Part shown: positions 1-64,000 of the stretch, one piece after another
Position numbering within the stretch: the stretch's first letter is position 1
Layout: the number at the start of each line of letters is the position of its first letter
Source of the DNA: Nocardioides sp. BP30
GTDB lineage: Bacteria > Actinomycetota > Actinomycetes > Propionibacteriales > Nocardioidaceae
Assembly: GCF_029873215.1 (NCBI RefSeq)
Contig: NZ_CP123620.1
Location: forward strand, 1,054,001 to 1,118,000
Reading direction: 5' to 3'
DNA length: 64,000 nt
Position numbers and translations under genes: made by a program
Notes under the pieces: model-generated
What the model was told of the DNA's origin: nothing
The model's input: the letters and a program-made list of their open reading frames with translations, nothing else
The model's database searches: none

Positions 1-355
1 GGCCGGCACGTGGCCGGTGAACATCTTCCAGGGCACCTTCCCCACCGACGACACCGCGGAGGACGGCTGGTCCGGGACGGCTCCGGTGCGGGCCTTCCCT
101 GCTCAGGGCTACGGCCTGTTCCAGATGGTCGGCAACGTGTGGGAGTGGTGCGCCGACTGGTTCGCACCGGACTGGTACGGCCGCTCTCCCGTCGCCTCGC
201 CGACCGGTCCGCGCGACGGCTCGATGCGTGTCATCCGCGGCGGCTCGTTCCTGTGCAACGACTCCTACTGCAACCGCTACCGCAGCGCGGCCCGCTCGGC
301 GAACACGCCCGACTCCTCGACCAGCAACATGGGCTTCCGCACGGTGGCGCGCTGA
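1..355 (+). CDS. formylglycine-generating enzyme (C-terminal fragment)
   Basis: Partial gene cut by the left window edge; the last ~117 residues are visible in frame from base 2 to the TGA at 353-355. The family converts a Cys in sulfatase Cys-x-Pro-x-Arg motifs to formylglycine. The fragment has the FGE-sulfatase hallmarks GNVWEW, RGGS and NTPDSSTSNMGFR. Two cysteines spaced five residues apart (codons 254-256 and 269-271, in GGSFLCNDSYCNRYR) match the Cu-binding active-site pair of genuine FGEs. Many paralogs with the same fold lack this pair, so a functional FGE is more likely than an ergothioneine-type relative. The sulfatase partner, if adjacent, is outside the window. Confidence 0.9.
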   Translation, partial: AGTWPVNIFQGTFPTDDTAEDGWSGTAPVRAFPAQGYGLFQMVGNVWEWCADWFAPDWYGRSPVASPTGPRDGSMRVIRGGSFLCNDSYCNRYRSAARSANTPDSSTSNMGFRTVAR

Positions 356-396
356 GGGCGGAGCCCCAGCGCGCCACGGTCGGGTGACGGGGTGGC

Positions 397-681
397 TCAG
401 TCGCCGGGCCACTCGCCGGTGGCCCGCTCGAACAACCTCGCTCCGCCCCGGTCGATCAACGCCCGTACGGCGGCGAAGATCGCGCCCTGGACCAGCGCGG
501 CGGCCACCACCTGACCCAGGCCGTAGTCCGACTCCAGCGGCTTGGGCGGGTGGTCCTCCTCGCCCGGGACGGCCTTCTTCCAGATCAGCTGCACGATCTG
601 CCCCGCGACCAGCCCGCCGAGCATGCTGGCGATGATGCCCCAGGGCCGGTACAGGATCTTGGCTGACGTGCTCGTGGCCAT
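397..681 (-). CDS. DUF4235 small membrane protein
   Basis: A 94-residue protein of unknown function. It begins MATSTSAKILYRPWG and has two hydrophobic segments, roughly residues 15-35 (GIIASMLGGLVAGQIVQLIW) and 57-77, with a charged, proline-containing loop between them; this is the DUF4235 layout. The start is ambiguous between tandem ATGs at 684 and 681. The ribosome-binding GGAGG lies 1 nt before the first and 4 nt before the second, so 681 is preferred. The TGA of the upstream YihY gene overlaps the first ATG, so the two are translationally coupled. It is the last gene of a four-gene envelope operon running from 2445 down to 397. Confidence 0.8.
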   Translation of the reverse strand: MATSTSAKILYRPWGIIASMLGGLVAGQIVQLIWKKAVPGEEDHPPKPLESDYGLGQVVAAALVQGAIFAAVRALIDRGGARLFERATGEWPGD

Positions 682-1727
682 CATTCCTCCTTGCCGCGGC
701 TCTCCCGGAGCCGTCGTCCCAATGCGATGTCCTTCTCCTGCTTGCGCTCGGCCTTCTCGATCTGCTTGGTGTCGCGCGGTTCGAGCTGCAGGTCGCGCTC
801 GGCCGCGATGCCGGCCTGCAGTTGGCGGCCCCGCTCGAGCTCGGCGTCCAGCTCGGCACCGAAGAGCAGCGCCAGGTTGGTGATCCACAGCCACAGCAGG
901 AACACGATCACCCCGGCGAGGGAGCCGTAGGTGCGGCCGTAGTGGCTGAAGCCCGCGACGTACAGACCGAAGGCGGCCGACGCGACGATCCAGACGAGGA
1001 TCGCCACCGCCGCGCCCACGCTGATCCAGCGGAACTTCGGCTGCTTGACGTTGGGGGTGGCCCAGTAGAGCAACGCCACGACCAGCATGACCATCGCCAG
1101 CATGACCGGCCACTTGGCGATGTCCCAGACCAGGACGGCGGTGTTGCCGATCCCGATCTGGTCGCCGACGGCCTTGGCGGCCGGCCCGGTCACCACCAGC
1201 CCGAGCAGCACGGCCGCGCAGAGCACGACGGTGATCAGCGTGACCAGCAGCATGATCGGGCGCAGCTTCCACACCGGACGTCCCTCGGCGAAGCCGTAGA
1301 TCCGGTTCATGCCGCGACCGAACGCGTTGACGTAGCCGGACGCCGACCACAGCGCGACCACGATGCCGATGACCAGCGCCAGGCCGTTGCCGCGCGAGGT
1401 GCTGAGCTCGGTGAGCAGCGGCTCGACGTTGTTGGCCACCGAGGTGATGCCGATCTGGCGCAGGATGTCGATGATCGCGTTGATGGTGCTGGGGCCCTGC
1501 CCGACCAGGCCGATCAGGGAGAGCACAGCGATCACGGCGGGGAACAGAGCGAGCACCGAGTAGTACGTCAGCGCGGCGGCGAGGTCGGTGCACTGGTCGG
1601 TGCCGAACTCCCGGAACGTGCGGCGGGCGATGTAGCGCCACGACGGCTTCTTGATGTCGGTGGGCGAGTCGGGCTTCGCCTCCTCCCGGCTGCCGTGACG
1701 GGGCAGGTGCGCGTCGTGCGTGCTCAT
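681..1727 (-). CDS. YihY/UPF0761 family membrane protein
   Basis: A 348-residue polytopic membrane protein of the YihY/virulence factor BrkB family, once mis-named ribonuclease BN; the molecular role is not settled. The family core is visible: the RTFREFGTDQCTDLAAALTYYSVLALFPAV entry helix region at about 25-60, then further hydrophobic segments giving about six membrane passes, ending FLLWLWITNLALLFGAELDAELER. A charged cytoplasmic tail of about 50 residues follows. The ATG at 1727 overlaps the TGA of the DUF3618 gene (ATGA). An upstream in-frame ATG at 1742 lies inside that gene and is less likely. The context with DUF3618 and holin-X-like proteins suggests an envelope-stress or membrane-integrity operon. 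Confidence 0.9.
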   Translation of the reverse strand: MSTHDAHLPRHGSREEAKPDSPTDIKKPSWRYIARRTFREFGTDQCTDLAAALTYYSVLALFPAVIAVLSLIGLVGQGPSTINAIIDILRQIGITSVANNVEPLLTELSTSRGNGLALVIGIVVALWSASGYVNAFGRGMNRIYGFAEGRPVWKLRPIMLLVTLITVVLCAAVLLGLVVTGPAAKAVGDQIGIGNTAVLVWDIAKWPVMLAMVMLVVALLYWATPNVKQPKFRWISVGAAVAILVWIVASAAFGLYVAGFSHYGRTYGSLAGVIVFLLWLWITNLALLFGAELDAELERGRQLQAGIAAERDLQLEPRDTKQIEKAERKQEKDIALGRRLRESRGKEE

Positions 1728-1963
1728 CGGCGCTTCCGCCACACGATGAAGGCGACGGTGAGCACGGCTGCCACCGCGAGGCCGACGCCGACGCCGCGCG
1801 CTCGGGGGTCGTGCGCCAGCTCGTCGGCGCGGGCCTGGGCTCGTCCCTTCACGTCGAGGCGCTCGGTCAGAGCACCGACGGTGTCGGCGAGCTCGGCGCG
1901 GGTGCGCTCGATGTCGGCGCGCAGCTCCTCGGGCGTCTGCGGGGTGTTGTTCTGCTCGGTCAT
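1724..1963 (-). CDS. DUF3618 domain protein
   Basis: A 79-residue protein with an N-terminal helix TPEELRADIERTRAELADTVGALTERLDVKGRA typical of DUF3618, followed by one membrane anchor (about residues 58-74) and a basic end WRKRR. DUF3618 proteins are common in actinobacteria next to holin-X/phage_holin_3_6 proteins, as here. The function is unknown; the charged helix followed by a C-terminal anchor suggests a cytoplasmic coiled segment tethered to the membrane. Its ATG overlaps the preceding gene's TGA and its own TGA overlaps the next start, so the operon is tightly coupled. Confidence 0.85.
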   Translation of the reverse strand: MTEQNNTPQTPEELRADIERTRAELADTVGALTERLDVKGRAQARADELAHDPRARGVGVGLAVAAVLTVAFIVWRKRR

Positions 1964-2445
1964 CGGTGCGCCGCCTCCTTCGCCGTCTCGACGTCGCGCT
2001 GGGTGCTCGCCATCGCCTCGGTCGGCACCGGAGGCGCAGCGGCGCGCACCGAGTTGCGGCCCACGAGCGCGGCGATGCCGGCCACGGCGAAGAGCACCAC
2101 GGCGACGATCAGCGCCGCGAGCCAGGCGTCCACCGCCAGCGCCAGGGCGAGGACGGCGGTGGCGATCAGGGTGCCGAGGCCGAAGAGCGCGATGAGCCCG
2201 GCAGCACCGAACATGCCGACGCCGACGCCTGCCTTCTTCGCCTTGCCGCTCACCTCCAGCTGGGCCAGCCGCAGCTCGTCACGGACCAGCCGGGTGACCT
2301 CGTGCGAGAGCTGGCTGACCAGCTCGGGGGTCGAGGCGGGCTTGGACGGAGTCGGGGACGCGAGAGCGGCCGAGGCGTCGGACACGGGCTCCGGCCGGTC
2401 CTCGAGATGGTCCGTGGGCTGGACCGAGGGGATGTCGTTGGTCAT
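1960..2445 (-). CDS. holin-X-like (phage_holin_3_6 family) membrane protein
   Basis: A 161-residue protein, first gene of the minus-strand envelope operon. A disordered Pro/Ser-rich N-terminus is followed by an amphipathic helix (TPELVSQLSHEVTRLVRDELRLAQLEVSGKAKKAG) and two strong hydrophobic hairpin segments (about residues 80-132), the pattern of the actinobacterial Phage_holin_3_6 family. Despite the name these are usually chromosomal housekeeping proteins, not phage holins, and no phage genes are nearby. The ATG at 2445 is chosen because GGAGGG sits 5 nt upstream; an upstream in-frame GTG at 2493 lacks this. Confidence 0.85.
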   Translation of the reverse strand: MTNDIPSVQPTDHLEDRPEPVSDASAALASPTPSKPASTPELVSQLSHEVTRLVRDELRLAQLEVSGKAKKAGVGVGMFGAAGLIALFGLGTLIATAVLALALAVDAWLAALIVAVVLFAVAGIAALVGRNSVRAAAPPVPTEAMASTQRDVETAKEAAHR

Positions 2446-2556
2446 GGTGCCCTCCTGAACGTGCGAGAGTCGTGCACCCACCACGGTGCCCACCCGGCGC
2501 TCGCTGATGCCCGCAGCCCAGCGCGCGTCCCGTCCCCGCCGGTCCAGCTCGTCGGC

Positions 2557-3516
2557 TCAGAGCCGCTTGCGCAGGAAGGCCGCGATGTCGTCGAGGGCCA
2601 GCCGCGCAGCCGGGACGACGCCCGGCAACGACACGAAGCCGTGGATCGCCGGCCCGTAGTCGCGCAGGTGCACCTCGACGCCCGCGGGGCGCAACCGGTC
2701 TGCGTACCGCGAGCCGTGATCACGCAGCGGGTCGTGCCCGGCGGTGAGGATCAGCGTCGGCGGCAGCCCCGCGTGCGAGTCGGCGCGCAGGGGAGATGCC
2801 TGCCAGTCCTCCACGCCGTACTGCTCGCCGAGGTAGAGGCGGGAGAAGATGTGCATCTGGGTGGAGGTCAGGACCGGCGCGTGCGCATGCTCCTCCTCGG
2901 AGGGGTAGCGCTCGTACATCTCGACCGCGGGGTAGATCAGGACCTGCGCGCGCAGGGCCGGGCCGCCCGCCTCGCGGGCGTGGAGGGCGCACACGGCGGC
3001 CAGGTTGCCACCGGCGCTGTCGCCCATCACGGCCAGCCGGGTGGCGTCCCCGCCGAGGTCGGCAGCGTGGTCGGCGATCCATCGCAGCACCGCCCAGGCA
3101 TCGTCGGCCGCGGCCGGATAGGGGTGCTCGGGCGCGAGCCGGTAGCTCGGCGAGACGACCACCGCACCGACCGCGGCCGCGACGTGGGAGGCCAGCCACG
3201 CAGACTGCTCGGGTGCTCCGAGGCACCAGCCGCCACCGTGCAGGTTGACGACGATCGGCAGCGCGGCGCCGGGCCGTGCCGCGGCCGGGCGGTGGACGAG
3301 CAGCCGCTGCGTGCCTCCGTTCACCTCGGCGGTGCGCTCCGTGGTCACGACGCCGGTCGCGATCCGGCCGAAGAGGGCCCGACCGACGACTGTCTCGCGC
3401 AGCCGGTCCCGCCGCCCGCGCAACGCGATCATCTCGTGGGCGTCGGCGGGCTCGGGGGCGAACCGCTTGAGCACGGTCGCGAAGATCCGGGTGCGCAGGG
3501 CGAGGGGTGCAGGCAT
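2557..3516 (-). CDS. alpha/beta hydrolase, hormone-sensitive-lipase family esterase
   Basis: Carboxylesterase of the HSL (family IV) group, about 319 residues. The oxyanion-hole motif HGGGW, the nucleophile elbow GDSAGG, the acid in AGHDPLRD and the catalytic His in AIHGFVS are all present in the right order, so it should be active. It probably hydrolyses short acyl esters; the natural substrate is not evident. There is no signal peptide, so it is probably cytoplasmic. The start at 3516 (ATG) is preferred; an in-frame GTG at 3543 also has a weak AGGA upstream. It diverges from the hemerythrin gene with about 70 bp between them. Confidence 0.88.
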   Translation of the reverse strand: MPAPLALRTRIFATVLKRFAPEPADAHEMIALRGRRDRLRETVVGRALFGRIATGVVTTERTAEVNGGTQRLLVHRPAAARPGAALPIVVNLHGGGWCLGAPEQSAWLASHVAAAVGAVVVSPSYRLAPEHPYPAAADDAWAVLRWIADHAADLGGDATRLAVMGDSAGGNLAAVCALHAREAGGPALRAQVLIYPAVEMYERYPSEEEHAHAPVLTSTQMHIFSRLYLGEQYGVEDWQASPLRADSHAGLPPTLILTAGHDPLRDHGSRYADRLRPAGVEVHLRDYGPAIHGFVSLPGVVPAARLALDDIAAFLRKRL

Positions 3517-3587
3517 GAGGGCATCCTGCCGAACAAACCTCACCGGTGGTCCTGAATGAACCGCCGATCCACGGGCTACCTCGCCTC

Positions 3588-4148
3588 ATGACCACCAGCA
3601 GCATCGAGCTCGGCCGGCCCCTGTCAGGCGACGTGATCGACCTGATCATCGACGATCACCGTCTCTTCGAGCAGCTCCTGCGCCAGCTGCGCGACCAGAC
3701 CCAGGACCGCGACGCGGTCCGCCAGGCGTTCGCCGACGTACTGATCGCGCACGGCGAGGCCGAGGAGGAGCTCGTCTACCCGATCCTGCGGCGCAAGGCC
3801 GCCGACATCGGCGAGCACGAGGTCGAGCACGGCCACGAGGAGCATGCCGAGGGCAACGAGGCCCTGCTCGCGGTGCTCGAGCTGAAGGGCACCGACACCC
3901 AGGCCTTCACCGATGCGGTCGAGGAGCTCAGCAACCTGATCACCCACCACATCGCCGAGGAGGAGCTGACCATCCTCTCCCCGGCGCGGGTCGAGGTGGG
4001 GGAGCGGGTGCGTCACGACCTGGGCGAGAAGTGGGCCGCGCGCCGCAACCAGCTCATCGACGAGCATTGCGGGGCCATCCCCAACGTGCGGCGCATCGTC
4101 GAGGACGCCCGCAAGGAGGGCCTGCTCGACGACGACGACGACGAGTGA
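3588..4148 (+). CDS. hemerythrin HHE-domain protein
   Basis: A 186-residue cytoplasmic protein with a hemerythrin-like four-helix bundle. Candidate iron ligands are visible: His in DDHRLFEQLL, AHGEAEEELVYP, the His-rich EHEVEHGHEEH and HHIAEEELTI. The C-terminal segment is a family-typical helical extension ending in an acidic DDDDDE tail. Such proteins bind a diiron centre and are linked to O2, NO or peroxide sensing in actinobacteria; no partner regulator is adjacent. Start: ATG at 3588, giving MTTSSIEL; an in-frame upstream GTG (3546) would add 14 residues without similarity to the family. Confidence 0.85.
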   Translation: MTTSSIELGRPLSGDVIDLIIDDHRLFEQLLRQLRDQTQDRDAVRQAFADVLIAHGEAEEELVYPILRRKAADIGEHEVEHGHEEHAEGNEALLAVLELKGTDTQAFTDAVEELSNLITHHIAEEELTILSPARVEVGERVRHDLGEKWAARRNQLIDEHCGAIPNVRRIVEDARKEGLLDDDDDE

Positions 4149-4167
4149 GGGCCCGACGACCCCCGGG

Positions 4168-5817
4168 TCAGACGTCGTCGGCGTCCACGATCCGGTAGGC
4201 GTAACCCTGCTCGGCGAGGAAGCGCTGCCGGTTGGCGGCGAAGTCGGCGTCCACGGTGTCGCGCGAGACGACGGTGTAGAAGTGCGCCACCTTGGTGGCT
4301 CCGGACTCCGTCGGGGTGCCGGGCCGCAGCAGCCGGCCCAGCCGCTGCGCCTCCTCCTGTCGCGAGCCGTAGGAGCCTGAGACCTGGATCGCCACCTCCG
4401 CAGAGGGCAGGTCGATGGAGAAGTTGGCGACCTTGGAGACCACCAGCAGCCCGATCTCGCCGGAGCGGAAGGCCTCGAAGAGCCGCTGTCGCTCCTTGAC
4501 GGGCGTCTCCCCGGAGATCACCGGCGCGTCCAGGTCCTCGGCGAGCTCGTGCAGCTGCTCGAGGTACTGCCCGATGACCAGCGTCGGAGCGCCCGCGTGC
4601 TTGGCGACGAGCCGCTCCACCACCGACACCTTCTCGCGGGCGCACGACGCGAGCCGGTACCGCTCCTCCGGCTCGGCTGTGGCATAGGTCAGCCGGTCGG
4701 CGGAGGGCAGGGTGACCCGCACCTCGACGCAGTCGGCGGGTGCGATGTACCCCTGCGCCTCGATGTCCTTCCACGGCGCGTCGTAGCGCTTGGGACCGAT
4801 CAGCGAGAACACGTCGCCCTCGCGGCCGTCCTCGCGCACCAGCGTCGCCGTCAGCCCGATCCGGCGCCGCGCCTGCAGGTCGGCGGTCATCCGGAAGATC
4901 GGTGCCGGCAGCAGGTGGACCTCGTCGTACACGATGAGGCCCCAGTCGCGGGCGTCGAGCAGCTCCAGGTGCGGGTAGACGCCCTTGCGGCGGGTGGTGA
5001 GCACCTGGTACGTCGCGATGGTGACGGGGCGGATCTCCTTGATCGTCCCGCTGTACTCGCCGATCTCCTCGGGCGTCAGCGACGTCCGCTTGACCAGCTC
5101 GTCCTTCCACTGGCGAGCGCTGACGGTGTTGGTCACCAGGATCAGGGTCGTCGCCTGGGCGTGCGCCATCGCCGCGGCGCCGACGAGGGTCTTGCCGGCG
5201 CCGCACGGCAGCACCACCACGCCCGAACCACCGTGCCAGAACGACTCCGCCGCCTCGGCCTGGTAGGGCCGCAGCGACCAGCCGTCCTCGGCGAGCTCGA
5301 TGGCGTGGGCCTCGCCGTCGACGTACCCGGCGAAGTCCTCGGCCGGCCAGCCCAGCTTCAGCAGCGCCTGCTTGAGGTTGCCGCGCTCGGAGGGGTGGAC
5401 GGCGACGGTGTCGTCGTCGATACGGGCACCGAGCATCCCGGCGACCTTCTTGGCCCGCAGCACCTCCTCGAGCACCGGGCGGTCGTTGCTGGCGAGGACG
5501 AGCCCGTGCACGGGGTGCTTCTCCAGCCGCAGCCGCCCGTAGCGGGCCATCGTCTCGGCGATGTCGACGAGCAGGGCATGCGGTACGGCGTAGCGCGAAT
5601 AGGTGAGCAGCGTGTCGACGACCTGCTCGGCGTCGTGGCCGGCAGCGCGGGCGTTCCACAGGCCCAGCGGGGTGAGGCGGTAGGTGTGCACGTGCTCGGG
5701 GGAGCGCTCCAGCTCCGCGAACGGCGCGATCGCCTTGCGCGCGTCACCGGCCCGCGGATGGTCGACCTCGAGGAGCAGCGTCTTGTCCGATTGGACGATG
5801 AGGGGGCCGTCGTTCAC
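4168..5817 (-). CDS. XPB-type DNA repair helicase
   Basis: A 549-residue superfamily 2 helicase of the bacterial XPB/ERCC3 family, as in mycobacteria. The N-terminal domain (about 1-180) resembles the Helicase_C_3-type region plus the damage-recognition domain. Helicase core: Walker A GAGKT near residue 205, DEVH box near 296, GLTATLVREDGREGD as motif III, and the C-terminal half with QRLGRLLRP (motif VI). XPB unwinds DNA 3'-5' and is thought to act in nucleotide excision repair or transcription-coupled repair. Its upstream region contains the 88-bp inverted repeat, and its neighbour at 5930-7903 is the conserved Helicase_C_3 partner. Confidence 0.93.
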   Translation of the reverse strand: MNDGPLIVQSDKTLLLEVDHPRAGDARKAIAPFAELERSPEHVHTYRLTPLGLWNARAAGHDAEQVVDTLLTYSRYAVPHALLVDIAETMARYGRLRLEKHPVHGLVLASNDRPVLEEVLRAKKVAGMLGARIDDDTVAVHPSERGNLKQALLKLGWPAEDFAGYVDGEAHAIELAEDGWSLRPYQAEAAESFWHGGSGVVVLPCGAGKTLVGAAAMAHAQATTLILVTNTVSARQWKDELVKRTSLTPEEIGEYSGTIKEIRPVTIATYQVLTTRRKGVYPHLELLDARDWGLIVYDEVHLLPAPIFRMTADLQARRRIGLTATLVREDGREGDVFSLIGPKRYDAPWKDIEAQGYIAPADCVEVRVTLPSADRLTYATAEPEERYRLASCAREKVSVVERLVAKHAGAPTLVIGQYLEQLHELAEDLDAPVISGETPVKERQRLFEAFRSGEIGLLVVSKVANFSIDLPSAEVAIQVSGSYGSRQEEAQRLGRLLRPGTPTESGATKVAHFYTVVSRDTVDADFAANRQRFLAEQGYAYRIVDADDV

Positions 5818-5840
5818 TGGGCTGATTCTACGGGTGGGGT

Positions 5841-5928
5841 GGTTTTGACCCCCAGGGGTCAGAACCGCACGTTGGGGGGCGATGCATTGCCCGACAACCT
5901 GCGGTTGTGACCCCTGGGGGTCACAACC
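5841..5928. repeat. 88-bp nested inverted repeat between helicase genes
   Basis: Two 34-nt arms (5841-5874 and 5895-5928) are reverse complements of each other at 31 of 34 positions, separated by a 20-nt spacer. Each arm itself contains a dyad: GACCCCCAGGGGTC at 5847-5860 and its reverse complement GACCCCTGGGGGTC at 5909-5922; the second extends to a perfect 11-bp palindrome with a 2-nt centre (5904-5927). The spacer is also nearly palindromic around ATGCAT. The element fills the gap between the stop of one helicase gene and the start of the other. It could be a paired operator, a terminator, or a small non-autonomous mobile repeat. Confidence 0.85.
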
Positions 5929-5929
5929 C

Positions 5930-7903
5930 TCACGCAGGCCGCACCGAGCTGATCCGGTGCACAGCGAACAGTCGCACCTCGTCCGCCCGCCGGTCGTGCG
6001 CCCGTAGCTGGCCGCCGTCGACCGAGAGCGGCTCGACCAGCCGTTCCGAGCGGGTGCCGTGGTTGTCGACGTACCCGATCACGACGCTCACGCGCGCATC
6101 GATCGCCTCGCGCAGGGCGGCCAGGGAGCCGATCGGCGTCAGGGTCTCGACGGCGGAGGCCGGCCGGGTCGCGGCCGCCTGGTCCCCGGCCCGTACGGCG
6201 GTCACCACCGCGGCGACCCGCGCCGCGTCCCGGGCCGCGCCCACCCCGTCCGGGGTCCGCCGCGGCGTGCGGGCGCGCTGCGCATCGGGTCGGGCGACGT
6301 GGAGCGAGCCGTCGGACGCCTCGACCACGGCGGCGACGCCGGCCTCGCGCAGCTGCGGCAACAGGACGTCGAGTGGCGTGGTGGAGACCAGGACTGTCGG
6401 CGCGAGCCGCCGCAGCCCCATCTCCGCGGCGGCGGGATGGTGCAGCAGCTCGGTGAGGGCGTGCTCGTCGTCGGCGCGCAGGAACGCCTCGGCGAACCCG
6501 ATCCGCACCACGCCGAAGGTGCGCGCGGTGTCGTCGATCAGGTAGGTCAGCGGCTGCGGGACCGGCGTGCGCGAGATGTCGCTGACGAAGTCGTGCAGCT
6601 CCACCGCCGACCAGCCGAGGTCCATCGCGCGCCGGATCGAGGTCGGGGTGAACCGGTAGACGGTCGCGCCGCCGCGGGACTCGACCTCGGCGACGACGCC
6701 CAGCCGGCGGGCCAGCGAGGCCTCGAGCGGACCGGGCGCGACCGCCGTGAGGTCGGCCTGGAGGAGGATGTGGTCGACCGGCTCGGGGAGCAGAGCGCCG
6801 AGCGCGGCCGTCGGGTCCTCCTCGTCGAGCAGCGCGCGGGCGTAGGACGCCAGGCCGCCGAGGGCTGTCACGCCCAGGGCGGCGGACTCGGTGAACGTCC
6901 AGGCGATCTCGGCCGCACGCGACCGGGGCCGGCGGGGGCGCAGCCACTCCAGGTGAGCCAGCACGGACGGGCCACCGGTACCGGCCGCCAGGACCTCGCC
7001 CGCCGGCAGCGATCCCATCGCCGCCAGCGTCATCCGTCGGGTCTCCGCCACGTTCGGCGAGACCAGCTCGGGCACGAGGGCGTTCCACGCCTTGCCGGCG
7101 GTGTCGCGCTGACCGACCAGGGCGGGGGTCCGGTTCGAGCCGAGCCAGGCCCGGGCCAGGACCGTCCACCGCTCCGCCAGCGGCTGGGCGACCCAGCCAT
7201 CGAAGGCCACTGTCGGCAACCAGCCGAGATTGCCGTTGTCGTCGGGACCGGTGGCGAGCAGACCGGCGGTGGCCGCCACCTCGATCAGGAGCGCCGCCGT
7301 CGGCTCGTCGACGTGCAGGCGCGCTGCCGCCGCCTTGAGGTCGCGCACGCCGAGGCCGCCGGAGCGCAGGGCGACCGGCGGTGCGGCCCCCCACCCGTCG
7401 AGCAGGAGCTCCACGCGGCGTACGGCCTCGAACGCCGCTCCCGCCGCGGCCCGGTCGACCAAGGTGGCATCGCGCACGGAGGTGGCCAGTGCGGGCGGCC
7501 CGTCGGCCGGACCGTCGAGGGAGACCTCCGGCGCCACCAGGGCGAGCTCGGCGAGTCCGGTGACAGCCCGCAGCCCGCCGGTGGACTCCCAGGCCAGCGC
7601 GAGATCCAGCAGCCGACCCAGGGCCGCGCGTGCGGCCGCGGGCTCCGCTGCGAGGTTGTCCGCCAGTTGCTCGGCGCTGGTTTGGCCCGCCGAGATGAGG
7701 GCATCAAGAACGGAGAGCTCGAGCCGGTCGAGGCCGTCGAGCGCACGGACGAGCGACGACCGGGTGGCCGCGCGCGCGGCGAGCTGGGCCGAGTCGAGAG
7801 GTGCAGGAGTGGCGAGATCGGGGCGAGCGACCAGCAGGCGGGACAGCCGCTCGTCCGGCCAGGCGCGCACCTGGTCGGCGAGCGAGCGATACCCGGTGTC
7901 CAT
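5930..7903 (-). CDS. Helicase_C_3 / WYL-domain protein, partner of XPB
   Basis: A 657-residue protein beginning MDTGYRSLADQVRAWPDERLSRLLVARPDL, the typical opening of actinobacterial helicase-associated (Helicase_C_3, PF13625-type) proteins. The segment around residues 430-560 (ILLQADLTAVAPGPLE through PDAQRA) is the Helicase_C_3 region shared with XPB N-termini. The last ~75 residues (SVVIGYVDNHGTRSERLVEPLSV, then HDRRADEVRLFAVHRIS) look like a WYL sensor domain, which binds nucleic acid or nucleotide ligands in other families. There is no Walker A motif, so it is not itself a helicase. It lies beside the XPB gene in the same orientation, as in mycobacteria, suggesting a shared repair function. 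Confidence 0.85.
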   Translation of the reverse strand: MDTGYRSLADQVRAWPDERLSRLLVARPDLATPAPLDSAQLAARAATRSSLVRALDGLDRLELSVLDALISAGQTSAEQLADNLAAEPAAARAALGRLLDLALAWESTGGLRAVTGLAELALVAPEVSLDGPADGPPALATSVRDATLVDRAAAGAAFEAVRRVELLLDGWGAAPPVALRSGGLGVRDLKAAAARLHVDEPTAALLIEVAATAGLLATGPDDNGNLGWLPTVAFDGWVAQPLAERWTVLARAWLGSNRTPALVGQRDTAGKAWNALVPELVSPNVAETRRMTLAAMGSLPAGEVLAAGTGGPSVLAHLEWLRPRRPRSRAAEIAWTFTESAALGVTALGGLASYARALLDEEDPTAALGALLPEPVDHILLQADLTAVAPGPLEASLARRLGVVAEVESRGGATVYRFTPTSIRRAMDLGWSAVELHDFVSDISRTPVPQPLTYLIDDTARTFGVVRIGFAEAFLRADDEHALTELLHHPAAAEMGLRRLAPTVLVSTTPLDVLLPQLREAGVAAVVEASDGSLHVARPDAQRARTPRRTPDGVGAARDAARVAAVVTAVRAGDQAAATRPASAVETLTPIGSLAALREAIDARVSVVIGYVDNHGTRSERLVEPLSVDGGQLRAHDRRADEVRLFAVHRISSVRPA

Positions 7904-7939
7904 CCCACCCAATCTAGTGGGATCGTCGATGGAGCGCCG

Positions 7940-8761
7940 GTGAAGCGCCTCCTCGTGGACCACGGTGCCGCGAGCGACGTGGGCCTCGTGCGCGAGGTCA
8001 ACGAGGACTCCTTCTTCGCCGAGGCCCCCGTCTACGTCGTCGCCGACGGCATGGGTGGTCACGACGGCGGCGACGTGGCCAGCAACCTCGCCGTGGAGGA
8101 GTTCGCCCGGCTCGCGGGCCGCGGCCTGACCCTGGAGGAGGGTGTCGAGGCGATCGCCGAGGCGCTGCGCAGCGCCGACGCCCGGATCGGCGAGTACGCC
8201 GCCGGGCAGCGGGCCCGCGGACACGAGGACTTCCACTCCGGCACCACGGTGGCCGCGGCGGTGGTGGTGGAGGCGCCGGCAGGCCCGCAGTGGCTGCTGG
8301 CGAACCTCGGCGACTCGCGCATCTACCGGTTCTTCGAGGGCGCGCTGACCCAGGTCAGCGTGGACCACAGCCTGGTCCAGGAGCTGGTCGACGCCGGCAC
8401 CCTGACGCCCGAGCAGGCCGAGCGTCACCCCGACCGGCACGTCGTCACCCGGGCGCTGGGCGGCGTGGCCTCCGCCGTACCGGACCTGTTCCACATGATG
8501 CTGCCGCCCGGGTCGCGGCTGCTGCTGTGCTCCGATGGGGTCAGCGGCATGATCGGGGCCGCGGCGATGGCTGCGATCCTGGACGCACCGGGGGATGCCC
8601 GGGACGCCGCGAGGCGGCTCGTCGACGCCGCCGTGGCGGCCGGTGGACGCGACAACGCGACGGCTGTGGTCGTCGATGTGGTGGGATGGGCCGACGAGAG
8701 TCCCTACGACGCTGTCGTGCAACGGCAGAGTCTCGAGCAGAAACTCGGAGTCCTTCCGTGA
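7940..8761 (+). CDS. PP2C-family serine/threonine phosphatase
   Basis: A 273-residue soluble PPM/PP2C phosphatase. Metal-binding and catalytic motifs are visible: VREVNEDSFF, VVADGMGGHDGG, SGTTVAAA, LANLGDSRIYRF, LLCSDGVSGM and GRDNATAVVV. It should remove phosphate from Ser/Thr, most likely on FHA-domain neighbours or on targets of a PknB-like kinase such as the one at 43.9 kb. GTG start at 7940; the distance to the divergent Helicase_C_3 gene is only 36 bp. Its TGA overlaps the next start (GTGA), beginning a three-gene PP2C-FHA-RDD/FHA operon. Confidence 0.93.
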   Translation: MKRLLVDHGAASDVGLVREVNEDSFFAEAPVYVVADGMGGHDGGDVASNLAVEEFARLAGRGLTLEEGVEAIAEALRSADARIGEYAAGQRARGHEDFHSGTTVAAAVVVEAPAGPQWLLANLGDSRIYRFFEGALTQVSVDHSLVQELVDAGTLTPEQAERHPDRHVVTRALGGVASAVPDLFHMMLPPGSRLLLCSDGVSGMIGAAAMAAILDAPGDARDAARRLVDAAVAAGGRDNATAVVVDVVGWADESPYDAVVQRQSLEQKLGVLP

Positions 8762-10317
8762 TCTCCTACCGTCCTGGAACCTGGTTCGGCATCGTCGGTG
8801 AGCACGCCACCGTGCTGCTGCCGCCCTCGGAGAAGGCCCGCGCCGGCAGCCTGTGGGCGCTGGTCGACGACGGCGCCGGCTTCGACGAGGTCCTGGACGC
8901 GCTCGTCTCCGACGGGTTGCGCGCCCTGCCCGGCTTCGTCCTCCTGACCACCGACGAGTCGACCACCCGGATCGTCGTCCGCGGACCGTCGAAGGCCGCC
9001 TTCGCCACCGACGCCGGCGAGGTGGTGGTGGAGGGGTCCGCGTCCTCGACCTGGGTCGAGCGGTCCTTGAGCGGAGTGAGCGGGTTCTCCGTCGTCCTGG
9101 AGGACGTCGAGGAGCCCCTGCTGACGCTGCACGACGGGCTGGTGCGGCTCGCCGCGCTGGTCTCCCCGGGTCGCCTGGAGCCGGCCCCGGGCGAGCATGC
9201 CCCCTCGCCGTCGGCCGCGGCGTCGACCGCTGCCGAGGCCCCCGAGGTCTCGGGCCCGTACGCCGCGGTGCTGCCGTTCCCGGCCGGCGGTCCGTCGCTT
9301 CCTCCGCCGCCGTCCGCCCCGCCGGTCGCCCCGCTCGTCCCTCCGGTGGCTGCGCCGCCGGCGCCGCCGGTGAGCGATCCCTTCGAGCCGGAGGCGCCGG
9401 CCGAGCAGCCGGTGGCGGCGGCACAGCCGGAGCCCGAGCAGCCGGAGCCCGAGCAGCCGGAGCCCGAGCAGCAGAGCGGGGAACCGGCGGCCGAGTCGGC
9501 CGAGGACGAGCTCGACGTCCCGGCCTGGGCCTCGGCATCGGCCGCGAGCGACCCGCTCTCCGGTCCGGTGGACCCGACCTGGGACGAGTCCTGGGCCGAC
9601 GAGCCCACCGGGGTGATCCCGGTGGTGCCGGCCGAGCAGCCGACTGCGCCCGAGCACTCGGCGGAGCCGCCGGCCTGGACCCCCGGCACCCCCGGCGGGC
9701 CGGCCGAGGCTCCCGGGGCCGTCCCGCCCCCGCCGCCGTTCCCGCCGGTGGGCGTTCCTCCCGTGCCCGAGCCGCCGGCCGTGCCGTCCTGGGGTGCCGT
9801 CCCGGCGGAGCCGGCCGAGCCCGAGCCCGCGGCCCCCGCGGAGCCCGCCGCCGGCCCCCACGACGACCACGACGGCCTGACCCGTGCCGGCGCACCCGAC
9901 GCGGGGCTGCTGCCCCCGCCGCCCGGCATCCCGGGCCAGCAGGCCGCGCCGGCGGTGACGGCCTACCCGGTGGCCAAGCTGGAGTTCTCCCATGGCGAGC
10001 GCGTCGACGTCGACCGCGTGGTGATCATCGGTCGAGCGCCGGAGGCGGGGCGGTTCTCGCTCGCCGAGCAGCCGCTGCTGGTCACGGTGCCCAGCCCGCA
10101 CCAGGAGATCTCCTCCACCCACATCGAGATCCGGCCCGGCTCGGGCGTGGACCATGGTGCGGCGGTGGTGACCGATCTGGGCTCGACCAACGGCACCGTC
10201 GTGGTCCAGCCCGGCCTGGGCCCGGAGGAGCTGCGCCCCGGCGTACCCGTCCAGCTCATGCCCGGCGCTCTCATCGACCTCGGTGACGGCCTCACCATCA
10301 GGGTCAGCCAGCCGTGA
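8758..10317 (+). CDS. FHA-domain protein with long Pro/Glu-rich linker
   Basis: A 519-residue protein. Residues 1 to about 140 form a folded N-terminal domain of unknown type (ISYRPGTWFGIVGEHATVLLP onward). Residues about 145-400 are a low-complexity Pro/Ala/Glu linker. The last ~115 residues are a forkhead-associated domain with VVIIGRAP, SSTHIEI and TDLGSTNGT, the phosphothreonine-binding signature. FHA domains recruit Thr-phosphorylated partners, and the position between a PP2C phosphatase and a second FHA protein supports a phospho-signalling scaffold. GTG start at 8758 overlaps the previous stop. The linker contains a 15-bp tandem repeat. Confidence 0.88.
   Translation: MISYRPGTWFGIVGEHATVLLPPSEKARAGSLWALVDDGAGFDEVLDALVSDGLRALPGFVLLTTDESTTRIVVRGPSKAAFATDAGEVVVEGSASSTWVERSLSGVSGFSVVLEDVEEPLLTLHDGLVRLAALVSPGRLEPAPGEHAPSPSAAASTAAEAPEVSGPYAAVLPFPAGGPSLPPPPSAPPVAPLVPPVAAPPAPPVSDPFEPEAPAEQPVAAAQPEPEQPEPEQPEPEQQSGEPAAESAEDELDVPAWASASAASDPLSGPVDPTWDESWADEPTGVIPVVPAEQPTAPEHSAEPPAWTPGTPGGPAEAPGAVPPPPPFPPVGVPPVPEPPAVPSWGAVPAEPAEPEPAAPAEPAAGPHDDHDGLTRAGAPDAGLLPPPPGIPGQQAAPAVTAYPVAKLEFSHGERVDVDRVVIIGRAPEAGRFSLAEQPLLVTVPSPHQEISSTHIEIRPGSGVDHGAAVVTDLGSTNGTVVVQPGLGPEELRPGVPVQLMPGALIDLGDGLTIRVSQP
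9424..9468 (+). repeat. three-unit 15-bp coding tandem repeat
   Basis: The unit CAGCCGGAGCCCGAG occurs three times in tandem and encodes QPEPE repeats in the disordered linker of the FHA protein. Being a multiple of three, copy-number change would lengthen or shorten the linker without a frameshift. Confidence 0.9.
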
Positions 10318-11369
10318 GCGGACCCGTCTCGGGACGGGTCGTCGCCGACCCCGATCGCCGGTTCTACGCCTGGGTGCTCGACAGGCTGATCGCGCTGGTC
10401 GGGTACGCCGCTGCGGGCGTCGCCGCCACGTTCACCCTCTTCCGGCCCGGCCACACCCTGCTCGGTGTGCTCGCGATCGTGGCGGTGGCCCTGGTGATCT
10501 GGCTCGTCGGCGCGCTGATGACGGGGCTGGCGGGCGTCACGCCGGGCAAGTCGTTGTGCGGGCTGAAGGTGGTGCGCGTGAGGACCGGCGAGCCCATCGG
10601 GCTGGGACCCGCGCTGGTGCGGCAGGCCATCGTTGGCCTGGGCGGCTATCCGACCCTCGGCATCGGGGACGCCACGCTGGCCTGGATGGCCACCCTCGAC
10701 GGCACCGGTCTACGGCGTGCCTGGCACGACCGGGTGGTCGGGTCGGTGGTGCTCGACGTGCGGCCGCAGCCGGCGGCCCCGGCGCCGCCCGAGCAGGCAC
10801 CGGACCGCGTGGTGAACCTCACCGCCCTGCGCCTGGTACCGGCCGAGGCGAGCCCGCAGGCGGCCCCCTCTCCGGCCCCCTCCCCGGCACCGTCCGCTCG
10901 CCGATCCCCGGCTCCGGCCCCGGTGCCAGCGGCCCAGGCCCCGGCCGCCGCGGCCCCGATCCCGGCGGCCCCGATCCCGGCGGCCCCGGCCTCAGTACCG
11001 GTCCCACCGGTCCCGCCGACCCCGGCTCCGGTCCCCGCTCGCTGGCGGGTCACCTTCGACACCGGCCAGAGCTTCGTCGTCGAGGGCCTGGCGCTGGTGG
11101 GACGCAGCCCCGAGCCGCGGCAGGGGGAGCGGGCGGCCCATCTGGTTCCGCTGCAGTCGAGCGACATGTCCCTGTCCAAGACGCATGCGCAGTTCGGCGT
11201 GGTACCCGACGGAACCCTCGTGGTGATGGACCGCGGGTCGACCAACGGCTCGGTGCTGCTGCGCGGCGGCGTGGCCAAGCCGCTGACCGCCCGCCAGCCC
11301 GCGACGCTGCTTCCCGGCGACCGGGTCCGCTTCGGCGACCGCGAGATGACGGTCGCCCGCGAGGCGTGA
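10314..11369 (+). CDS. RDD-family membrane protein with C-terminal FHA domain
   Basis: A 351-residue fusion. Residues about 14-145 are an RDD domain (RRFYAWVLDRLIALVGYAAAG, TPGKSLCGLKVVR, RAWHDRVVGSVVL) with three or four membrane segments. Residues about 155-240 are a Pro/Ala-rich linker with short repeats. Residues about 242-351 are an FHA domain (ALVGRSPEP, SKTHAQFGV, DRGSTNGSV). This anchors a phosphothreonine reader at the membrane. GTG start at 10314 overlaps the preceding TGA. The RDD-FHA fusion, the soluble FHA protein and the PP2C phosphatase form one coupled operon, presumably reading and erasing phosphorylation on membrane-associated targets. Confidence 0.9.
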   Translation: MSGPVSGRVVADPDRRFYAWVLDRLIALVGYAAAGVAATFTLFRPGHTLLGVLAIVAVALVIWLVGALMTGLAGVTPGKSLCGLKVVRVRTGEPIGLGPALVRQAIVGLGGYPTLGIGDATLAWMATLDGTGLRRAWHDRVVGSVVLDVRPQPAAPAPPEQAPDRVVNLTALRLVPAEASPQAAPSPAPSPAPSARRSPAPAPVPAAQAPAAAAPIPAAPIPAAPASVPVPPVPPTPAPVPARWRVTFDTGQSFVVEGLALVGRSPEPRQGERAAHLVPLQSSDMSLSKTHAQFGVVPDGTLVVMDRGSTNGSVLLRGGVAKPLTARQPATLLPGDRVRFGDREMTVAREA

Positions 11370-11435
11370 GCGCCGTACGACCCGCCCCGTCGTCGGGGAC
11401 CACCCCGGTGTGCCGGCTCGCGAACGGCCCAGGGC

Positions 11436-12176
11436 CTACGGGCTGGCGACCTTGGAGAAGTCAGCGGGGCGCTTGATCCACTTCGCGTCGCCGGCCGGCC
11501 ACACCAACGAGAACACCTTGCCGACGACGTCGGAGACCGGCACGAAGGCGTTCTGGGGGTTGCAGCTGGCCGCCTGATCGGCGGTGCAGAGGTGGTAGGA
11601 GCTGTCGGCGGACTCGCTGCGGTTGTCGCCCATCACGAACAGCTTCCCCGAGGGCACGGTGGCGCTCCAGCCCTTGCAGCCGGCCATCGGTCCGTTGCAC
11701 GCGCTCTGGGGTGCGATGTAGCCGTCCTCGTCCAGCGGAGTGCCGTTGACGCTGATCCGGCCCTCCGCGTCGCAGCAGACGACCTTGTCGCCGGCGACGC
11801 CGATGACACGCTTCACCAGATGGCCGCCGGTCGGGTAGAGCCCGATCTTGGCCAGCACGGTCGCCATCGGGCCGCTGGGCTTGGCGTCGTCGGCGGCGGT
11901 CAGCCAGCCACCCGGGTCCTTGAACACGATGATGTCGCCGCGGCTGGGACCGTGCCCGAACCAGTAGGACGGCTTCTCCACCAGGATCCGGTCGTTGACC
12001 TGCAGCCCGGGCTCCATCGATCCCGACGGGATGTAGAACGCCTGGACGAAGAACGTCTTGACCCCCACGGCCAGCACGACAGCCACCAGCACCAGCACCA
12101 CCGTTTCGATGACGACCTTCGCCGGACCGGACCTCTTCGTCTCGTCTCGCGTCACGTCGGGGACCCTATCCGCCAC
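11436..12176 (-). CDS. lepB: signal peptidase I
   Basis: Type I signal peptidase, 246 residues, which cleaves Sec/Tat signal peptides at the outer face of the membrane. One N-terminal anchor (about residues 20-42) is followed by the catalytic Ser motif SGSMEP, the box with the general-base Lys in VKRVIGVAGD, and GDNRSESADSS near the end. A family insertion with four cysteines (CCDAEG, SACNGPMAGCKG) and further cysteines (LCTADQAASC) lies in the extracytoplasmic part and may form disulfides. GTG start at 12176. It converges with the RDD/FHA gene and diverges from the HAD gene with 34 bp between starts. Confidence 0.93.
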   Translation of the reverse strand: MADRVPDVTRDETKRSGPAKVVIETVVLVLVAVVLAVGVKTFFVQAFYIPSGSMEPGLQVNDRILVEKPSYWFGHGPSRGDIIVFKDPGGWLTAADDAKPSGPMATVLAKIGLYPTGGHLVKRVIGVAGDKVVCCDAEGRISVNGTPLDEDGYIAPQSACNGPMAGCKGWSATVPSGKLFVMGDNRSESADSSYHLCTADQAASCNPQNAFVPVSDVVGKVFSLVWPAGDAKWIKRPADFSKVASP

Positions 12177-12210
12177 CTGGTCGGCCGAGGCGACGAACTA
12201 CCCTGAAGGC

Positions 12211-12840
12211 ATGTCGAGCACGTCGCGAACCGTTCAGCTGGTGGTCGGCTTCGACCTCGACATGACGCTGATCGACACCGCCCCGGGGTTCCGCGACGTG
12301 TTGGTCGCGCTCAGCTCCGAGCTCGGCGTCGAGCTGCCCGTCGTGGAGCTCACCGCGAAGCTCGGGCCGCCCCTGGACCTCCTGCTCGAGCCGTACGTCG
12401 AGGCGGACCGCATGGCGGCCGCCATCGATCGGTTCCGGGCGCTCTACCCGTCCTACGCGGTGACGGGGACTCCGGCTCTCGGCGGCGCGCGGGAGGCGCT
12501 CGCGGCGGTCACCGACCGCGGCGGCCGGGTGCTGGTGGTGACGGGGAAGTTCGCCCGCAACGCCCGGCTCCACCTCGACCACCTCGATCTGGTCGCCGAC
12601 CATCTCGAGGGCGAGGTCTGGGGTGTGGGCAAGGCCGCTGTGCTCAGGCGCGAGGGCGCGAGCATCTACGTGGGCGACCACATCCACGACGTCGAGGGTG
12701 CCCTCGCGGCCGGCGTCACCAGCGTCAGCGTGCTCACCGGCGGCTGCACCCGGGCCGAGCTGGTCGATGCCGGCACCGATGTCGTGCTCGAGTCGCTGCA
12801 CGAGTTCCCGGCGTGGCTCGAGGACCATCTCGCCCGCTAG
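12211..12840 (+). CDS. HAD-superfamily phosphatase-like hydrolase
   Basis: A 209-residue haloacid dehalogenase-like hydrolase. Motif I is FDLDMTLIDT (nucleophile Asp and second Asp), motif II is VVTGK with Thr and Lys, and the acidic motif is VGDHIHD. A helical cap lies between motif I and II (about residues 35-90), as in phosphoglycolate-phosphatase-like members. Probably a small-molecule phosphatase; the substrate is not evident. ATG start at 12211 gives MSSTSRTVQLVVGFD. Confidence 0.88.
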   Translation: MSSTSRTVQLVVGFDLDMTLIDTAPGFRDVLVALSSELGVELPVVELTAKLGPPLDLLLEPYVEADRMAAAIDRFRALYPSYAVTGTPALGGAREALAAVTDRGGRVLVVTGKFARNARLHLDHLDLVADHLEGEVWGVGKAAVLRREGASIYVGDHIHDVEGALAAGVTSVSVLTGGCTRAELVDAGTDVVLESLHEFPAWLEDHLAR

Positions 12841-12879
12841 TTCCTTTACTCGCAGGCAGCCGGCTGGCAGGCTGCGGTC

Positions 12880-14025
12880 ATGTTCAGCGTTGGCAAGCTC
12901 CTCCGCGTTCTGTCCGTTGCCGCCGTCGCAGCGGGATCGCTGGCGATGGGCTCGGCCGCGGACGCCGCGGGTGCGTCGACCTTCCGAGAAGTGAACATCC
13001 TCTCGGGTTCCCCGAGCTATCTCGTCTACGAGACCGTCGCGACGCGCATCCATCGCAACGGCTCGAGGACGAGTACGGCGACGCTGTCCTACATCGCGGC
13101 CCGCGGGAAGCCGCACGCGCTGGCGACCGGCGTCTCGTGGACGGGTCGTTCGGTGCTGCAGGCGGGTTCCACGGTCGTCTACGCCGACCCCTCCGTCCGC
13201 GGCGATTGGCGCTGGCGGGACCTCTCCACCGGGGCCTCGGGCTCGGTGCCGGCGCAGGTGCGGCTGCCCGGGACCGCGCCGCACGGCTGGGCGGGCACCG
13301 GCCACGTGGTGGCGGCCGCCCCCGATGGCTGGATCCTCACCCGCGACATCGTGGCCTCCACACCGTCGGCCCAGATCGCCCCGACCGACGGGTTCTTCCT
13401 CCAGCACGCCGACGGCGCGATCACCGCGCTCGGCGTACCGGCGCGCGGCTCGACGGCCAACGCGACGAGCTCGGCGCTCGTCGCGTTCGACGCGGGCTAC
13501 CGCGAGGGTCAGACCCGTGGGGCCTCGTTGATGACCTTCGCCTCACCCGGCAGCTACGTGCCACTCGGCCCGGTCGGCAGCCTGCTGCACTGCGCCAGCG
13601 CCAGTGCGACCCGCGTCGCCTGCGCCGAGTACGACCAGACCTCGAAGCGCCTGGCCTATCAGGGCATCGCGGTCTTCGATGCCGCAGGCCACACCGTGCT
13701 CAGGGAGACCAACAGGTGTGCGGTGGACTCCTACGCCAGCGCCCAGGGGCCGTACGCGCTGTTCGGCAAGGGCCTCGCCTGGGTGAGTGCCCATCGCAGC
13801 GGCGGCCTCTGGGGCGGGAAGGGACGGCACTGCGCCACCCACCGGTTGATCGTGCGCACGGCCGCCGGCAGGCTCGTGCACGAGCCCGGCCGCTACGTCG
13901 GCAACCCGGTCGCGGCGCTCGGTGGCGTCGTGGTCGGCAACCAGGCGGCCGGACCGGCGAGCTCCTCGGAGCTGGTGCTGTTCACCTCCGCCCACCACCA
14001 CCGCACGCTGGTGAGCGCCCGCTAG
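12880..14025 (+). CDS. secreted protein of unknown function
   Basis: A 381-residue protein with a clear signal peptide (MFSVGKLLRVLSVAAVAAGSLA, likely cleavage after ADA near residue 29-30). The rest is beta-rich with repeated short segments of WTGRSVLQAG / AGTGHVVAAAPDGW / QGPYALFGKGLAWVSA type, suggestive of a beta-propeller-like fold. Three or four cysteines (LLHCASA, RVACAEY, NRCAVD, RHCATH) could form disulfides. I do not recognise the family. The neighbouring genes (HAD hydrolase, M50B-like) give no strong functional hint. Confidence 0.7.
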   Translation: MFSVGKLLRVLSVAAVAAGSLAMGSAADAAGASTFREVNILSGSPSYLVYETVATRIHRNGSRTSTATLSYIAARGKPHALATGVSWTGRSVLQAGSTVVYADPSVRGDWRWRDLSTGASGSVPAQVRLPGTAPHGWAGTGHVVAAAPDGWILTRDIVASTPSAQIAPTDGFFLQHADGAITALGVPARGSTANATSSALVAFDAGYREGQTRGASLMTFASPGSYVPLGPVGSLLHCASASATRVACAEYDQTSKRLAYQGIAVFDAAGHTVLRETNRCAVDSYASAQGPYALFGKGLAWVSAHRSGGLWGGKGRHCATHRLIVRTAAGRLVHEPGRYVGNPVAALGGVVVGNQAAGPASSSELVLFTSAHHHRTLVSAR

Positions 14026-14036
14026 CATCCCGCCCC

Positions 14037-14735
14037 ATGATCGGGCTGTGGCAGCACCTCACCGCCACCCAGCCGGTCCCGGACGTGCGCTGGGTGGTGG
14101 GCTGCGGCGTCGCCGCGCTCGCGCTGGTGGGCTGGCAGCGCACCTGGCCGTGGATCCGGCTGGCCGTCACGGTCGTCCACGAGGCAGGTCACGCATCGGT
14201 CGCGGTGCTGGTCGGCCGTCGCCTGGCCGGGATCAAGGTCCACTCCGACACCTCCGGGGTCACGGTCTCCCGTGGCCGCCCGCGCGGGCCGGGGATGGTC
14301 GTGATGCTGATGGCCGGCTACCTCGCCCCCGCCGTACTCGGGCTGGTGGCGGCCCTGCTGTTCAGCCACGGCCACGCGCTGGCGCTGCTGTGGCTGCTGA
14401 TCGTCGTCCTGGTCGGGGTGCTGGTGTGGGTGCGCAACGGCTACGGCCTGCTCACCGTCGTCGTCCTGGGTGCGGGACTCGCCGCCGTGACCCGGTACGC
14501 CGGCGCGCACACGCAGGCCGTCCTCGCCTGTCTGGTCGCCTGGGTCCTGCTGCTGGCGGCGCCGCGGCCGCTGGTGGACCTGCTGCGGCGCTCGGCGGGG
14601 GGTCGGCGCGGCTCGGATCCCGACCAGCTGGCCCGGCTGACCCGGGTGCCCACGGTGCTGTGGATCCTGCTGCTCCTGATCGCCAACCTTGCGGGCCTGG
14701 CCGTGGGTGGCGCGACGCTGGTCCCGCGCCTGTAG
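14037..14735 (+). CDS. M50B-like membrane metalloprotease-family protein
   Basis: A 232-residue polytopic membrane protein with the zinc motif HEAGH (in VTVVHEAGHASVAVLVGRRLAG) in an early transmembrane segment and about six hydrophobic segments. This is the M50B-like family common in actinobacteria. A second metal ligand of the NPDG type of classical site-2 proteases is not evident, so proteolytic activity is uncertain. ATG at 14037 follows the previous gene's stop by 11 bp. Confidence 0.85.
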   Translation: MIGLWQHLTATQPVPDVRWVVGCGVAALALVGWQRTWPWIRLAVTVVHEAGHASVAVLVGRRLAGIKVHSDTSGVTVSRGRPRGPGMVVMLMAGYLAPAVLGLVAALLFSHGHALALLWLLIVVLVGVLVWVRNGYGLLTVVVLGAGLAAVTRYAGAHTQAVLACLVAWVLLLAAPRPLVDLLRRSAGGRRGSDPDQLARLTRVPTVLWILLLLIANLAGLAVGGATLVPRL

Positions 14736-14792
14736 GCTTTTGCGGCCCCGATGTGACGGGGCAGACGTACCGAGCAAGAAGAGGTTGGTTCC

Positions 14793-15191
14793 GTGCCCAC
14801 TGGCAAGGTGAAGTGGTTCGACGCAGACAAGGGCTTCGGCTTCCTGTCGCAGGACGGCGGCCCCGACGTGTACGTCCACGCCGAGGCGCTGCCCGAGGGC
14901 ACGGCCAAGACGCTGAAGGCCGGCACCCGGGTGGAGTTCGGCATCGCCCAGGGCCGCCGCGGGGACCAGGCGCTCCAGGTCCGCATCCTGGAGGCGCCCA
15001 AGTCGGTGGCGCGCAACCAGCGGGCCGCCCAGCGGCGCAAGCCCGAGGAGATGGTCCTCATCGTCGAGAACGTCATCAAGCTGCTCGACGACATCCGCGA
15101 GGGCTACGAGCACGGCCGTCCGCCGACGCGCGAGCTCGCCAAGAAGGTCAGCCCCGCGCTGCGCTCGATCGCCGACGAGTTCGAGCTCTGA
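14793..15191 (+). CDS. cold-shock domain protein with C-terminal extension (CspB-like)
   Basis: A 132-residue protein. Residues 1-66 are a cold-shock domain with RNP1 KGFGFLS and the RNP2-like DVYVHAE, which binds single-stranded nucleic acid. A helical extension of about 65 residues follows, as in the longer mycobacterial CspB type. GTG start at 14793. The 57-bp leader has a possible -10 hexamer TAGGCT (14733-14738, overlapping the upstream stop codon) and a small hairpin GCCCCG/CGGGGC (14745-14762), which could affect translation with temperature. Confidence 0.9.
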   Translation: MPTGKVKWFDADKGFGFLSQDGGPDVYVHAEALPEGTAKTLKAGTRVEFGIAQGRRGDQALQVRILEAPKSVARNQRAAQRRKPEEMVLIVENVIKLLDDIREGYEHGRPPTRELAKKVSPALRSIADEFEL

Positions 15192-15240
15192 GGCCGCCTC
15201 GTCGGTCCCGGCCGGCGGGTCGGAGCCCGCGGCGGCCTCA
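15189..15240. terminator. bidirectional terminator whose arms contain both stop codons
   Basis: The 10-bp arms TGAGGCCGCC (15189-15198) and GGCGGCCTCA (15231-15240) pair perfectly. They include the TGA of the cold-shock gene and the reverse-strand TGA of the convergent MFS gene. The loop is GC-rich with inner pairing; there is no U-tract. Confidence 0.6.
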
Positions 15241-16680
15241 GAGCCGCTCGTCGACCTCCTCCAGCCGGGGTCGGTGCGAGAGCACGTGGATGGCCCACGC
15301 CGTCAGCACGGCGAACGCCACGTAGAGGCCCAGGTGCTGGTGTGGCGTCAGGGCGATGCCCACGAAGCCGCCCACCACCCACGCGAGTTGACAGGTGGTG
15401 TCGGACCGCGCGAACGCGCTGGTCTGCACCCGTGCCGGCACGTCCTGCTGGATGCTGGAGTCCAAGGCGAACTTGGCCAGCGCGGCGCCCCCGCCCGCGA
15501 CCAGGCCGAGGGCGAGCAGGGTGAGCACGTTCGCGCGTACGGCGGTGAGCAGCACGACAGCGCTGCCGGCGATCAGGACCACCGCCAGGGTCAGCCGCGG
15601 GTTGACCCGACGCAGCAGCGAGGCGAGCACCGTGCCGAGGAAGTTGCCCGCCCCGGCGCCGCCGGCCACCAGGCCGAGCACGAGCGTGGAGTTCCAGGTC
15701 GGGAGCGGGTGGTGGGGGCCCTGCAGCAGGAACGCCATGAACATCAGGAGGAAGCCGGAGAGGAACTTCGGTCCGCAGTTGGCGCGCAGGGCGTAGGCGA
15801 CCGTCTGCGGCACCCGCAGGGTTCCGCCGCCGTGGTCGGCGGGCTGTGTCGCGTCGCTGCGGAAGGTCATCGTGCCCTCGCCCTCGCTGTGGTCCACCTT
15901 CGCCGGCAGCCGGATGGCGAGCACCGTCGCGACGACGAACAGCACCGTCGCGTAGCGCAGCACCCAGGCCGCCCCGAGGAGCGAGCACAGGCCGGCGATC
16001 GGCGCGGAGACAGCGACGCCCACCATGCCGGCCATCGACACCCGTCCGTTGGTCTTCACCAGCGTGAAGCCCTGCGGGATCAGGCGCGGCGTCGCGGCGG
16101 CGCGCGTGACGCCGTACGCCTTGGAGAGCACCAGCACGAGCAGGGCGGCCGGATACATCATCACCGACTGGTGGGGGAGTGCGCCGGCGAGGATCCAGCA
16201 GAAGAACGCACGCGCCGCCATCGTGATGCCGATCGCCCAGCGCCGGCCGTGGGAGAAGCGGTCCAGCAACGGGCCGAGCAACGGCGCCACGACGGCGAAG
16301 GGCACCATCGTCAGGCCCAGGAAGAGCGCCACGTGGCCGCGGGCACTCCACGACGCGCCGGCTGCGGCGTCGCTCGCGGAGAAGAACAGCGAACCCGCCA
16401 GGGAGATCGCGACGGCGGCGTCGCCGGCGGTGTTGAAGGCGTGCATCTCCAGCAGGCGGTTCAGGCCCGACTTGTCGGCTCCCTGCGCGTCGGCCGCCCG
16501 GCGCGCCTGGGTGACCGCGTAGCGGCCGAACCCGCGCAGGCCGCGCCCGGTGGCCGCCATCCCGCGCGCCGTCGCCCGGGCGGCACCTGCCGCCCGGTGG
16601 GCCCCGGAGACTGCGTCGTCGTCGTACGCGTCCTGCGGACCCGGGTGCGGATCTCGCCAACGCTGCTCGTCCGAGGTCAT
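15238..16680 (-). CDS. MFS transporter
   Basis: A 480-residue major facilitator with a 60-residue hydrophilic N-terminus and about 12 hydrophobic segments. The family-like stretch is AFNTAGDAAVAISLAGSLFF, then PLLGPLLDRFSHGRRWAIG (loop 2-3 motif A-like). A homologous MFS gene sits in the same position between the cold-shock and DUF3027 genes in mycobacteria. The substrate is unknown. Start at 16680 chosen for the GGAG 5 nt upstream; an in-frame ATG at 16689 is the alternative. It diverges from the DUF3027 gene. Confidence 0.87.
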   Translation of the reverse strand: MTSDEQRWRDPHPGPQDAYDDDAVSGAHRAAGAARATARGMAATGRGLRGFGRYAVTQARRAADAQGADKSGLNRLLEMHAFNTAGDAAVAISLAGSLFFSASDAAAGASWSARGHVALFLGLTMVPFAVVAPLLGPLLDRFSHGRRWAIGITMAARAFFCWILAGALPHQSVMMYPAALLVLVLSKAYGVTRAAATPRLIPQGFTLVKTNGRVSMAGMVGVAVSAPIAGLCSLLGAAWVLRYATVLFVVATVLAIRLPAKVDHSEGEGTMTFRSDATQPADHGGGTLRVPQTVAYALRANCGPKFLSGFLLMFMAFLLQGPHHPLPTWNSTLVLGLVAGGAGAGNFLGTVLASLLRRVNPRLTLAVVLIAGSAVVLLTAVRANVLTLLALGLVAGGGAALAKFALDSSIQQDVPARVQTSAFARSDTTCQLAWVVGGFVGIALTPHQHLGLYVAFAVLTAWAIHVLSHRPRLEEVDERL

Positions 16681-16711
16681 GCGCTCCATTCTTCACGTCT
16701 AGGATAGGCGC

Positions 16712-17491
16712 GTGACCAGCACCGCCACGCCGTACGCCGGCCCGGACGTCCTGACCGCCGTCGAGGACGCCCGTGCCGCGCTCGTCGCCGACCTCGGGCG
16801 CGATGCCGCCGACGTCGGTGAGCACCTGGCCCACGTCGTCGAGAGCGCCGGCGTCGTCACCCACCTGTTCGCCTGCACCCGCAAGGGGTACGTCGGGTGG
16901 CGCTGGTCGGTCACCGTGGCGCAGGTGGAGGACGGTCCGGTCACCGTCGACGAGCTGGTCCTCATCCCGGGCGAGGAGGCCATCGTGGCCCCGGCCTGGG
17001 TGCCCTACCGCGAGCGGATCAAGCCCGGCGACCTCTCGCCCGGCGACCTGCTGCCCGTCGGCGACGACGATCCTCGCCTGGTGCCGACCTACTCCTTCGG
17101 CGACGACCCGCTGGACCCGGACGCCAAGGCGCAGGTGCGCCAGGTCGCCCAGGAGCTCGGCCTGGGTCGGGTCCGCACGCTCAGCCCGGAGGGACACGAC
17201 GCGGCGGCCGAGCGCTGGTACGAGGGCGAGAGCGGGCCGCTGGCCCCGATCGCGCAGGCCGCGCCGCACCACTGCCACAGCTGTGGCTTCCTGATGCGGA
17301 TCGCCGGGCATCTGGCGCCGTACTTCGGGGTGTGCGCCAACGGCGACGCGAACGACGACGGCCGGGTGGTGAGCATGGACCACGGTTGTGGCGCGCACTC
17401 GGAGGTTCGGCTGTCGAAGAAGCAGGAGCCGCTGCCCGTCCCCGAGCCGGTGGTGGACACCATCACCCCCGACGACCTCGAGGGCTTCTAG
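16712..17491 (+). CDS. DUF3027 protein with Cys/His cluster
   Basis: A 259-residue actinobacterial protein of unknown function. The N-terminal ~130 residues (EDARAALVADLGRDAADVGEHL through PSFGDDPLD-like acid stretch) and a C-terminal Cys/His cluster define the family: CHSCGFLM, FGVCANG and MDHGCGAHSEVR could bind one zinc (CxxC plus C, H/C). GTG start at 16712 lies 31 bp from the divergent MFS start. Cytoplasmic, no membrane segment. Confidence 0.85.
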   Translation: MTSTATPYAGPDVLTAVEDARAALVADLGRDAADVGEHLAHVVESAGVVTHLFACTRKGYVGWRWSVTVAQVEDGPVTVDELVLIPGEEAIVAPAWVPYRERIKPGDLSPGDLLPVGDDDPRLVPTYSFGDDPLDPDAKAQVRQVAQELGLGRVRTLSPEGHDAAAERWYEGESGPLAPIAQAAPHHCHSCGFLMRIAGHLAPYFGVCANGDANDDGRVVSMDHGCGAHSEVRLSKKQEPLPVPEPVVDTITPDDLEGF

Positions 17492-17500
17492 CGGCGTGGT

Positions 17501-17523
17501 CCGCGGCTGAGGCTCAGCCGCGG
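17501..17523. terminator. short palindromic terminator between convergent genes
   Basis: Perfect 11-bp arms CCGCGGCTGAG and CTCAGCCGCGG separated by one G; in RNA the loop would open to about 5 nt. It overlaps the TGA of the minus-strand DUF2530 gene (17514-17516) and follows the DUF3027 stop by 9 bp. Confidence 0.55.
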
Positions 17524-17786
17524 TTGCGAGCGCGCCGGCGGCGGCAGTACTCCACCCCGAGAGCCCCGAGCCCGAATCCGGCCAGGCACGTCCACAGCCA
17601 CCATCCGTGGCCGTCCTCGCGCAGCCGGCCGTAGAACGGCAGCATGCCGAGGAAGGCGACCAGCCAGACCAGGGTGCCGACCTCGACCGCGCGCACCCCG
17701 TCCACGTCGAGGGGCGGTACGTCGGGGACCGGTCGCCGGGGCTGGTGCTGCACGCGCACACCGTAGCGCGCAGGAATAGTTAGCAT
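17514..17786 (-). CDS. DUF2530 small membrane protein
   Basis: An 81-90-residue protein with two hydrophobic segments (VGTLVWLVAFLGMLPFYG and WWLWTCLAGFGLGALGVEY), preceded by PLDVDGVRAVEVG and ending in a basic RRRRARNRG tail; this is the actinobacterial DUF2530 pattern, function unknown. The start could be ATG 17786 or GTG 17759 (VRVQHQPRRP); neither has a strong ribosome-binding site. It diverges from the MarR gene. Confidence 0.78.
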   Translation of the reverse strand: MLTIPARYGVRVQHQPRRPVPDVPPLDVDGVRAVEVGTLVWLVAFLGMLPFYGRLREDGHGWWLWTCLAGFGLGALGVEYCRRRRARNRG

Positions 17787-17809
17787 CGGTAATGAGTTAA
17801 CCTCACGAT

Positions 17810-18253
17810 ATGACTTCTTCGGGTGCTTCGAGCAGCGACGCCGGCCTGGCCAGCGACCTGCGGCTCTCGGTGATGCGGCTGCGTCGGCGGTTGGTCTCCG
17901 AGCGCCATCCCGACAACGACCTGTCGATCGGCGCGATGTCAGTGCTCGCCGGGCTCGAGCGCTTCGGCGACATGACGCTCGGCGCCCTGGCCCAGCGCGA
18001 GCGGGTGCAGCCGCCGAGCATGACCCGCACGGTCAACTGCCTGGAGGACGGCGGTTACGCCGTGCGGCAGCCCAGTGACACCGACCGCCGCCAGGTGGTC
18101 GTCTCGCTGACCGACAGGGGCCGAGAGACCCTGCTGGCCGACCGTGCCCGCCGCAACGAGTGGCTGGCCCAGCGGCTGGCCGACCTGACCGACGCGGAGC
18201 GCGCCATCCTGCGCGACGCCGCCCCCATCCTCGAAAGGATCGCCCACGAGTGA
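17810..18253 (+). CDS. MarR-family transcriptional regulator
   Basis: A 147-residue winged-helix repressor. The recognition region LGALAQRERVQPPSMTRTVNCLE and the wing RQPSDTDRRQVVVSLTDRG are typical of MarR. Its stop overlaps the start of the MFS exporter (GTGA), so it most likely controls that exporter. The AT-rich gap before it (17776-17809) contains TTAG and GTTAAC half-sites flanking a short spacer, a plausible autoregulatory operator. A MarR gene in this position next to the DUF2530 gene is also seen in mycobacteria. Confidence 0.92.
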   Translation: MTSSGASSSDAGLASDLRLSVMRLRRRLVSERHPDNDLSIGAMSVLAGLERFGDMTLGALAQRERVQPPSMTRTVNCLEDGGYAVRQPSDTDRRQVVVSLTDRGRETLLADRARRNEWLAQRLADLTDAERAILRDAAPILERIAHE

Positions 18254-19554
18254 GCCCTACGTTCCGAGCCCTGCGCAACCCCAACTACCGCCTGTACCTG
18301 GTGGGGAGCGTCGTCTCCAACACCGGTACCTGGCTGCAGCGCACCGCTCAGGACTGGCTCGTGCTCAAGCCCCTGCACGGCGGCGGCACCGACCTGGGTG
18401 TCGTCACGGCCCTGCAGTTCCTGCCGGTCCTGCTGCTGACGCCGTACGCCGGGGTCGTCGCCGACCGCTTCCCCAAGCGCCGCATGCTGCAGCTGACCCA
18501 GCTGTCGATGGCGGCGGCCTCGCTGCTGCTCGGTGTCCTCGCCCTCTCGGGCGCGGCGCAGATCTGGATGGTCTACGTCCTCAGCTTCGTCTTCGGTGTC
18601 GGCGCCGCCTTCGACGTGCCCGCCCGGCAGTCGTTCGTCTCCGAGATGGTCGGGCCTGACGACCTGACCAACGCGGTGGGCCTCAACTCGGCTGCGTTCA
18701 ACACCGCGCGCATCGTCGGTCCGGCCCTGGCCGGCCTCCTCATCGCCGCGTTCGGCGGGGGAGCGACGGCGACCGGCATCGTCATCCTGCTCAACGCCGT
18801 CTCCTACCTGGCCGTGATCGTCCAGCTGGAGCGGATGAACACCGCGCTGCTGCGGATCGTGCCGAGTCGCGTGCGCGGGCGTGGGGCGCTGATGGACGGG
18901 GTGCGCTACGTCCGCACGCAGCCCACCATGCTGTTCGTGCTGGTGCTGGTGTTCTTCGCCGGCACGTTCGGCATGAACTTCCAGCTCACCTCCTCGCTGA
19001 TGGCGACCCAGGTCTTCGGCAAGGGCGCCGGCGAGTTCGGCCTGCTCGGCTCGACGCTGGCGATCGGCTCGTTGGCCGGGGCGCTGCTCGCCGCCCGGCG
19101 CACCACCATCCCGCTGCGGCTGCTGGCGTTCGCCGCGACCGGGTTCGGGGTCGCGGAGATCGTCGCGGGCAGCCTCCCGTCGTACGTTGCCTTCGCGATC
19201 TTCTCCCCGGTCATCGGGTTCTGCACGATCACGCTGCTGAACAGCTCCAACGCCACCATCCAGGTCACCTCGGACCCGGCGATGCGGGGCCGCTCGATGG
19301 CCCTCTACATGACGGTCGTGCAGGGCGGTACGCCGATCGGGGCGCCGTTGATCGGGTGGGTCGGCCAGGCTTGCGGTGCGCGCTGGACGCTGTGGGTGGG
19401 CGGCTCGATGGTCCTGCTCGGCGTGGTGCTGGCGATCGCGCTCCTCGCCCGCCTGCGAGGCGGCCTCTCCAGCGTTTTGACCCCCCTGAACCCGCCCGGT
19501 AGCCTTGTGAATCGTGTCTGGGACGACCAGGCCGTCGCGCGTGCTCGGAAGTAG
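18250..19554 (+). CDS. MFS exporter (EntS/MFS_3 type)
   Basis: A 434-residue major facilitator beginning MSPTFRALRNPNYRLYLVGSVVSNTGTWLQRTAQDWLVL-type, the signature N-terminus of MFS_3/EntS-like exporters, with about 12 membrane segments and a loop motif GVVADRFPKRRML. Probably a drug or metabolite exporter under the coupled MarR regulator. The C-terminal ~25 residues (after LLARLRGG) are hydrophilic and are encoded by the sequence that carries the rpsL promoter, so the tail may not be functionally constrained. Confidence 0.9.
   Translation: MSPTFRALRNPNYRLYLVGSVVSNTGTWLQRTAQDWLVLKPLHGGGTDLGVVTALQFLPVLLLTPYAGVVADRFPKRRMLQLTQLSMAAASLLLGVLALSGAAQIWMVYVLSFVFGVGAAFDVPARQSFVSEMVGPDDLTNAVGLNSAAFNTARIVGPALAGLLIAAFGGGATATGIVILLNAVSYLAVIVQLERMNTALLRIVPSRVRGRGALMDGVRYVRTQPTMLFVLVLVFFAGTFGMNFQLTSSLMATQVFGKGAGEFGLLGSTLAIGSLAGALLAARRTTIPLRLLAFAATGFGVAEIVAGSLPSYVAFAIFSPVIGFCTITLLNSSNATIQVTSDPAMRGRSMALYMTVVQGGTPIGAPLIGWVGQACGARWTLWVGGSMVLLGVVLAIALLARLRGGLSSVLTPLNPPGSLVNRVWDDQAVARARK
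19477..19505 (+). promoter_or_regulatory. predicted promoter of the str operon
   Basis: -35 TTGACC (19477-19482), 17-bp spacer, -10 TAGCCT (19500-19505), close to the actinobacterial sigma-70-type consensus. It lies inside the 3' end of the MFS gene and would give an rpsL leader of about 220 nt. Confidence 0.65.
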
Positions 19555-19731
19555 GGCCTCGGATCAGGATCGAGGCTCCCGGGGACGCACGCCACGCTGA
19601 GACAGGGCGACACGCCCGACCTCGGGGGTGAGGCGGGACCGGTCGGTAGTGCACCACTCGGACACGAATCGCACGAGTCCTTCGCGGCAGGTCGTCGCGT
19701 CGTGAGAGCAGAAAAGAAGGGGAACCACCAG
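19555..19731 (+). promoter_or_regulatory. rpsL leader with motif shared with the S10 leader
   Basis: Non-coding leader of the str operon. A 23-nt segment at 19607-19629 (starting GCGACACGCCCGACC) is identical at 22 of 23 positions to 31103-31125 upstream of rpsJ. Conservation in front of two ribosomal operons suggests a cis-acting RNA or DNA control element. The core CCCGACCTCGGG can form a 5-bp stem here. The likely ribosome-binding site AAGGGG lies at the end of the leader. Confidence 0.65.
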
Positions 19732-20103
19732 GTGCCCACCATTCAGCAGTTGGTCCGCAAGGGCCGCCAGGACAAGGCGTCGAAGACCAAGACGCCTGCC
19801 CTGAAGGGGTCTCCGCAGCGCCGTGGCGTCTGCACCCGCGTCTACACCACCACGCCGAAGAAGCCGAACTCCGCGCTCCGTAAGGTCGCCCGCGTGCGCC
19901 TGTCGAGCGGCGTCGAGGTCACCGCTTACATCCCCGGTGTGGGTCACAACCTGCAGGAGCACTCGATCGTGCTCGTCCGCGGCGGCCGTGTGAAGGACCT
20001 TCCCGGCGTCCGCTACAAGATCATCCGTGGCACCCTCGACACGCAGGGTGTGAAGAACCGCAAGCAGGCCCGGTCGCGTTACGGCGCCAAGAAGGAGAAG
20101 TGA
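19732..20103 (+). CDS. rpsL: 30S ribosomal protein S12
   Basis: S12, 123 residues, at the decoding centre of the 30S subunit. [26 protein letters not shown] and [10 protein letters not shown] are hallmark segments. Lys43 and Lys88 (in KKPNSA and GRVKDLPG) are wild type, so no classical streptomycin-resistance substitution is present. GTG start at 19732, with AAGGGG upstream; an in-frame GTG at 19702 would add 10 non-conserved residues. Confidence 0.98.
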
Positions 20104-20104
20104 G

Positions 20105-20575
20105 ATGCCTCGTAAGGGTCCCGCTCCCAAGCGTCCGATCGACGTCGACCCGGTCTACGGCTCGCAGCTGGTCACCCAGCTGGTGAGCAAGGTGCTGCAG
20201 GACGGCAAGAAGCAGGTCGCCCAGCGCATCGTCTACACCGCCCTGGAGGGTTGCCGCGAGAAGACCGGCACCGACCCCGTCGTGACGCTCAAGCGCGCGA
20301 TGGACAACGTGAAGCCGGCCATCGAGGTCAAGTCCCGCCGCGTCGGCGGCGCGACCTACCAGGTCCCGATCGAGGTCAAGGGCACGCGCGGCACCACGCT
20401 CGCGCTGCGCTGGCTGGTCGGCTACGCCCAGGACCGTCGCGAGAAGACGATGGCCGAGCGCCTCATGAACGAGATCCTCGACGCGAGCAACGGCCTCGGC
20501 GCCGCTGTGAAGAAGCGCGAGGACACCCACAAGATGGCCGAGTCCAACAAGGCCTTCGCGCACTACCGCTGGTGA
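20105..20575 (+). CDS. rpsG: 30S ribosomal protein S7
   Basis: S7, 156 residues, assembles the head of the 30S subunit on 16S rRNA. It starts [20 protein letters not shown] and ends AHYRW, normal length for bacteria. One base separates it from rpsL. In many bacteria S7 is the translational repressor of the str operon. Confidence 0.98.
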
Positions 20576-20582
20576 CCTAAGG

Positions 20583-20608
20583 GCAGGGGCCCGAGCGCGG
20601 GCCCCTGC
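20583..20608 (+). terminator. hairpin between rpsG and fusA
   Basis: Perfect 11-bp arms GCAGGGGCCCG and CGGGCCCCTGC with an AGCG loop. There is no U-tract, and fusA follows in the same operon, so this is more likely an attenuator or mRNA-processing/stability element than a full terminator. Confidence 0.6.
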
Positions 20609-20649
20609 TCCACCTGCTCCACCCAAGACTTCAAAGGAACGCTGACACA

Positions 20650-22773
<2,124 letters not shown>

Positions 22774-22843
22774 TCGTCCGGGGCTTCGGCACCATCCACT
22801 CTCAGTACGAGTCAAGTAACAAAACACACCAGGAGGAGCCCCA

Positions 22844-24037
<1,194 letters not shown>

Positions 24038-24044
24038 TCTGAAC

Positions 24045-24078
24045 AAGAGGCGCCGAAGCTACGGCTTCGGCGCCTCTT
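24045..24078 (+). terminator. str operon terminator
   Basis: Perfect 15-bp stem (24045-24059 with 24064-24078) and a TACG loop, 7 bp after the tuf stop. High GC content, no long U-run, as usual in actinobacteria. Confidence 0.85.
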
Positions 24079-24129
24079 GGCATGCGTGGGGGAGTGCGGG
24101 CGATCGGTCCTTCCCCTCCTACGCACCGC

Positions 24130-24177
24130 AGCGACGAAGAACCCCCGAGCCGGACGGCTCGGGGGTTCTTCGTCGCT
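24130..24177. terminator. 22-bp-stem bidirectional terminator
   Basis: Perfect 22-bp stem (24130-24151 with 24156-24177) with a GGAC loop. It lies between the convergent tuf and secreted-protein genes and would terminate both. Each strand carries TT/CTT-rich sequence on the 3' side. Confidence 0.88.
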
Positions 24178-24187
24178 GGGTCGGTCC

Positions 24188-24970
24188 TCAGCAGGCGTCG
24201 GCGTACGTGGTCTTGTGCGGTCGTGGCGCGGCGGTCGACTTGGTGTCGGGCTTGCGCAGCGTCCAGTAGCGCAGCCAGTCCATCTGCATGCGGGCCGGGT
24301 CCATCCGCTCTCCCTGGGTGGCCTGCAGCCGGAACCGCACGGTCATCGGTGCACCCGACAGCGCCGCGGGGCGGGTCTCGGTGGCCACGACGTGGGCGTC
24401 GACGAACCATGAGATCCGCTTGCCCGTGACTTCGACGGCGAAGGTGTGCCAGTGGTCGCCGGTGAAGGACTGCCCCCGCGGTCGCACCGTCGTGGTGAAC
24501 GCCAGGTTCGGGAGCGCGTTGATGGCGAGACCGGCCTTGTTCTGACCCGCCTTCTGGTCCTCGAACGTGAGGTCCTGGGCGCCGCAGTGCCGCCCGCTGC
24601 GAGCGACGGGCACCAGCGAGGTCTGCAGCCGGTAGGCGGTGTGTGCGGTGCCGTACTGCCGCCCGCGCCAGCGGATCTCCCAGCGCCCTCGAGCGTGACC
24701 TGCTCCATCCAGGGTGGCGGTGACGTCGCCACTGCGGCCGCCGAGCAGCGTGAGCATGCCGTTCTGCGTGCGCACGTCGCCCCGGGTCCGCCACTGCGGC
24801 CCGAGGGGGCCGACGAACTCGTAGCGCTTGGCGACCGGGTACCAGCCGAACGTGTTGCCGGCGTGCACGGGCCCGGGGACCGGCGCCGCGGAGGCGGGAG
24901 CGGCGAGCAGCGGCAGGGCCAGCAGCCCGGCCGCGGCCGCCGCGGGGCGGGTGAGTCGTTCCGAGAACAT
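24188..24970 (-). CDS. secreted jelly-roll (GH16/concanavalin-like) protein
   Basis: A 260-residue exported protein: signal peptide MFSERLTRPAAAAAGLLALPLLAAPASA, cleavage after ASA near residue 28. The mature part resembles the beta-jelly roll of GH16-like proteins: GRWEIRWRGRQYGTAHTAYRL in mid-protein and DHWHTFAVEVTGKRISWFVDAHVV followed by QMDWLRYW near the end. The ExDxxE catalytic signature of GH16 was not found, so glycan binding or an altered activity is possible. A Cys pair (RHCGAQ, YADAC) may form a disulfide. Convergent with tuf, divergent from trmB. Confidence 0.7.
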   Translation of the reverse strand: MFSERLTRPAAAAAGLLALPLLAAPASAAPVPGPVHAGNTFGWYPVAKRYEFVGPLGPQWRTRGDVRTQNGMLTLLGGRSGDVTATLDGAGHARGRWEIRWRGRQYGTAHTAYRLQTSLVPVARSGRHCGAQDLTFEDQKAGQNKAGLAINALPNLAFTTTVRPRGQSFTGDHWHTFAVEVTGKRISWFVDAHVVATETRPAALSGAPMTVRFRLQATQGERMDPARMQMDWLRYWTLRKPDTKSTAAPRPHKTTYADAC

Positions 24971-25023
24971 CGCGCCAGGCTACCCAGGCACGCGGTCCCG
25001 GCCACATCCTGGACAATGGCTCC

Positions 25024-25740
25024 ATGCCTGGTGCCGTCGACCCTGCCCGCCCCGGAGTCCGCCTCACCGACGACGGGCGCCCCGTGCGTGAGGTGGTCAG
25101 CTACACCCGGCGGGGCGGTCGTCTCACGCCGGCACAGCAGCAGGCCTGGGACGCCCGTGCGCGGGAGTGGGTCGTCCCCGAGGAGGACGTCGCCGCCGAC
25201 GGGTTCAGCTGGTCGGAGCGCTTCGGTCGGGACGCAGCGATCCTGGTCGAGATCGGCTCCGGCGTGGGGGAGGCCCTGGCGACGGTGGCCCGCCCCGAGC
25301 ACAACGTCATCGGGATCGAGGTGTGGAAGCCGGGTGTCGCCGACACCCTGCGGCGTCTGGAGAAGGCCGGGATCGACAACGTCCGGATGTGCAGCGTCGA
25401 TGCGGTCTGGGTCCTCGAGCACACGCTGGCGCCGGGGCAGCTGAGCGAGCTGTGGACCTTCTTCCCGGATCCGTGGCACAAGGCGCGACACCACAAGCGC
25501 CGGCTGGTGAGCCCGTCGTTCGCCCGCCTGGTCGCCTCGCGGCTGGCCCCGGGCGGTGTCTGGAGGCTCGCGACCGACTGGGCGGACTACGCCGATCAGA
25601 TGGTCGAGGTGCTCGATGCGGAACCGGCCCTGTCCGGGGGCGTCGTTCCCCGCTGGTCGGAGCGACCGCAGACGAAGTTCGAGCGCAAGGGCGCGGCCAA
25701 GGACCGCCGCATCGCCGACCTGGCCTACGTGCGCGTCTGA
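25024..25740 (+). CDS. trmB: tRNA (guanine-N7-)-methyltransferase
   Basis: TrmB, 238 residues, methylates G46 in the tRNA variable loop using SAM. ILVEIGSGVGEAL is the SAM-binding motif, FPDPWHKARHHKRRLV is the characteristic TrmB motif, and the C-terminal TKFERKGAAKDRRIADLAY matches the family. ATG at 25024. A housekeeping gene placed between the str and S10 operons here. Confidence 0.95.
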   Translation: MPGAVDPARPGVRLTDDGRPVREVVSYTRRGGRLTPAQQQAWDARAREWVVPEEDVAADGFSWSERFGRDAAILVEIGSGVGEALATVARPEHNVIGIEVWKPGVADTLRRLEKAGIDNVRMCSVDAVWVLEHTLAPGQLSELWTFFPDPWHKARHHKRRLVSPSFARLVASRLAPGGVWRLATDWADYADQMVEVLDAEPALSGGVVPRWSERPQTKFERKGAAKDRRIADLAYVRV

Positions 25741-25779
25741 GCCGGCCGGAAGCGGGTCAGGATTCGTCGACAGCGGATA

Positions 25780-25793
25780 TGGGAGCGCTCCCA
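25780..25793. promoter_or_regulatory. LacI-family operator (CebR/CelR-type palindrome)
   Basis: TGGGAGCGCTCCCA, a perfect 14-bp palindrome identical to the known binding site of CebR/CelR-type LacI regulators of cellobiose genes in actinobacteria. It lies 22 bp before the GH1 start, just upstream of a possible -10 TAGCAT (25803-25808). The same sequence recurs at 30801-30814. Confidence 0.9.
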
Positions 25794-25814
25794 TTTTCCC
25801 GCTAGCATGGCGGC

Positions 25815-27191
25815 ATGACCCTCCACCTGCCCGCCGGTCCGGCGCTGTCGTTCGGCGCCGCGAGCGCGTCCTACCAGATCGAGGGCGCCATCGCCGAGGA
25901 CGGGCGCGGCCCGTCGATCTGGGACACCTTCACCCAGGTGCCCGGGGCGACGAAGGACGGCAAGGACGGCTCGCTCGCCTGCGACTCCTACCACCGCTAC
26001 CGCGAGGATGTGGATCTCGTCGCCGAGCTGGGCGCGGATCTCTACCGCTTCTCGGTGGCGTGGCCGCGCGTCATCCCCACCGGTGACGGGGCGGTGGAGC
26101 CTCGAGGTCTGGCGTACTACGACCGGCTCGTCGACGCGCTGCTGGAGCGGGGCGTCACCCCGACCGGGACGTTCTACCACTGGGACCTGCCGCAGATCCT
26201 GGAGGACAGGGGCGGCTGGCTGGTCCGCGACACCGCCTACGCCTTCGCCGACTACGCGATGGTCGTGCACGAGCATCTCGGTGACCGGGTCAAGGTCTGG
26301 GCGACCCACAACGAGCCCTGGTGCGCCGCCTACCTCGGCTACGCCGCCGGCATCCACGCACCCGGCCGTCGGGAGGGTGGCGACGCCCACCGGGCGGCCC
26401 ACCACCTCCTGCTGGGTCACGGGCTGGCCGCCGAGCGCCTGCACGCGGCCGGCTGCCAGGACGTGGGCATCGTGCTCAACCTCGCCCCGGTATGGCCCGA
26501 GGCGGAGGTCGACCCGGCGGCCGCCGACGGCATCGATGCCATCCGCAACCGGGTCTGGCTCGGCCCCCTCGTCGACGGCGCGTATGACGCCGGCCTCCTG
26601 CGCGTCGCTCCGGTCCTCGCCGAGGCCGACCTCGTCCGGCCCGGCGACCTCGACTTGATCCGCGGCTCGGCCGACTGGATGGGCGTCAACTACTACACCC
26701 CGGTCCGTCCCGGCCCCGCGCAACCGACGCCGGCAGGGGAGACGCGGCACCCGGAGACCGATGCCTATCCGGGGGTCGAGCCGGTGACGTTCGTGGTGCG
26801 CGAGCCGCGCACCGACATCGGCTGGGAGGTCGACGCCTACGGGCTGGAGGAGCTGCTCCTGGACACCCACAAGCGCACCGGCCTGCCCTTGATGGTCACC
26901 GAGAACGGCGCGGCGTACGACGACGCGCTCGTGGTCGAGGTGCCAGGAGTCGGCCGGATCGTGCAGGACGAGGACCGGCGGTCCTACCTCGAGACCCACA
27001 TCGCCGCGACCGAGCGGGCCCGTGAGGCCGGCGCGGACGTGCGCGGCTACATCGTGTGGACGCTGCTGGACAACTTCGAGTGGGCCGAGGGCTACACGAA
27101 GTACTTCGGCATCGTCCATGTGGATCCGCAGAACCAGCAGCGCACGCCGAAGGCGTCCTACCGCTGGCTCCAGGAGCGCTTGCGCGGCTGA
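25815..27191 (+). CDS. GH1 beta-glucosidase
   Basis: Glycoside hydrolase family 1 enzyme, 458 residues, retaining mechanism. Acid/base Glu167 in THNEPW and nucleophile Glu363 in VTENGA are intact; FGAASASYQIEGA at the N-terminus and YFGIVHVD near the C-terminus complete the family pattern. No signal peptide, so it cleaves imported beta-glucosides (cellobiose is the best guess from the operator) in the cytoplasm. The short distance from the -10 to the ATG suggests an almost leaderless mRNA repressed from the operator at 25780. Confidence 0.95.
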   Translation: MTLHLPAGPALSFGAASASYQIEGAIAEDGRGPSIWDTFTQVPGATKDGKDGSLACDSYHRYREDVDLVAELGADLYRFSVAWPRVIPTGDGAVEPRGLAYYDRLVDALLERGVTPTGTFYHWDLPQILEDRGGWLVRDTAYAFADYAMVVHEHLGDRVKVWATHNEPWCAAYLGYAAGIHAPGRREGGDAHRAAHHLLLGHGLAAERLHAAGCQDVGIVLNLAPVWPEAEVDPAAADGIDAIRNRVWLGPLVDGAYDAGLLRVAPVLAEADLVRPGDLDLIRGSADWMGVNYYTPVRPGPAQPTPAGETRHPETDAYPGVEPVTFVVREPRTDIGWEVDAYGLEELLLDTHKRTGLPLMVTENGAAYDDALVVEVPGVGRIVQDEDRRSYLETHIAATERAREAGADVRGYIVWTLLDNFEWAEGYTKYFGIVHVDPQNQQRTPKASYRWLQERLRG

Positions 27192-27222
27192 CCTCCGTTG
27201 CCTGCCGTCCCGCGCACAGCGA

Positions 27223-27258
27223 CAGGGCCCGGCACCTCGATCGAGGTGCCGGGCCCTG
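27223..27258. terminator. perfect 36-bp palindromic bidirectional terminator
   Basis: Two 18-nt arms (27223-27240 and 27241-27258) are exact reverse complements, so the RNA would fold with a TCGA tetraloop and a 16-bp stem. It sits between the convergent glucosidase and permease genes. Confidence 0.85.
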
Positions 27259-27269
27259 GTCGTCGCTGC

Positions 27270-28205
27270 TCAGCCCTTGACGCTGCCCGCGAGCAGGCCG
27301 CGGACGAAGAAGCGCTGCATGGCGAGGAAGACGATCAGCGGGATCACCATCGAGACGAACGCACCGGCGGTCAGGAGGGGCCAGTCCTGCCCGCGGGTGC
27401 CGGTGAGGTCGGTGAGCGCCTTGGTCAACGGTGGCGTGGACTGGCCGAAGATGATCGCCACCAGCAGGTCGTTCCAGACCCAGAGGAACTGCAGCACCGC
27501 GAAGGCGGCGATCGCCGGCATCATCAGCGGGAGCATGATGCGGGCGAAGATCTGCACGTGCCCGGCCCCGTCGACCCGGGCCGACTCCACCAGCTCGCCC
27601 GGGATCTCCCGCATGAAGTTGTGCAGCAGGAAGATCGCCAGCGGCAGCGCGAAGATCGTGTGTGAGAGCCAGACCGAATACAACCCGCCCGCCGGCGGGT
27701 TCTGCCCGCCGTGGATCGGCATCAGGTTGAACGGCGGCTTGTTGTAGAGCTTCAGCAGCGGGATCAGGCAGACCTGGATCGGCACGATCTGGAGCGCGAA
27801 GACCATCACGAACAGGAAGTTCTTGGCCGGGAACCTCATCCAGGCGAAGGCGTAGGCAGCCATCGTGGCCAGGAAGATCGGGATGATCACGGCCGGCAGC
27901 GTGATGACGATGGTGTTGACCAGGTTGCCGGTGAGGTCGGTCTGCGAACCCGAGGAGAGCACCTGGCGATAGTTGTCGAGGGTGAAGTGGGGGCTGGTGA
28001 AGACATGCCACCACCCGGTCGTCTTCACGTCGGTCTCGGGGCGGAACGAGGAGATCAGCAACCCGGCGGTCGGCACCGTCCACACCACGGCGAGCACGAC
28101 CGCTGCCAGCGAGGCCCAGGGGGAGGTCAGCGCCTGCTTGGCGGCCGTGGGGGTGGAGATGACGGGCGCCTCGGCCATCGCTCCTTCGGGGATCACGGTC
28201 GTCAT
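27270..28205 (-). CDS. carbohydrate ABC transporter permease (second permease)
   Basis: A 311-residue inner-membrane permease of the MalG/AglG type with a hydrophilic N-terminus and about six membrane segments. The EAA-type loop for ATPase contact is PGELVESARVDGAGHVQIFARIMLP-like. ATG at 28205 overlaps the stop of the first permease (ATGA). With the adjacent permease it forms the channel of a sugar importer. Confidence 0.92.
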   Translation of the reverse strand: MTTVIPEGAMAEAPVISTPTAAKQALTSPWASLAAVVLAVVWTVPTAGLLISSFRPETDVKTTGWWHVFTSPHFTLDNYRQVLSSGSQTDLTGNLVNTIVITLPAVIIPIFLATMAAYAFAWMRFPAKNFLFVMVFALQIVPIQVCLIPLLKLYNKPPFNLMPIHGGQNPPAGGLYSVWLSHTIFALPLAIFLLHNFMREIPGELVESARVDGAGHVQIFARIMLPLMMPAIAAFAVLQFLWVWNDLLVAIIFGQSTPPLTKALTDLTGTRGQDWPLLTAGAFVSMVIPLIVFLAMQRFFVRGLLAGSVKG

Positions 28206-29158
28206 CGTGCTTCCGCCTTTCGCATCTGTCGGACGTTGTAGATCACGACCGGGCTGACCAGGATGAAGATCAGGACGGCGAGCACCGACGCGGTGCCGTT
28301 CTGTCCCTGGGACTGTCGGATGTAGAAGTCGTAGGCCAGCACGTTGGTGTGCCACGCGCCGCCCGCCCCGATGCTCTGCACGATGTCGAAGGCCTTCAGC
28401 GTGGTGATCGTGATGGCGGTCAGCACCACGATGATGGTCGGCCTGATGCTCGGCACCGTGATGTAGCGGAACATCTTCCAGCCGCCCACGCCGTCCAGCC
28501 GCGCCGCCTCGACGATGTCGGTGGGGATCGCCTTGATCGAGGCGGAGAGGACCGTCATGGCGAAGCCGGTCTGCACCCACACCATGATGGCGATGAGATA
28601 GAGGCTGTTCCACGGGGAGTGGCTGAGGTCCTGGTACCAGGAGTGGTCGCCCCCGAGCCCGAGCGCGCCGAAGAGGGCGTTGAGCAGGCCGATCTGCGGC
28701 GCGTAGACGAACTTCCAGATGATCGAGGCACCCACCAGCGAGATCGCCATGGGCAGGAAGATCAGCGCCTTGGCGAACCGCTCGAAGGCGGCGCGGTCGA
28801 TGAGCACGGCGTAGACGAGCCCGATCGCCGTCGCCGCCACCGGGGTGACGACCACCCACAGCGCCGTCGTGCCGAGCACCTTGAGCTCGGCGTTGCTACC
28901 GAAGATCTGGTGGTAGTTGTCCAGTCCCACCCATCTCCTGCCGAGGTTGTCCCGGAAGGACCAGATGATGGTGTTGATCGCCGGGTAGAGCAGCCCGACG
29001 GCGATGAGGAGGACGGCCGGCAGCAGGAAGGCTGCCGACTGCACGAGCTCGCCTCGGCGCGACCGAAGCCGCTGGGTCAGCAGCAGGATCACGGAGACGA
29101 CTGCGAAGAAGAGCACGATGGCGATGACCATCTGGAGGAGCTTCTCGCCGGTGGACAT
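28202..29158 (-). CDS. carbohydrate ABC transporter permease (first permease)
   Basis: A 318-residue permease with an extra N-terminal membrane segment (MVIAIVLFFAVVSVILLLTQ) as in AglF-type alpha-glucoside permeases, then the normal MalF-like core with EAARLDGVGGWKMFRYITVP as EAA loop. The operator near the locus points to beta-glucosides, but this AglF-like architecture leaves the substrate open. It is preceded by a hairpin that may lower its expression relative to the binding protein. Confidence 0.92.
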   Translation of the reverse strand: MSTGEKLLQMVIAIVLFFAVVSVILLLTQRLRSRRGELVQSAAFLLPAVLLIAVGLLYPAINTIIWSFRDNLGRRWVGLDNYHQIFGSNAELKVLGTTALWVVVTPVAATAIGLVYAVLIDRAAFERFAKALIFLPMAISLVGASIIWKFVYAPQIGLLNALFGALGLGGDHSWYQDLSHSPWNSLYLIAIMVWVQTGFAMTVLSASIKAIPTDIVEAARLDGVGGWKMFRYITVPSIRPTIIVVLTAITITTLKAFDIVQSIGAGGAWHTNVLAYDFYIRQSQGQNGTASVLAVLIFILVSPVVIYNVRQMRKAEAR

Positions 29159-29193
29159 GGCACTCCTGGTGTGGTGAGGAGGAAGAAGGCGGG

Positions 29194-29230
29194 AGGCCGG
29201 GTCGTACGGCGGAACCGCACGACCCGGCCT
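29194..29230 (-). terminator. intra-operon hairpin after the binding-protein gene
   Basis: Perfect 12-bp arms (AGGCCGGGTCGT at 29194-29205, ACGACCCGGCCT at 29219-29230) with an inner GCGG/CCGC stem. It lies between the solute-binding-protein gene and the permease genes, the usual place for attenuation or mRNA stabilisation giving excess binding protein. Confidence 0.75.
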
Positions 29231-29262
29231 GTGCGCGGATGATCAGCGACGCGCGAGCGCTC

Positions 29263-30648
29263 TCAGGAGGAGGGCCAGGACGCCTCGATGTTGTCGAGGG
29301 TGTCCTTGGTCGACTGGCCGGAGATCCAGTTGATCATCTCCTTCCAGAAGGTCCCCGACCCGACAGCGCCCGGCATGGCGTCGGAGGCGTCGAAGCGGAA
29401 CACCGCCTTGGGATCGGCCAGCGTCTTCGCGGAGAGCTGGTCGATCGGGCTGGTCAGGTTGTTGACGTCGAGGCCCTTGTTGGCGCTGACCCAGCCGCCG
29501 TCCGGCGTGGCCTTGGCCTTCTCGTTCGCCCACACGTCGGTCGACAGGTAGGTCTGGAACGCCTCGGTCGCGGGGTTGTGGTTGAAGGCCACGACGAACT
29601 CGCCGCCACCCTCGACCGGCGAGCCCTTGGAGGGGTCGAGGGTCGGCTCGTAGAACGCATACACGTCGCCGTCGGGGCCGACCTTGGTGCCCTTCGGCCA
29701 GTTGGCCGCGTAGAAGCCGGCCATCTGCATCATGGCGCACTTGTTCTTCAGGATCGGCAGCCCCGCGTCCCCGAACGCCGTACCGGCGATCGACTTGACG
29801 TCACCGATGCCGCCGTTGACGTACTTCGGGTTCTTCAAGATGGTGCCGACCATGTCGAGCGCCTTGGCGACCTGGGGGTCGTTGAACGGGATCTTGTGCG
29901 CGACCCACTGGTCGTACACGTCGGGACCGGCCGTGCGGAGCATGAGCTCCTCCAGCCAGTCGGTGCCCGGCCAGCCGGACGCGTCGCCCGACTCGAAGCC
30001 GGCGCACCAGGGGGTCGTGCCGGACTTCTGGATCTGGTCGGTCAGCTTCATGAGGTCGTCCCAGGTGGTGGGCACCTTCCACCCGTTCTTGGCGAACGTC
30101 GAGGGGGAGTACCACACGAAGGACTTCACGTTGGCGCCGAGCGGGGCGGCGTAGAACGTGCCGTCGACGGTGCCGTAGTTCTTCCAGTCGGTGCTCCAGA
30201 ACTTGTCGACGTTCGTCTCGACGTCCTTCGGCGGCTTGACCACCGTGCCGGTGTCGACGAGCTGCTTGAGCAGCCCCGGCTGCGGCACGTACGCGACGTC
30301 GGGCAGGTCGTTGCCCTGGGCGCGTACGAGCACGTTCTTCTCGAAGTCCTTGTTCGCGTTGTACTTGATCTTGGCGCCGGTGCACTTCTCGAACAGCGCG
30401 TAGGAGCGGACCTGGGCGTCACCCTCCGGCGCGGTGATCGAGGTGTAGGCCTCGATCGTCTTGCCGGTCAGGTCGCCGTACTGCGAGAGCTGACTGAGGC
30501 CGGAGCACTCCGACAGCTTCGCCCCCGGCCAGGTACCGGACACCTTGGAGCTGTCGTCGTTCGAGCTGGCACAACCGGCGAGGACGAGCGCGGCGCTCGC
30601 CACGACGGCAGCAACCGCCGCACTACGACGCGTCTTGCCTGCACGCAT
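29263..30648 (-). CDS. ABC transporter sugar-binding lipoprotein
   Basis: A 461-residue extracytoplasmic solute-binding protein. Signal peptide with lipobox LVLAGC (Cys near residue 25), then an Asn/Asp/Ser-rich linker and a family 1 (MalE/AglE-like) binding fold: IEAYTSITAPEGD, GNDLPDVAYVPQPG, PTTWDDLMKLTDQIQ. AglE-like features match the AglF-like permease. Start at 30648 because AGGAAG is 8 nt upstream; an in-frame ATG at 30666 precedes that site. First gene of the importer operon; no ATPase gene accompanies it, so a shared MsiK-type ATPase is expected. Confidence 0.92.
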   Translation of the reverse strand: MRAGKTRRSAAVAAVVASAALVLAGCASSNDDSSKVSGTWPGAKLSECSGLSQLSQYGDLTGKTIEAYTSITAPEGDAQVRSYALFEKCTGAKIKYNANKDFEKNVLVRAQGNDLPDVAYVPQPGLLKQLVDTGTVVKPPKDVETNVDKFWSTDWKNYGTVDGTFYAAPLGANVKSFVWYSPSTFAKNGWKVPTTWDDLMKLTDQIQKSGTTPWCAGFESGDASGWPGTDWLEELMLRTAGPDVYDQWVAHKIPFNDPQVAKALDMVGTILKNPKYVNGGIGDVKSIAGTAFGDAGLPILKNKCAMMQMAGFYAANWPKGTKVGPDGDVYAFYEPTLDPSKGSPVEGGGEFVVAFNHNPATEAFQTYLSTDVWANEKAKATPDGGWVSANKGLDVNNLTSPIDQLSAKTLADPKAVFRFDASDAMPGAVGSGTFWKEMINWISGQSTKDTLDNIEASWPSS

Positions 30649-30800
30649 CTGCTTACTTCCTCTCATCTGGAGAGCAGCGGTCGGTTGGCCGACCGGGCGT
30701 CCGCTCCGTACATCGAAGATGCAATCCGTTCAGGCTCTTGCGGATCAAGGCTCCGAAAGTGCGTGGCCGTCACGGCTGCGTAACGCGCATCACATCAGAT

Positions 30801-30814
30801 TGGGAGCGCTCCCA
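30801..30814. promoter_or_regulatory. second copy of the LacI-family operator
   Basis: TGGGAGCGCTCCCA again, identical to 25780-25793, about 150 bp before the binding-protein start. One repressor could thus control both the importer and the glucosidase. No LacI-family gene is in the window. The site also lies about 35 bp before the possible rpsJ promoter on the plus strand. Confidence 0.88.
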
Positions 30815-30846
30815 CAAGTGCCCGAGACCAAGCTGTTGCGCCGAAT

Positions 30847-30875
30847 TTGGTCTCAGCGCCGTCGTCTGCCAAGAT
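30847..30875 (+). promoter_or_regulatory. possible S10 operon promoter
   Basis: -35-like TTGGTC (30847-30852), 17-bp spacer, -10-like CAAGAT (30870-30875) with an upstream TGC (extended -10). It would give a leader of about 350 nt for rpsJ. Moderate match only. Confidence 0.35.
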
Positions 30876-31228
30876 TCTCTAGTTGCTCCGGCGGGCTGCC
30901 GGGGTGCGGCACATCTTGATTACTGAATCGCGTCTCCCCGTCAGGGCCTCCACGAGGCCCGGGGTGTCGGTCGGTGGTCAGTTGTGTCCGCGCCGCACCG
31001 GGAGGCCCGATTCGCACCCGACGAACCGTCGGGAGCTGCCGAAACAACCGCAGAGTGGAGATCCTGGTCGAGGGCCAGTGTCGCAGAGTGCTGGCACTCA
31101 GTGCGACACGCCCGACCGCGGGGGTCGAAGGTCTGCGGGGCGGCGAGTAGCTGGGCTGGACCGACTCAACCCCGAGGACGTCCTGAGTACGCACGCGGCA
31201 ACGCAGACGAGAAGGACGAGAGAGACAG
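30876..31228 (+). promoter_or_regulatory. S10 operon leader region
   Basis: Gene-free leader before rpsJ. It contains the 23-nt motif shared with the rpsL leader at 31103-31125; here CGACC/GGTCG can pair across a short loop. Just upstream, GAGTGC-TG-GCACTC (31086-31099) flanked by GTCGCA and TGCGAC (31080-31107) makes a larger imperfect dyad overlapping the motif. The two structures are mutually exclusive in part, as expected of a control switch. Nothing resembling a gene was seen. Confidence 0.55.
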
Positions 31229-31537
31229 ATGGCGGGACAGAAGATCCGCATCAGGCTCAAGGCCTATGACCACGAGGTGATCGACACCTCGGCGCGCAAG
31301 ATCGTGGACACCGTCACCCGCACGGGTGCCAAGGTCGCCGGCCCGGTGCCGCTGCCGACCGAGAAGAACGTGTACTGCGTCATCCGCTCGCCCCACAAGT
31401 ACAAGGACTCCCGCGAGCACTTCGAGATGCGCACCCACAAGCGCCTCATCGACATCATCGACCCCACCCCGAAGACCGTCGACTCGCTGATGCGGCTTGA
31501 CCTGCCGGCCGGCGTCGACATCGAGATCAAGCTCTGA
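31229..31537 (+). CDS. rpsJ: 30S ribosomal protein S10
   Basis: S10, 102 residues ([21 protein letters not shown] onward), 30S head protein also used in transcription antitermination as NusE. Normal length, ATG start. First gene of the S10 operon. Confidence 0.98.
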
Positions 31538-31548
31538 GGGCAGACGAC

Positions 31549-32220
31549 ATGACGATCGAACGCAACGTGAAGGGCCTGCTGGGCACCAAGCTCGGCATGA
31601 CCCAGCTCTGGGACGAGAACAACCGCGTCGTCCCTGTCACCGTCATCGCCGCGGGCACCAACGTGGTCACCCAGATCCGCACCCCCGAGACCGACGGCTA
31701 CAACGCCGTCCAGGTCGGGTTCGGCGAGATCGAGGGCCGCAAGGTGAACAAGCCGCAGGCCGGGCAGTTCGCCAAGGCCGGCACCACCCCGCGGCGCCAC
31801 GTCGTCGAGATCCGCACCGCCGACGCCTCGTCGTACACCGTGGGCCAGGAGCTCCCGGTCGAGACGTTCGCCGCGGGCCAGGAGATCGACGTCACCGGCA
31901 CCAGCAAGGGCAAGGGCTTCGCCGGCACGATGAAGCGTCACGGCTTCGCCGGCGTCTCCGCCTCGCACGGTGCCCACCGCAACCACCGCAAGCCGGGTTC
32001 GATCGGCGCGTGCGCCACCCCGGGTCGCGTGTTCAAGGGCGTCCGCATGGCCGGCCAGATGGGTACCGACACCGTCACCACCCAGAACCTGACCGTGCAC
32101 GCCGTCGACGCCGAGAAGGGCCTGATCCTGGTCAAGGGCGCCGTTCCCGGCCCCAAGGGTGGCCTCGTCGTCCTGCGCTCGGCCGCGAAGCTGAACCCGA
32201 CGTCTGGCAAGGAGGCCTGA
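31549..32220 (+). CDS. rplC: 50S ribosomal protein L3
   Basis: L3, 223 residues, early 50S assembly protein near the peptidyl-transferase centre. [13 protein letters not shown] at the start and the conserved [11 protein letters not shown] / [14 protein letters not shown] loop that reaches the centre are intact. GAGGG lies 9 nt before the ATG. Confidence 0.98.
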
Positions 32221-32222
32221 TC

Positions 32223-32915
32223 ATGGCTCTGAACACTGTCAAGGTCGACCTGCCCGCCGAGATCTTCGACGTTGCCGTCAACGTTCCGCTGATCCACCAG
32301 GTCGTCATCGCCCAGCAGGCCGCTGCTCGCCAGGGCACCCACAAGACGAAGAACCGGGGCGAGGTCTCCGGTTCGGGCGTCAAGCCGTTCAAGCAGAAGG
32401 GCACCGGCCGCAGCCGCCAGGGTTCGGTCCGTGCGCCCGAGCACCGCGGCGGTGGCGTCGTGCACGGCCCGCAGCCGCGCGACTACAGCCAGCGCACCCC
32501 CAAGAAGATGAAGGCCGCCGCGCTCCGCGGTGCCCTCTCGGACCGCGCCCAGAGCGGCCGCGTCCACGTCGTGGAGTTCGCCCTCGAGAAGCCGTCGACC
32601 AAGGCGGCCGCCGCCGGTCTCGCCGGCCTGACCGAGCGCACCAAGTTCCTCGTCGTCCTGGACCGCGCCGAGTCGGCCGCGTGGCTCTCGCTGCGCAACC
32701 TGCCCGAGGTGCACATCGTCGCCGCCGACCAGCTGAACACCTACGACGTGCTGGCCGCCGACGACGTGGTCTTCTCCACCGCCGCCTACTCCGCCTTCAC
32801 CGGCGCTGAGGTGACGCTCGCCCCGGCGAAGAAGACCGCTGCGAAGAAGACGGCCGCCAAGAAGGCTCCGGCCAAGGCTGCCGCGGCTGACGAGACCGCT
32901 GCCGAGGAGGCCTGA
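32223..32915 (+). CDS. rplD: 50S ribosomal protein L4
   Basis: L4, 230 residues. The exit-tunnel loop with [23 protein letters not shown] is present. In E. coli L4 autoregulates the S10 operon. The last ~30 residues are a Lys/Ala repeat tail ([17 protein letters not shown] then an acidic end), longer than in E. coli and common in actinobacteria. ATG at 32223, two bases after the rplC stop. Confidence 0.97.
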
Positions 32916-32917
32916 GC

Positions 32918-33223
32918 ATGAGCACGCTGCACTACGACCCGCGCGACATCCTGTTGGCGCCGGTGGTGTCCGAGAAGAGCTACGGCCTCCTCGACGCCAA
33001 CAAGTACACCTTCATCGTCCGCCCGGACGCCAACAAGACCGAGATCAAGATCGCGGTCGAGAAGGTGTTCAACGTCAAGGTGACCTCGGTCAACACGATC
33101 AACCGCAAGGGCAAGACGCGCCGTACGCGCGTCGGTCTCGGCAAGCGCAAGGACACCAAGCGCGCGATCGTGAGCCTGGCCGAGGGCGACCGCATCGACA
33201 TCTTCGGGGGTCCGGTCTCCTGA
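32918..33223 (+). CDS. rplW: 50S ribosomal protein L23
   Basis: L23, 101 residues, at the tunnel exit where trigger factor and SRP dock. [15 protein letters not shown] and the [19 protein letters not shown] stretch are conserved. Confidence 0.97.
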
Positions 33224-33250
33224 CCGGGCTGAAGACAAGGACTGACTGAC

Positions 33251-34087
33251 ATGGCTATCCGCAAGTACAAGCCGACCACCCCGGGCCGTCGTGGCTCCTC
33301 GGTGGCCGACTTCGTCGAGATCACCCGGACGACCCCCGAGAAGTCGCTGACCCGCCCGCTGCCCAAGACGGGTGGCCGCAACAACCAGGGCCGGATCACC
33401 ACCCGGCACATCGGTGGCGGTCACAAGCGTGCGTACCGCATCATCGACTTCCGTCGCTACGACAAGGACGGGGTCCCGGCCAAGGTCGCTCACATCGAGT
33501 ACGACCCCAACCGCACCGCTCGCATCGCGCTGCTGCACTACGTGGACGGCGAGAAGCGCTACATCATCGCGCCGAAGGGCATCGAGCAGGGTCAGATCGT
33601 GGAGTCGGGCGTCAACGCCGACATCAAGATCGGCAACAACCTGCCGCTGCGCAACATCCCGGTCGGTACGACGATCCACAACATCGAGCTCCGCCCCGGC
33701 GGCGGTGCCAAGATGGCTCGCTCGGCCGGCAACTCGGCTCAGCTGGTCGCCCGTGAGGGCACCCGCGCGACGCTGCGTCTGCCCTCGGGTGAGATGCGGT
33801 TCGTCGACATCCGCTGCCGTGCCACGGTCGGCGAGGTCGGCAACGCCGAGCAGTCGAACATCAACTGGGGCAAGGCCGGCCGCATGCGCTGGAAGGGCGT
33901 CCGCCCGACCGTCCGTGGTGTCGTGATGAACCCGGTCGATCACCCGCACGGTGGTGGTGAGGGCAAGACCTCCGGTGGTCGTAACCCTGTGACCCCGTGG
34001 GGCAAGCCCGAGGGCCGCACGCGCAAGCGCAAGGCCTCCGACTCGCAGATCATCCGCCGCCGCAAGAGCGGCAAGGGTAGGAAGTAA
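33251..34087 (+). CDS. rplB: 50S ribosomal protein L2
   Basis: L2, 278 residues, needed for subunit association and peptidyl transfer. The C-terminal [14 protein letters not shown] contains the conserved His of the active region. Full length. Confidence 0.98.
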
Positions 34088-34092
34088 CCGAC

Positions 34093-34374
34093 ATGCCTCG
34101 CAGCCTGAAGAAGGGCCCCTTCATCGACGACCACCTTCAGAAGAAGGTGGACGCCGAGAACGAGAAGGGCACCCACAACGTCATCAAGACCTGGTCGCGC
34201 CGCTCGATGATCGTGCCGGACATGATCGGTCACACCATCGCCGTGCACGACGGTCGCAAGCACGTCCCGGTCTTCGTCACCGACTCCATGGTCGGTCACA
34301 AGCTGGGCGAGTTCGCCCCGACCCGCACGTACAAGGGTCACGTCAAGGAAGACCGGAAGGGACGTCGTCGATGA
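34093..34374 (+). CDS. rpsS: 30S ribosomal protein S19
   Basis: S19, 93 residues, 30S head protein contacting S13. [15 protein letters not shown] and [20 protein letters not shown] are conserved. Its stop overlaps the rplV ATG. Confidence 0.98.
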
Positions 34375-34793
34375 CCAGCACCGACCGTCAGCGCGTCAGC
34401 GCGCGTCGCGAGTCGCTCCTCGGCGACCAGCCGGGCGCCTTCGCGAGTGCCCGCTACCAGCGGATCACGCCCCTGAAGGCCCGCCGTGTCGTCGACCTGG
34501 TCCGCGGTCTGCCCGTGGACGAGGCGCTCTCGCTGCTCGCCTTCGCACCGCAGGCCGCCTCGGAGACCGTCTACAAGGTGCTGGAGAGCGCCGTCGCCAA
34601 CGCCGAGACCACTGAGGGTCTCGACCGCGGTGCCCTGGTCGTCTCCGTCGCCCAGGTGGACGAGGGTCCGACCATGAAGCGCTGGCGCCCCCGTGCCCAG
34701 GGTCGTGCGACGCGGATCAACAAGCGCACCAGCCACATCACCCTGGCCGTTCAGCCGGCCGATGTGGTCAAGGCCAAGAAGGGTGGCAAGTAA
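34371..34793 (+). CDS. rplV: 50S ribosomal protein L22
   Basis: L22, 140 residues, lines the exit tunnel with its beta-hairpin ([22 protein letters not shown]). An N-terminal extension of about 20 residues before [20 protein letters not shown] is longer than in E. coli. ATGA overlap with rpsS. Confidence 0.97.
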
Positions 34794-34796
34794 GTC

Positions 34797-35633
34797 ATGG
34801 GCCAGAAGATCAACCCGAACGGCTTCCGCCTCGGCATCTCCACGGACCACAAGTCCCGCTGGTACGCCGACAAGCTCTACAAGTCGTACGTCGGCGAGGA
34901 CGTCGCCATCCGCAAGCTGCTCAGCAAGGGCATGGAGCGCGCCGGCATCGCCAAGGTCGAGATCGAGCGCACCCGCGACCGCGTCCGGGTGGACATCCAC
35001 ACCGCGCGTCCGGGCATCGTGATCGGTCGCCGCGGCGCCGAGGCCGACCGCATCCGCGGCGAGCTCGAGAAGCTCACCGGCAAGCAGGTCCAGCTGAACA
35101 TCCTCGAGGTGAAGAACCCCGAGGTCGACGCGCAGCTGGTCGCCCAGGGTGTCGCCGAGCAGCTCTCCGGTCGCGTGCAGTTCCGCCGCGCGATGCGCAA
35201 GGCCATGCAGACCACGATGCGCTCGGGTGCCAAGGGCATCCGGATCCAGTGCTCGGGCCGCCTCAACGGCGCCGAGATGTCGCGCACCGAGTTCTACCGC
35301 GAGGGCCGCGTTCCGCTGCACACGCTGCGTGCCGACATCGACTACGGCTTCTACGAGGCCCGCACGACCTTCGGCCGCATCGGCGTGAAGGTCTGGATCT
35401 ACAAGGGCGAGGTCGCCGGCACCCGTGCCGAGCGCCAGGCTCAGCAGGCTGCCCGCGCCGGTGTCCCCGGTCGCAGCGGCCGGCCGAGCCGCGGCGGTGA
35501 CCGTCCGAACCGTGGCTCGCGCCCGGCTCGTGGCGAGCGCGCCGCCGAGGCACCCGCGGTGACCGAGGCCCCGGCCGGTGGCGAGACCGCCGCGGCCGCC
35601 ACTCCCGCCGAGCAGCAGAGCCAGGAGGGCTGA
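34797..35633 (+). CDS. rpsC: 30S ribosomal protein S3
   Basis: S3, 278 residues, at the mRNA entry channel. KH domain with [15 protein letters not shown] and C-terminal domain with [21 protein letters not shown] are normal. The last ~60 residues are a disordered Arg/Gly then Ala/Glu-rich tail ([20 protein letters not shown]), typical of actinobacteria and absent in E. coli. Confidence 0.97.
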
Positions 35634-35638
35634 GAGTC

Positions 35639-36058
35639 ATGCTGATGCCCCGTCGCGTCAAGCACCGCAAGCAGCACCACCCGAAGCGGACCGGTGCGGC
35701 CAAGGGCGGCACCTCGCTCGCCTTCGGCGAGTTCGGGATCCAGGCGCTCGAGGGTCACTACGTGACCAACCGACAGATCGAGTCGGCTCGTATCGCCATG
35801 ACCCGTCACATCAAGCGTGGCGGCAAGGTCTGGATCAACATCTACCCGGACCGCCCGCTGACCAAGAAGCCCGCCGAGACCCGCATGGGTTCGGGTAAGG
35901 GCTCCCCGGAGTGGTGGGTCGCCAACGTCAAGCCCGGTCGCGTCATGTTCGAGCTCTCCGGTGTTCCGGAGGACGTGGCCCGCGAGGCGATGCGCCGCGC
36001 GATCCACAAGCTCCCCATGAAGTGCCGTTTCATCACGCGAGAGGCAGGTGAGTTCTGA
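35639..36058 (+). CDS. rplP: 50S ribosomal protein L16
   Basis: L16, 139 residues, near the A-site t[17 protein letters not shown] and [16 protein letters not shown] are conserved. TGATG overlap with rpmC. Confidence 0.98.
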
Positions 36059-36303
36059 TGGCGAACGACCTGAAGGCTCACGAGCTCGACGAGCTCAACG
36101 CCGTCGACCTGGAGGCCAAGCTCCGCGAGGCCAAGGAGGAGCTGTTCAACCTCCGGTTCCAGGCCGCGACCGGCCAGCTGGAGAGCCACGGCCGTCTCCG
36201 TACGGTCAAGAAGGACATCGCCCGGATCTACACCGTCGTTCGCGAGCGCGAGCTTGGGATCCGCACGGCGCCGGGTGCTAGCAACGAGGATGGTGCCGCA
36301 TGA
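36058..36303 (+). CDS. rpmC: 50S ribosomal protein L29
   Basis: L29, 81 residues, at the tunnel exit beside L23. The core [27 protein letters not shown] is clear; a C-terminal extension of ~12 residues is common in actinobacteria. Overlaps both neighbours. Confidence 0.96.
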
Positions 36304-36572
36304 GCGAGCAGACTGCAGTCAAGCGCAACGACCGGAAGGTCCGCGAGGGTCTGGTCGTCAGCGACAAGATGGACAAGACCGTCGTGGTCGAGGTCGAGGA
36401 CCGCGTGAAGCACGCGCTCTACGGCAAGGTCATGCGGCGCAGTTCCAAGCTGAAGGCGCACGACGAGAACAACGAGGCCGGCATCGGCGACCGCGTCCTG
36501 GTCATGGAGACCCGGCCGCTGTCGAAGTCGAAGCGCTGGCGCGTCGTCGAGATCCTCGAGAAGGCCAAGTGA
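36300..36572 (+). CDS. rpsQ: 30S ribosomal protein S17
   Basis: S17, 90 residues, binds 16S rRNA h11. [17 protein letters not shown] and [18 protein letters not shown] are conserved. Last gene of the S10 operon before the structured spacer. Confidence 0.97.
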
Positions 36573-36577
36573 TCGAC

Positions 36578-36663
36578 GCTGTACGGCGACGCGCTCGATG
36601 TCGCCGTACAGCGCCAAATTGACCCTGGGGGGCAGGCCCAGCGACCATTGGTGGCTGGGCCTG
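36578..36663 (+). terminator. double hairpin in the rpsQ-rplN spacer
   Basis: First stem: 13-bp perfect arms (36578-36590 with 36600-36612), 9-nt loop. Second stem: 10-bp perfect arms CAGGCCCAGC (36633-36642) and GCTGGGCCTG (36654-36663), with an inner ACCA/TGGT dyad. A -35-like TTGACC (36619-36624) with GACCAT 18 bp downstream lies between and over them. Together they look like an S10 terminator or attenuator and a weak spc promoter. Confidence 0.65.
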
Positions 36664-36758
36664 TCGCCCGCCACGAATCCCACTTTCTGGGGCCATATCG
36701 GTTCGGCAAGGCTCATCTGCCGCGACGCGGATGAGAACCAGCTCGACAAGGAGAAGTA

Positions 36759-37127
36759 ATGATCCAGCAGGAGTCGCGACTCAAGGTCGCCGACAACACG
36801 GGTGCGAAGGAGATCCTCTGCATCCGTGTGCTCGGTGGCTCTGGCCGTCGCTACGCCGGCATCGGTGACGTCATCGTCGCCACCGTCAAGGACGCGATCC
36901 CGGGCGGCAACGTCAAGAAGGGCGACGTCGTCAAGGCCGTCATCGTGCGCACCGTCAAGGAGCGCCGTCGTCCCGACGGCTCCTACATCCGCTTCGACGA
37001 GAACGCCGCCGTCATCCTCAAGAACGACGGCGAGCCGCGAGGCACCCGCATCTTCGGTCCGGTGGGCCGTGAGCTGCGCGAGAAGAAGTTCATGAAGATC
37101 ATCTCGCTCGCTCCGGAGGTGCTGTGA
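36759..37127 (+). CDS. rplN: 50S ribosomal protein L14
   Basis: L14, 122 residues, at the subunit interface. [19 protein letters not shown] and [14 protein letters not shown] are conserved. First gene of the spc operon, with AAGGAGAAG before the ATG. Confidence 0.98.
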
Positions 37128-37489
37128 TGGGTAAGGGCCTGAACATCAAGAAGGGCGACACCGTCAAGGTGATCGCCGGCAAGGACAAGGGCGCCGAGGG
37201 CAAGGTCATCGCCGTGCTCATCGAGGACGAGCGCGTCATCGTCGAGGGCGTCAACCGCATCAAGAAGCACACCAAGGTCCAGGACCAGGGCGGCCGCGCC
37301 GGTACCACCGGCGGCATCGTGACCACCGAGGCCCCGATCCACGTGTCCAACGTGATGCTGCTCGAGGACGGCAAGCCGGTCCGCGTGGGCTTCAAGCGCG
37401 AGACCGTGACCAAGCGCCGCCCCGACGGCTCGACCTACGCCGGCGAGCGCAGCGTCCGCATCTCCCGCAAGACCGGGAAGGAGATCTGA
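37124..37489 (+). CDS. rplX: 50S ribosomal protein L24
   Basis: L24, 121 residues, assembly initiator protein of the 50S. The KOW motif [20 protein letters not shown] is at the start. Overlaps the rplN stop by four bases. Slightly longer C-terminus than E. coli. Confidence 0.97.
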
Positions 37490-37490
37490 G

Positions 37491-38078
37491 ATGACCGAGA
37501 CCACCACCGAGCGTCCGGCTTCGTCGGCTCCGACGACCCCGCGCCTCAAGACCAAGTACCGCGAGGAGATCGCTCCCGCCCTGCGCGAGCAGTTCGACAT
37601 CGCGAACGTCATGCAGGTCCCCGGCCTGACCAAGATCGTGGTCAACATGGGTGTGGGCGAGGCCGCCCGCGACTCCAAGCTGATCGAGGGTGCGGTCAAG
37701 GACCTGACCGCCATCACCGGCCAGAAGCCGCTGGTGAACCGGGCCAAGAAGTCGATCGCCCAGTTCAAGCTGCGTGAGGGCATGCCGATCGGCGCGCACG
37801 TCACGCTGCGTGGCGACCGCATGTGGGAGTTCCTGGACCGCCTGCTCTCGCTGGCCCTGCCGCGCATCCGCGACTTCCGCGGCCTCAACGGCAACCAGTT
37901 CGACGGCCGTGGCAACTACACCTTCGGTCTGACCGAGCAGGTCATGTTCCACGAGATCGACCAGGACCGGATCGACCGCACGCGAGGCATGGACATCACC
38001 CTCGTGACGACGGCCACCAACGACGACCAGGGTCGCGCGCTCCTCAAGGCGCTCGGCTTCCCGTTCAAGGAGAACTGA
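37491..38078 (+). CDS. rplE: 50S ribosomal protein L5
   Basis: L5, 195 residues, binds 5S r[22 protein letters not shown] and [21 protein letters not shown] are conserved. The N-terminal ~15 residues are a non-conserved Thr/Pro stretch. ATG one base after rplX. Confidence 0.97.
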
Positions 38079-38079
38079 C

Positions 38080-38265
38080 ATGGCGAAGACCGCGCTCAAG
38101 GTCAAGGCCGCGCGCAAGCCGAAGTTCGCTGTCCGCGGCTACACCCGCTGCCAGCGCTGCGGCCGCCCGAAGGCTGTGTTCCGCAAGTTCGGCCTGTGCC
38201 GTATCTGCCTGCGCGAGATGGCCCACCGCGGCGAGCTCCCCGGCGTGACCAAGTCCTCCTGGTGA
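38080..38265 (+). CDS. rpsZ: 30S ribosomal protein S14, zinc-binding type Z
   Basis: S14 of the short zinc form, 61 residues, with CxxC pairs in [12 protein letters not shown] and [12 protein letters not shown] that bind one zinc. A zinc-independent longer paralog, if present, is not in this window. Confidence 0.96.
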
Positions 38266-38349
38266 CCCGGTTCACCACCTCCAACTGACGCTGAAGGTCC
38301 GCTCCGCGCAAGCGGGCGGAAACCACAACGAGAAAGGGCCAATTCGGCC

Positions 38350-38757
38350 ATGACGATGACTGACCCGATCGCAGACATGCTGACTCGTCTGCGCAACGCC
38401 AACCAGGCGTACCACGACGCGGTGTCCATGCCGTACAGCAAGCTCAAGCAGGGCGTTGCTGACATCCTCAAGCAGGAGGGCTACATCACGTCCTACGACG
38501 TGGTCGAGCCCACCGAGGGCGAGGTCGGCAAGACGCTGACGATCACCCTGAAGTACGGCCGCAACCGTGAGCGCTCGATCGCCGGCGTCCGCCGCATCAG
38601 CAAGCCCGGTCTGCGCGTCTACGCCAAGCACACCGGCCTGCCGAAGGTGCTGGGCGGCCTGGGCGTCGCGATCATCTCGACGAGCCAGGGTCTGCTGACC
38701 GACCGCCAGGCGAACCAGAAGGGCGTGGGTGGGGAAGTCCTCGCCTACGTCTGGTGA
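38350..38757 (+). CDS. rpsH: 30S ribosomal protein S8
   Basis: S8, 135 residues, 16S assembly protein and in E. coli the spc operon repressor. [18 protein letters not shown] and [11 protein letters not shown] are conserved. ATG at 38350 or 38356. The 84-bp gap before it holds only an AGAAAGGG ribosome-binding site and no clear hairpin. Confidence 0.97.
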
Positions 38758-38785
38758 CCTGAGACCGAGATAGGAGAGAAGAAGC

Positions 38786-39325
38786 ATGTCGCGCATTGGC
38801 AAGCTCCCCGTCGCGGTCCCGACCGGCGTCGACGTCCAGATCGATGGGGCTGTCGTGACCGTCAAGGGCCCCAAGGGCACCCTGACCCACACGGTCGCCG
38901 AGCCGATCACCATCGAGAAGGGCGAGGGCGTCCTGGACGTCAAGCGCCCCGACGACGAGCGCAAGAGCAAGGCCCTCCACGGCCTGACCCGCACGCTGGT
39001 CAACAACATGGTCGTCGGTGTGACCGAGGGCTACGAGAAGAAGCTCGAGATCGTGGGCGTCGGTTACCGCGTCCTGTCGAAGGGCCCGACCGAGCTGGAG
39101 TTCCAGCTGGGTTACTCGCACCCGATCAACTTCAAGGCGCCCGAGGGCATCAGCTTCACGGTCGAGAGCGCCACCCGGTTCGGTGTCTCCGGCATCGACA
39201 AGCAGCAGGTCGGCGAGGTCGCCGCCAACATCCGCAAGCTGCGCAAGCCCGAGCCGTACAAGGGCAAGGGCGTCCGTTACGCCGGCGAGAACGTCCGCCG
39301 CAAGGTCGGAAAGGCTGGTAAGTGA
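38786..39325 (+). CDS. rplF: 50S ribosomal protein L6
   Basis: L6, 179 residues, near the GTPase centre. [17 protein letters not shown] and [18 protein letters not shown] are conserved. Stop overlaps the rplR start. Confidence 0.98.
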
Positions 39326-39708
39326 TGGCCATCTCGCTGTCGAACAACAAGCACACCGCCGCCAAGGTCAAGGCGCGCCTCAAGCGCCAGGTCCGCGGCC
39401 GCAAGCGGGTCGCCGGTACCGCCGAGCGTCCGCGCCTGGTGGTCACCAAGTCGGCCAAGCACCTCAGCGTGCAGCTCGTCGACGACCAGCTGGGCAAGAC
39501 CATCGCGTACGCCTCCACCATGGAGGCGGACCTGCGGGCGACCGCGGGCGACAAGACCGCCAAGGCCAAGCAGGTCGGCGAGCTGGTCGCGTCGCGTGCC
39601 AAGGCCGCGGGCGTCGAGGCTGTCGTCTTCGACCGTGCCGGCAACAAGTACACCGGTCGCATCGCGGCGCTCGCTGACGCGGCGCGCGAGGCCGGCCTGT
39701 CCTTCTGA
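39325..39708 (+). CDS. rplR: 50S ribosomal protein L18
   Basis: L18, 127 residues, binds 5S rRNA with L5. [21 protein letters not shown] and [24 protein letters not shown] are conserved. ATG at 39325 is in TGATG overlap with rplF; a GTG three bases upstream is in frame. Confidence 0.97.
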
Positions 39709-39739
39709 TCGCAAGACAGAGAGAGTAGAGGAAAGTCTC

Positions 39740-40351
39740 ATGAGCGGAGCCCAGCGCGGACAGCGTGGTGGCGAGCGCCGTGGTCGCGACGATCGTCGCA
39801 ACCAGGGTGCTGAGAAGACCGCCTACATCGAGCGCGTCGTTGCGATCAACCGTGTCGCCAAGGTCGTGAAGGGTGGTCGTCGCTTCAGCTTCACCGCCCT
39901 CGTGATCGTCGGTGACGGTGAGGGTCTGGTCGGCGTCGGCTACGGCAAGGCGAAGGAAGTTCCCGCGGCGATCGCCAAGGGTGTCGAGGAGGCGAAGAAG
40001 CACTTCTTCCGCGTCCCTCGCATCCAGGGCACGATCCCGCACCCCGTGCAGGGTGAGAAGGCCGCTGGTGTGGTCCTTCTGCGTCCGGCCGCTCCCGGTA
40101 CCGGTGTGATCGCCGGCGGTCCGGTGCGCGCCGTCCTGGAGTGCGCGGGCATCCACGACGTGCTGAGCAAGTCGCTCGGCTCGTCCAACCAGATCAACAT
40201 CGTGCACGCGACGGTGGCTGCCCTCCAGCAGCTCGAGCAGCCCGAGGCTGTCGCGGCCCGTCGTGGTCTCCCGGTCGAGGAGGTCGCCCCGGCCGCGCTG
40301 CTCAAGGCACGCGCCGAGGTCGCTCCCGCCGCTGCGGAGGTGTCGGCCTGA
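39740..40351 (+). CDS. rpsE: 30S ribosomal protein S5
   Basis: S5, 203 residues, guards translational accuracy at the mRNA entry. [19 protein letters not shown] and the SSNQINIV segment are conserved. N-terminal Arg/Gly-rich and C-terminal Ala-rich extensions are common in actinobacteria. ATG at 39740 gives [16 protein letters not shown] with rpmD. Confidence 0.97.
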
Positions 40352-40533
40352 TGGCTCAGCTCAAGGTCACCCAGCACAAGGGCCTCGTGGGCCTGAAGAA
40401 GAACCAGCGCGAGACCCTGCGCACGCTCGGTCTCAAGCGGATCAACGACGTGGTCGTCAAGGAGGACCGCCCCGAGATCCGTGGCATGGTCAACACCGTC
40501 CGTCACCTCGTGACGGTCGAGGAGGTCGACTGA
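40351..40533 (+). CDS. rpmD: 50S ribosomal protein L30
   Basis: L30, 60 residues; [25 protein letters not shown] is the family core. TGATG overlap with rpsE. Confidence 0.97.
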
Positions 40534-40534
40534 C

Positions 40535-40975
40535 ATGACGCTCAAGCTGCACCACTTGCGTCCCGCGCCGGGCGCCAAGACCGCCAAGAACCGTGTGGGT
40601 CGCGGTGAGGGCTCCAAGGGCAAGACCGCGGGCCGCGGTACCAAGGGTACGAAGGCTCGTTACCAGGTTCCGGTCGCCTTCGAGGGTGGCCAGATGCCGA
40701 TCCACATGCGGCTCCCCAAGCTGAAGGGCTTCAAGAACCCCTTCAAGGTGGAGTTCCAGGTGGTCAACCTCGACAAGATCAGCGAGCTGTTCCCCGAGGG
40801 TGGCGCCGTCACCCCCGAGAGCCTCGTCACCAAGGGCGCCGTCCGCAAGGGCCAGCCGGTGAAGGTCCTCGGCCAGGGCGAGCTGACCGTCAAGGTCGAG
40901 GTCAGCGCCGACGCGTTCTCGGGCTCCGCCAAGGAGAAGATCGAGGCCGCCGGCGGAACCGTCACGGTTCTCTGA
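40535..40975 (+). CDS. rplO: 50S ribosomal protein L15
   Basis: L15, 146 residues, late 50S assembly protein. [20 protein letters not shown] and the glycine-rich [15 protein letters not shown] region are conserved. Last ribosomal gene before secY. Confidence 0.97.
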
Positions 40976-40992
40976 GAGGTACAGATCCAACG

Positions 40993-41036
40993 CGAGCGCG
41001 GCCGGGGCTGTCGTAAGACTGCCCCTGTCGCGCTCG
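40993..41036 (+). terminator. hairpin in the rplO-secY gap
   Basis: CGAGCGCG (40993-41000) pairs with CGCGCTCG (41029-41036), with an inner GGGGC/GCCCC stem (41004-41008 with 41021-41025). No U-tract. A TAGGCT -10-like hexamer follows at 41055-41060, so secY may also have its own promoter. Confidence 0.6.
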
Positions 41037-41126
41037 GGTCGTCCTAGGGCCTGTTAGGCTTCCCGGGGTTTCTCGCCGGTACGCCCTGCAGAGGCCCCCT
41101 TGCTGGTTGTCGAAAGAGGAACTCTC

Positions 41127-42445
<1,319 letters not shown>

Positions 42446-42446
<1 letters not shown>

Positions 42447-43021
42447 TGAGGTTGCTGATCATGGGCCCGCCAGGTGCGGGCAAGGGCACGCAGGCGAAGT
42501 TCATCGCCGACCACTTCGGTATCCCGGCGATCTCGACGGGCGACATCTTCCGGGCGAACGTGTCCCAGGGCACCCCGCTCGGCGTCGAGGCCAAGCGCTA
42601 CATGGACGCCGGCGAGTACGTGCCTGACGAGGTCACCAACCGGATGGTGCGCAACCGCATCGACGAGCCCGACGCGAGCCACGGCTTCCTCCTCGACGGC
42701 TACCCCCGCACCCTGGCGCAGGTGGAGGAGCTGGACGGGATGATCAAGTTCACCGGCCACCAGCTCGACGCCGTCGTGGTGCTCACGGTGGACCAGGAGG
42801 AGATCGTCCAGCGGTTGCTGCAGCGCGCCCAGACCGAGGGCCGCGCCGACGACACCGAGGACGTCATCCGTCGCCGCCAGGAGGTCTACGTGGAGCAGAC
42901 GCAGCCCCTGATCGAGGTCTACAAGGAGCGCGGTCTCGTGCACGAGATCGACGGTCTCGGTGAGGTCGATGACGTCACCAAGCGCATCTTCGACGCCCTG
43001 GACGTCGTCCGGGAGTCCTGA
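42446..43021 (+). CDS. adk: adenylate kinase
   Basis: Adk, 191 residues, ATP + AMP to 2 ADP. P-loop [16 protein letters not shown]-binding DGYPRT, and a short lid without the zinc cysteines ([12 protein letters not shown]), the usual actinobacterial short form. Confidence 0.97.
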
Positions 43022-43023
43022 AC

Positions 43024-43842
43024 GTGGGTCTGTTCGGCAGCGGTGTCGAGATCAAGACCGCTGAGCAGATCGCGGCAATGCGGCGCGCCGGTGTGGTCGT
43101 CGGCGAGACGTTGGAGACGCTGCGCTCCGCCGTACGCCCGGGGATCTCGACGGGTGAGCTGGACGCGATCGCCGAGGACGCCATCCGCAGTCGCGGGGCG
43201 ACGCCGTCCTTCCTCGGGTACGAGGGCTTCACCGGCTCGATCTGCGCGTCGGTCAACGACGAGGTCGTGCACGGCATCCCCGGCGAGCGGGTGCTGGCGC
43301 CCGGCGACCTCGTCTCGCTGGACTGCGGCGCGATCGTGGACGGCTGGCACGGCGACGCCGCGATCAGCGTGGCGGTGGGCGAGGTCCCGGCCGAGGTCAC
43401 CGCGCTGATGGAGGTGACCGAGGGGGCCATGTGGCGGGGGATCGCCGCCGCCCGGCTCGGCGGCCGCGTCACGGACATCTCGCACGCGGTCGAGGGCTTC
43501 GTGAAGCGGAGCGGGCGGTACGGCATCGTCGAGGACTACGTCGGGCACGGCATCGGCTCCCAGATGCACCAGCCGCCGAACGTCCCCAACTTCGGTCGCG
43601 CGGGCAAGGGCCCCAAGATCGTCGAGGGTCTCGCGCTCGCGATCGAGCCGATGATCACCCTCGGCACCAAGGAGAGCGTCGTCCTCGACGACGACTGGAC
43701 GGTCATCACCGCGGACGGATCGTGGGCGGCCCACTTCGAGCACACCATGACCGTCACCCGGACAGGGGTGTGGGTGCTCACCGCCCTGGACGGCGGCGAG
43801 GAGATGCTGACCAGCCTGGGCGTCCCGTTCGGCGGAAGCTGA
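43024..43842 (+). CDS. map: type I methionine aminopeptidase
   Basis: MetAP, 272 residues, removes N-terminal Met. Metal ligands: SLDCGAIVDGWHGDAA (two Asp), YVGHGIGSQMH (His), AIEPMIT (Glu) and EHTMTVT (Glu). GTG start at 43024, two bases after adk. It is the last gene of the spc run in this window; infA and the alpha operon, which normally follow, do not appear. Confidence 0.97.
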   Translation: MGLFGSGVEIKTAEQIAAMRRAGVVVGETLETLRSAVRPGISTGELDAIAEDAIRSRGATPSFLGYEGFTGSICASVNDEVVHGIPGERVLAPGDLVSLDCGAIVDGWHGDAAISVAVGEVPAEVTALMEVTEGAMWRGIAAARLGGRVTDISHAVEGFVKRSGRYGIVEDYVGHGIGSQMHQPPNVPNFGRAGKGPKIVEGLALAIEPMITLGTKESVVLDDDWTVITADGSWAAHFEHTMTVTRTGVWVLTALDGGEEMLTSLGVPFGGS

Positions 43843-43895
43843 TCCCTCCTCGAAGGGGCTCGCACGCCCCGGCACGGCGCTCCCGAGGTCGGGCG

Positions 43896-45296
43896 TCAAC
43901 CGGCGCAGAGGGGTGAGGACGGCGCGGACTGCGCCGCCGTCGCTCCGGCGCCGCGCAGCAGCGTCACCTGGAGGCATCGCTCGCCCCGGTGCGGCAGGGC
44001 GAGGTCGGTGCGCTCGATCCGGCCCTCGCGTCCGGTCGTGCTCTCCCGCCAGACGAACGCGTCACCGTCCTGGGCCCCGCCCGGTACCGACCAGCTGAAC
44101 CGGACCTTCCCGCCCGCCACATCGCCCGTGACCACCGGTGTGGGCGGCCGGACCGTCTCAGTGACGGCTGCCGAGGCAGAGGGGCCCAGGGACGGTTCGC
44201 CACCCTGATCGCCCTTGCCGCCACCGCGGATGAAGAGCCCGACCAGCACCGCAGCCGCCACCACGACCGCCGCGGCCGGCCACAGCCACCCGCGACCGCG
44301 CTCGCTCGGCCCGGTCCCGACCGGCTCCGCCTCGGCTCCCGGTACGACGGCGCCTGGCTGCGAGGCGGACTGCGAGCCGGCGATGCTGACGGGCTTGACC
44401 CGGGTGGCGTCGTCCGAGGGCGTCGCGGCGTAGGTCTGGCCGGACTCCACCGCGACAGCCGTCCGGCCGAAGCCGAGCTCGGCCTCGATCCGCTGCAACG
44501 AGCGCGCCACCTCCAGCGCCGACTGCGGGCGGTGGGAGGGGTCCTTGGCCAGGCACTGCTGCAGCAGCCGGTCCAGCGCGGGCGGTACGTCGGGGCGCTG
44601 GGTGGCCGGTGGCGGCGCGTGCAGGATCCGCGCCACCAGGGCCCGATCGGAGTTGTCGCCGTGCGGCGCCGCGAAGGGGGAGCGGCCGACCAGGAGGTTC
44701 CACACGGTCGCGCCGAGGGAGTAGACGTCGGAGGCGATCGAGCCGTGCGAGCGGCCCTCGATCAGCTCCGGCGGGGCCCACGGGTAGGACATCCTCACCT
44801 CGCCCTCGGACTCGACCTCGTGCACGAGTCCCGCGATGCCGAAGTCGGTCAGCGCGGGCTCGGAGTAGGTCGTGACGAGCACGTTGGACGGCTTGATGTC
44901 GCGGTGCAGGATGCCCGAACGGTGAGCGGTCTCCACCGCGCTGGCCAGCTTCACGCCGGTGGACAGCGTCTCCGCGACGCTCAGGGGCGTCACCCGGACC
45001 CGGGCGCCGAGGTCCGGTGGCGGGCAGTAGCGCATCACGAGGTAGGGACGCCCGTCGGTGGTCTGACCGGCGGTCAGGACCGAGACGATGTAGGGGTGGT
45101 CGGCCAGCCGGGCCATCGCGTCGGCCTCGCTGCGGAACAGCTCCTTCTCGCGCTCGGAGAGCACCAGGTCGGCGCGGACCACCTTGACCGCGACCCGCTG
45201 GCGCGGCCACTCCTGCTCGTAGAGGAGGACGTCGGCGAAGCCGCCCGTCCCGAGGTGCTGCACGAAGGTGAAGCCGGGGATCTGGGGTTGGGACAC
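43896..45296 (-). CDS. transmembrane Ser/Thr protein kinase
   Basis: A 466-residue PknB-like kinase. The catalytic domain (about 8-265) has the glycine loop GTGGFADV, Lys38 in VAVKVV, HRDIKPSN, DFGIAG and an APPEL in place of APE. A linker precedes one membrane segment (about residues 336-358, WLWPAAAVVVAAAVLVGLFI). The ~100-residue extracellular part is a small beta-rich, FN3-like domain (GKVRFSWSVPGG, DAFVWRE) with two Cys (ERCLQV, PLCAG). GTG start at 45296 with AGAGGAAG upstream. It is the downstream partner of the FHA gene, so it would phosphorylate a target read by that FHA domain. Confidence 0.92.
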   Translation of the reverse strand: MSQPQIPGFTFVQHLGTGGFADVLLYEQEWPRQRVAVKVVRADLVLSEREKELFRSEADAMARLADHPYIVSVLTAGQTTDGRPYLVMRYCPPPDLGARVRVTPLSVAETLSTGVKLASAVETAHRSGILHRDIKPSNVLVTTYSEPALTDFGIAGLVHEVESEGEVRMSYPWAPPELIEGRSHGSIASDVYSLGATVWNLLVGRSPFAAPHGDNSDRALVARILHAPPPATQRPDVPPALDRLLQQCLAKDPSHRPQSALEVARSLQRIEAELGFGRTAVAVESGQTYAATPSDDATRVKPVSIAGSQSASQPGAVVPGAEAEPVGTGPSERGRGWLWPAAAVVVAAAVLVGLFIRGGGKGDQGGEPSLGPSASAAVTETVRPPTPVVTGDVAGGKVRFSWSVPGGAQDGDAFVWRESTTGREGRIERTDLALPHRGERCLQVTLLRGAGATAAQSAPSSPLCAG

Positions 45297-45316
45297 GAAC
45301 TTCCTCTCGCGGGTGC

Positions 45317-46015
45317 TCAGGTGGTCTCGACCAGGAAGGTCACGGTGAAGTCGCCGGACAGGACGAGCGCGCAGCCGGGTTCGAGGACGTGCGGGTCGTG
45401 CGGTCGCAGCCGGACCGGCGGCCGCCCGGGCGCATGCAGCGCCGTACCTCCGCTGGAGCCGAGGTCGCGGGCCAGCACGTGCCAGCCGTCGAGCTCGACC
45501 GCGAGGTGGTGGCGCGACAGGTGCGTCAGGTCGGCCGGCAGCTCCACCAGGTGCGGCCAGGGCTCGCCACCGGGCAGCGGCACCGGGCGGCGCCCGAGCA
45601 CCGCGGCGCGGTCGAGCAGCACCCGCACCCCTTCGGGCAGGTGCAGCATGCCCAGGGGCGGGCGTGGCACCCGGATCGGCTCCTGCGGCGGCACGGGCTC
45701 CCCACAGCAGCGACAGTACGGCGCAGCAGGCGGCGAGAAGTGTCCGGCCGGACACCACACCGCCGGCACCGTCGCACCTGTCGGTTGGCGCAGTGCGCCG
45801 GTGGCGTGCGCGGCGCCGGCACGCGCCCGGGTGCGGCTTTCGGGCTCGCCGCCGGCCGGCCCCGGCGTCGGCCCCGGCGTCGGCCCCGGCGTCGGCCGGG
45901 GCTGCGACTCGTCGGATCCGTCGCCGACGGGTTCGTGCCGCAGCCGCGGGGGAGGGGCGGACTGGCCTCGCAGGTGCGCCGGCACCTCGATGATCAGCCC
46001 GTCCTCGTCGTCCAC
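45317..46015 (-). CDS. zinc-ribbon / FHA-domain protein
   Basis: A 232-residue protein. A Pro/Gly/Thr-repeat linker is followed by a zinc-ribbon (CPAGHFSPPAAPYCRCCGEPV) and a C-terminal FHA domain (AVLGRRPVPLPGGEPWP, LSRHHLAVE, DLGSSGGTAL). The middle FHA Arg and Ser are present, although GSTNGT is altered to GSSGGT. It should bind a phosphothreonine, perhaps on the kinase below or the AAA+ ATPase above. GTG 46015 is preferred; the in-frame ATG 46099 would share its base pairs with the divergent AAA+ start. Confidence 0.82.
   Translation of the reverse strand: MDDEDGLIIEVPAHLRGQSAPPPRLRHEPVGDGSDESQPRPTPGPTPGPTPGPAGGEPESRTRARAGAAHATGALRQPTGATVPAVWCPAGHFSPPAAPYCRCCGEPVPPQEPIRVPRPPLGMLHLPEGVRVLLDRAAVLGRRPVPLPGGEPWPHLVELPADLTHLSRHHLAVELDGWHVLARDLGSSGGTALHAPGRPPVRLRPHDPHVLEPGCALVLSGDFTVTFLVETT
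45860..45895. repeat. 12-bp coding tandem repeat
   Basis: The unit CCCCGGCGTCGG occurs three times and encodes PTPG repeats in the linker of the FHA protein on the minus strand. Confidence 0.85.
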
Positions 46016-46097
46016 GGCACCATCATGTCCGGATCCGAGGCGCTCAACCGCCGGTTCCGGCAAGGTGAGCGTCCTCGATAAGGCATGCTGCGGTGTC

Positions 46098-48104
46098 ATG
46101 GTCTCGTTGCGGCAGCCGGCATCGGAGGGCCTCGTGCCCGTCGAGGGATCGCCGATGCTCGATCTGCGGGCGCGCCTGGACCTGGCCGGGGGCCGACGCT
46201 CGGGTGGGGACTGGAGCTACAGCCTCGCCTTCGCGGAGTGCCTGGCGACCATGGCCGAGGAGCACCGGCAGGCCGAGGGACTGCCGGACATCGGTGCCGA
46301 GCCGCTGGAGCGGATCGCCGACGTCTTCGGCCTGAGCCGCGCGGAGGCCGCCCTGCTGTGGGCGGTGGCCGCTCCCGACCTGGACGCGAACTCCGGGATC
46401 GCCTACGGGCTGCTGCGGGGCATCCTCACCAGCGGACGGGTCACCGTCGCGCTCGCGCTCGAGCTCGCCGGCATCCCGACGGCGAGCGGCGACGCCTTCG
46501 CCCTGCTCGGTTCGTCGTCGCGATTGCGCCGTCACCGTCTCGTCGAGGTGGTCGACGCCTCGGTGCCGTGGCTCCTCGCCGAGCTGCGCTGCCCCGAGCC
46601 GGTGCTCGCAACGCTCGCCGGCGGCCTGCCCACCGATCCCGAGGTCGACCGGCTGCGCATCGAGCTGGCCCCGGTCGCCGGTGAGACGACCGCCCTGGTC
46701 GCCGACGCGCTCTCGGCCGACGTGCCGCTGGTGTGGGTCCGTTCGGCGTCGGCGCACAGCGGCTCGGCGGTGGCCGCCGGCGCGTTCGCCTGGCTGCGCC
46801 TGCACTGGATGGCCATCGACCTGCACCGCCACGACCCGTCCCAGCGCCTCTCCGAGGTGCTCACCGCGGCCGCCCGCAACGCCGGCCTGCGCGGCTGGGG
46901 GCTGGTGGTCCTCGGCGGCGAGGCGGCTGCCGAGAGCGCCGAGCGTGGCGTCTTCGACGTCCTGACCGCCGCCGCGACGCCGGTGGTGGTGGTCAGCGGC
47001 AAGGCCTGGAACGCGAACTGGGGTGCGCAGATGCCGCTGCTGGTCGAGGCCGAGCCGTTCACCCCCGAGGACAGGGTCGAGCTCTGGGCCCGTGAGCTGG
47101 GCGACGAGGTCGACGACCAGGCCGGCCTGCGCGAGCAGCTGCTCGGTCTCCGGCTGCCGGGGGAGGGCATCGTCGAGGCGGCCCGCTACGCCCGCGAGGT
47201 CGCCGCAGCGCGGCACACCGACCTCGGCCCGGCGGAGATCCGCGAGGCAGCGCGCCGGGTGGGTGGCGCCGGCGGCGGCGACAGGTTCTCCGGCCTGGCC
47301 ACCGGGCGCGGGCCCACCTTCGCCGACCTCGTGCTGCCCTCGAGCACCACCGAGGAGCTGCACAACATCGTCAGCTGGGCCCGCCACCGCGACAGTCTCG
47401 GCGCCACCGGCATCCTGCGTGGCCGGGGCCGGGGCATCTCAGCGCTGTTCACCGGCAACCCGGGCACCGGCAAGACCCTGGCCGCCCACGTGATCGCCGA
47501 GGAGCTCGCGATCGAGCTCTACCAGGTCGACCTGTCCAGCATCGTGGACAAGTACATCGGCGAGACCGAGAAGAATCTGGAACGGGTCTTCCAGGCCGCC
47601 GAGGCGCTCGACGTGGTGCTCTTCTTCGACGAGGCCGACTCGCTGTTCGGCAAGCGCTCCGACGTCAGCGACGCCCGCGACCGCTATGCCAACCAGGAGG
47701 TCGCCTACCTCTTGCAGCGGATGGAGAACTTCGACGGCATCACGGTCCTGTCGACCAACCTGCGCGGCAACCTCGACAAGGCCTTCAGCCGCCGGATGAG
47801 CTTCATCGTGAACTTCCCCGACCCCGACGCCGCCACGCGGGCCCGACTCTGGGAGCACCACCTCGCGCAGCTGCCTGCGCTGGACGCCGACGACCCGGTC
47901 GACGTGACGCTGCTGGCCGAGACCGCCGAGGTCGCCGGCGGCGACATCCGCAACATCGTCCTCGCGGCGGCCTACCACGCCGCTGCCGGCGCCGTACCGG
48001 GGACGCACGGGGCCGTGGGTCAGCGGCACGTCGCCAACGCGGCGGTCCGGGAGTACCGCAAGCTCGGCCGGATGGTGCCCGATCACCACTTCCGCCGCGG
48101 CTGA
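46098..48104 (+). CDS. AAA+ ATPase of eCIS-associated (Afp15-like) type
   Basis: A 668-residue protein. The N-terminal ~420 residues comprise helical and alpha/beta segments, with a degenerate P-loop-like domain (about 190-330). The C-terminal AAA+ module has Walker A GNPGTGKT (Lys459), Walker [13 protein letters not shown] (Asp511, Glu512), sensor 1 VLSTNLRGN and the arginine finger region [10 protein letters not shown]. This pairing of a degenerate N-terminal ATPase half with [12 protein letters not shown] is seen in the Afp15/PVC15 ATPases of contractile injection systems, where it may unfold or assemble cargo. Start: ATG 46098, or 46155. It heads the plus-strand cluster; the DUF4157 gene follows after 181 bp. 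Confidence 0.85.
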
Positions 48105-48201
48105 GCTGCCCGGGACAGGGTCGGGACGGTGCGGCACACGGTCCCGACGAGTCCGGCCGAGCGTCCTGAGCGATTCCGCCTCCCGGCGGCCCGAGTGCCG
48201 A

Positions 48202-48207
48202 CATAAT
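48202..48207 (+). promoter_or_regulatory. possible -10 box of the DUF4157 gene
   Basis: CATAAT is preceded by TGCCGA in a very GC-rich context, 79 bp before the DUF4157 ATG. No clear -35 hexamer was found. It suggests independent transcription of the DUF4157 and repeat-protein genes. Confidence 0.45.
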
Positions 48208-48285
48208 GGGCCCGGTCCGGCCACGATGCCGGCCAGCAGGCGCACGGTGTCGCACGGCCGTGCCCACGACAGGGCTGAGGGAGCG

Positions 48286-48858
48286 ATGAGCGAGCTGGCG
48301 GTGCAGGAGCAGCAGCACGCCGTTCCCGAGCCTGCCCCGGCTCGCTCCGGCTCGGAGAGCATCGTCGGCGAGCGCGAGGTCGAGCCGAGCAGGCCGCTGG
48401 CCGGTCTGAGCCGTCCCGTCGACGGCGCCGACCCGATGGGCGGTGCCGCGGCGCCGGCCTCGGTGAGCGCTGTCCTGCGCGCCGGCGGGTCGCCGCTGCC
48501 GGCCGGCGTGCGCCGCACCATGGAGCAGTCCCTGGGCACCGACTTCTCGGCGGTGCGCCTGCACACCGGCGGTGCCGCCGAGCGGTCGGCGGCAGACGTA
48601 TCGGCCCGGGCCTACAGCTCGGGCAACAACATCGTTCTCGGGAACGGCACCGACCTGGCCAGCGAGTCCGGGATGCACACCCTCGCGCACGAGCTGACCC
48701 ACGTGGTCCAGCAGCGCCAGGGCCGCGACCGAGGCACGAGCGGCACGGTCGGGAAGGCGAACGATCCACTCGAGCACGAGGCCGAGTCGACCGCACACGA
48801 CGTCATGGGCGCGCTCCGTCGCCAGACGAAGAACTGCGGCTGCGGGCAGGAGCACTGA
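48286..48858 (+). CDS. DUF4157 (eCIS-core) domain protein
   Basis: A 190-residue protein. Residues 1-60 are disordered; the DUF4157 domain follows: PLPAGVRRTMEQSLGTDFSAVRLHTG, AYSSGNNIVLG and LAHELTHVVQQR with a zinc-like HExxH (His135, Glu136, His139). DUF4157 is the hallmark domain of eCIS-associated toxins and cargo. This is the bare domain with a short Cys-rich tail (NCGCGQEH) and no fused toxin. ATG at 48286 with GAGGGAG upstream. Its stop overlaps the next ATG (TGATG), so it is coupled to the 1110-residue protein. Confidence 0.93.
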   Translation: MSELAVQEQQHAVPEPAPARSGSESIVGEREVEPSRPLAGLSRPVDGADPMGGAAAPASVSAVLRAGGSPLPAGVRRTMEQSLGTDFSAVRLHTGGAAERSAADVSARAYSSGNNIVLGNGTDLASESGMHTLAHELTHVVQQRQGRDRGTSGTVGKANDPLEHEAESTAHDVMGALRRQTKNCGCGQEH

Positions 48859-51800
48859 TGACCACGACCCCCACCCCGACCAAGAAGACGCCGCCCCCGG
48901 TCCCGCCGCGCAAGCGCGCGAACACCCAGGGGCCCACCTCGACGCCCACCCTCACGCCGCCGGTGCAGGGCTCCTCGCGCCCCACCACGCCTCCGCCGCC
49001 GACCCCGACGATGAGCACGCCGCCGGCGCCGAAGCGGTGGCGGACCGAGAACATCGGGCTCCAGTCGATCAGCGGCGGTGCTCCCGAGGACGCCGGTGCC
49101 CCGAAGACGGCCATCGAGGAGCTCGCCGAGAAGCACGGCGCCCCCGAGACGACGTACGGTCGGCACTCCTCGAGCGAGACCACGACCGAGAACACCTACA
49201 ACGCCGACGGCATCCCCAACGGCGTGGACAAGAAGACCACGAAGGAGGCCTCGGTCGGCACCCTGTCGGAGTCCGGGCACGAGAGCATGGTCGTCGGCTC
49301 GGGCGGCGGGGTGAGGACCTCCAAGACCGAGACCGAGGCGCTCGCCGGGGCGCAGGTCAAGCTCGAGGCGCTCGCCCGGGTCTCCGACGAGGAGCTCAAG
49401 GTCGCCGTCGAGATGCTGGCCCGGGCCGGCGCCTTCGGCAAGGCCTCCGCCGAGGGCAGCGCGCGCTACGGGAAGGCATCCGTCGCCGGCAAGGCCGAGG
49501 CCGAGGGCGGGGCCGGTGTCCAGGCCGAGCTGAAGGCCGAGGCCAGCATCGACCGCAGCAAGCGGATCCCCCAGCTGGCCGCGGCCATCGAGGCCGGGAT
49601 CAAGGCCGGTATCTGGGGGAGCGCGTCCGCCAAGGGTGTCGCCAAACTCGGGCCGCTCGCCTTCATGGTCGCCGCCAAGATCGAGGCCTGGGCCGGAGCG
49701 CAGGCCGACTTCAAGGCCGAGGTCTTCGCCAACGCCGCGCAAGGCATCGGCGCCTCGCTCGAGGCCAAGGCCCAGGCCGGTGCCGGGGTCGAGGGCTCGG
49801 TGGCCGGGTCGGTGGACCTCGGCCCGCTGGGCTTCGACGTCAGCGCCGAGGCGGCCGCCTTCGCCGGCGTCCAGGGCAAGTTCGAGGCAGGCTTCAGGGT
49901 CTCCCTGACCGGCATCCAGGCGAAGTTCGAGGCGTCCGCCTTCGCGGGCGCCAAGGCCTCGATCGGCGGCAAGGCGGGCATCCGCATCCGGGGACGCAAG
50001 CTGGTCAGCATCAAGGGCGAGATCGAGGTCTACGCCGGCGTCGGCGGCAAGGCCAAGGGCAGCTTCGGCATGGGAGGCGACTGGTCGAAGGCGGGCAAGG
50101 GCGCCGGCACCTACAGCGAGTCCGAGCGCAAGTCCTCGGCGTACGGCGCGAAGGACGACGACGTCAAGGCGCCGTTCGAGATTGACAAGGACGGCACGAT
50201 GAAGTTCGGCGGCGCGCTCGGTGCCGCGCTCGGCATCGGTGCCTCCGTCGACCTCGAGGCCGAGCTCGACCTGGCCGGCATCGGCGAGGTCATCATCGTC
50301 GGCATCACCGAGCTCGGCCGCAGCGACGACAAGAAGTCGCTGGACCGGATGGGCCCGGACTTCAAGCGCGAGGACCTGCCGGCGGATCACCCGATGGCCA
50401 AGCGGATGTTCAAGAAGGGCTACGAGGGCGTCTTCCCCAGCTTCAAGGCCTACGCGCAGACCAAGGCCGTGAAGGGCAACAACGGCGTCAAGCGCGACAA
50501 GGTCCAGACCATGCTGGACGAGATCAATCCCCTGCTCCGGCCCTACTTCACGTACAAGGAGACCGACAAGGGCATGAGCCAGGCCGCGAAGGACGCCTTC
50601 CGCGGCCAGGTCAAGGAGGTCGAGATCGAGGCCGGCCAGATCAAGAAGTGGGTCGACGAGTCGGACACCGACGTCACCGACTTCAAGGGCCGGATGAAGC
50701 AGGAGGAGAGCTGGCGCAAGAGCCGCGACAAGCTCCGCAACGCCTTCGCCGAATACGCCTCCAAGAAGGAGACCAAGGGCGATCACGGCGTCAAGCGCGA
50801 GAAGGTCCAGGCCATCATCGACAAGCACTGGGCCGAGCTGGCGACCGTGTTCGGCGCAGACGCCCCCGAGCTGGTGAAGTACGCCGCCGAGCTCGCCCGG
50901 ATGGACAAGTACTTCGAGGCCGGCAGCTTCGGCGTCGACGCACAGGGCAAGCTGCTGACGACGGCCAAGATCGACGACGCCGGCTCGAAGAACATCAAGG
51001 ACGAGTACAAGACCAGCACGGCCATGCGCTCGATGCTCGGCCAGCTCAACGACCTCGAGTCCGACCTGAAGTCCTATCTGAGCCAGGGCATGGCGAAGAA
51101 GAAGGAGTTCACCGGGCCCGGGGTGGTCAAGATCGTCGCCACGCACGCGGCCAAGCTGAAGACGAACACCCCCGGGCTCAACGACGTCATCGCCCATACG
51201 GTCAAGTCCGCGCTGGGTGAGGCGGTGGACGTGGTCACGACCAAGGATTGCAAGATCGAGACGCTGACCATGGCCAGCACGAACATCACCCGGATGCAGG
51301 CCGACGCCGCGACCGAGGCGGTGAAGAAGAAGGTCATCTCCTCGATCTCGGCCTACCTGGAGCGCAAGACCGGCCAGGGTGACCACGGCGTCAAGAAGGA
51401 CGGCATCAACAAGCGCCTCAAGGAGGCCACCGGTCCGATCTCGGCCGCACTGGCCGGCGGCGCCCGGGACGCCGAGATCAAGGCGTGGGTCGAGGAGGCG
51501 CTCGCCCCGGTGCAGGGCACCGTCACCGTCGTCAACGGGCAGCTGAGCCTCGACCCGGTCGTGCCGGGGATGATGGAGGCCAAGAAGCGTCGCAAGGAGG
51601 ACGGCAAGGCCATCCTCCAGGGTGGCGCGGAGCTGGACAACGTCCGGCGCAGCATGGTGATGGACAAGCTGCGCGATCCGCTGACGGCGTACCAGCAGAG
51701 CCACATGCGCGCCGTGATCGCCTCGCCGGGCATGAAGCTGGACCAGGCGGCGCTCCAGGCCATCATCGACAAGGCCATGAAGTCGGTGGCCAAGGACGTG

Positions 51801-52190
51801 CGCGGTGCCGTCGGCGACGGTGCCATCCACCAGGCGATCGTCGAGCGCTTCCCGATGGTCGACGCCGACAGGACGAGGGTCGAGAATCTCCAGCTCACGC
51901 TGGTCGAGCAGCCCGGCTGGGGTCAGAAGCTGGCCAACGACCGCAGGAACGGCACCGGCAAGGGCGCCGCCAGCGCTGCCATCACCCAGGAGATCCGCAG
52001 CGCCGGGATCAAGCTGCGACGGCCCGACACCCTGCAGCGGGTGGTGGACAAGCACGCGATGCGCTTCAAGACCGAGGAGCGCGACGAGGGCATCAAGCAG
52101 GCCATCGAGGCCGGGTTCGACGCCGGCACCATCGAGACCCTGGTCGTCACCGACGGCAAGGTCAAGAAGTTCAAGCTGAAGGGCAAATGA
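48858..52190 (+). CDS. 1110-residue Ala/Gly-rich and repeat protein, candidate eCIS-like cargo
   Basis: Unrecognised. Residues 1-62 are Pro/Thr-rich. Residues about 158-410 form a long Ala/Gly/Lys/Glu region of alternating short beta-like or amphipathic units (GKAEAEGGAGVQAELKAEA, KIEAWAGAQADFKAEVFA), without signal peptide. Residues about 530-1110 hold six diverged copies, 85-115 residues apart, of a helical unit whose best-conserved core is KGDHGVKREKVQAIID (near 534, 638, 748, 835, 950 and 1034). Coupled to the DUF4157 gene and to the next gene by overlaps, so it may be a substrate handled by the AAA+ ATPase. There is no obvious enzymatic motif. Confidence 0.75.
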   Translation: MTTTPTPTKKTPPPVPPRKRANTQGPTSTPTLTPPVQGSSRPTTPPPPTPTMSTPPAPKRWRTENIGLQSISGGAPEDAGAPKTAIEELAEKHGAPETTYGRHSSSETTTENTYNADGIPNGVDKKTTKEASVGTLSESGHESMVVGSGGGVRTSKTETEALAGAQVKLEALARVSDEELKVAVEMLARAGAFGKASAEGSARYGKASVAGKAEAEGGAGVQAELKAEASIDRSKRIPQLAAAIEAGIKAGIWGSASAKGVAKLGPLAFMVAAKIEAWAGAQADFKAEVFANAAQGIGASLEAKAQAGAGVEGSVAGSVDLGPLGFDVSAEAAAFAGVQGKFEAGFRVSLTGIQAKFEASAFAGAKASIGGKAGIRIRGRKLVSIKGEIEVYAGVGGKAKGSFGMGGDWSKAGKGAGTYSESERKSSAYGAKDDDVKAPFEIDKDGTMKFGGALGAALGIGASVDLEAELDLAGIGEVIIVGITELGRSDDKKSLDRMGPDFKREDLPADHPMAKRMFKKGYEGVFPSFKAYAQTKAVKGNNGVKRDKVQTMLDEINPLLRPYFTYKETDKGMSQAAKDAFRGQVKEVEIEAGQIKKWVDESDTDVTDFKGRMKQEESWRKSRDKLRNAFAEYASKKETKGDHGVKREKVQAIIDKHWAELATVFGADAPELVKYAAELARMDKYFEAGSFGVDAQGKLLTTAKIDDAGSKNIKDEYKTSTAMRSMLGQLNDLESDLKSYLSQGMAKKKEFTGPGVVKIVATHAAKLKTNTPGLNDVIAHTVKSALGEAVDVVTTKDCKIETLTMASTNITRMQADAATEAVKKKVISSISAYLERKTGQGDHGVKKDGINKRLKEATGPISAALAGGARDAEIKAWVEEALAPVQGTVTVVNGQLSLDPVVPGMMEAKKRRKEDGKAILQGGAELDNVRRSMVMDKLRDPLTAYQQSHMRAVIASPGMKLDQAALQAIIDKAMKSVAKDVRGAVGDGAIHQAIVERFPMVDADRTRVENLQLTLVEQPGWGQKLANDRRNGTGKGAASAAITQEIRSAGIKLRRPDTLQRVVDKHAMRFKTEERDEGIKQAIEAGFDAGTIETLVVTDGKVKKFKLKGK

Positions 52191-52627
52191 GCGAGCGCGT
52201 GCACTTCTACGCCTACGGCACCGGCGTCTCGCTGGAGCTGCCCGCCGGCTTCGAGCAGGTCGAGGACGGCGAGACCACCGCGACCTACGCCGAGCTCGGC
52301 GACGCCGCCGCGGTCGGGCCGCAGACGCCAGCGCTCCAGATCCGGGTCGTCGGCGCCGTACCGGAGCAGGATCCGGACGGCGCCGCCACGGTGGCCCGGT
52401 TGGCCGACCAGCTGGCCGGCTCCGGCATCCTGCTCGGCCGGACCGACCGGGTCGTGGACCAGTGTCCGGTCACCACCGTCGAGATCGAGCGCGACGGGTC
52501 CTACCTGCACCTGAGCGCCGCGGCCGCCGACGGCCGACTGCTCACCTTCGCCGGCCGCGGGAACGCGGCGGCCAGCTTCACCGTCTGGGACATCGCCATC
52601 GAGTCGACGAGGTTCATCACGCTGTGA
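52187..52627 (+). CDS. small protein, possibly DcrB/PsbP-like
   Basis: A 146-residue protein without signal peptide. VSLELPAGFEQVEDGETTATYAEL and AAASFTVWDIAIESTRF resemble the Mog1p/PsbP-like fold seen in DcrB-type accessory proteins. Start ATGA overlaps the repeat-protein stop; its own stop overlaps the next GTG. Function unknown. Confidence 0.6.
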   Translation: MSERVHFYAYGTGVSLELPAGFEQVEDGETTATYAELGDAAAVGPQTPALQIRVVGAVPEQDPDGAATVARLADQLAGSGILLGRTDRVVDQCPVTTVEIERDGSYLHLSAAAADGRLLTFAGRGNAAASFTVWDIAIESTRFITL

Positions 52628-53118
52628 CCACCGAGAACGCCCCCACCTGGGCCAACGTCACCCTGAGCGACCTGCTGCTCTCGCTGCAGGTCCCCGACGG
52701 CTGGGAGGCCGAGCCGGAGGAGTACGCGGTCACCCTGCGCGGCCCCTCCGACGAGGACTACACCCCGACGGTCACGCTCCAGGAGGGCGAGCCGGAGGAG
52801 CCGGGACACGACTGGTGGCTCGACTTCACCGAGCAGATCGTCGGGCACCTCATCGACAGCTCGCCCGGGTTCGAGCTGGTCGGGCAGCGCGAGTTCCGGC
52901 TCTCCTCGCTGGACGCCGAGGTGTACGCCGTCACGGCCCACTGGGAGTCCGCCGACCCCCGCGTCCCCGAGACCACCCAGCTGCAGGCGTGGATCTGGGC
53001 GGGCAGCACGCGGATGTACTCCTTCAGCGCCTCCACCTCGGTGGCCCACGAGGAGCGCGACCTGCCCGTGTTCGACCACATGCTCGACTCGGTCAGGCTG
53101 CTGCCCGCGCGACCCTGA
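52624..53118 (+). CDS. DcrB/PsbP-like (DUF1795-type) protein
   Basis: A 164-residue protein with SLQVPDGWEAEPEEYAVTLRGP, EFRLSSLDAEVYAVTAHW and a C-terminal FDHMLDSVRLLP, the DcrB/PsbP-like (Mog1p fold) pattern often found as a small chaperone or immunity-like protein beside effector genes such as type VI cargo. GTG start overlaps the previous stop. Last gene of the DUF4157-repeat-protein operon; the surface-protein gene follows after 66 bp. Confidence 0.7.
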   Translation: MTTENAPTWANVTLSDLLLSLQVPDGWEAEPEEYAVTLRGPSDEDYTPTVTLQEGEPEEPGHDWWLDFTEQIVGHLIDSSPGFELVGQREFRLSSLDAEVYAVTAHWESADPRVPETTQLQAWIWAGSTRMYSFSASTSVAHEERDLPVFDHMLDSVRLLPARP

Positions 53119-53184
53119 CCCGACTGGTCCAGATCACCTGAGCCGCGCAGGTTTCGAAGAGCGGGGTTGAGGTAAAAGCCCTGC

Positions 53185-56100
53185 GTGGGATTCAGGGGCG
53201 GGGGACGGGCGTGGCTCGCGCCGTACCTCGCCCTGGTGCTCGTGGTCGCCGGGGTGGTCGTCTTCGCGGTGCAGGCCCAGGGCTTCCAGACCCACAAGGC
53301 CGAGCTCAACGACGGCGGGATCTGGGTCACCGACTCGCGACTGGGCTACTACGGCCGGGTGAACAAGCCGATCGGGCAGCTGGACGGTGCGCTGTTCGCG
53401 CGGACCGACGCCACCCTCGACATCGTCCAGGAGGGGGCCGCAGTGGTCGGCGTCGACGCCGCCGGCGGGAGCGTGTCGACCATCGACCCCGCCACCGTCG
53501 CGGTGCCCGGTGGGGCGAGCGCCCAGATCCCGGTCGGCGGCCAGGTCGTGCTGTACGGCGGAACCCTCGCCGTACTCGATCCCGGCACCGGCAAGGTGTG
53601 GGCGATGCCGGTGGACGACGAGGCGGGCGACCCGCTGGTGAGCGGCATCGACGCCGGGAGCAAGCCGCTGGCGACCGTGGGCGCCAACGCCGCGATGACG
53701 GTGACGGCGAGCGGCCGGGTGGTCCTGGCCGCGGCCGGCTCCACGAGGTTGACGACACTCACGCCCGACCACGGCCGGTTCACGCTGACCAGTGCCACCC
53801 TGCCGCGACGTCCCGGAGAGGGGCTCAGCCTCACGGCGGTGGGGGACCGGGTGGTGTTGCTGGACCCGGCGGCCTCGACCGTCACGGTGCTGAGCGATGG
53901 CCGGGCCGGCGCGCACGCCCAGGTCGGGGCCGACGCGGTGCTGCAGCAGCCCGGGCCGGCCGACGACTCGGTGCTGGTCGCCGACGGCAGCCGGCTGCTC
54001 GCCGTCGGCCTCGACGACGGCACCACCACGACCCTGGCGCACGACCTGGCCGGCACGCCCGCCCGGCCGGTCCGCCTCGGTGACTGCCAGTACGGCGCCT
54101 GGGGCGGCGCCGCCGGCCTGGTCGTCACCCGCTGCGGCGGCGGCACCGCCCAGGTCGGCCAGCTGGGCGCTGGAACGAGCACGAACCTCGTGTTCCGGGT
54201 CAACCGCGGCTCGATCGTGCTCAACGACTCGACCACCGGAGCGGTCTGGAACGTCGACGACAAGCAGCCGACCCGGCTCGACGACTGGCAGTCGTTCCAG
54301 AAGAAGATCGTGCAGCACAAGTCCGACGACCGGCAGAAGGACCAGGCCTCCGCCGACCGGAGCCCACCGAAGGCCCAGCCCGACCACTTCGGCGCGCGTC
54401 CGGGCCGGACCACCGTGCTGCACCCGCTCGACAACGACGCCGCCCCGGCCGGGCGGCTGCTCGCCATCTCCGCGGTGCAGGACGTCCGTCCCCAGGGCGC
54501 GGCGGTCTCGGTGAGTCCGGACGGCCAGACGGTGGAGATCACGATGCCCGCCAGGCCGGCGGCCAGGACCACCTTCGAGTACTACGTCAACGATGGCCGC
54601 CAGGGTGTCTCGGCGCACGCCACCGTCACCGTCGACGCGCGCTCGGCGACCCAGAACAGGCCCCCCGCGCTGCGCAAGGGCTACCAGGCGTTGCGATGGG
54701 ACGTGCCGGCGGCGGGCGCGATCACCCTGCCCGTCCTGCCGGACTGGCGCGACGACGCCGACGGCGACCCGCTCGGCCTGGCCTCGGCGAAGATCGTCTC
54801 CGGGCCGCAGGGCGCGACGGCACGGGTGACGGCCTCGGGGCAGGTGCGCTTCACAGCGCCGACCAAGGGGGGTGAAGCGGTCGTCGAGTACGGCGTCACC
54901 GACGGCATCGCGCCGCCGGTCAGCGAGCAGGTGCACGTGCACGTCCAGGCGCTGACCGACCACCAGGCGCACGCGGCCACCGCCCAGCCCGACGTCGTCG
55001 TCGGCCAGGCGGGCAAGCCGATCACGATCCATCCGCTGGACAACGACCTGCCCGGGTCGGACCCGATCACGCCGGACGCGACGCTCAAGTTGGCCGGCAA
55101 GGTCACCTCGACCGGCGGCGGCCAGGTCGACACCGACGTGGCCAACGGCACGGTCACGTTCCGGTCCACGGCTCCCCGGACCTACTTCCTCGACTACGAC
55201 GCCGCGTTCGGCAACGCGCCCTTCTCACGTGGGCGGATCCGGGTCGACGTCCGGGCTGCCGACCATCCGCCGAAGGCCCCGGTGGCGATGCCGGACAGCC
55301 TGACGCTGTACGGACAATCGGCCGGGATGGTCGACGTCCTGGCCAACGACGTGGATCCGGCCGGCCAGCTCCTGGTGGTGCAGACAGCGGCGACGACCAC
55401 CACCGGTCAGCTCGACGTCGCCGTCGTCGGCGGCCGCTGGGTGCGGATCTCCGCTGCTCGCCCCGACATCAACCCCAACCCGCAGGTCGTGCACTACACG
55501 ATCAGCGACGGCGACCGCTCGGGCATCCAGGGCGACATCGTGGTCAGTCAGCGACCGGAGCCTCAGGACGACACCCCGGTGACCCAGGACGACCAGGTCA
55601 CCGTCCGGGCGGGCAGCGGCACCCAGGTGTCGGTCCTCGACAACGACTACAGCCCCGACGGCGAGCAGCTGCACCTGGTCTCGGACCCCGTCGCGGGCAC
55701 CACCGCCGGGCAGCTGGGCGTGGAGGCTCCGGGCGAGAAGAGTGCGCTCGGTCAGGCCTTCGTCAGTGGGCGGACGGTGCGCTTCAACGCCCCGGCGTCT
55801 GTCACCGACACCATCACCGAGACGGTGACCTATGTGGCGGCCAACGAGCGCGGCGACACCGCTCCCGGCACCCTGCGCGTCACCGTCCTGCCGGCCGACC
55901 AGCCTAACCAGGCGCCCGAGCCGACGGTGCTCGAGGGACGGGTGGTCGCGGGCGACCAGGTCCGCCTCCAGCTGCCGGGTTCGGGCGTCGATCCCGACGG
56001 CGACCCGGTGACACTGACCGGCATCTCGTCGGCGCCCAGCCTCGGCCGCGTGCTGCGTGCGGGCGCCGACTCGCTGGTCTACCAGGCGTTCCCGGACAGC

Positions 56101-59100
56101 GCGGGCACCGATGACTTCACCTACACCGTCGCCGACCCCAACGGCGGTACGGCGACGGGCACGGTGCGGGTCGGCGTCGTCCCACCGGCGGTGCCGGCGG
56201 CACCGGTGGCGGTCGACGACACGGCGACGGTGGCACCGGGGCGCACGATGACGGTCGACGTGCTCGCCAACGACCAGGTGGCCGCGACCGACCGGGTCAC
56301 GGTGGCGCTGGTGCGTCCCGCCCCCGGCGGTGTCAGCGTCGACGCCGAGACCGGTGCGATGCGGATCAAGGCGCCGGCGAGGGCCGACGGCCGGGAGGTG
56401 CAGGTCAACTACACCATCAGCGACGGTGTGCACAGCTCGCAGGCGACTGTCACGCTGCGCACCCAGTCCGGGTACGACAACCCGCCGGTGATCGAGGACG
56501 CCTACGGTACGGACGCCGCCGGCGGTGCCGGCTCGGCCCGGGTCAGCGTCGACGTGCTCAAGACCGCCTACGACCCCGACGGCCCGGCCTCCGCGCTCAC
56601 GGTCACCAGCGTCGCGGCACCTGCCGGGATCCGCGCGCAGGTGCGCGGCGGGACCATCACGATCGATCGTGCCGGTCGCCCGATGGTGGTGCCCTTCGTG
56701 GTCGCCGACGGCGACGGCGGGGTGGCGACCGCACGCCTCTACGTCCCGGCGAAGGGTGACGCGACGCCCTACGTGCGCGCCGATGCGCTGATCGACGTCC
56801 CTCCGGGGCAGGACGTCGCCGCCGACCTCGCCGACTACGTGGTCAACCCGTCCCGCGGCCCCCTCACGTTCACCCTCAAGGACCGGGTCTGGGCAGCGCC
56901 CGACGCGGGGGTCAGCGCCAGCATCACCGGCAAGGGCACCTTCACCGTGCACGCCGCGAAGGACTACGCCGGCCCCGGGGCGGTGAGCTTCGAGGTCACC
57001 ACCGGACGGTCGACGGCGATCCTCTCGGTGCCGGTCCAGGTCGGCGAGACCAAGCCGGTGCTGCGCTGCCCCAGCGATCCGCTGCCCGTCGCCCAGGGAC
57101 AGAAGATCCTGCTCGACGTCGGGAGCATCTGTCATGTCTGGACGGCGCAGGCCGGCCAGGCGCTGTCCTACGCCGCCGACTGGAAGACCTCCTCCGCCGG
57201 TCTCGCCATCGTGGACGCGCAGGGCGCCCAGGTCAGTGTCGCCGCCGCTGCCGACGCCGCACCGGGGACGCGCGCGGTGCTGCAGCTGCGGGCCAACGGC
57301 AGCGACCCCGCCTACCTGCCCGTCACGGTGGTAGCGGTGCCGCCGCCGACGCTTGCCCCGATCTCCATCTCCGACCTCAAGGCGGGCCAGAGTCGCACCA
57401 TCGACCTCGCGCCGTACCTCCACGCGGGCGTGCCGGTGCCGCAGCCACAGATCGTGTCGATCGCCCAGACGACGGCGCTCGACGTGCACGCGACCGTGCA
57501 CGGGGCATCGGTCACGCTGAGCGCCGGCCCCAAGGCGTTCGGCAAGGCGACCTTCGGGCTGGTGATGTCGGACGTGGCCGGCAACCCGCCACCCAATCGG
57601 ACGGTGGCAGGGACGCTCACCCTCTCGCTCCAAGCGACCCCCGACGCACCCGCCGCCCCGCATCCGGGGAAGAGCGGCGACGGCGCGGTCCCGCTGTCGT
57701 GGACCGCACCCGCGGCCAACGGATCACCGATCACCTCCTACGAGGTGCGGGCCGACCACGGTGGTCCGACGGTGACGTGCCCGACCACCAGCTGCACCGT
57801 GACCGGCCTGACCAACGGGGTCGACTACAGCTTCCAGGTCCGCGCGTCCAACGCGGTCGGCTCCTCGGCCTGGAGCCCGAGCTCGTCGACGGCGGCGCCC
57901 GACGTGGCGCCGTTCCCGGTGACCGGCATCACCGAGGCGGCGGTCGGTGACGGCTCCATCACCCTGCACTGGACCAAGCCCAGCAACAAGACCTCGGCGG
58001 TGACCTACACGGTCACCTACCCGGGCGGCACGCCCATCGACACCACCCGGACCGAGGCCACCGTCTCGGGGTTGAGCAACGACAACACCTACGTGTTCAC
58101 GATCGTGGCGACCAACACCAAGGGACAGCAGAGCCAGCCCGCGCTGTCGGCGCCGTACCAGTCCGTCGGGTCGCCGGGGACGCCGGCGGCGCCGACGATC
58201 ACCACCACGCCCTCGGCCGACGACACGGCAGTGGTCACCGTCAGCTGGAACCAGGTCGACCCGAACGGCCCCGGGCCGGTGCGCTACCGCGTCATCGCGG
58301 TGCCCTACGCCGACGGCGGCGCCTGCACCCAGGATCCCGACGGCATCACCGGCACCTCCTGCACCTTCTCGAGCATCGCCTACGACGGCACGCAGTACCA
58401 GTTCGAGGTCGAGGCTCTCAGCCCCGGCACCGGCAGCGGGGTCACCGGCGGCCAGCCGCGGCGTTCCACCGGTGCGAAGCGGAGCTGGAAGGCGGTCGGC
58501 CTGCCGGCACCGTGGGGCGGATGGTCGCTCGACGCCACCGGGAGCGACGAGGAGGCCTCGGTGCACGGCTTCAGCGTGCCGAACTCGCACGGAGGCACCT
58601 CGACGTTCAAGGTCGTCCGCGGCGACGACGTCGTCTACTCCTCGGCCAGTCCGCCCCCGGCGGTGACGGTCAACACCCCCGACAACGACCAGCCCTACTC
58701 GTTCCACCTCGAGGTCTGCAACGAGAACGGCGAGTGCAGCAAGTCCTCCACCAAGTCGGTGACGACCTACGGTCCGCTCGGCGACAACGACATCCTCAGC
58801 GTCGATCCGATCATGAGCGGGTACGACGTCGGCTGGCGGGTCACCGTCGACAGCAACGGGAAGTCGGGCGTCTCCGTGGTGCTCAGGAACCAGGACAACG
58901 TCCAGCTCGGCAGCTGGACCACCACCGACGTCGACGTGCAGTCCTTCGAGGTCGACCCGACGTACCTGGGCTATGACGCCACGCAGAGCGTCACCGCCAC
59001 GATCAGCGACGCCGGGCGTCGTAGCGGCAAGAAGCCCGCGACGAGCGGCCGGACACCCGACCTGAAGATCAGCGTGGGGCGCGGAGCGAAGTGCGGTGGT

Positions 59101-59370
59101 GGGACCGACACCGCCTGCACGGACGACGACAACTGCACCGACCAGTCGTGTGGCTACCTCCACATCACCACCCAGGGGTACGGCGACGCCACCGGCTCGA
59201 CGCGCTGGAGCTGCTACAGCAGCCAGTTCGGCCGGCTCGGGCCCTTCACCGGCGACGTGGACCAGGATCTGCCCCAGTCCTACGGTGAGCCGGGCCAGAG
59301 CTTCAGCGGCAGGTGCACCGACAGCAGCGGTACCGCCCGGGACTTCTCCGGCAATTGGCCATCGAACTGA
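53185..59370 (+). CDS. giant surface protein: propeller-like, Ig-like repeats, FN3
   Basis: A 2061-residue protein with one N-terminal membrane anchor (about 9-31, WLAPYLALVLVVAGVVVFAV) and a large extracytoplasmic part. Residues about 45-355 are a beta-propeller-like region. Residues about 390-1470 are an array of cadherin/Ig-like units with the motif VDVLANDxxPxG/VLDNDYSPDG, at least seven copies. Three FN3 domains follow at about 1485-1750, then a Cys-rich C-terminus. Family members of this kind precede MoxR-DUF58-transglutaminase genes in actinobacteria, as here. GTG start at 53185. Likely cell-surface adhesion or scaffold. Confidence 0.85.
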   Translation: MGFRGGGRAWLAPYLALVLVVAGVVVFAVQAQGFQTHKAELNDGGIWVTDSRLGYYGRVNKPIGQLDGALFARTDATLDIVQEGAAVVGVDAAGGSVSTIDPATVAVPGGASAQIPVGGQVVLYGGTLAVLDPGTGKVWAMPVDDEAGDPLVSGIDAGSKPLATVGANAAMTVTASGRVVLAAAGSTRLTTLTPDHGRFTLTSATLPRRPGEGLSLTAVGDRVVLLDPAASTVTVLSDGRAGAHAQVGADAVLQQPGPADDSVLVADGSRLLAVGLDDGTTTTLAHDLAGTPARPVRLGDCQYGAWGGAAGLVVTRCGGGTAQVGQLGAGTSTNLVFRVNRGSIVLNDSTTGAVWNVDDKQPTRLDDWQSFQKKIVQHKSDDRQKDQASADRSPPKAQPDHFGARPGRTTVLHPLDNDAAPAGRLLAISAVQDVRPQGAAVSVSPDGQTVEITMPARPAARTTFEYYVNDGRQGVSAHATVTVDARSATQNRPPALRKGYQALRWDVPAAGAITLPVLPDWRDDADGDPLGLASAKIVSGPQGATARVTASGQVRFTAPTKGGEAVVEYGVTDGIAPPVSEQVHVHVQALTDHQAHAATAQPDVVVGQAGKPITIHPLDNDLPGSDPITPDATLKLAGKVTSTGGGQVDTDVANGTVTFRSTAPRTYFLDYDAAFGNAPFSRGRIRVDVRAADHPPKAPVAMPDSLTLYGQSAGMVDVLANDVDPAGQLLVVQTAATTTTGQLDVAVVGGRWVRISAARPDINPNPQVVHYTISDGDRSGIQGDIVVSQRPEPQDDTPVTQDDQVTVRAGSGTQVSVLDNDYSPDGEQLHLVSDPVAGTTAGQLGVEAPGEKSALGQAFVSGRTVRFNAPASVTDTITETVTYVAANERGDTAPGTLRVTVLPADQPNQAPEPTVLEGRVVAGDQVRLQLPGSGVDPDGDPVTLTGISSAPSLGRVLRAGADSLVYQAFPDSAGTDDFTYTVADPNGGTATGTVRVGVVPPAVPAAPVAVDDTATVAPGRTMTVDVLANDQVAATDRVTVALVRPAPGGVSVDAETGAMRIKAPARADGREVQVNYTISDGVHSSQATVTLRTQSGYDNPPVIEDAYGTDAAGGAGSARVSVDVLKTAYDPDGPASALTVTSVAAPAGIRAQVRGGTITIDRAGRPMVVPFVVADGDGGVATARLYVPAKGDATPYVRADALIDVPPGQDVAADLADYVVNPSRGPLTFTLKDRVWAAPDAGVSASITGKGTFTVHAAKDYAGPGAVSFEVTTGRSTAILSVPVQVGETKPVLRCPSDPLPVAQGQKILLDVGSICHVWTAQAGQALSYAADWKTSSAGLAIVDAQGAQVSVAAAADAAPGTRAVLQLRANGSDPAYLPVTVVAVPPPTLAPISISDLKAGQSRTIDLAPYLHAGVPVPQPQIVSIAQTTALDVHATVHGASVTLSAGPKAFGKATFGLVMSDVAGNPPPNRTVAGTLTLSLQATPDAPAAPHPGKSGDGAVPLSWTAPAANGSPITSYEVRADHGGPTVTCPTTSCTVTGLTNGVDYSFQVRASNAVGSSAWSPSSSTAAPDVAPFPVTGITEAAVGDGSITLHWTKPSNKTSAVTYTVTYPGGTPIDTTRTEATVSGLSNDNTYVFTIVATNTKGQQSQPALSAPYQSVGSPGTPAAPTITTTPSADDTAVVTVSWNQVDPNGPGPVRYRVIAVPYADGGACTQDPDGITGTSCTFSSIAYDGTQYQFEVEALSPGTGSGVTGGQPRRSTGAKRSWKAVGLPAPWGGWSLDATGSDEEASVHGFSVPNSHGGTSTFKVVRGDDVVYSSASPPPAVTVNTPDNDQPYSFHLEVCNENGECSKSSTKSVTTYGPLGDNDILSVDPIMSGYDVGWRVTVDSNGKSGVSVVLRNQDNVQLGSWTTTDVDVQSFEVDPTYLGYDATQSVTATISDAGRRSGKKPATSGRTPDLKISVGRGAKCGGGTDTACTDDDNCTDQSCGYLHITTQGYGDATGSTRWSCYSSQFGRLGPFTGDVDQDLPQSYGEPGQSFSGRCTDSSGTARDFSGNWPSN

Positions 59371-59389
59371 CCCCGCACAGGAGCACCAC

Positions 59390-60358
59390 GTGACCATCAC
59401 CCACGGCCAGGCCGCCTGGTTCCGCACGACCTTCGACACCCTCACCGATGCCATCGAGCAGGCGGTGCTGGGCAAGCGACACGTCGTGCGGTTGGCACTG
59501 ACCTGCCTGCTGTCCGAGGGCCACATCCTGCTCGAGGACTTCCCCGGCACCGGCAAGACGATGCTGGCGCGCGCGCTGGCCAACTCGGTGCAGGGCAGTC
59601 ACTCGCGCATCCAGTTCACCCCCGACCTGCTGCCCTCGGACGTCACCGGGGTCACTGTCTACGACCAGCACAAGGGCGGCTTCGAGTTCCACCCGGGCCC
59701 GATCTTCCACACCATCGTGCTGGCCGACGAGATCAACCGGGCCTCGCCCAAGACGCAGTCGGCGCTGCTGGAGGTGATGGAGGAGGGCCGGGTCACCGTG
59801 GACGGTGTCGCCCGTGAGGTGGGGCGTCCGTTCCTCGTGATCGCCACCCAGAACCCCATCGAGCAGGCCGGCACCTACCGGCTTCCCGAAGCACAGCTGG
59901 ACCGCTTCTTGATGAAGACATCCGTCGGCTACCCGGACCGGCAGGCGACCGTCGAGCTGCTGGTGGAGGCCAAGGTCCGCGACCGCGCGGCGCTGGTGAC
60001 CCCGGTGATCACCGCCACCGCGCTGGCCCAGATGAGCGAGCTGGCCGACGAGGTGTACGTCGATCCAGCCGTCATCTCCTACGTCGCCGAGCTGGCCGAG
60101 GAGTCGCGCCGGGCCCAGCACGTCCGACTCGGCCTGTCGGCCCGAGGCTGCCTCGCACTGATCCGGGTGGCCAAGACCTGGGCGGCGGCCGACGGTCGCG
60201 ACCACGTGGTGCCCGACGACGTGAAGCAGCTCGCCGAGCCGGTGCTGTGTCACCGTCTGCTGCTGGACGCCGAGGCGCAGTTCAGCGGCATCAGCGTGGA
60301 GTCGGTGATCGAGCGGCTGCTGCAGCAGGTGGTGCCGCCCACCGACCGGGTCGCCTGA
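59390..60358 (+). CDS. MoxR-family AAA+ ATPase
   Basis: A 322-residue MoxR ATPase: Walker A FPGTGKT (Lys56), Walker B VLADEINRASPKTQSALLE, sensor ATQNPIEQAGTYRLPEAQLDRF. MoxR proteins act as chaperones with DUF58 or VWA partners. GTG start at 59390 with AGGAG upstream. TGATG overlap with the DUF58 gene makes a coupled pair. Confidence 0.95.
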   Translation: MTITHGQAAWFRTTFDTLTDAIEQAVLGKRHVVRLALTCLLSEGHILLEDFPGTGKTMLARALANSVQGSHSRIQFTPDLLPSDVTGVTVYDQHKGGFEFHPGPIFHTIVLADEINRASPKTQSALLEVMEEGRVTVDGVAREVGRPFLVIATQNPIEQAGTYRLPEAQLDRFLMKTSVGYPDRQATVELLVEAKVRDRAALVTPVITATALAQMSELADEVYVDPAVISYVAELAEESRRAQHVRLGLSARGCLALIRVAKTWAAADGRDHVVPDDVKQLAEPVLCHRLLLDAEAQFSGISVESVIERLLQQVVPPTDRVA

Positions 60359-61527
60359 TGCGTCGATCAGCGTCGGGCCTCCTCGGCATGGTGCGGCCGC
60401 TCGGATGGGTGGCCCTGGGTGGCGGCGTACTCCTGCTCCTGGCCGGCGTCGCTCTCGGGTGGGCCGAGCTCGCGGTCCTCGGCGTGGCCGCCCTCGTCGT
60501 CCTCCTGCTGGCGCTGCCGTGGCTCCTCGGGAGCACCCGGGTCGAGATGGAGCTCCTGCTCGAGCCCGAGCGGGTGACGGCCGGTGGCACTGTCACCGCA
60601 TCCCTGGGGGTGACCAACCGGGCGCAGCGGCGGACCCGGTCGCTGCTGCTCGACCTGCCGGTCGGTGCCTCGACGCAGCGCTACGACCTGCCCGGGCTGG
60701 CACCGGGGGCGCATCACGAGGAGACGTTCACCATCCGCACCCAGCGTCGCGGGGTGATCCCGGTCGGGCCGGCGATCACCCGGCGTGCCGACCCGCTGGG
60801 CCTGGTCTCGCGGGACGTCCGCACCTCGGCTGTGCGCGAGGTGCTGGTGCGACCGCAGGTGGTGGCACTCGCCTCGCTCGGCGGTGGACTGCTGCGTGAC
60901 CTCGAGGGCGTCTCGACCGAGAGCGTCTCCCAGGCCGACCTGGCCTTCCACGCCCTGCGCGAGTACGTCCCGGGCGATGATCTGCGGCACGTGCACTGGC
61001 GCTCCTCGGCGAAGCTGGCCGGCTCCGGTAGCGGCGGCCTGCTGGTGCGGCAGTACCTCGACACCCGACGCAGCCACGCCACCCTGGTCGTCGACGACGC
61101 CGAGGGGGACTGGGCGAGCGAGGACGACTTCGAGACGGCCATGGAGGTGGTCGCCTCGATCGTGATGCGGGCACTGCTCGACGAGTTCGGCACCACGCTG
61201 GTGTGCGGCGAGCACGCCGGTCACGGCCGACGTGCCCTCGACACGGCGTGCCGTGCCGGATGGGGTGGTCCCGGACTGCTCCCGGCCGCCCGCGCCGCCG
61301 CCTCGGCGGCCCCGGACACCAGCCTGCTCTTCCTGCTCGGGGGCGAGGGGACCGCCCTGGAGACGCTGCGCCGCGCGGCGGCCTGCTTCGAGCCGGAGGT
61401 ACGCCGGATCGCGATCCGGGTCGAGCCCGTCGAGAAGAGTTCGGTGAGCGCCATCGACGACCTGACCGTGCTCCACCTGGCCGCGCGCGACGACCTCGCC
61501 GGTCTGCTGCGGTGGAGCCTGGGATGA
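60358..61527 (+). CDS. DUF58 membrane protein
   Basis: A 389-residue protein with two N-terminal membrane segments (about 15-60) and the DUF58 region (YVPGDDLRHVHWRSSAKLAG, LLVRQY), which resembles a degenerate von Willebrand factor A-like domain. The canonical partner of MoxR. ATGA overlap with the transglutaminase gene. Confidence 0.92.
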   Translation: MRRSASGLLGMVRPLGWVALGGGVLLLLAGVALGWAELAVLGVAALVVLLLALPWLLGSTRVEMELLLEPERVTAGGTVTASLGVTNRAQRRTRSLLLDLPVGASTQRYDLPGLAPGAHHEETFTIRTQRRGVIPVGPAITRRADPLGLVSRDVRTSAVREVLVRPQVVALASLGGGLLRDLEGVSTESVSQADLAFHALREYVPGDDLRHVHWRSSAKLAGSGSGGLLVRQYLDTRRSHATLVVDDAEGDWASEDDFETAMEVVASIVMRALLDEFGTTLVCGEHAGHGRRALDTACRAGWGGPGLLPAARAAASAAPDTSLLFLLGGEGTALETLRRAAACFEPEVRRIAIRVEPVEKSSVSAIDDLTVLHLAARDDLAGLLRWSLG

Positions 61528-63926
61528 CGCGCGGAACGGGTCCGGGGAGCGGCGCGGTGGCCGGCCGGCACGCCGGCCAGCACCCGGGCCGCAGCACCGG
61601 TCTCCCCACCGGTCTCCACACCGGTCTCCACACCGGACGCGCCCACTGGCGCGACGTCGGCTTCCTGCTGGTGCTCGGGGTGCTGGCGCTGTCCGGGTTC
61701 GCGACGACGTTCTCGGGTGGGATGTTCCTGCTGGTCGGCGCGGCCGGCCTCGTGCTGGGCGCGGGCTCGGTCGAGGTCGCCCGCCGGATGGGGTGGCCCG
61801 TCGTCGCCTCGGTGCTGGTGACGCTCGCCGTGTTCGTGCTGCTCGGCGCCCCCCTGTGCCTGCACTCGGCCTTCGACCCCGCGACGATGCTCGACCAGGC
61901 GATCGGTGGATGGAAGGACCTGCTCACCACCCTGCCCCCGGTCGACGGGAGCGGCCCCCTGCTGGTGCTGCCGTGGCTGCTCGGTCTGGTCACCGGCCTC
62001 GTCGGCGGGCTCCTGCTCGCCGTGCGAGCGACCGCGCCCCCGGTGCTGGCGCCGCTGGTGCTGCTCGGAGCAGTCATCCTGCTCGGCGTCGACCGGACGT
62101 CGTCGTTGCTCACGCACGGCACGCTGTTCGCCGTACTCGCCCTGGCCTGGGTGGCCCTGCGCGGCCAGGACGGCGCGATCGCGACCGGCCGACGACGCTC
62201 GGTCGTCGCCGGCCGGGCGGGTGCCGGGCTGGTGATGCTGGTGGTCGCCGGTGCTGTCGCGCTACCGCTGGGCAGAGCGGCAGCGGGCGACGAGCGCACG
62301 GTGCTGCGCAGTCACGTGGTGCCGCCGTTCGACGTCGGTCGCTACGGCTCGCCGCTGTCCTCCTTCCGTCGCTACGTCGACGAGCAGGGCAGGCCCGACC
62401 CGGCGAACCTGCACGACAAGACCCTCTTCACCATCACCGGCGTCCCGGCCGGCACCCGGGTGCGTTTCGCCGCGCTCGACCGCTACGACGGCACCGTGTG
62501 GGGCGCCTCGCAGCAGGCCGGCGCCGACTCGTTCCAGCGGGTGTCGAGCACGATCGACAACCCGGCCGCCGGCAAGCGCCTCGACGTCGACGTCACCCTG
62601 GGGGAGGGGTACGACGGCGTCTGGCTGCCGACCGTGGGGGCGCTGCAGTCGATGCACTTCGACAACGACGATCCGGCATCGAAGGCCGACGCGTTCCGCT
62701 ACGACCTGGCCACCTCCACCGGCATCGTGCCCACCGGCCTGAGGAGCGGCGACAGCTACCACTTCACCGGGGTGCTCGGCGACGACACGCTCTCGGCCGA
62801 TACGCCGCCCTCTACGCGCCTGGACGACAACAGCACGGCAGCAGCGTTCCTCGACACCCAGGCGACCCAGTGGACCCAGGGCGTGAGCGAGCCGATGAAG
62901 CGGGTGCTGGCGATCGCCGACTACCTGCGCACCCACGGCAAGTACTCCGACGGGGTGGCGCCCGCCGAGCGGATCTACCACGCCGGGCACTACGTCAAGC
63001 GGCTCTCGGACGACTTCGTCAACGCGCCGATCATGGTCGGTGACGACGAGCAGTACGCCGCGGTGATGGCGCTGATGGCGAACCGGGTCGGCGTCCCCGC
63101 TCGCGTGGTGATGGGCGCGATCGTCCCGGCCGGAGGCGTGGTCACCGGCGCCGACGTGCACGCCTGGGTCGAGGTCCGGGCCGCCGACGGCACGTGGCGC
63201 ACGTTGCCGACCGACCAGTTCATGTCCCACGACAAGCCGGCCGACCAGCCGCCCCAGCAGCAGGAGCAGCTCAGCGGCTCCGTGGTCCCGCCGCCGGCTC
63301 CGGTGCCGCCACCCTCCAACGCCGGGGAGTCGGCCGAGTCCCAGCTCCGGGCCCGCAGCGTGACCAAGCACCCGACCGAGCACCACGGGGGCATCCCCGG
63401 CTGGATCGAGGTCGCAGCCCTCGCGGCGGGCGTGCCGTTGCTTGCCATCGCCCTCGTCGTCGGGGGGATCCTGGCGGCGAAGGCGTTGCGCCGTCGGCGC
63501 CGCCGTGGGGCCCAGCGCACCTCGGCCCGGGTCGCCGGAGCATGGCGCGAGCTGGTCGACCACGCCCGTGACCTCGGCCACCGGCTGCCCGTGGACGGAC
63601 CCACCCGCCGCGAGCAGGCAGGCCTTCTCGGCGTACCGTCCGGCCACGACCTCGCCCAGGGCGCCGACGCCCTCGTCTTCGGACCGACGGCCCCCACCCC
63701 CGACCAGGCCGCCGAGTACTGGCGCACCGTCGATGCGGAGCGAGCCCGCCTCACGGCCGCGGCCACGCCCCTCCAGCGGCTCAAGGCAGCCCTCAGCCTC
63801 ACCACCTTCCGCCATCGCTGGACCCGGGGCGCTCCCGGACGACGCGGGGCGGGTGGTCGAGGGGGCGCCGCGAGGGGCGCTGCCGGACGACGCGCCGGCG
63901 AGGAACGAGCCGCCGCGCGGCGGTAG
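61524..63926 (+). CDS. transglutaminase-fold membrane protein with Cys-to-Asp change
   Basis: An 800-residue protein: a short TGLH repeat N-terminus, about six membrane segments (45-260), a large extracytoplasmic domain and a transglutaminase core at about 470-570, then a membrane helix and basic cytoplasmic tail. The core reads VGDDEQYAAVMALMANRVGVPARVV, HAWVEV and TLPTDQF. The residue expected to be the catalytic Cys is Asp508; His546 and Asp564 of the triad are kept. Thus it probably lacks cysteine protease or crosslinking activity. ATGA overlap with the DUF58 gene completes the MoxR-DUF58-TGase operon, at the right window edge. Confidence 0.9.
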   Translation: MTRGTGPGSGAVAGRHAGQHPGRSTGLPTGLHTGLHTGRAHWRDVGFLLVLGVLALSGFATTFSGGMFLLVGAAGLVLGAGSVEVARRMGWPVVASVLVTLAVFVLLGAPLCLHSAFDPATMLDQAIGGWKDLLTTLPPVDGSGPLLVLPWLLGLVTGLVGGLLLAVRATAPPVLAPLVLLGAVILLGVDRTSSLLTHGTLFAVLALAWVALRGQDGAIATGRRRSVVAGRAGAGLVMLVVAGAVALPLGRAAAGDERTVLRSHVVPPFDVGRYGSPLSSFRRYVDEQGRPDPANLHDKTLFTITGVPAGTRVRFAALDRYDGTVWGASQQAGADSFQRVSSTIDNPAAGKRLDVDVTLGEGYDGVWLPTVGALQSMHFDNDDPASKADAFRYDLATSTGIVPTGLRSGDSYHFTGVLGDDTLSADTPPSTRLDDNSTAAAFLDTQATQWTQGVSEPMKRVLAIADYLRTHGKYSDGVAPAERIYHAGHYVKRLSDDFVNAPIMVGDDEQYAAVMALMANRVGVPARVVMGAIVPAGGVVTGADVHAWVEVRAADGTWRTLPTDQFMSHDKPADQPPQQQEQLSGSVVPPPAPVPPPSNAGESAESQLRARSVTKHPTEHHGGIPGWIEVAALAAGVPLLAIALVVGGILAAKALRRRRRRGAQRTSARVAGAWRELVDHARDLGHRLPVDGPTRREQAGLLGVPSGHDLAQGADALVFGPTAPTPDQAAEYWRTVDAERARLTAAATPLQRLKAALSLTTFRHRWTRGAPGRRGAGGRGGAARGAAGRRAGEERAAARR

Positions 63927-64000
63927 GCCTGCCCCTGGCGCCGCCCTCGGCCGTCCGGCACCGCCGCGCGGAACATCCACGCACCCCCCAGGGTTGAGTC

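What the first reader, a model, noticed from the sequence alone, without database searches (positions are those of the whole stretch)
43896..53118. Kinase-FHA-AAA+-DUF4157-repeat-protein cluster resembling an eCIS accessory module without the injection machine
Seen: minus-strand kinase and FHA genes, and plus-strand AAA+ ATPase (Afp15-like), DUF4157 protein, 1110-residue repeat protein and DcrB-like proteins, most of them overlapping. Known: DUF4157 and Afp15-type ATPases are marker families of extracellular contractile injection systems. Inferred: with no sheath, tube, spike or baseplate gene here, the ATPase, DUF4157 and repeat protein may form a stand-alone toxin-loading, secretion or defence module controlled by phosphorylation.
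Basis: partly seen in the sequence, partly recalled or inferred. Interest (0 to 1): 0.88.

Follow-up and report, generated by a model that had tools for sequence, protein, structure and literature searches.

The report
Remote cargo-loading cassette for injection machine
Five genes tucked between two unrelated conserved genes look like a cargo protein plus its own loading motor for a phage-tail-like injection machine whose structural genes sit over a million bases away in the same bacterium, and some relatives scatter several such cassettes around their genomes while keeping one machine of this type.

Summary
The genes are real, but the reading changes. Kinase and FHA belong to a neighbouring cluster: in 15 relatives (of 21 with hits to both) FHA lies beside the Big/fn3 gene (12) or one gene away (3) without the five genes found here. 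What remains is a 7-kb inserted cassette: AAA+ ATPase, DUF4157/eCIS_core protein, 1110-aa repeat protein, two small proteins. The machine is not missing: sheath, tubes, spike, PAAR and baseplate genes lie at 4.12-4.13 Mb, 3.0 Mb away (1.25 Mb the other way round, if circular), with no AAA or DUF4157 match in the 56 kb fetched there. Across 294 family genomes, all 33 with this AAA and all 28 with strong DUF4157 carry the CIS tube. Fifteen share this machine subtype; of 28 AAA loci not beside a second CIS, 24 lie >50 kb from it (11) or on another contig (13), 20 of them near a DUF4157 gene. The 1110-aa protein is the body of a DUF4157 effector: nine distant homologues carry DUF4157 themselves. 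Best reading: a trans-encoded cargo-plus-loader cassette of a split eCIS. New variant of a known kind.

The parts
46098..48104 (+). AAA+ ATPase, Afp15/Pvc15-like: winged-helix region at residues 56-153, divergent middle, AAA domain at 450-574 with Walker A GNPGTGKT (453) and Walker B LFFDEA. Proposed cargo loader.
   Evidence: 38-42% identical, near full length, to ATPases 2.6-10.5 kb from the tube in G187, G203, G277, G280, G287, G050 (and in draft G065, tube on another contig)
48226..48858 (+). DUF4157 / eCIS_core protein with HELTH motif, 210 aa (probable start 48286, 190 aa). Proposed trans-acting effector leader/adaptor; the only DUF4157 hit in the genome.
48858..52190 (+). 1110-aa repeat protein: Pro/Thr-rich N-terminus, Ala/Gly-rich region with predicted beta repeats at about 171-480 (low confidence), alpha/beta repeats at about 512-1110; one Cys, no transmembrane segment by hydropathy. 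Proposed cargo (effector).
   Evidence: start overlaps the DUF4157 stop by 1 bp
52187..52627 (+). 146-aa protein of unknown fold, overlapping the 1110-aa gene by 4 bp; possible co-chaperone or immunity protein.
52624..53118 (+). 164-aa protein with predicted PsbP/Mog1 fold as in EagT6 and SciW; overlaps the previous gene by 4 bp. Proposed cargo chaperone.
43896..45296 (-). Ser/Thr kinase: NOT part of the cassette; flank of the insertion site.
45317..46099 (-). FHA protein (zinc ribbon by eye): NOT part of the cassette; left flank of the insertion site.
53185..59370 (+). Big_9/fn3/cadherin-like protein: right flank of the insertion site; first gene of a cluster followed by MoxR-, DUF58- and transglutaminase-like genes (the last three named by eye).

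Best explanation
Window 46098-53118 is a five-gene trans-encoded cargo cassette of a split extracellular-type contractile injection system (CIS). The machine is built from the cluster at 4.12-4.13 Mb. The cassette's AAA+ ATPase, an Afp15/Pvc15 relative, acts as dedicated loader: it engages the 1110-aa cargo, probably through its disordered N-terminus, and feeds it into the tube. The separate DUF4157 protein does in trans what the fused DUF4157 does in relatives, linking cargo to the spike/tube-initiator end. The Eag-fold protein keeps the cargo loadable. Shown here: gene content, the insertion site, the distant machine, the co-occurrence, and kinship of the 1110-aa protein with DUF4157-effector bodies. 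Inferred: physical loading, division of labour and cargo activity.
For: (1) The genome has a CIS locus with sheath, two tubes, PAAR/DUF4280, CIS_tube+LysM, spike, gp25, Baseplate_J and Tail_P2_I; 27 cassette AAA queries and the DUF4157 protein find nothing in the 56 kb fetched around it; the genome has one DUF4157 hit. (2) In 294 family genomes AAA (E<1e-40) is in 33, strong DUF4157 in 28, tube in 35; all 33 and all 28 have the tube (Fisher 1e-41 and 6e-33, not corrected for kinship). (3) Fifteen genomes have the same machine (sheath of the other 14 is 85-96% identical). Of their 30 AAA loci two sit by a second CIS; of the other 28, 11 are >50 kb from the tube on the same contig, 13 on another contig, 4 near; 20 of the 24 far ones have DUF4157 within 5 kb. 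In the four single-contig genomes 7 of 8 are >270 kb away. (4) Nine of the 17 proteins found with the 1110-aa query (itself included) carry PF13699 and align through its repeat body. (5) G242, G265 and G270 carry AAA+DUF4157 about 12 kb from the tube, G206 one 5-7 kb away. (6) Cassette genes are intact and constrained against Iso805N: dN/dS 0.11-0.24, the 146-aa gene 0.54. (7) Published: Pvc15 is needed for payload loading (PMC11495950, passages); DUF4157 protein Sle2 interacts with cargo Sle1 and, potentially, tube initiator SlpT2 (PMC13277306, section read).
Against: No loading, expression or interaction data. 12 of 36 DUF4157 loci in the subtype have no AAA within 5 kb, and 4 of 28 AAA loci have no DUF4157 hit within 5 kb, so the pairing is not strict. 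The 1110-aa protein has no recognisable toxic domain, a poor model over residues 1-499 and no fold or PHROG match. Its repeat body was found in only 2 of 294 family genomes (G000, G185; two candidates scored per genome); other hits of that search fall in the DUF4157 columns or are weak. The PsbP/Mog1 fold also occurs in immunity protein Tsi3 and unrelated families. Class-wide, ten far DUF4157 loci that I read have no AAA beside them, so a remote cargo does not need its own loader everywhere.
Confidence: 0.72

Rival explanations
1. Stand-alone loading, secretion or defence module under phosphorylation control.
For: No sheath or tube gene in the window; kinase and FHA adjacent; kinase and AAA domains show similarity to defence models.
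Against: Machine present in the genome; AAA and strong DUF4157 found only in tube-bearing family genomes, 33 of 33 and 28 of 28; kinase/FHA keep their place by Big/fn3 in 15 relatives without the cassette; the anti-phage ATPase model IteA scores 110 bits against a cut-off of 510.
Confidence: 0.06
2. Relic: the accessory end of a second or older eCIS whose structural genes were lost or moved, no longer feeding a machine.
For: Distance from the structural locus; in four relatives a cassette lies 5-13 kb from the tube.
Against: Reading frames intact and under purifying selection against Iso805N; no AAA was found at the genome's machine; relatives hold up to four found AAA loci, so relics would have to be many and conserved.
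Confidence: 0.1
3. The 1110-aa protein is a lumen or tape-measure-like structural component rather than an effector acting in a target.
For: Long, repetitive, no enzymatic domain; tape-measure-related CIS cargoes are published for Streptomyces (PMC11126660 passages, PMC13277306).
Against: Found in 2 of 294 genomes while the machine is shared by 15; no tape-measure hit in Pfam, PHROGs, PDB or the viral fold library, though the model is weak.
Confidence: 0.15
4. The 164-aa and 146-aa proteins are immunity proteins protecting the producer, not chaperones.
For: Tsi3, a T6SS immunity protein, matches the predicted fold of the 164-aa protein; some eCIS toxins are linked to antitoxins (PMC8213781, passages).
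Against: In other cassettes 10 of 15 tested 3' genes match YbjN at E<=0.1 and one TY-Chap1; EagT6 and SciW match the fold too.
Confidence: 0.25

Closest known systems
Pvc15/Afp15 ATPase of Photorhabdus virulence cassettes (PMC11495950, passages)
   Same: Winged-helix-like N region and one clearly active AAA domain; Pvc15 is published as loader of effectors.
   Different: Encoded 1.25-3.0 Mb from the machine, beside its putative cargo; relatives hold several copies. Among 27 such ATPases the first 405 residues are far more divergent (median pair 25% identical) than the ATPase part (52%).
Sle1/Sle2 pair of Streptomyces lividans SLP (PMC13277306)
   Same: Small separate DUF4157 protein next to a long cargo without DUF4157.
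   Different: Sle1/2 lie just upstream of the structural genes; here the pair is remote and has its own ATPase. The 1110-aa protein is a beta/alpha repeat protein without a transmembrane segment; Sle1 is described as coiled-coil with a predicted transmembrane hairpin.
DUF4157-fused eCIS-associated toxins (EATs; PMC8213781, PMC11297309, passages)
   Same: Nine homologues of the 1110-aa protein have this make-up.
   Different: Split into two overlapping genes here; 88% of EATs in PMC11297309 lie within ten genes of the eCIS operon.
Orphan hcp/vgrG/PAAR islands of T6SS (PMC13098142, search listing and abstract start only)
   Same: Effector-type genes away from a shared machine.
   Different: The travelling part is a loader ATPase with DUF4157 cargo, not a tube or spike protein.
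Far DUF4157 loci elsewhere in the class (G560, G426, G358, G535, G395, G536)
   Same: DUF4157 proteins far from, or on another contig than, the tube.
   Different: No AAA match beside any of the ten loci read; in G560 and G426 an AAA gene (cut by the stretch end in G426) lies by the structural cluster.

Membership tests
Extracellular contractile injection system (whole system) | Sheath, tube, spike, PAAR and baseplate genes in the genome | tested here: met
   (remote locus, 4.12-4.13 Mb)
Extracellular contractile injection system (whole system) | All components in one cluster | tested here: not met
   AAA and DUF4157 are 3.03 Mb away in contig coordinates; none found in 56 kb around the structural genes
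Extracellular contractile injection system (whole system) | Tail fibre and tail terminator genes | not tested
   no search made for these families
Extracellular contractile injection system (whole system) | Particle release and extracellular action | not testable with these tools
   none
Afp15/Pvc15 ATPase | AAA domain with Walker motifs plus winged-helix N region | tested here: met
   same two Pfam domains in the ATPase of the clustered locus L158
Afp15/Pvc15 ATPase | Second, inactive AAA-like D1 domain | tested here: inconclusive
   no Pfam hit at residues 161-405; structure not predicted
Afp15/Pvc15 ATPase | Loads cargo | not testable with these tools
   none
DUF4157/eCIS_core | PF13699 above cut-off with HExxH | tested here: met
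   97.9 bits, cut-off 22; HELTH at residue 155
Sle1/Sle2-type effector pair | Short DUF4157 gene adjacent to a long cargo lacking DUF4157 | tested here: met
Sle1/Sle2-type effector pair | Pair lies just upstream of the CIS structural genes | tested here: not met
Tape-measure-related CIS effector | Remote homology to tape-measure proteins | tested here: inconclusive
   no Pfam, PHROG, PDB or BFVD hit, but no sensitive profile-profile search was made and the model is weak
Tape-measure-related CIS effector | Transmembrane helices | tested here: not met
   highest mean hydropathy over 19 residues 1.34
Eag chaperone (DUF1795) | Eag/PsbP/Mog1 fold | tested here: met
   164-aa protein: EagT6 and SciW among Foldseek hits, but PsbP ranks first
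Eag chaperone (DUF1795) | Sequence match to the family; cargo with transmembrane region | tested here: not met
   no Pfam hit; no transmembrane segment in the 1110-aa protein
IteA/IetA anti-phage ATPase | NCBIfam equivalog cut-off | tested here: not met
   110.5 bits, cut-off 510

The most novel reading that the evidence does not exclude
One injector, many loaders: in this CIS lineage the loading ATPase has left the machine cluster and travels with the cargo, so that each dispersed cassette brings a cargo-matched loader, with a fast-diverging N-terminal half as specificity module and a conserved ATPase half, to one shared injector.
Probability: 0.5. Interest if true: 0.78.

Novelty: new variant of a known kind. 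Interest (0 to 1): 0.66.

Why it matters
How eCIS ATPases choose cargo is open: the Pvc15 paper asks whether chassis are promiscuous or specific (PMC11495950, passages). Genomes with one machine of this subtype and four found AAA loci (the search scored four candidates per genome, so perhaps more), most beside their own DUF4157 protein, are a natural experiment on it. It also means that effector searches limited to the neighbourhood of the structural cluster can miss cargo, and that clusters without an ATPase need not be incomplete.

Tried and rejected
Rejected: kinase/FHA as part of the system; stand-alone or defence system; a tape-measure identity of the 1110-aa protein found no support. Led nowhere: fold search of the 1110-aa model (all E>0.01); profile search of the 146-aa family against PDB sequences (best E 0.02); profile comparison of the two small-protein families (probability 2.8%) and of the 164-aa family with the YbjN-like set (0.5%). 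The pattern-based search for relatives of the 1110-aa gene in genome contigs found one locus, Nocardioides sp. Iso805N; its contig length equals that of G185:C1, so I take G185 for that strain.

Limits. One search scored only 4 AAA candidates per genome, up to 18, two, so locus counts are lower bounds. Fisher values ignore kinship. The AAA cut at E<1e-40 was set after seeing the gap between 6e-44 and 2e-24; ten weaker hits were dropped (nine genomes with only a weak hit, one extra in G051). Two weak partial DUF4157 hits (G139, G227) were dropped. The subtype was first picked by tube-hit pattern, then checked by sheath identity in the 14 genomes other than G000. Six of 21 relatives with both an FHA and a Big hit do not have them together (G162, G166, G170, G214, G281, G313); their matches are weaker (Big 30-33% identical), probably paralogues. 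The 15 small proteins of A4 were chosen by me: 14 of the 19 coupled 129-187-aa genes, plus a second one in L091; of the other five, L071's was scanned and had no Pfam hit.
Full report
Observation. The window is G000:C1:1054001-1118000 of a 4.28-Mb single-contig genome. Pfam confirms a kinase (43896-45296), FHA protein (45317-46099), AAA ATPase with a winged-helix domain (46098-48104) and eCIS_core/DUF4157 (48226-48858); the 1110-aa protein (48858-52190) and the two small proteins have no family in Pfam, NCBIfam or PHROGs. DUF4157, 1110-aa, 146-aa and 164-aa genes overlap by 1, 4 and 4 bp, so they read as one coupled operon behind the ATPase.

The module is smaller than reported. Of 58 genomes searched (G000 included), 21 besides G000 have hits to both the FHA protein and the Big_9/fn3 protein. 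In 15 of them FHA and Big lie together in the divergent arrangement with the kinase next to FHA: in 12 nothing else lies between, in 3 one gene of 263-282 aa. In the other six the matches are weaker and apart. In nine of the 12 with clean gene calls the FHA-Big gap is 15-251 bp; in the window it is 7.1 kb holding five genes. Thirteen of the 15 belong, by handle number, to the 294-genome set and show no DUF4157, CIS tube or AAA hit; G297 and G299 were not in it. Kinase and FHA therefore belong with the Big neighbourhood. Nocardioides sp. Iso805N has the cassette at the same place. Between the two, dN/dS is 0.11 (AAA), 0.24 (DUF4157), 0.22 (1110-aa), 0.54 (146-aa) and 0.20 (164-aa), with no internal stops.

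The machine is elsewhere. Sheath, two T4_gp19 tubes, DUF4280/PAAR, CIS_tube+LysM, Phage_base_V spike, gp25, Baseplate_J and Tail_P2_I genes lie at 4.12-4.13 Mb. Twenty-seven cassette AAA sequences find no match in 56 kb there or in the six structural loci of relatives searched with it; the window's DUF4157, kinase, FHA, 1110-aa and small proteins find none either. The genome has one DUF4157 hit and one AAA hit at E<1e-20 (4 of 20 candidates scored). Fibre and terminator genes were not sought.

Co-occurrence. In 294 family genomes: tube 35, AAA (E<1e-40) 33, strong DUF4157 28; every AAA and every strong DUF4157 genome has a tube; two tube genomes lack AAA and seven lack strong DUF4157. Fifteen genomes share this machine (sheath 85-96% to the window genome's). 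Of their 30 AAA loci two lie 12-16 kb from the tube of a second CIS (G239, G257); of the other 28, 11 are >50 kb from the tube on the same contig, 13 on another contig and 4 (G206, G242, G265, G270) within 7-13 kb. DUF4157 lies within 5 kb of 24 of the 28, and of 20 of the 24 far ones. In the 18 other genomes, 17 of 18 AAA loci are within about 20 kb of a tube; the exception, G065, is a fragmented draft. G158 has four AAA and five DUF4157 loci with one tube locus. Against a strict rule: 12 of 36 DUF4157 loci have no AAA within 5 kb; four of these lie on contig C8 of G239, which holds its second CIS.

What a cassette is. In relatives the usual order is AAA, then a protein of 563-1056 aa with N-terminal DUF4157 (one, L100, is called as 210 aa), often followed by a coupled small gene; in L088, L092, L094 and L098 the AAA gene follows the DUF4157 gene. 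Of 31 DUF4157 genes in the 41 loci, 19 have a coupled 3' gene of 129-187 aa. Of 20 DUF4157 proteins of relatives scanned, all have PF13699; five also match something else (calpain-type protease, phosphorylase, peptidoglycan binding over cut-off; PI3/4-kinase and ADP-ribosyltransferase below it) and 15 nothing. Of 15 small proteins chosen, 10 match YbjN at E<=0.1 (best 1e-7) and one TY-Chap1; of five YbjN matches shown with scores, one is over the cut-off. The window has the same layout, but DUF4157 and cargo are separate genes and the small proteins differ.

The 1110-aa protein. Seventeen proteins were found, itself included: nine carry PF13699 in their annotation and are 26-36% identical over 25-88% of the query; the alignment shows their DUF4157 N-terminal to the shared repeat body, of which the six short ones (658-703 aa) keep the first part only. 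So the window's pair is best read as the split form of a DUF4157 effector. The model has mean pLDDT 60, mostly below 50 at 1-499 and mostly 70-90 at 500-1110, where helix and beta-hairpin units recur; six units cut by eye align only loosely. Nothing in PDB or BFVD matches at E<0.001. It has one cysteine and no transmembrane segment by hydropathy. Residues 1-57 have pLDDT below 50 and are Pro/Thr-rich; published PVC signal peptides are 50-70 disordered residues (PMC11495950, passages), a resemblance only.

The ATPase. Across 27 cassette ATPases, the window's and Iso805N's included, the first 405 residues are 25% identical at the median pair and the ATPase part 52%. That fits, but does not prove, a cargo-specific N-terminal half.

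The 164-aa protein folds (pLDDT 91) as PsbP/Mog1; cyanobacterial PsbP ranks first and EagT6, SciW and immunity protein Tsi3 also match. Chaperone is my preferred reading; immunity is not excluded.

Wider comparison. In 335 class genomes, 49 of 50 with DUF4157 at E<1e-10 have a tube; of the 70 loci in those 49, 6 are >50 kb away on the same contig and 22 on another contig. Ten such loci read, from G560, G426, G358, G535, G395 and G536, show no AAA beside them, while the structural clusters of G560 and G426 have an AAA gene. Two layouts emerge: a loader at the machine with orphan effectors, and (here) loaders travelling with cargo.

Literature. Passages found by term in PMC13277306 (plus section 5 read), PMC11297309, PMC11126660, PMC11495950, PMC8213781, PMC12210884 and PMC12691689; PMC13098142 in listing only. 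Known: DUF4157 as eCIS marker, DUF4157 in trans, Pvc15 loading; 88% of EATs within ten genes of the operon, so some distant effectors have been seen before. I found no description of loader-cargo cassettes remote from the machine (searches; bioRxiv and most subscription journals not held). Statements on Eag chaperone biology are recalled.

Verdict. A trans-encoded cargo-loading cassette of a split CIS, confidence 0.72; dedicated loader per cargo, 0.5. New variant of a known kind.

Noticed in passing
window 43896-46099 and 53185-63926: Conserved neighbourhood kinase-FHA / Big_9-fn3 protein followed by MoxR-, DUF58- and transglutaminase-like genes (named by eye); kinase, FHA and Big stay together in 15 relatives without the cassette; function not studied.
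   Followed up: partly
L008:9230-14511 (+): Two adjacent proteins rich in CarboxypepD_reg/SdrD-like domains lie beside the CIS structural genes; homologues flank the same machine in several relatives. Possible fibre or surface partners.
   Followed up: no
L008:1367-4828 (-): 1153-aa Ala/Pro/Ser-rich protein without Pfam hit inside the CIS structural locus, conserved only in short stretches in relatives.
   Followed up: no
L078:12172-12735 (+): In one far cassette the coupled 3' gene looks by eye like a pentapeptide-repeat protein instead of a YbjN-like one.
   Followed up: no
L146-L153, L156, L157 (ten loci): Far DUF4157 proteins in other families of the class (G560, G426, G535, G358, G395, G536) without a neighbouring AAA match, in genomes with a CIS tube elsewhere.
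   Followed up: partly
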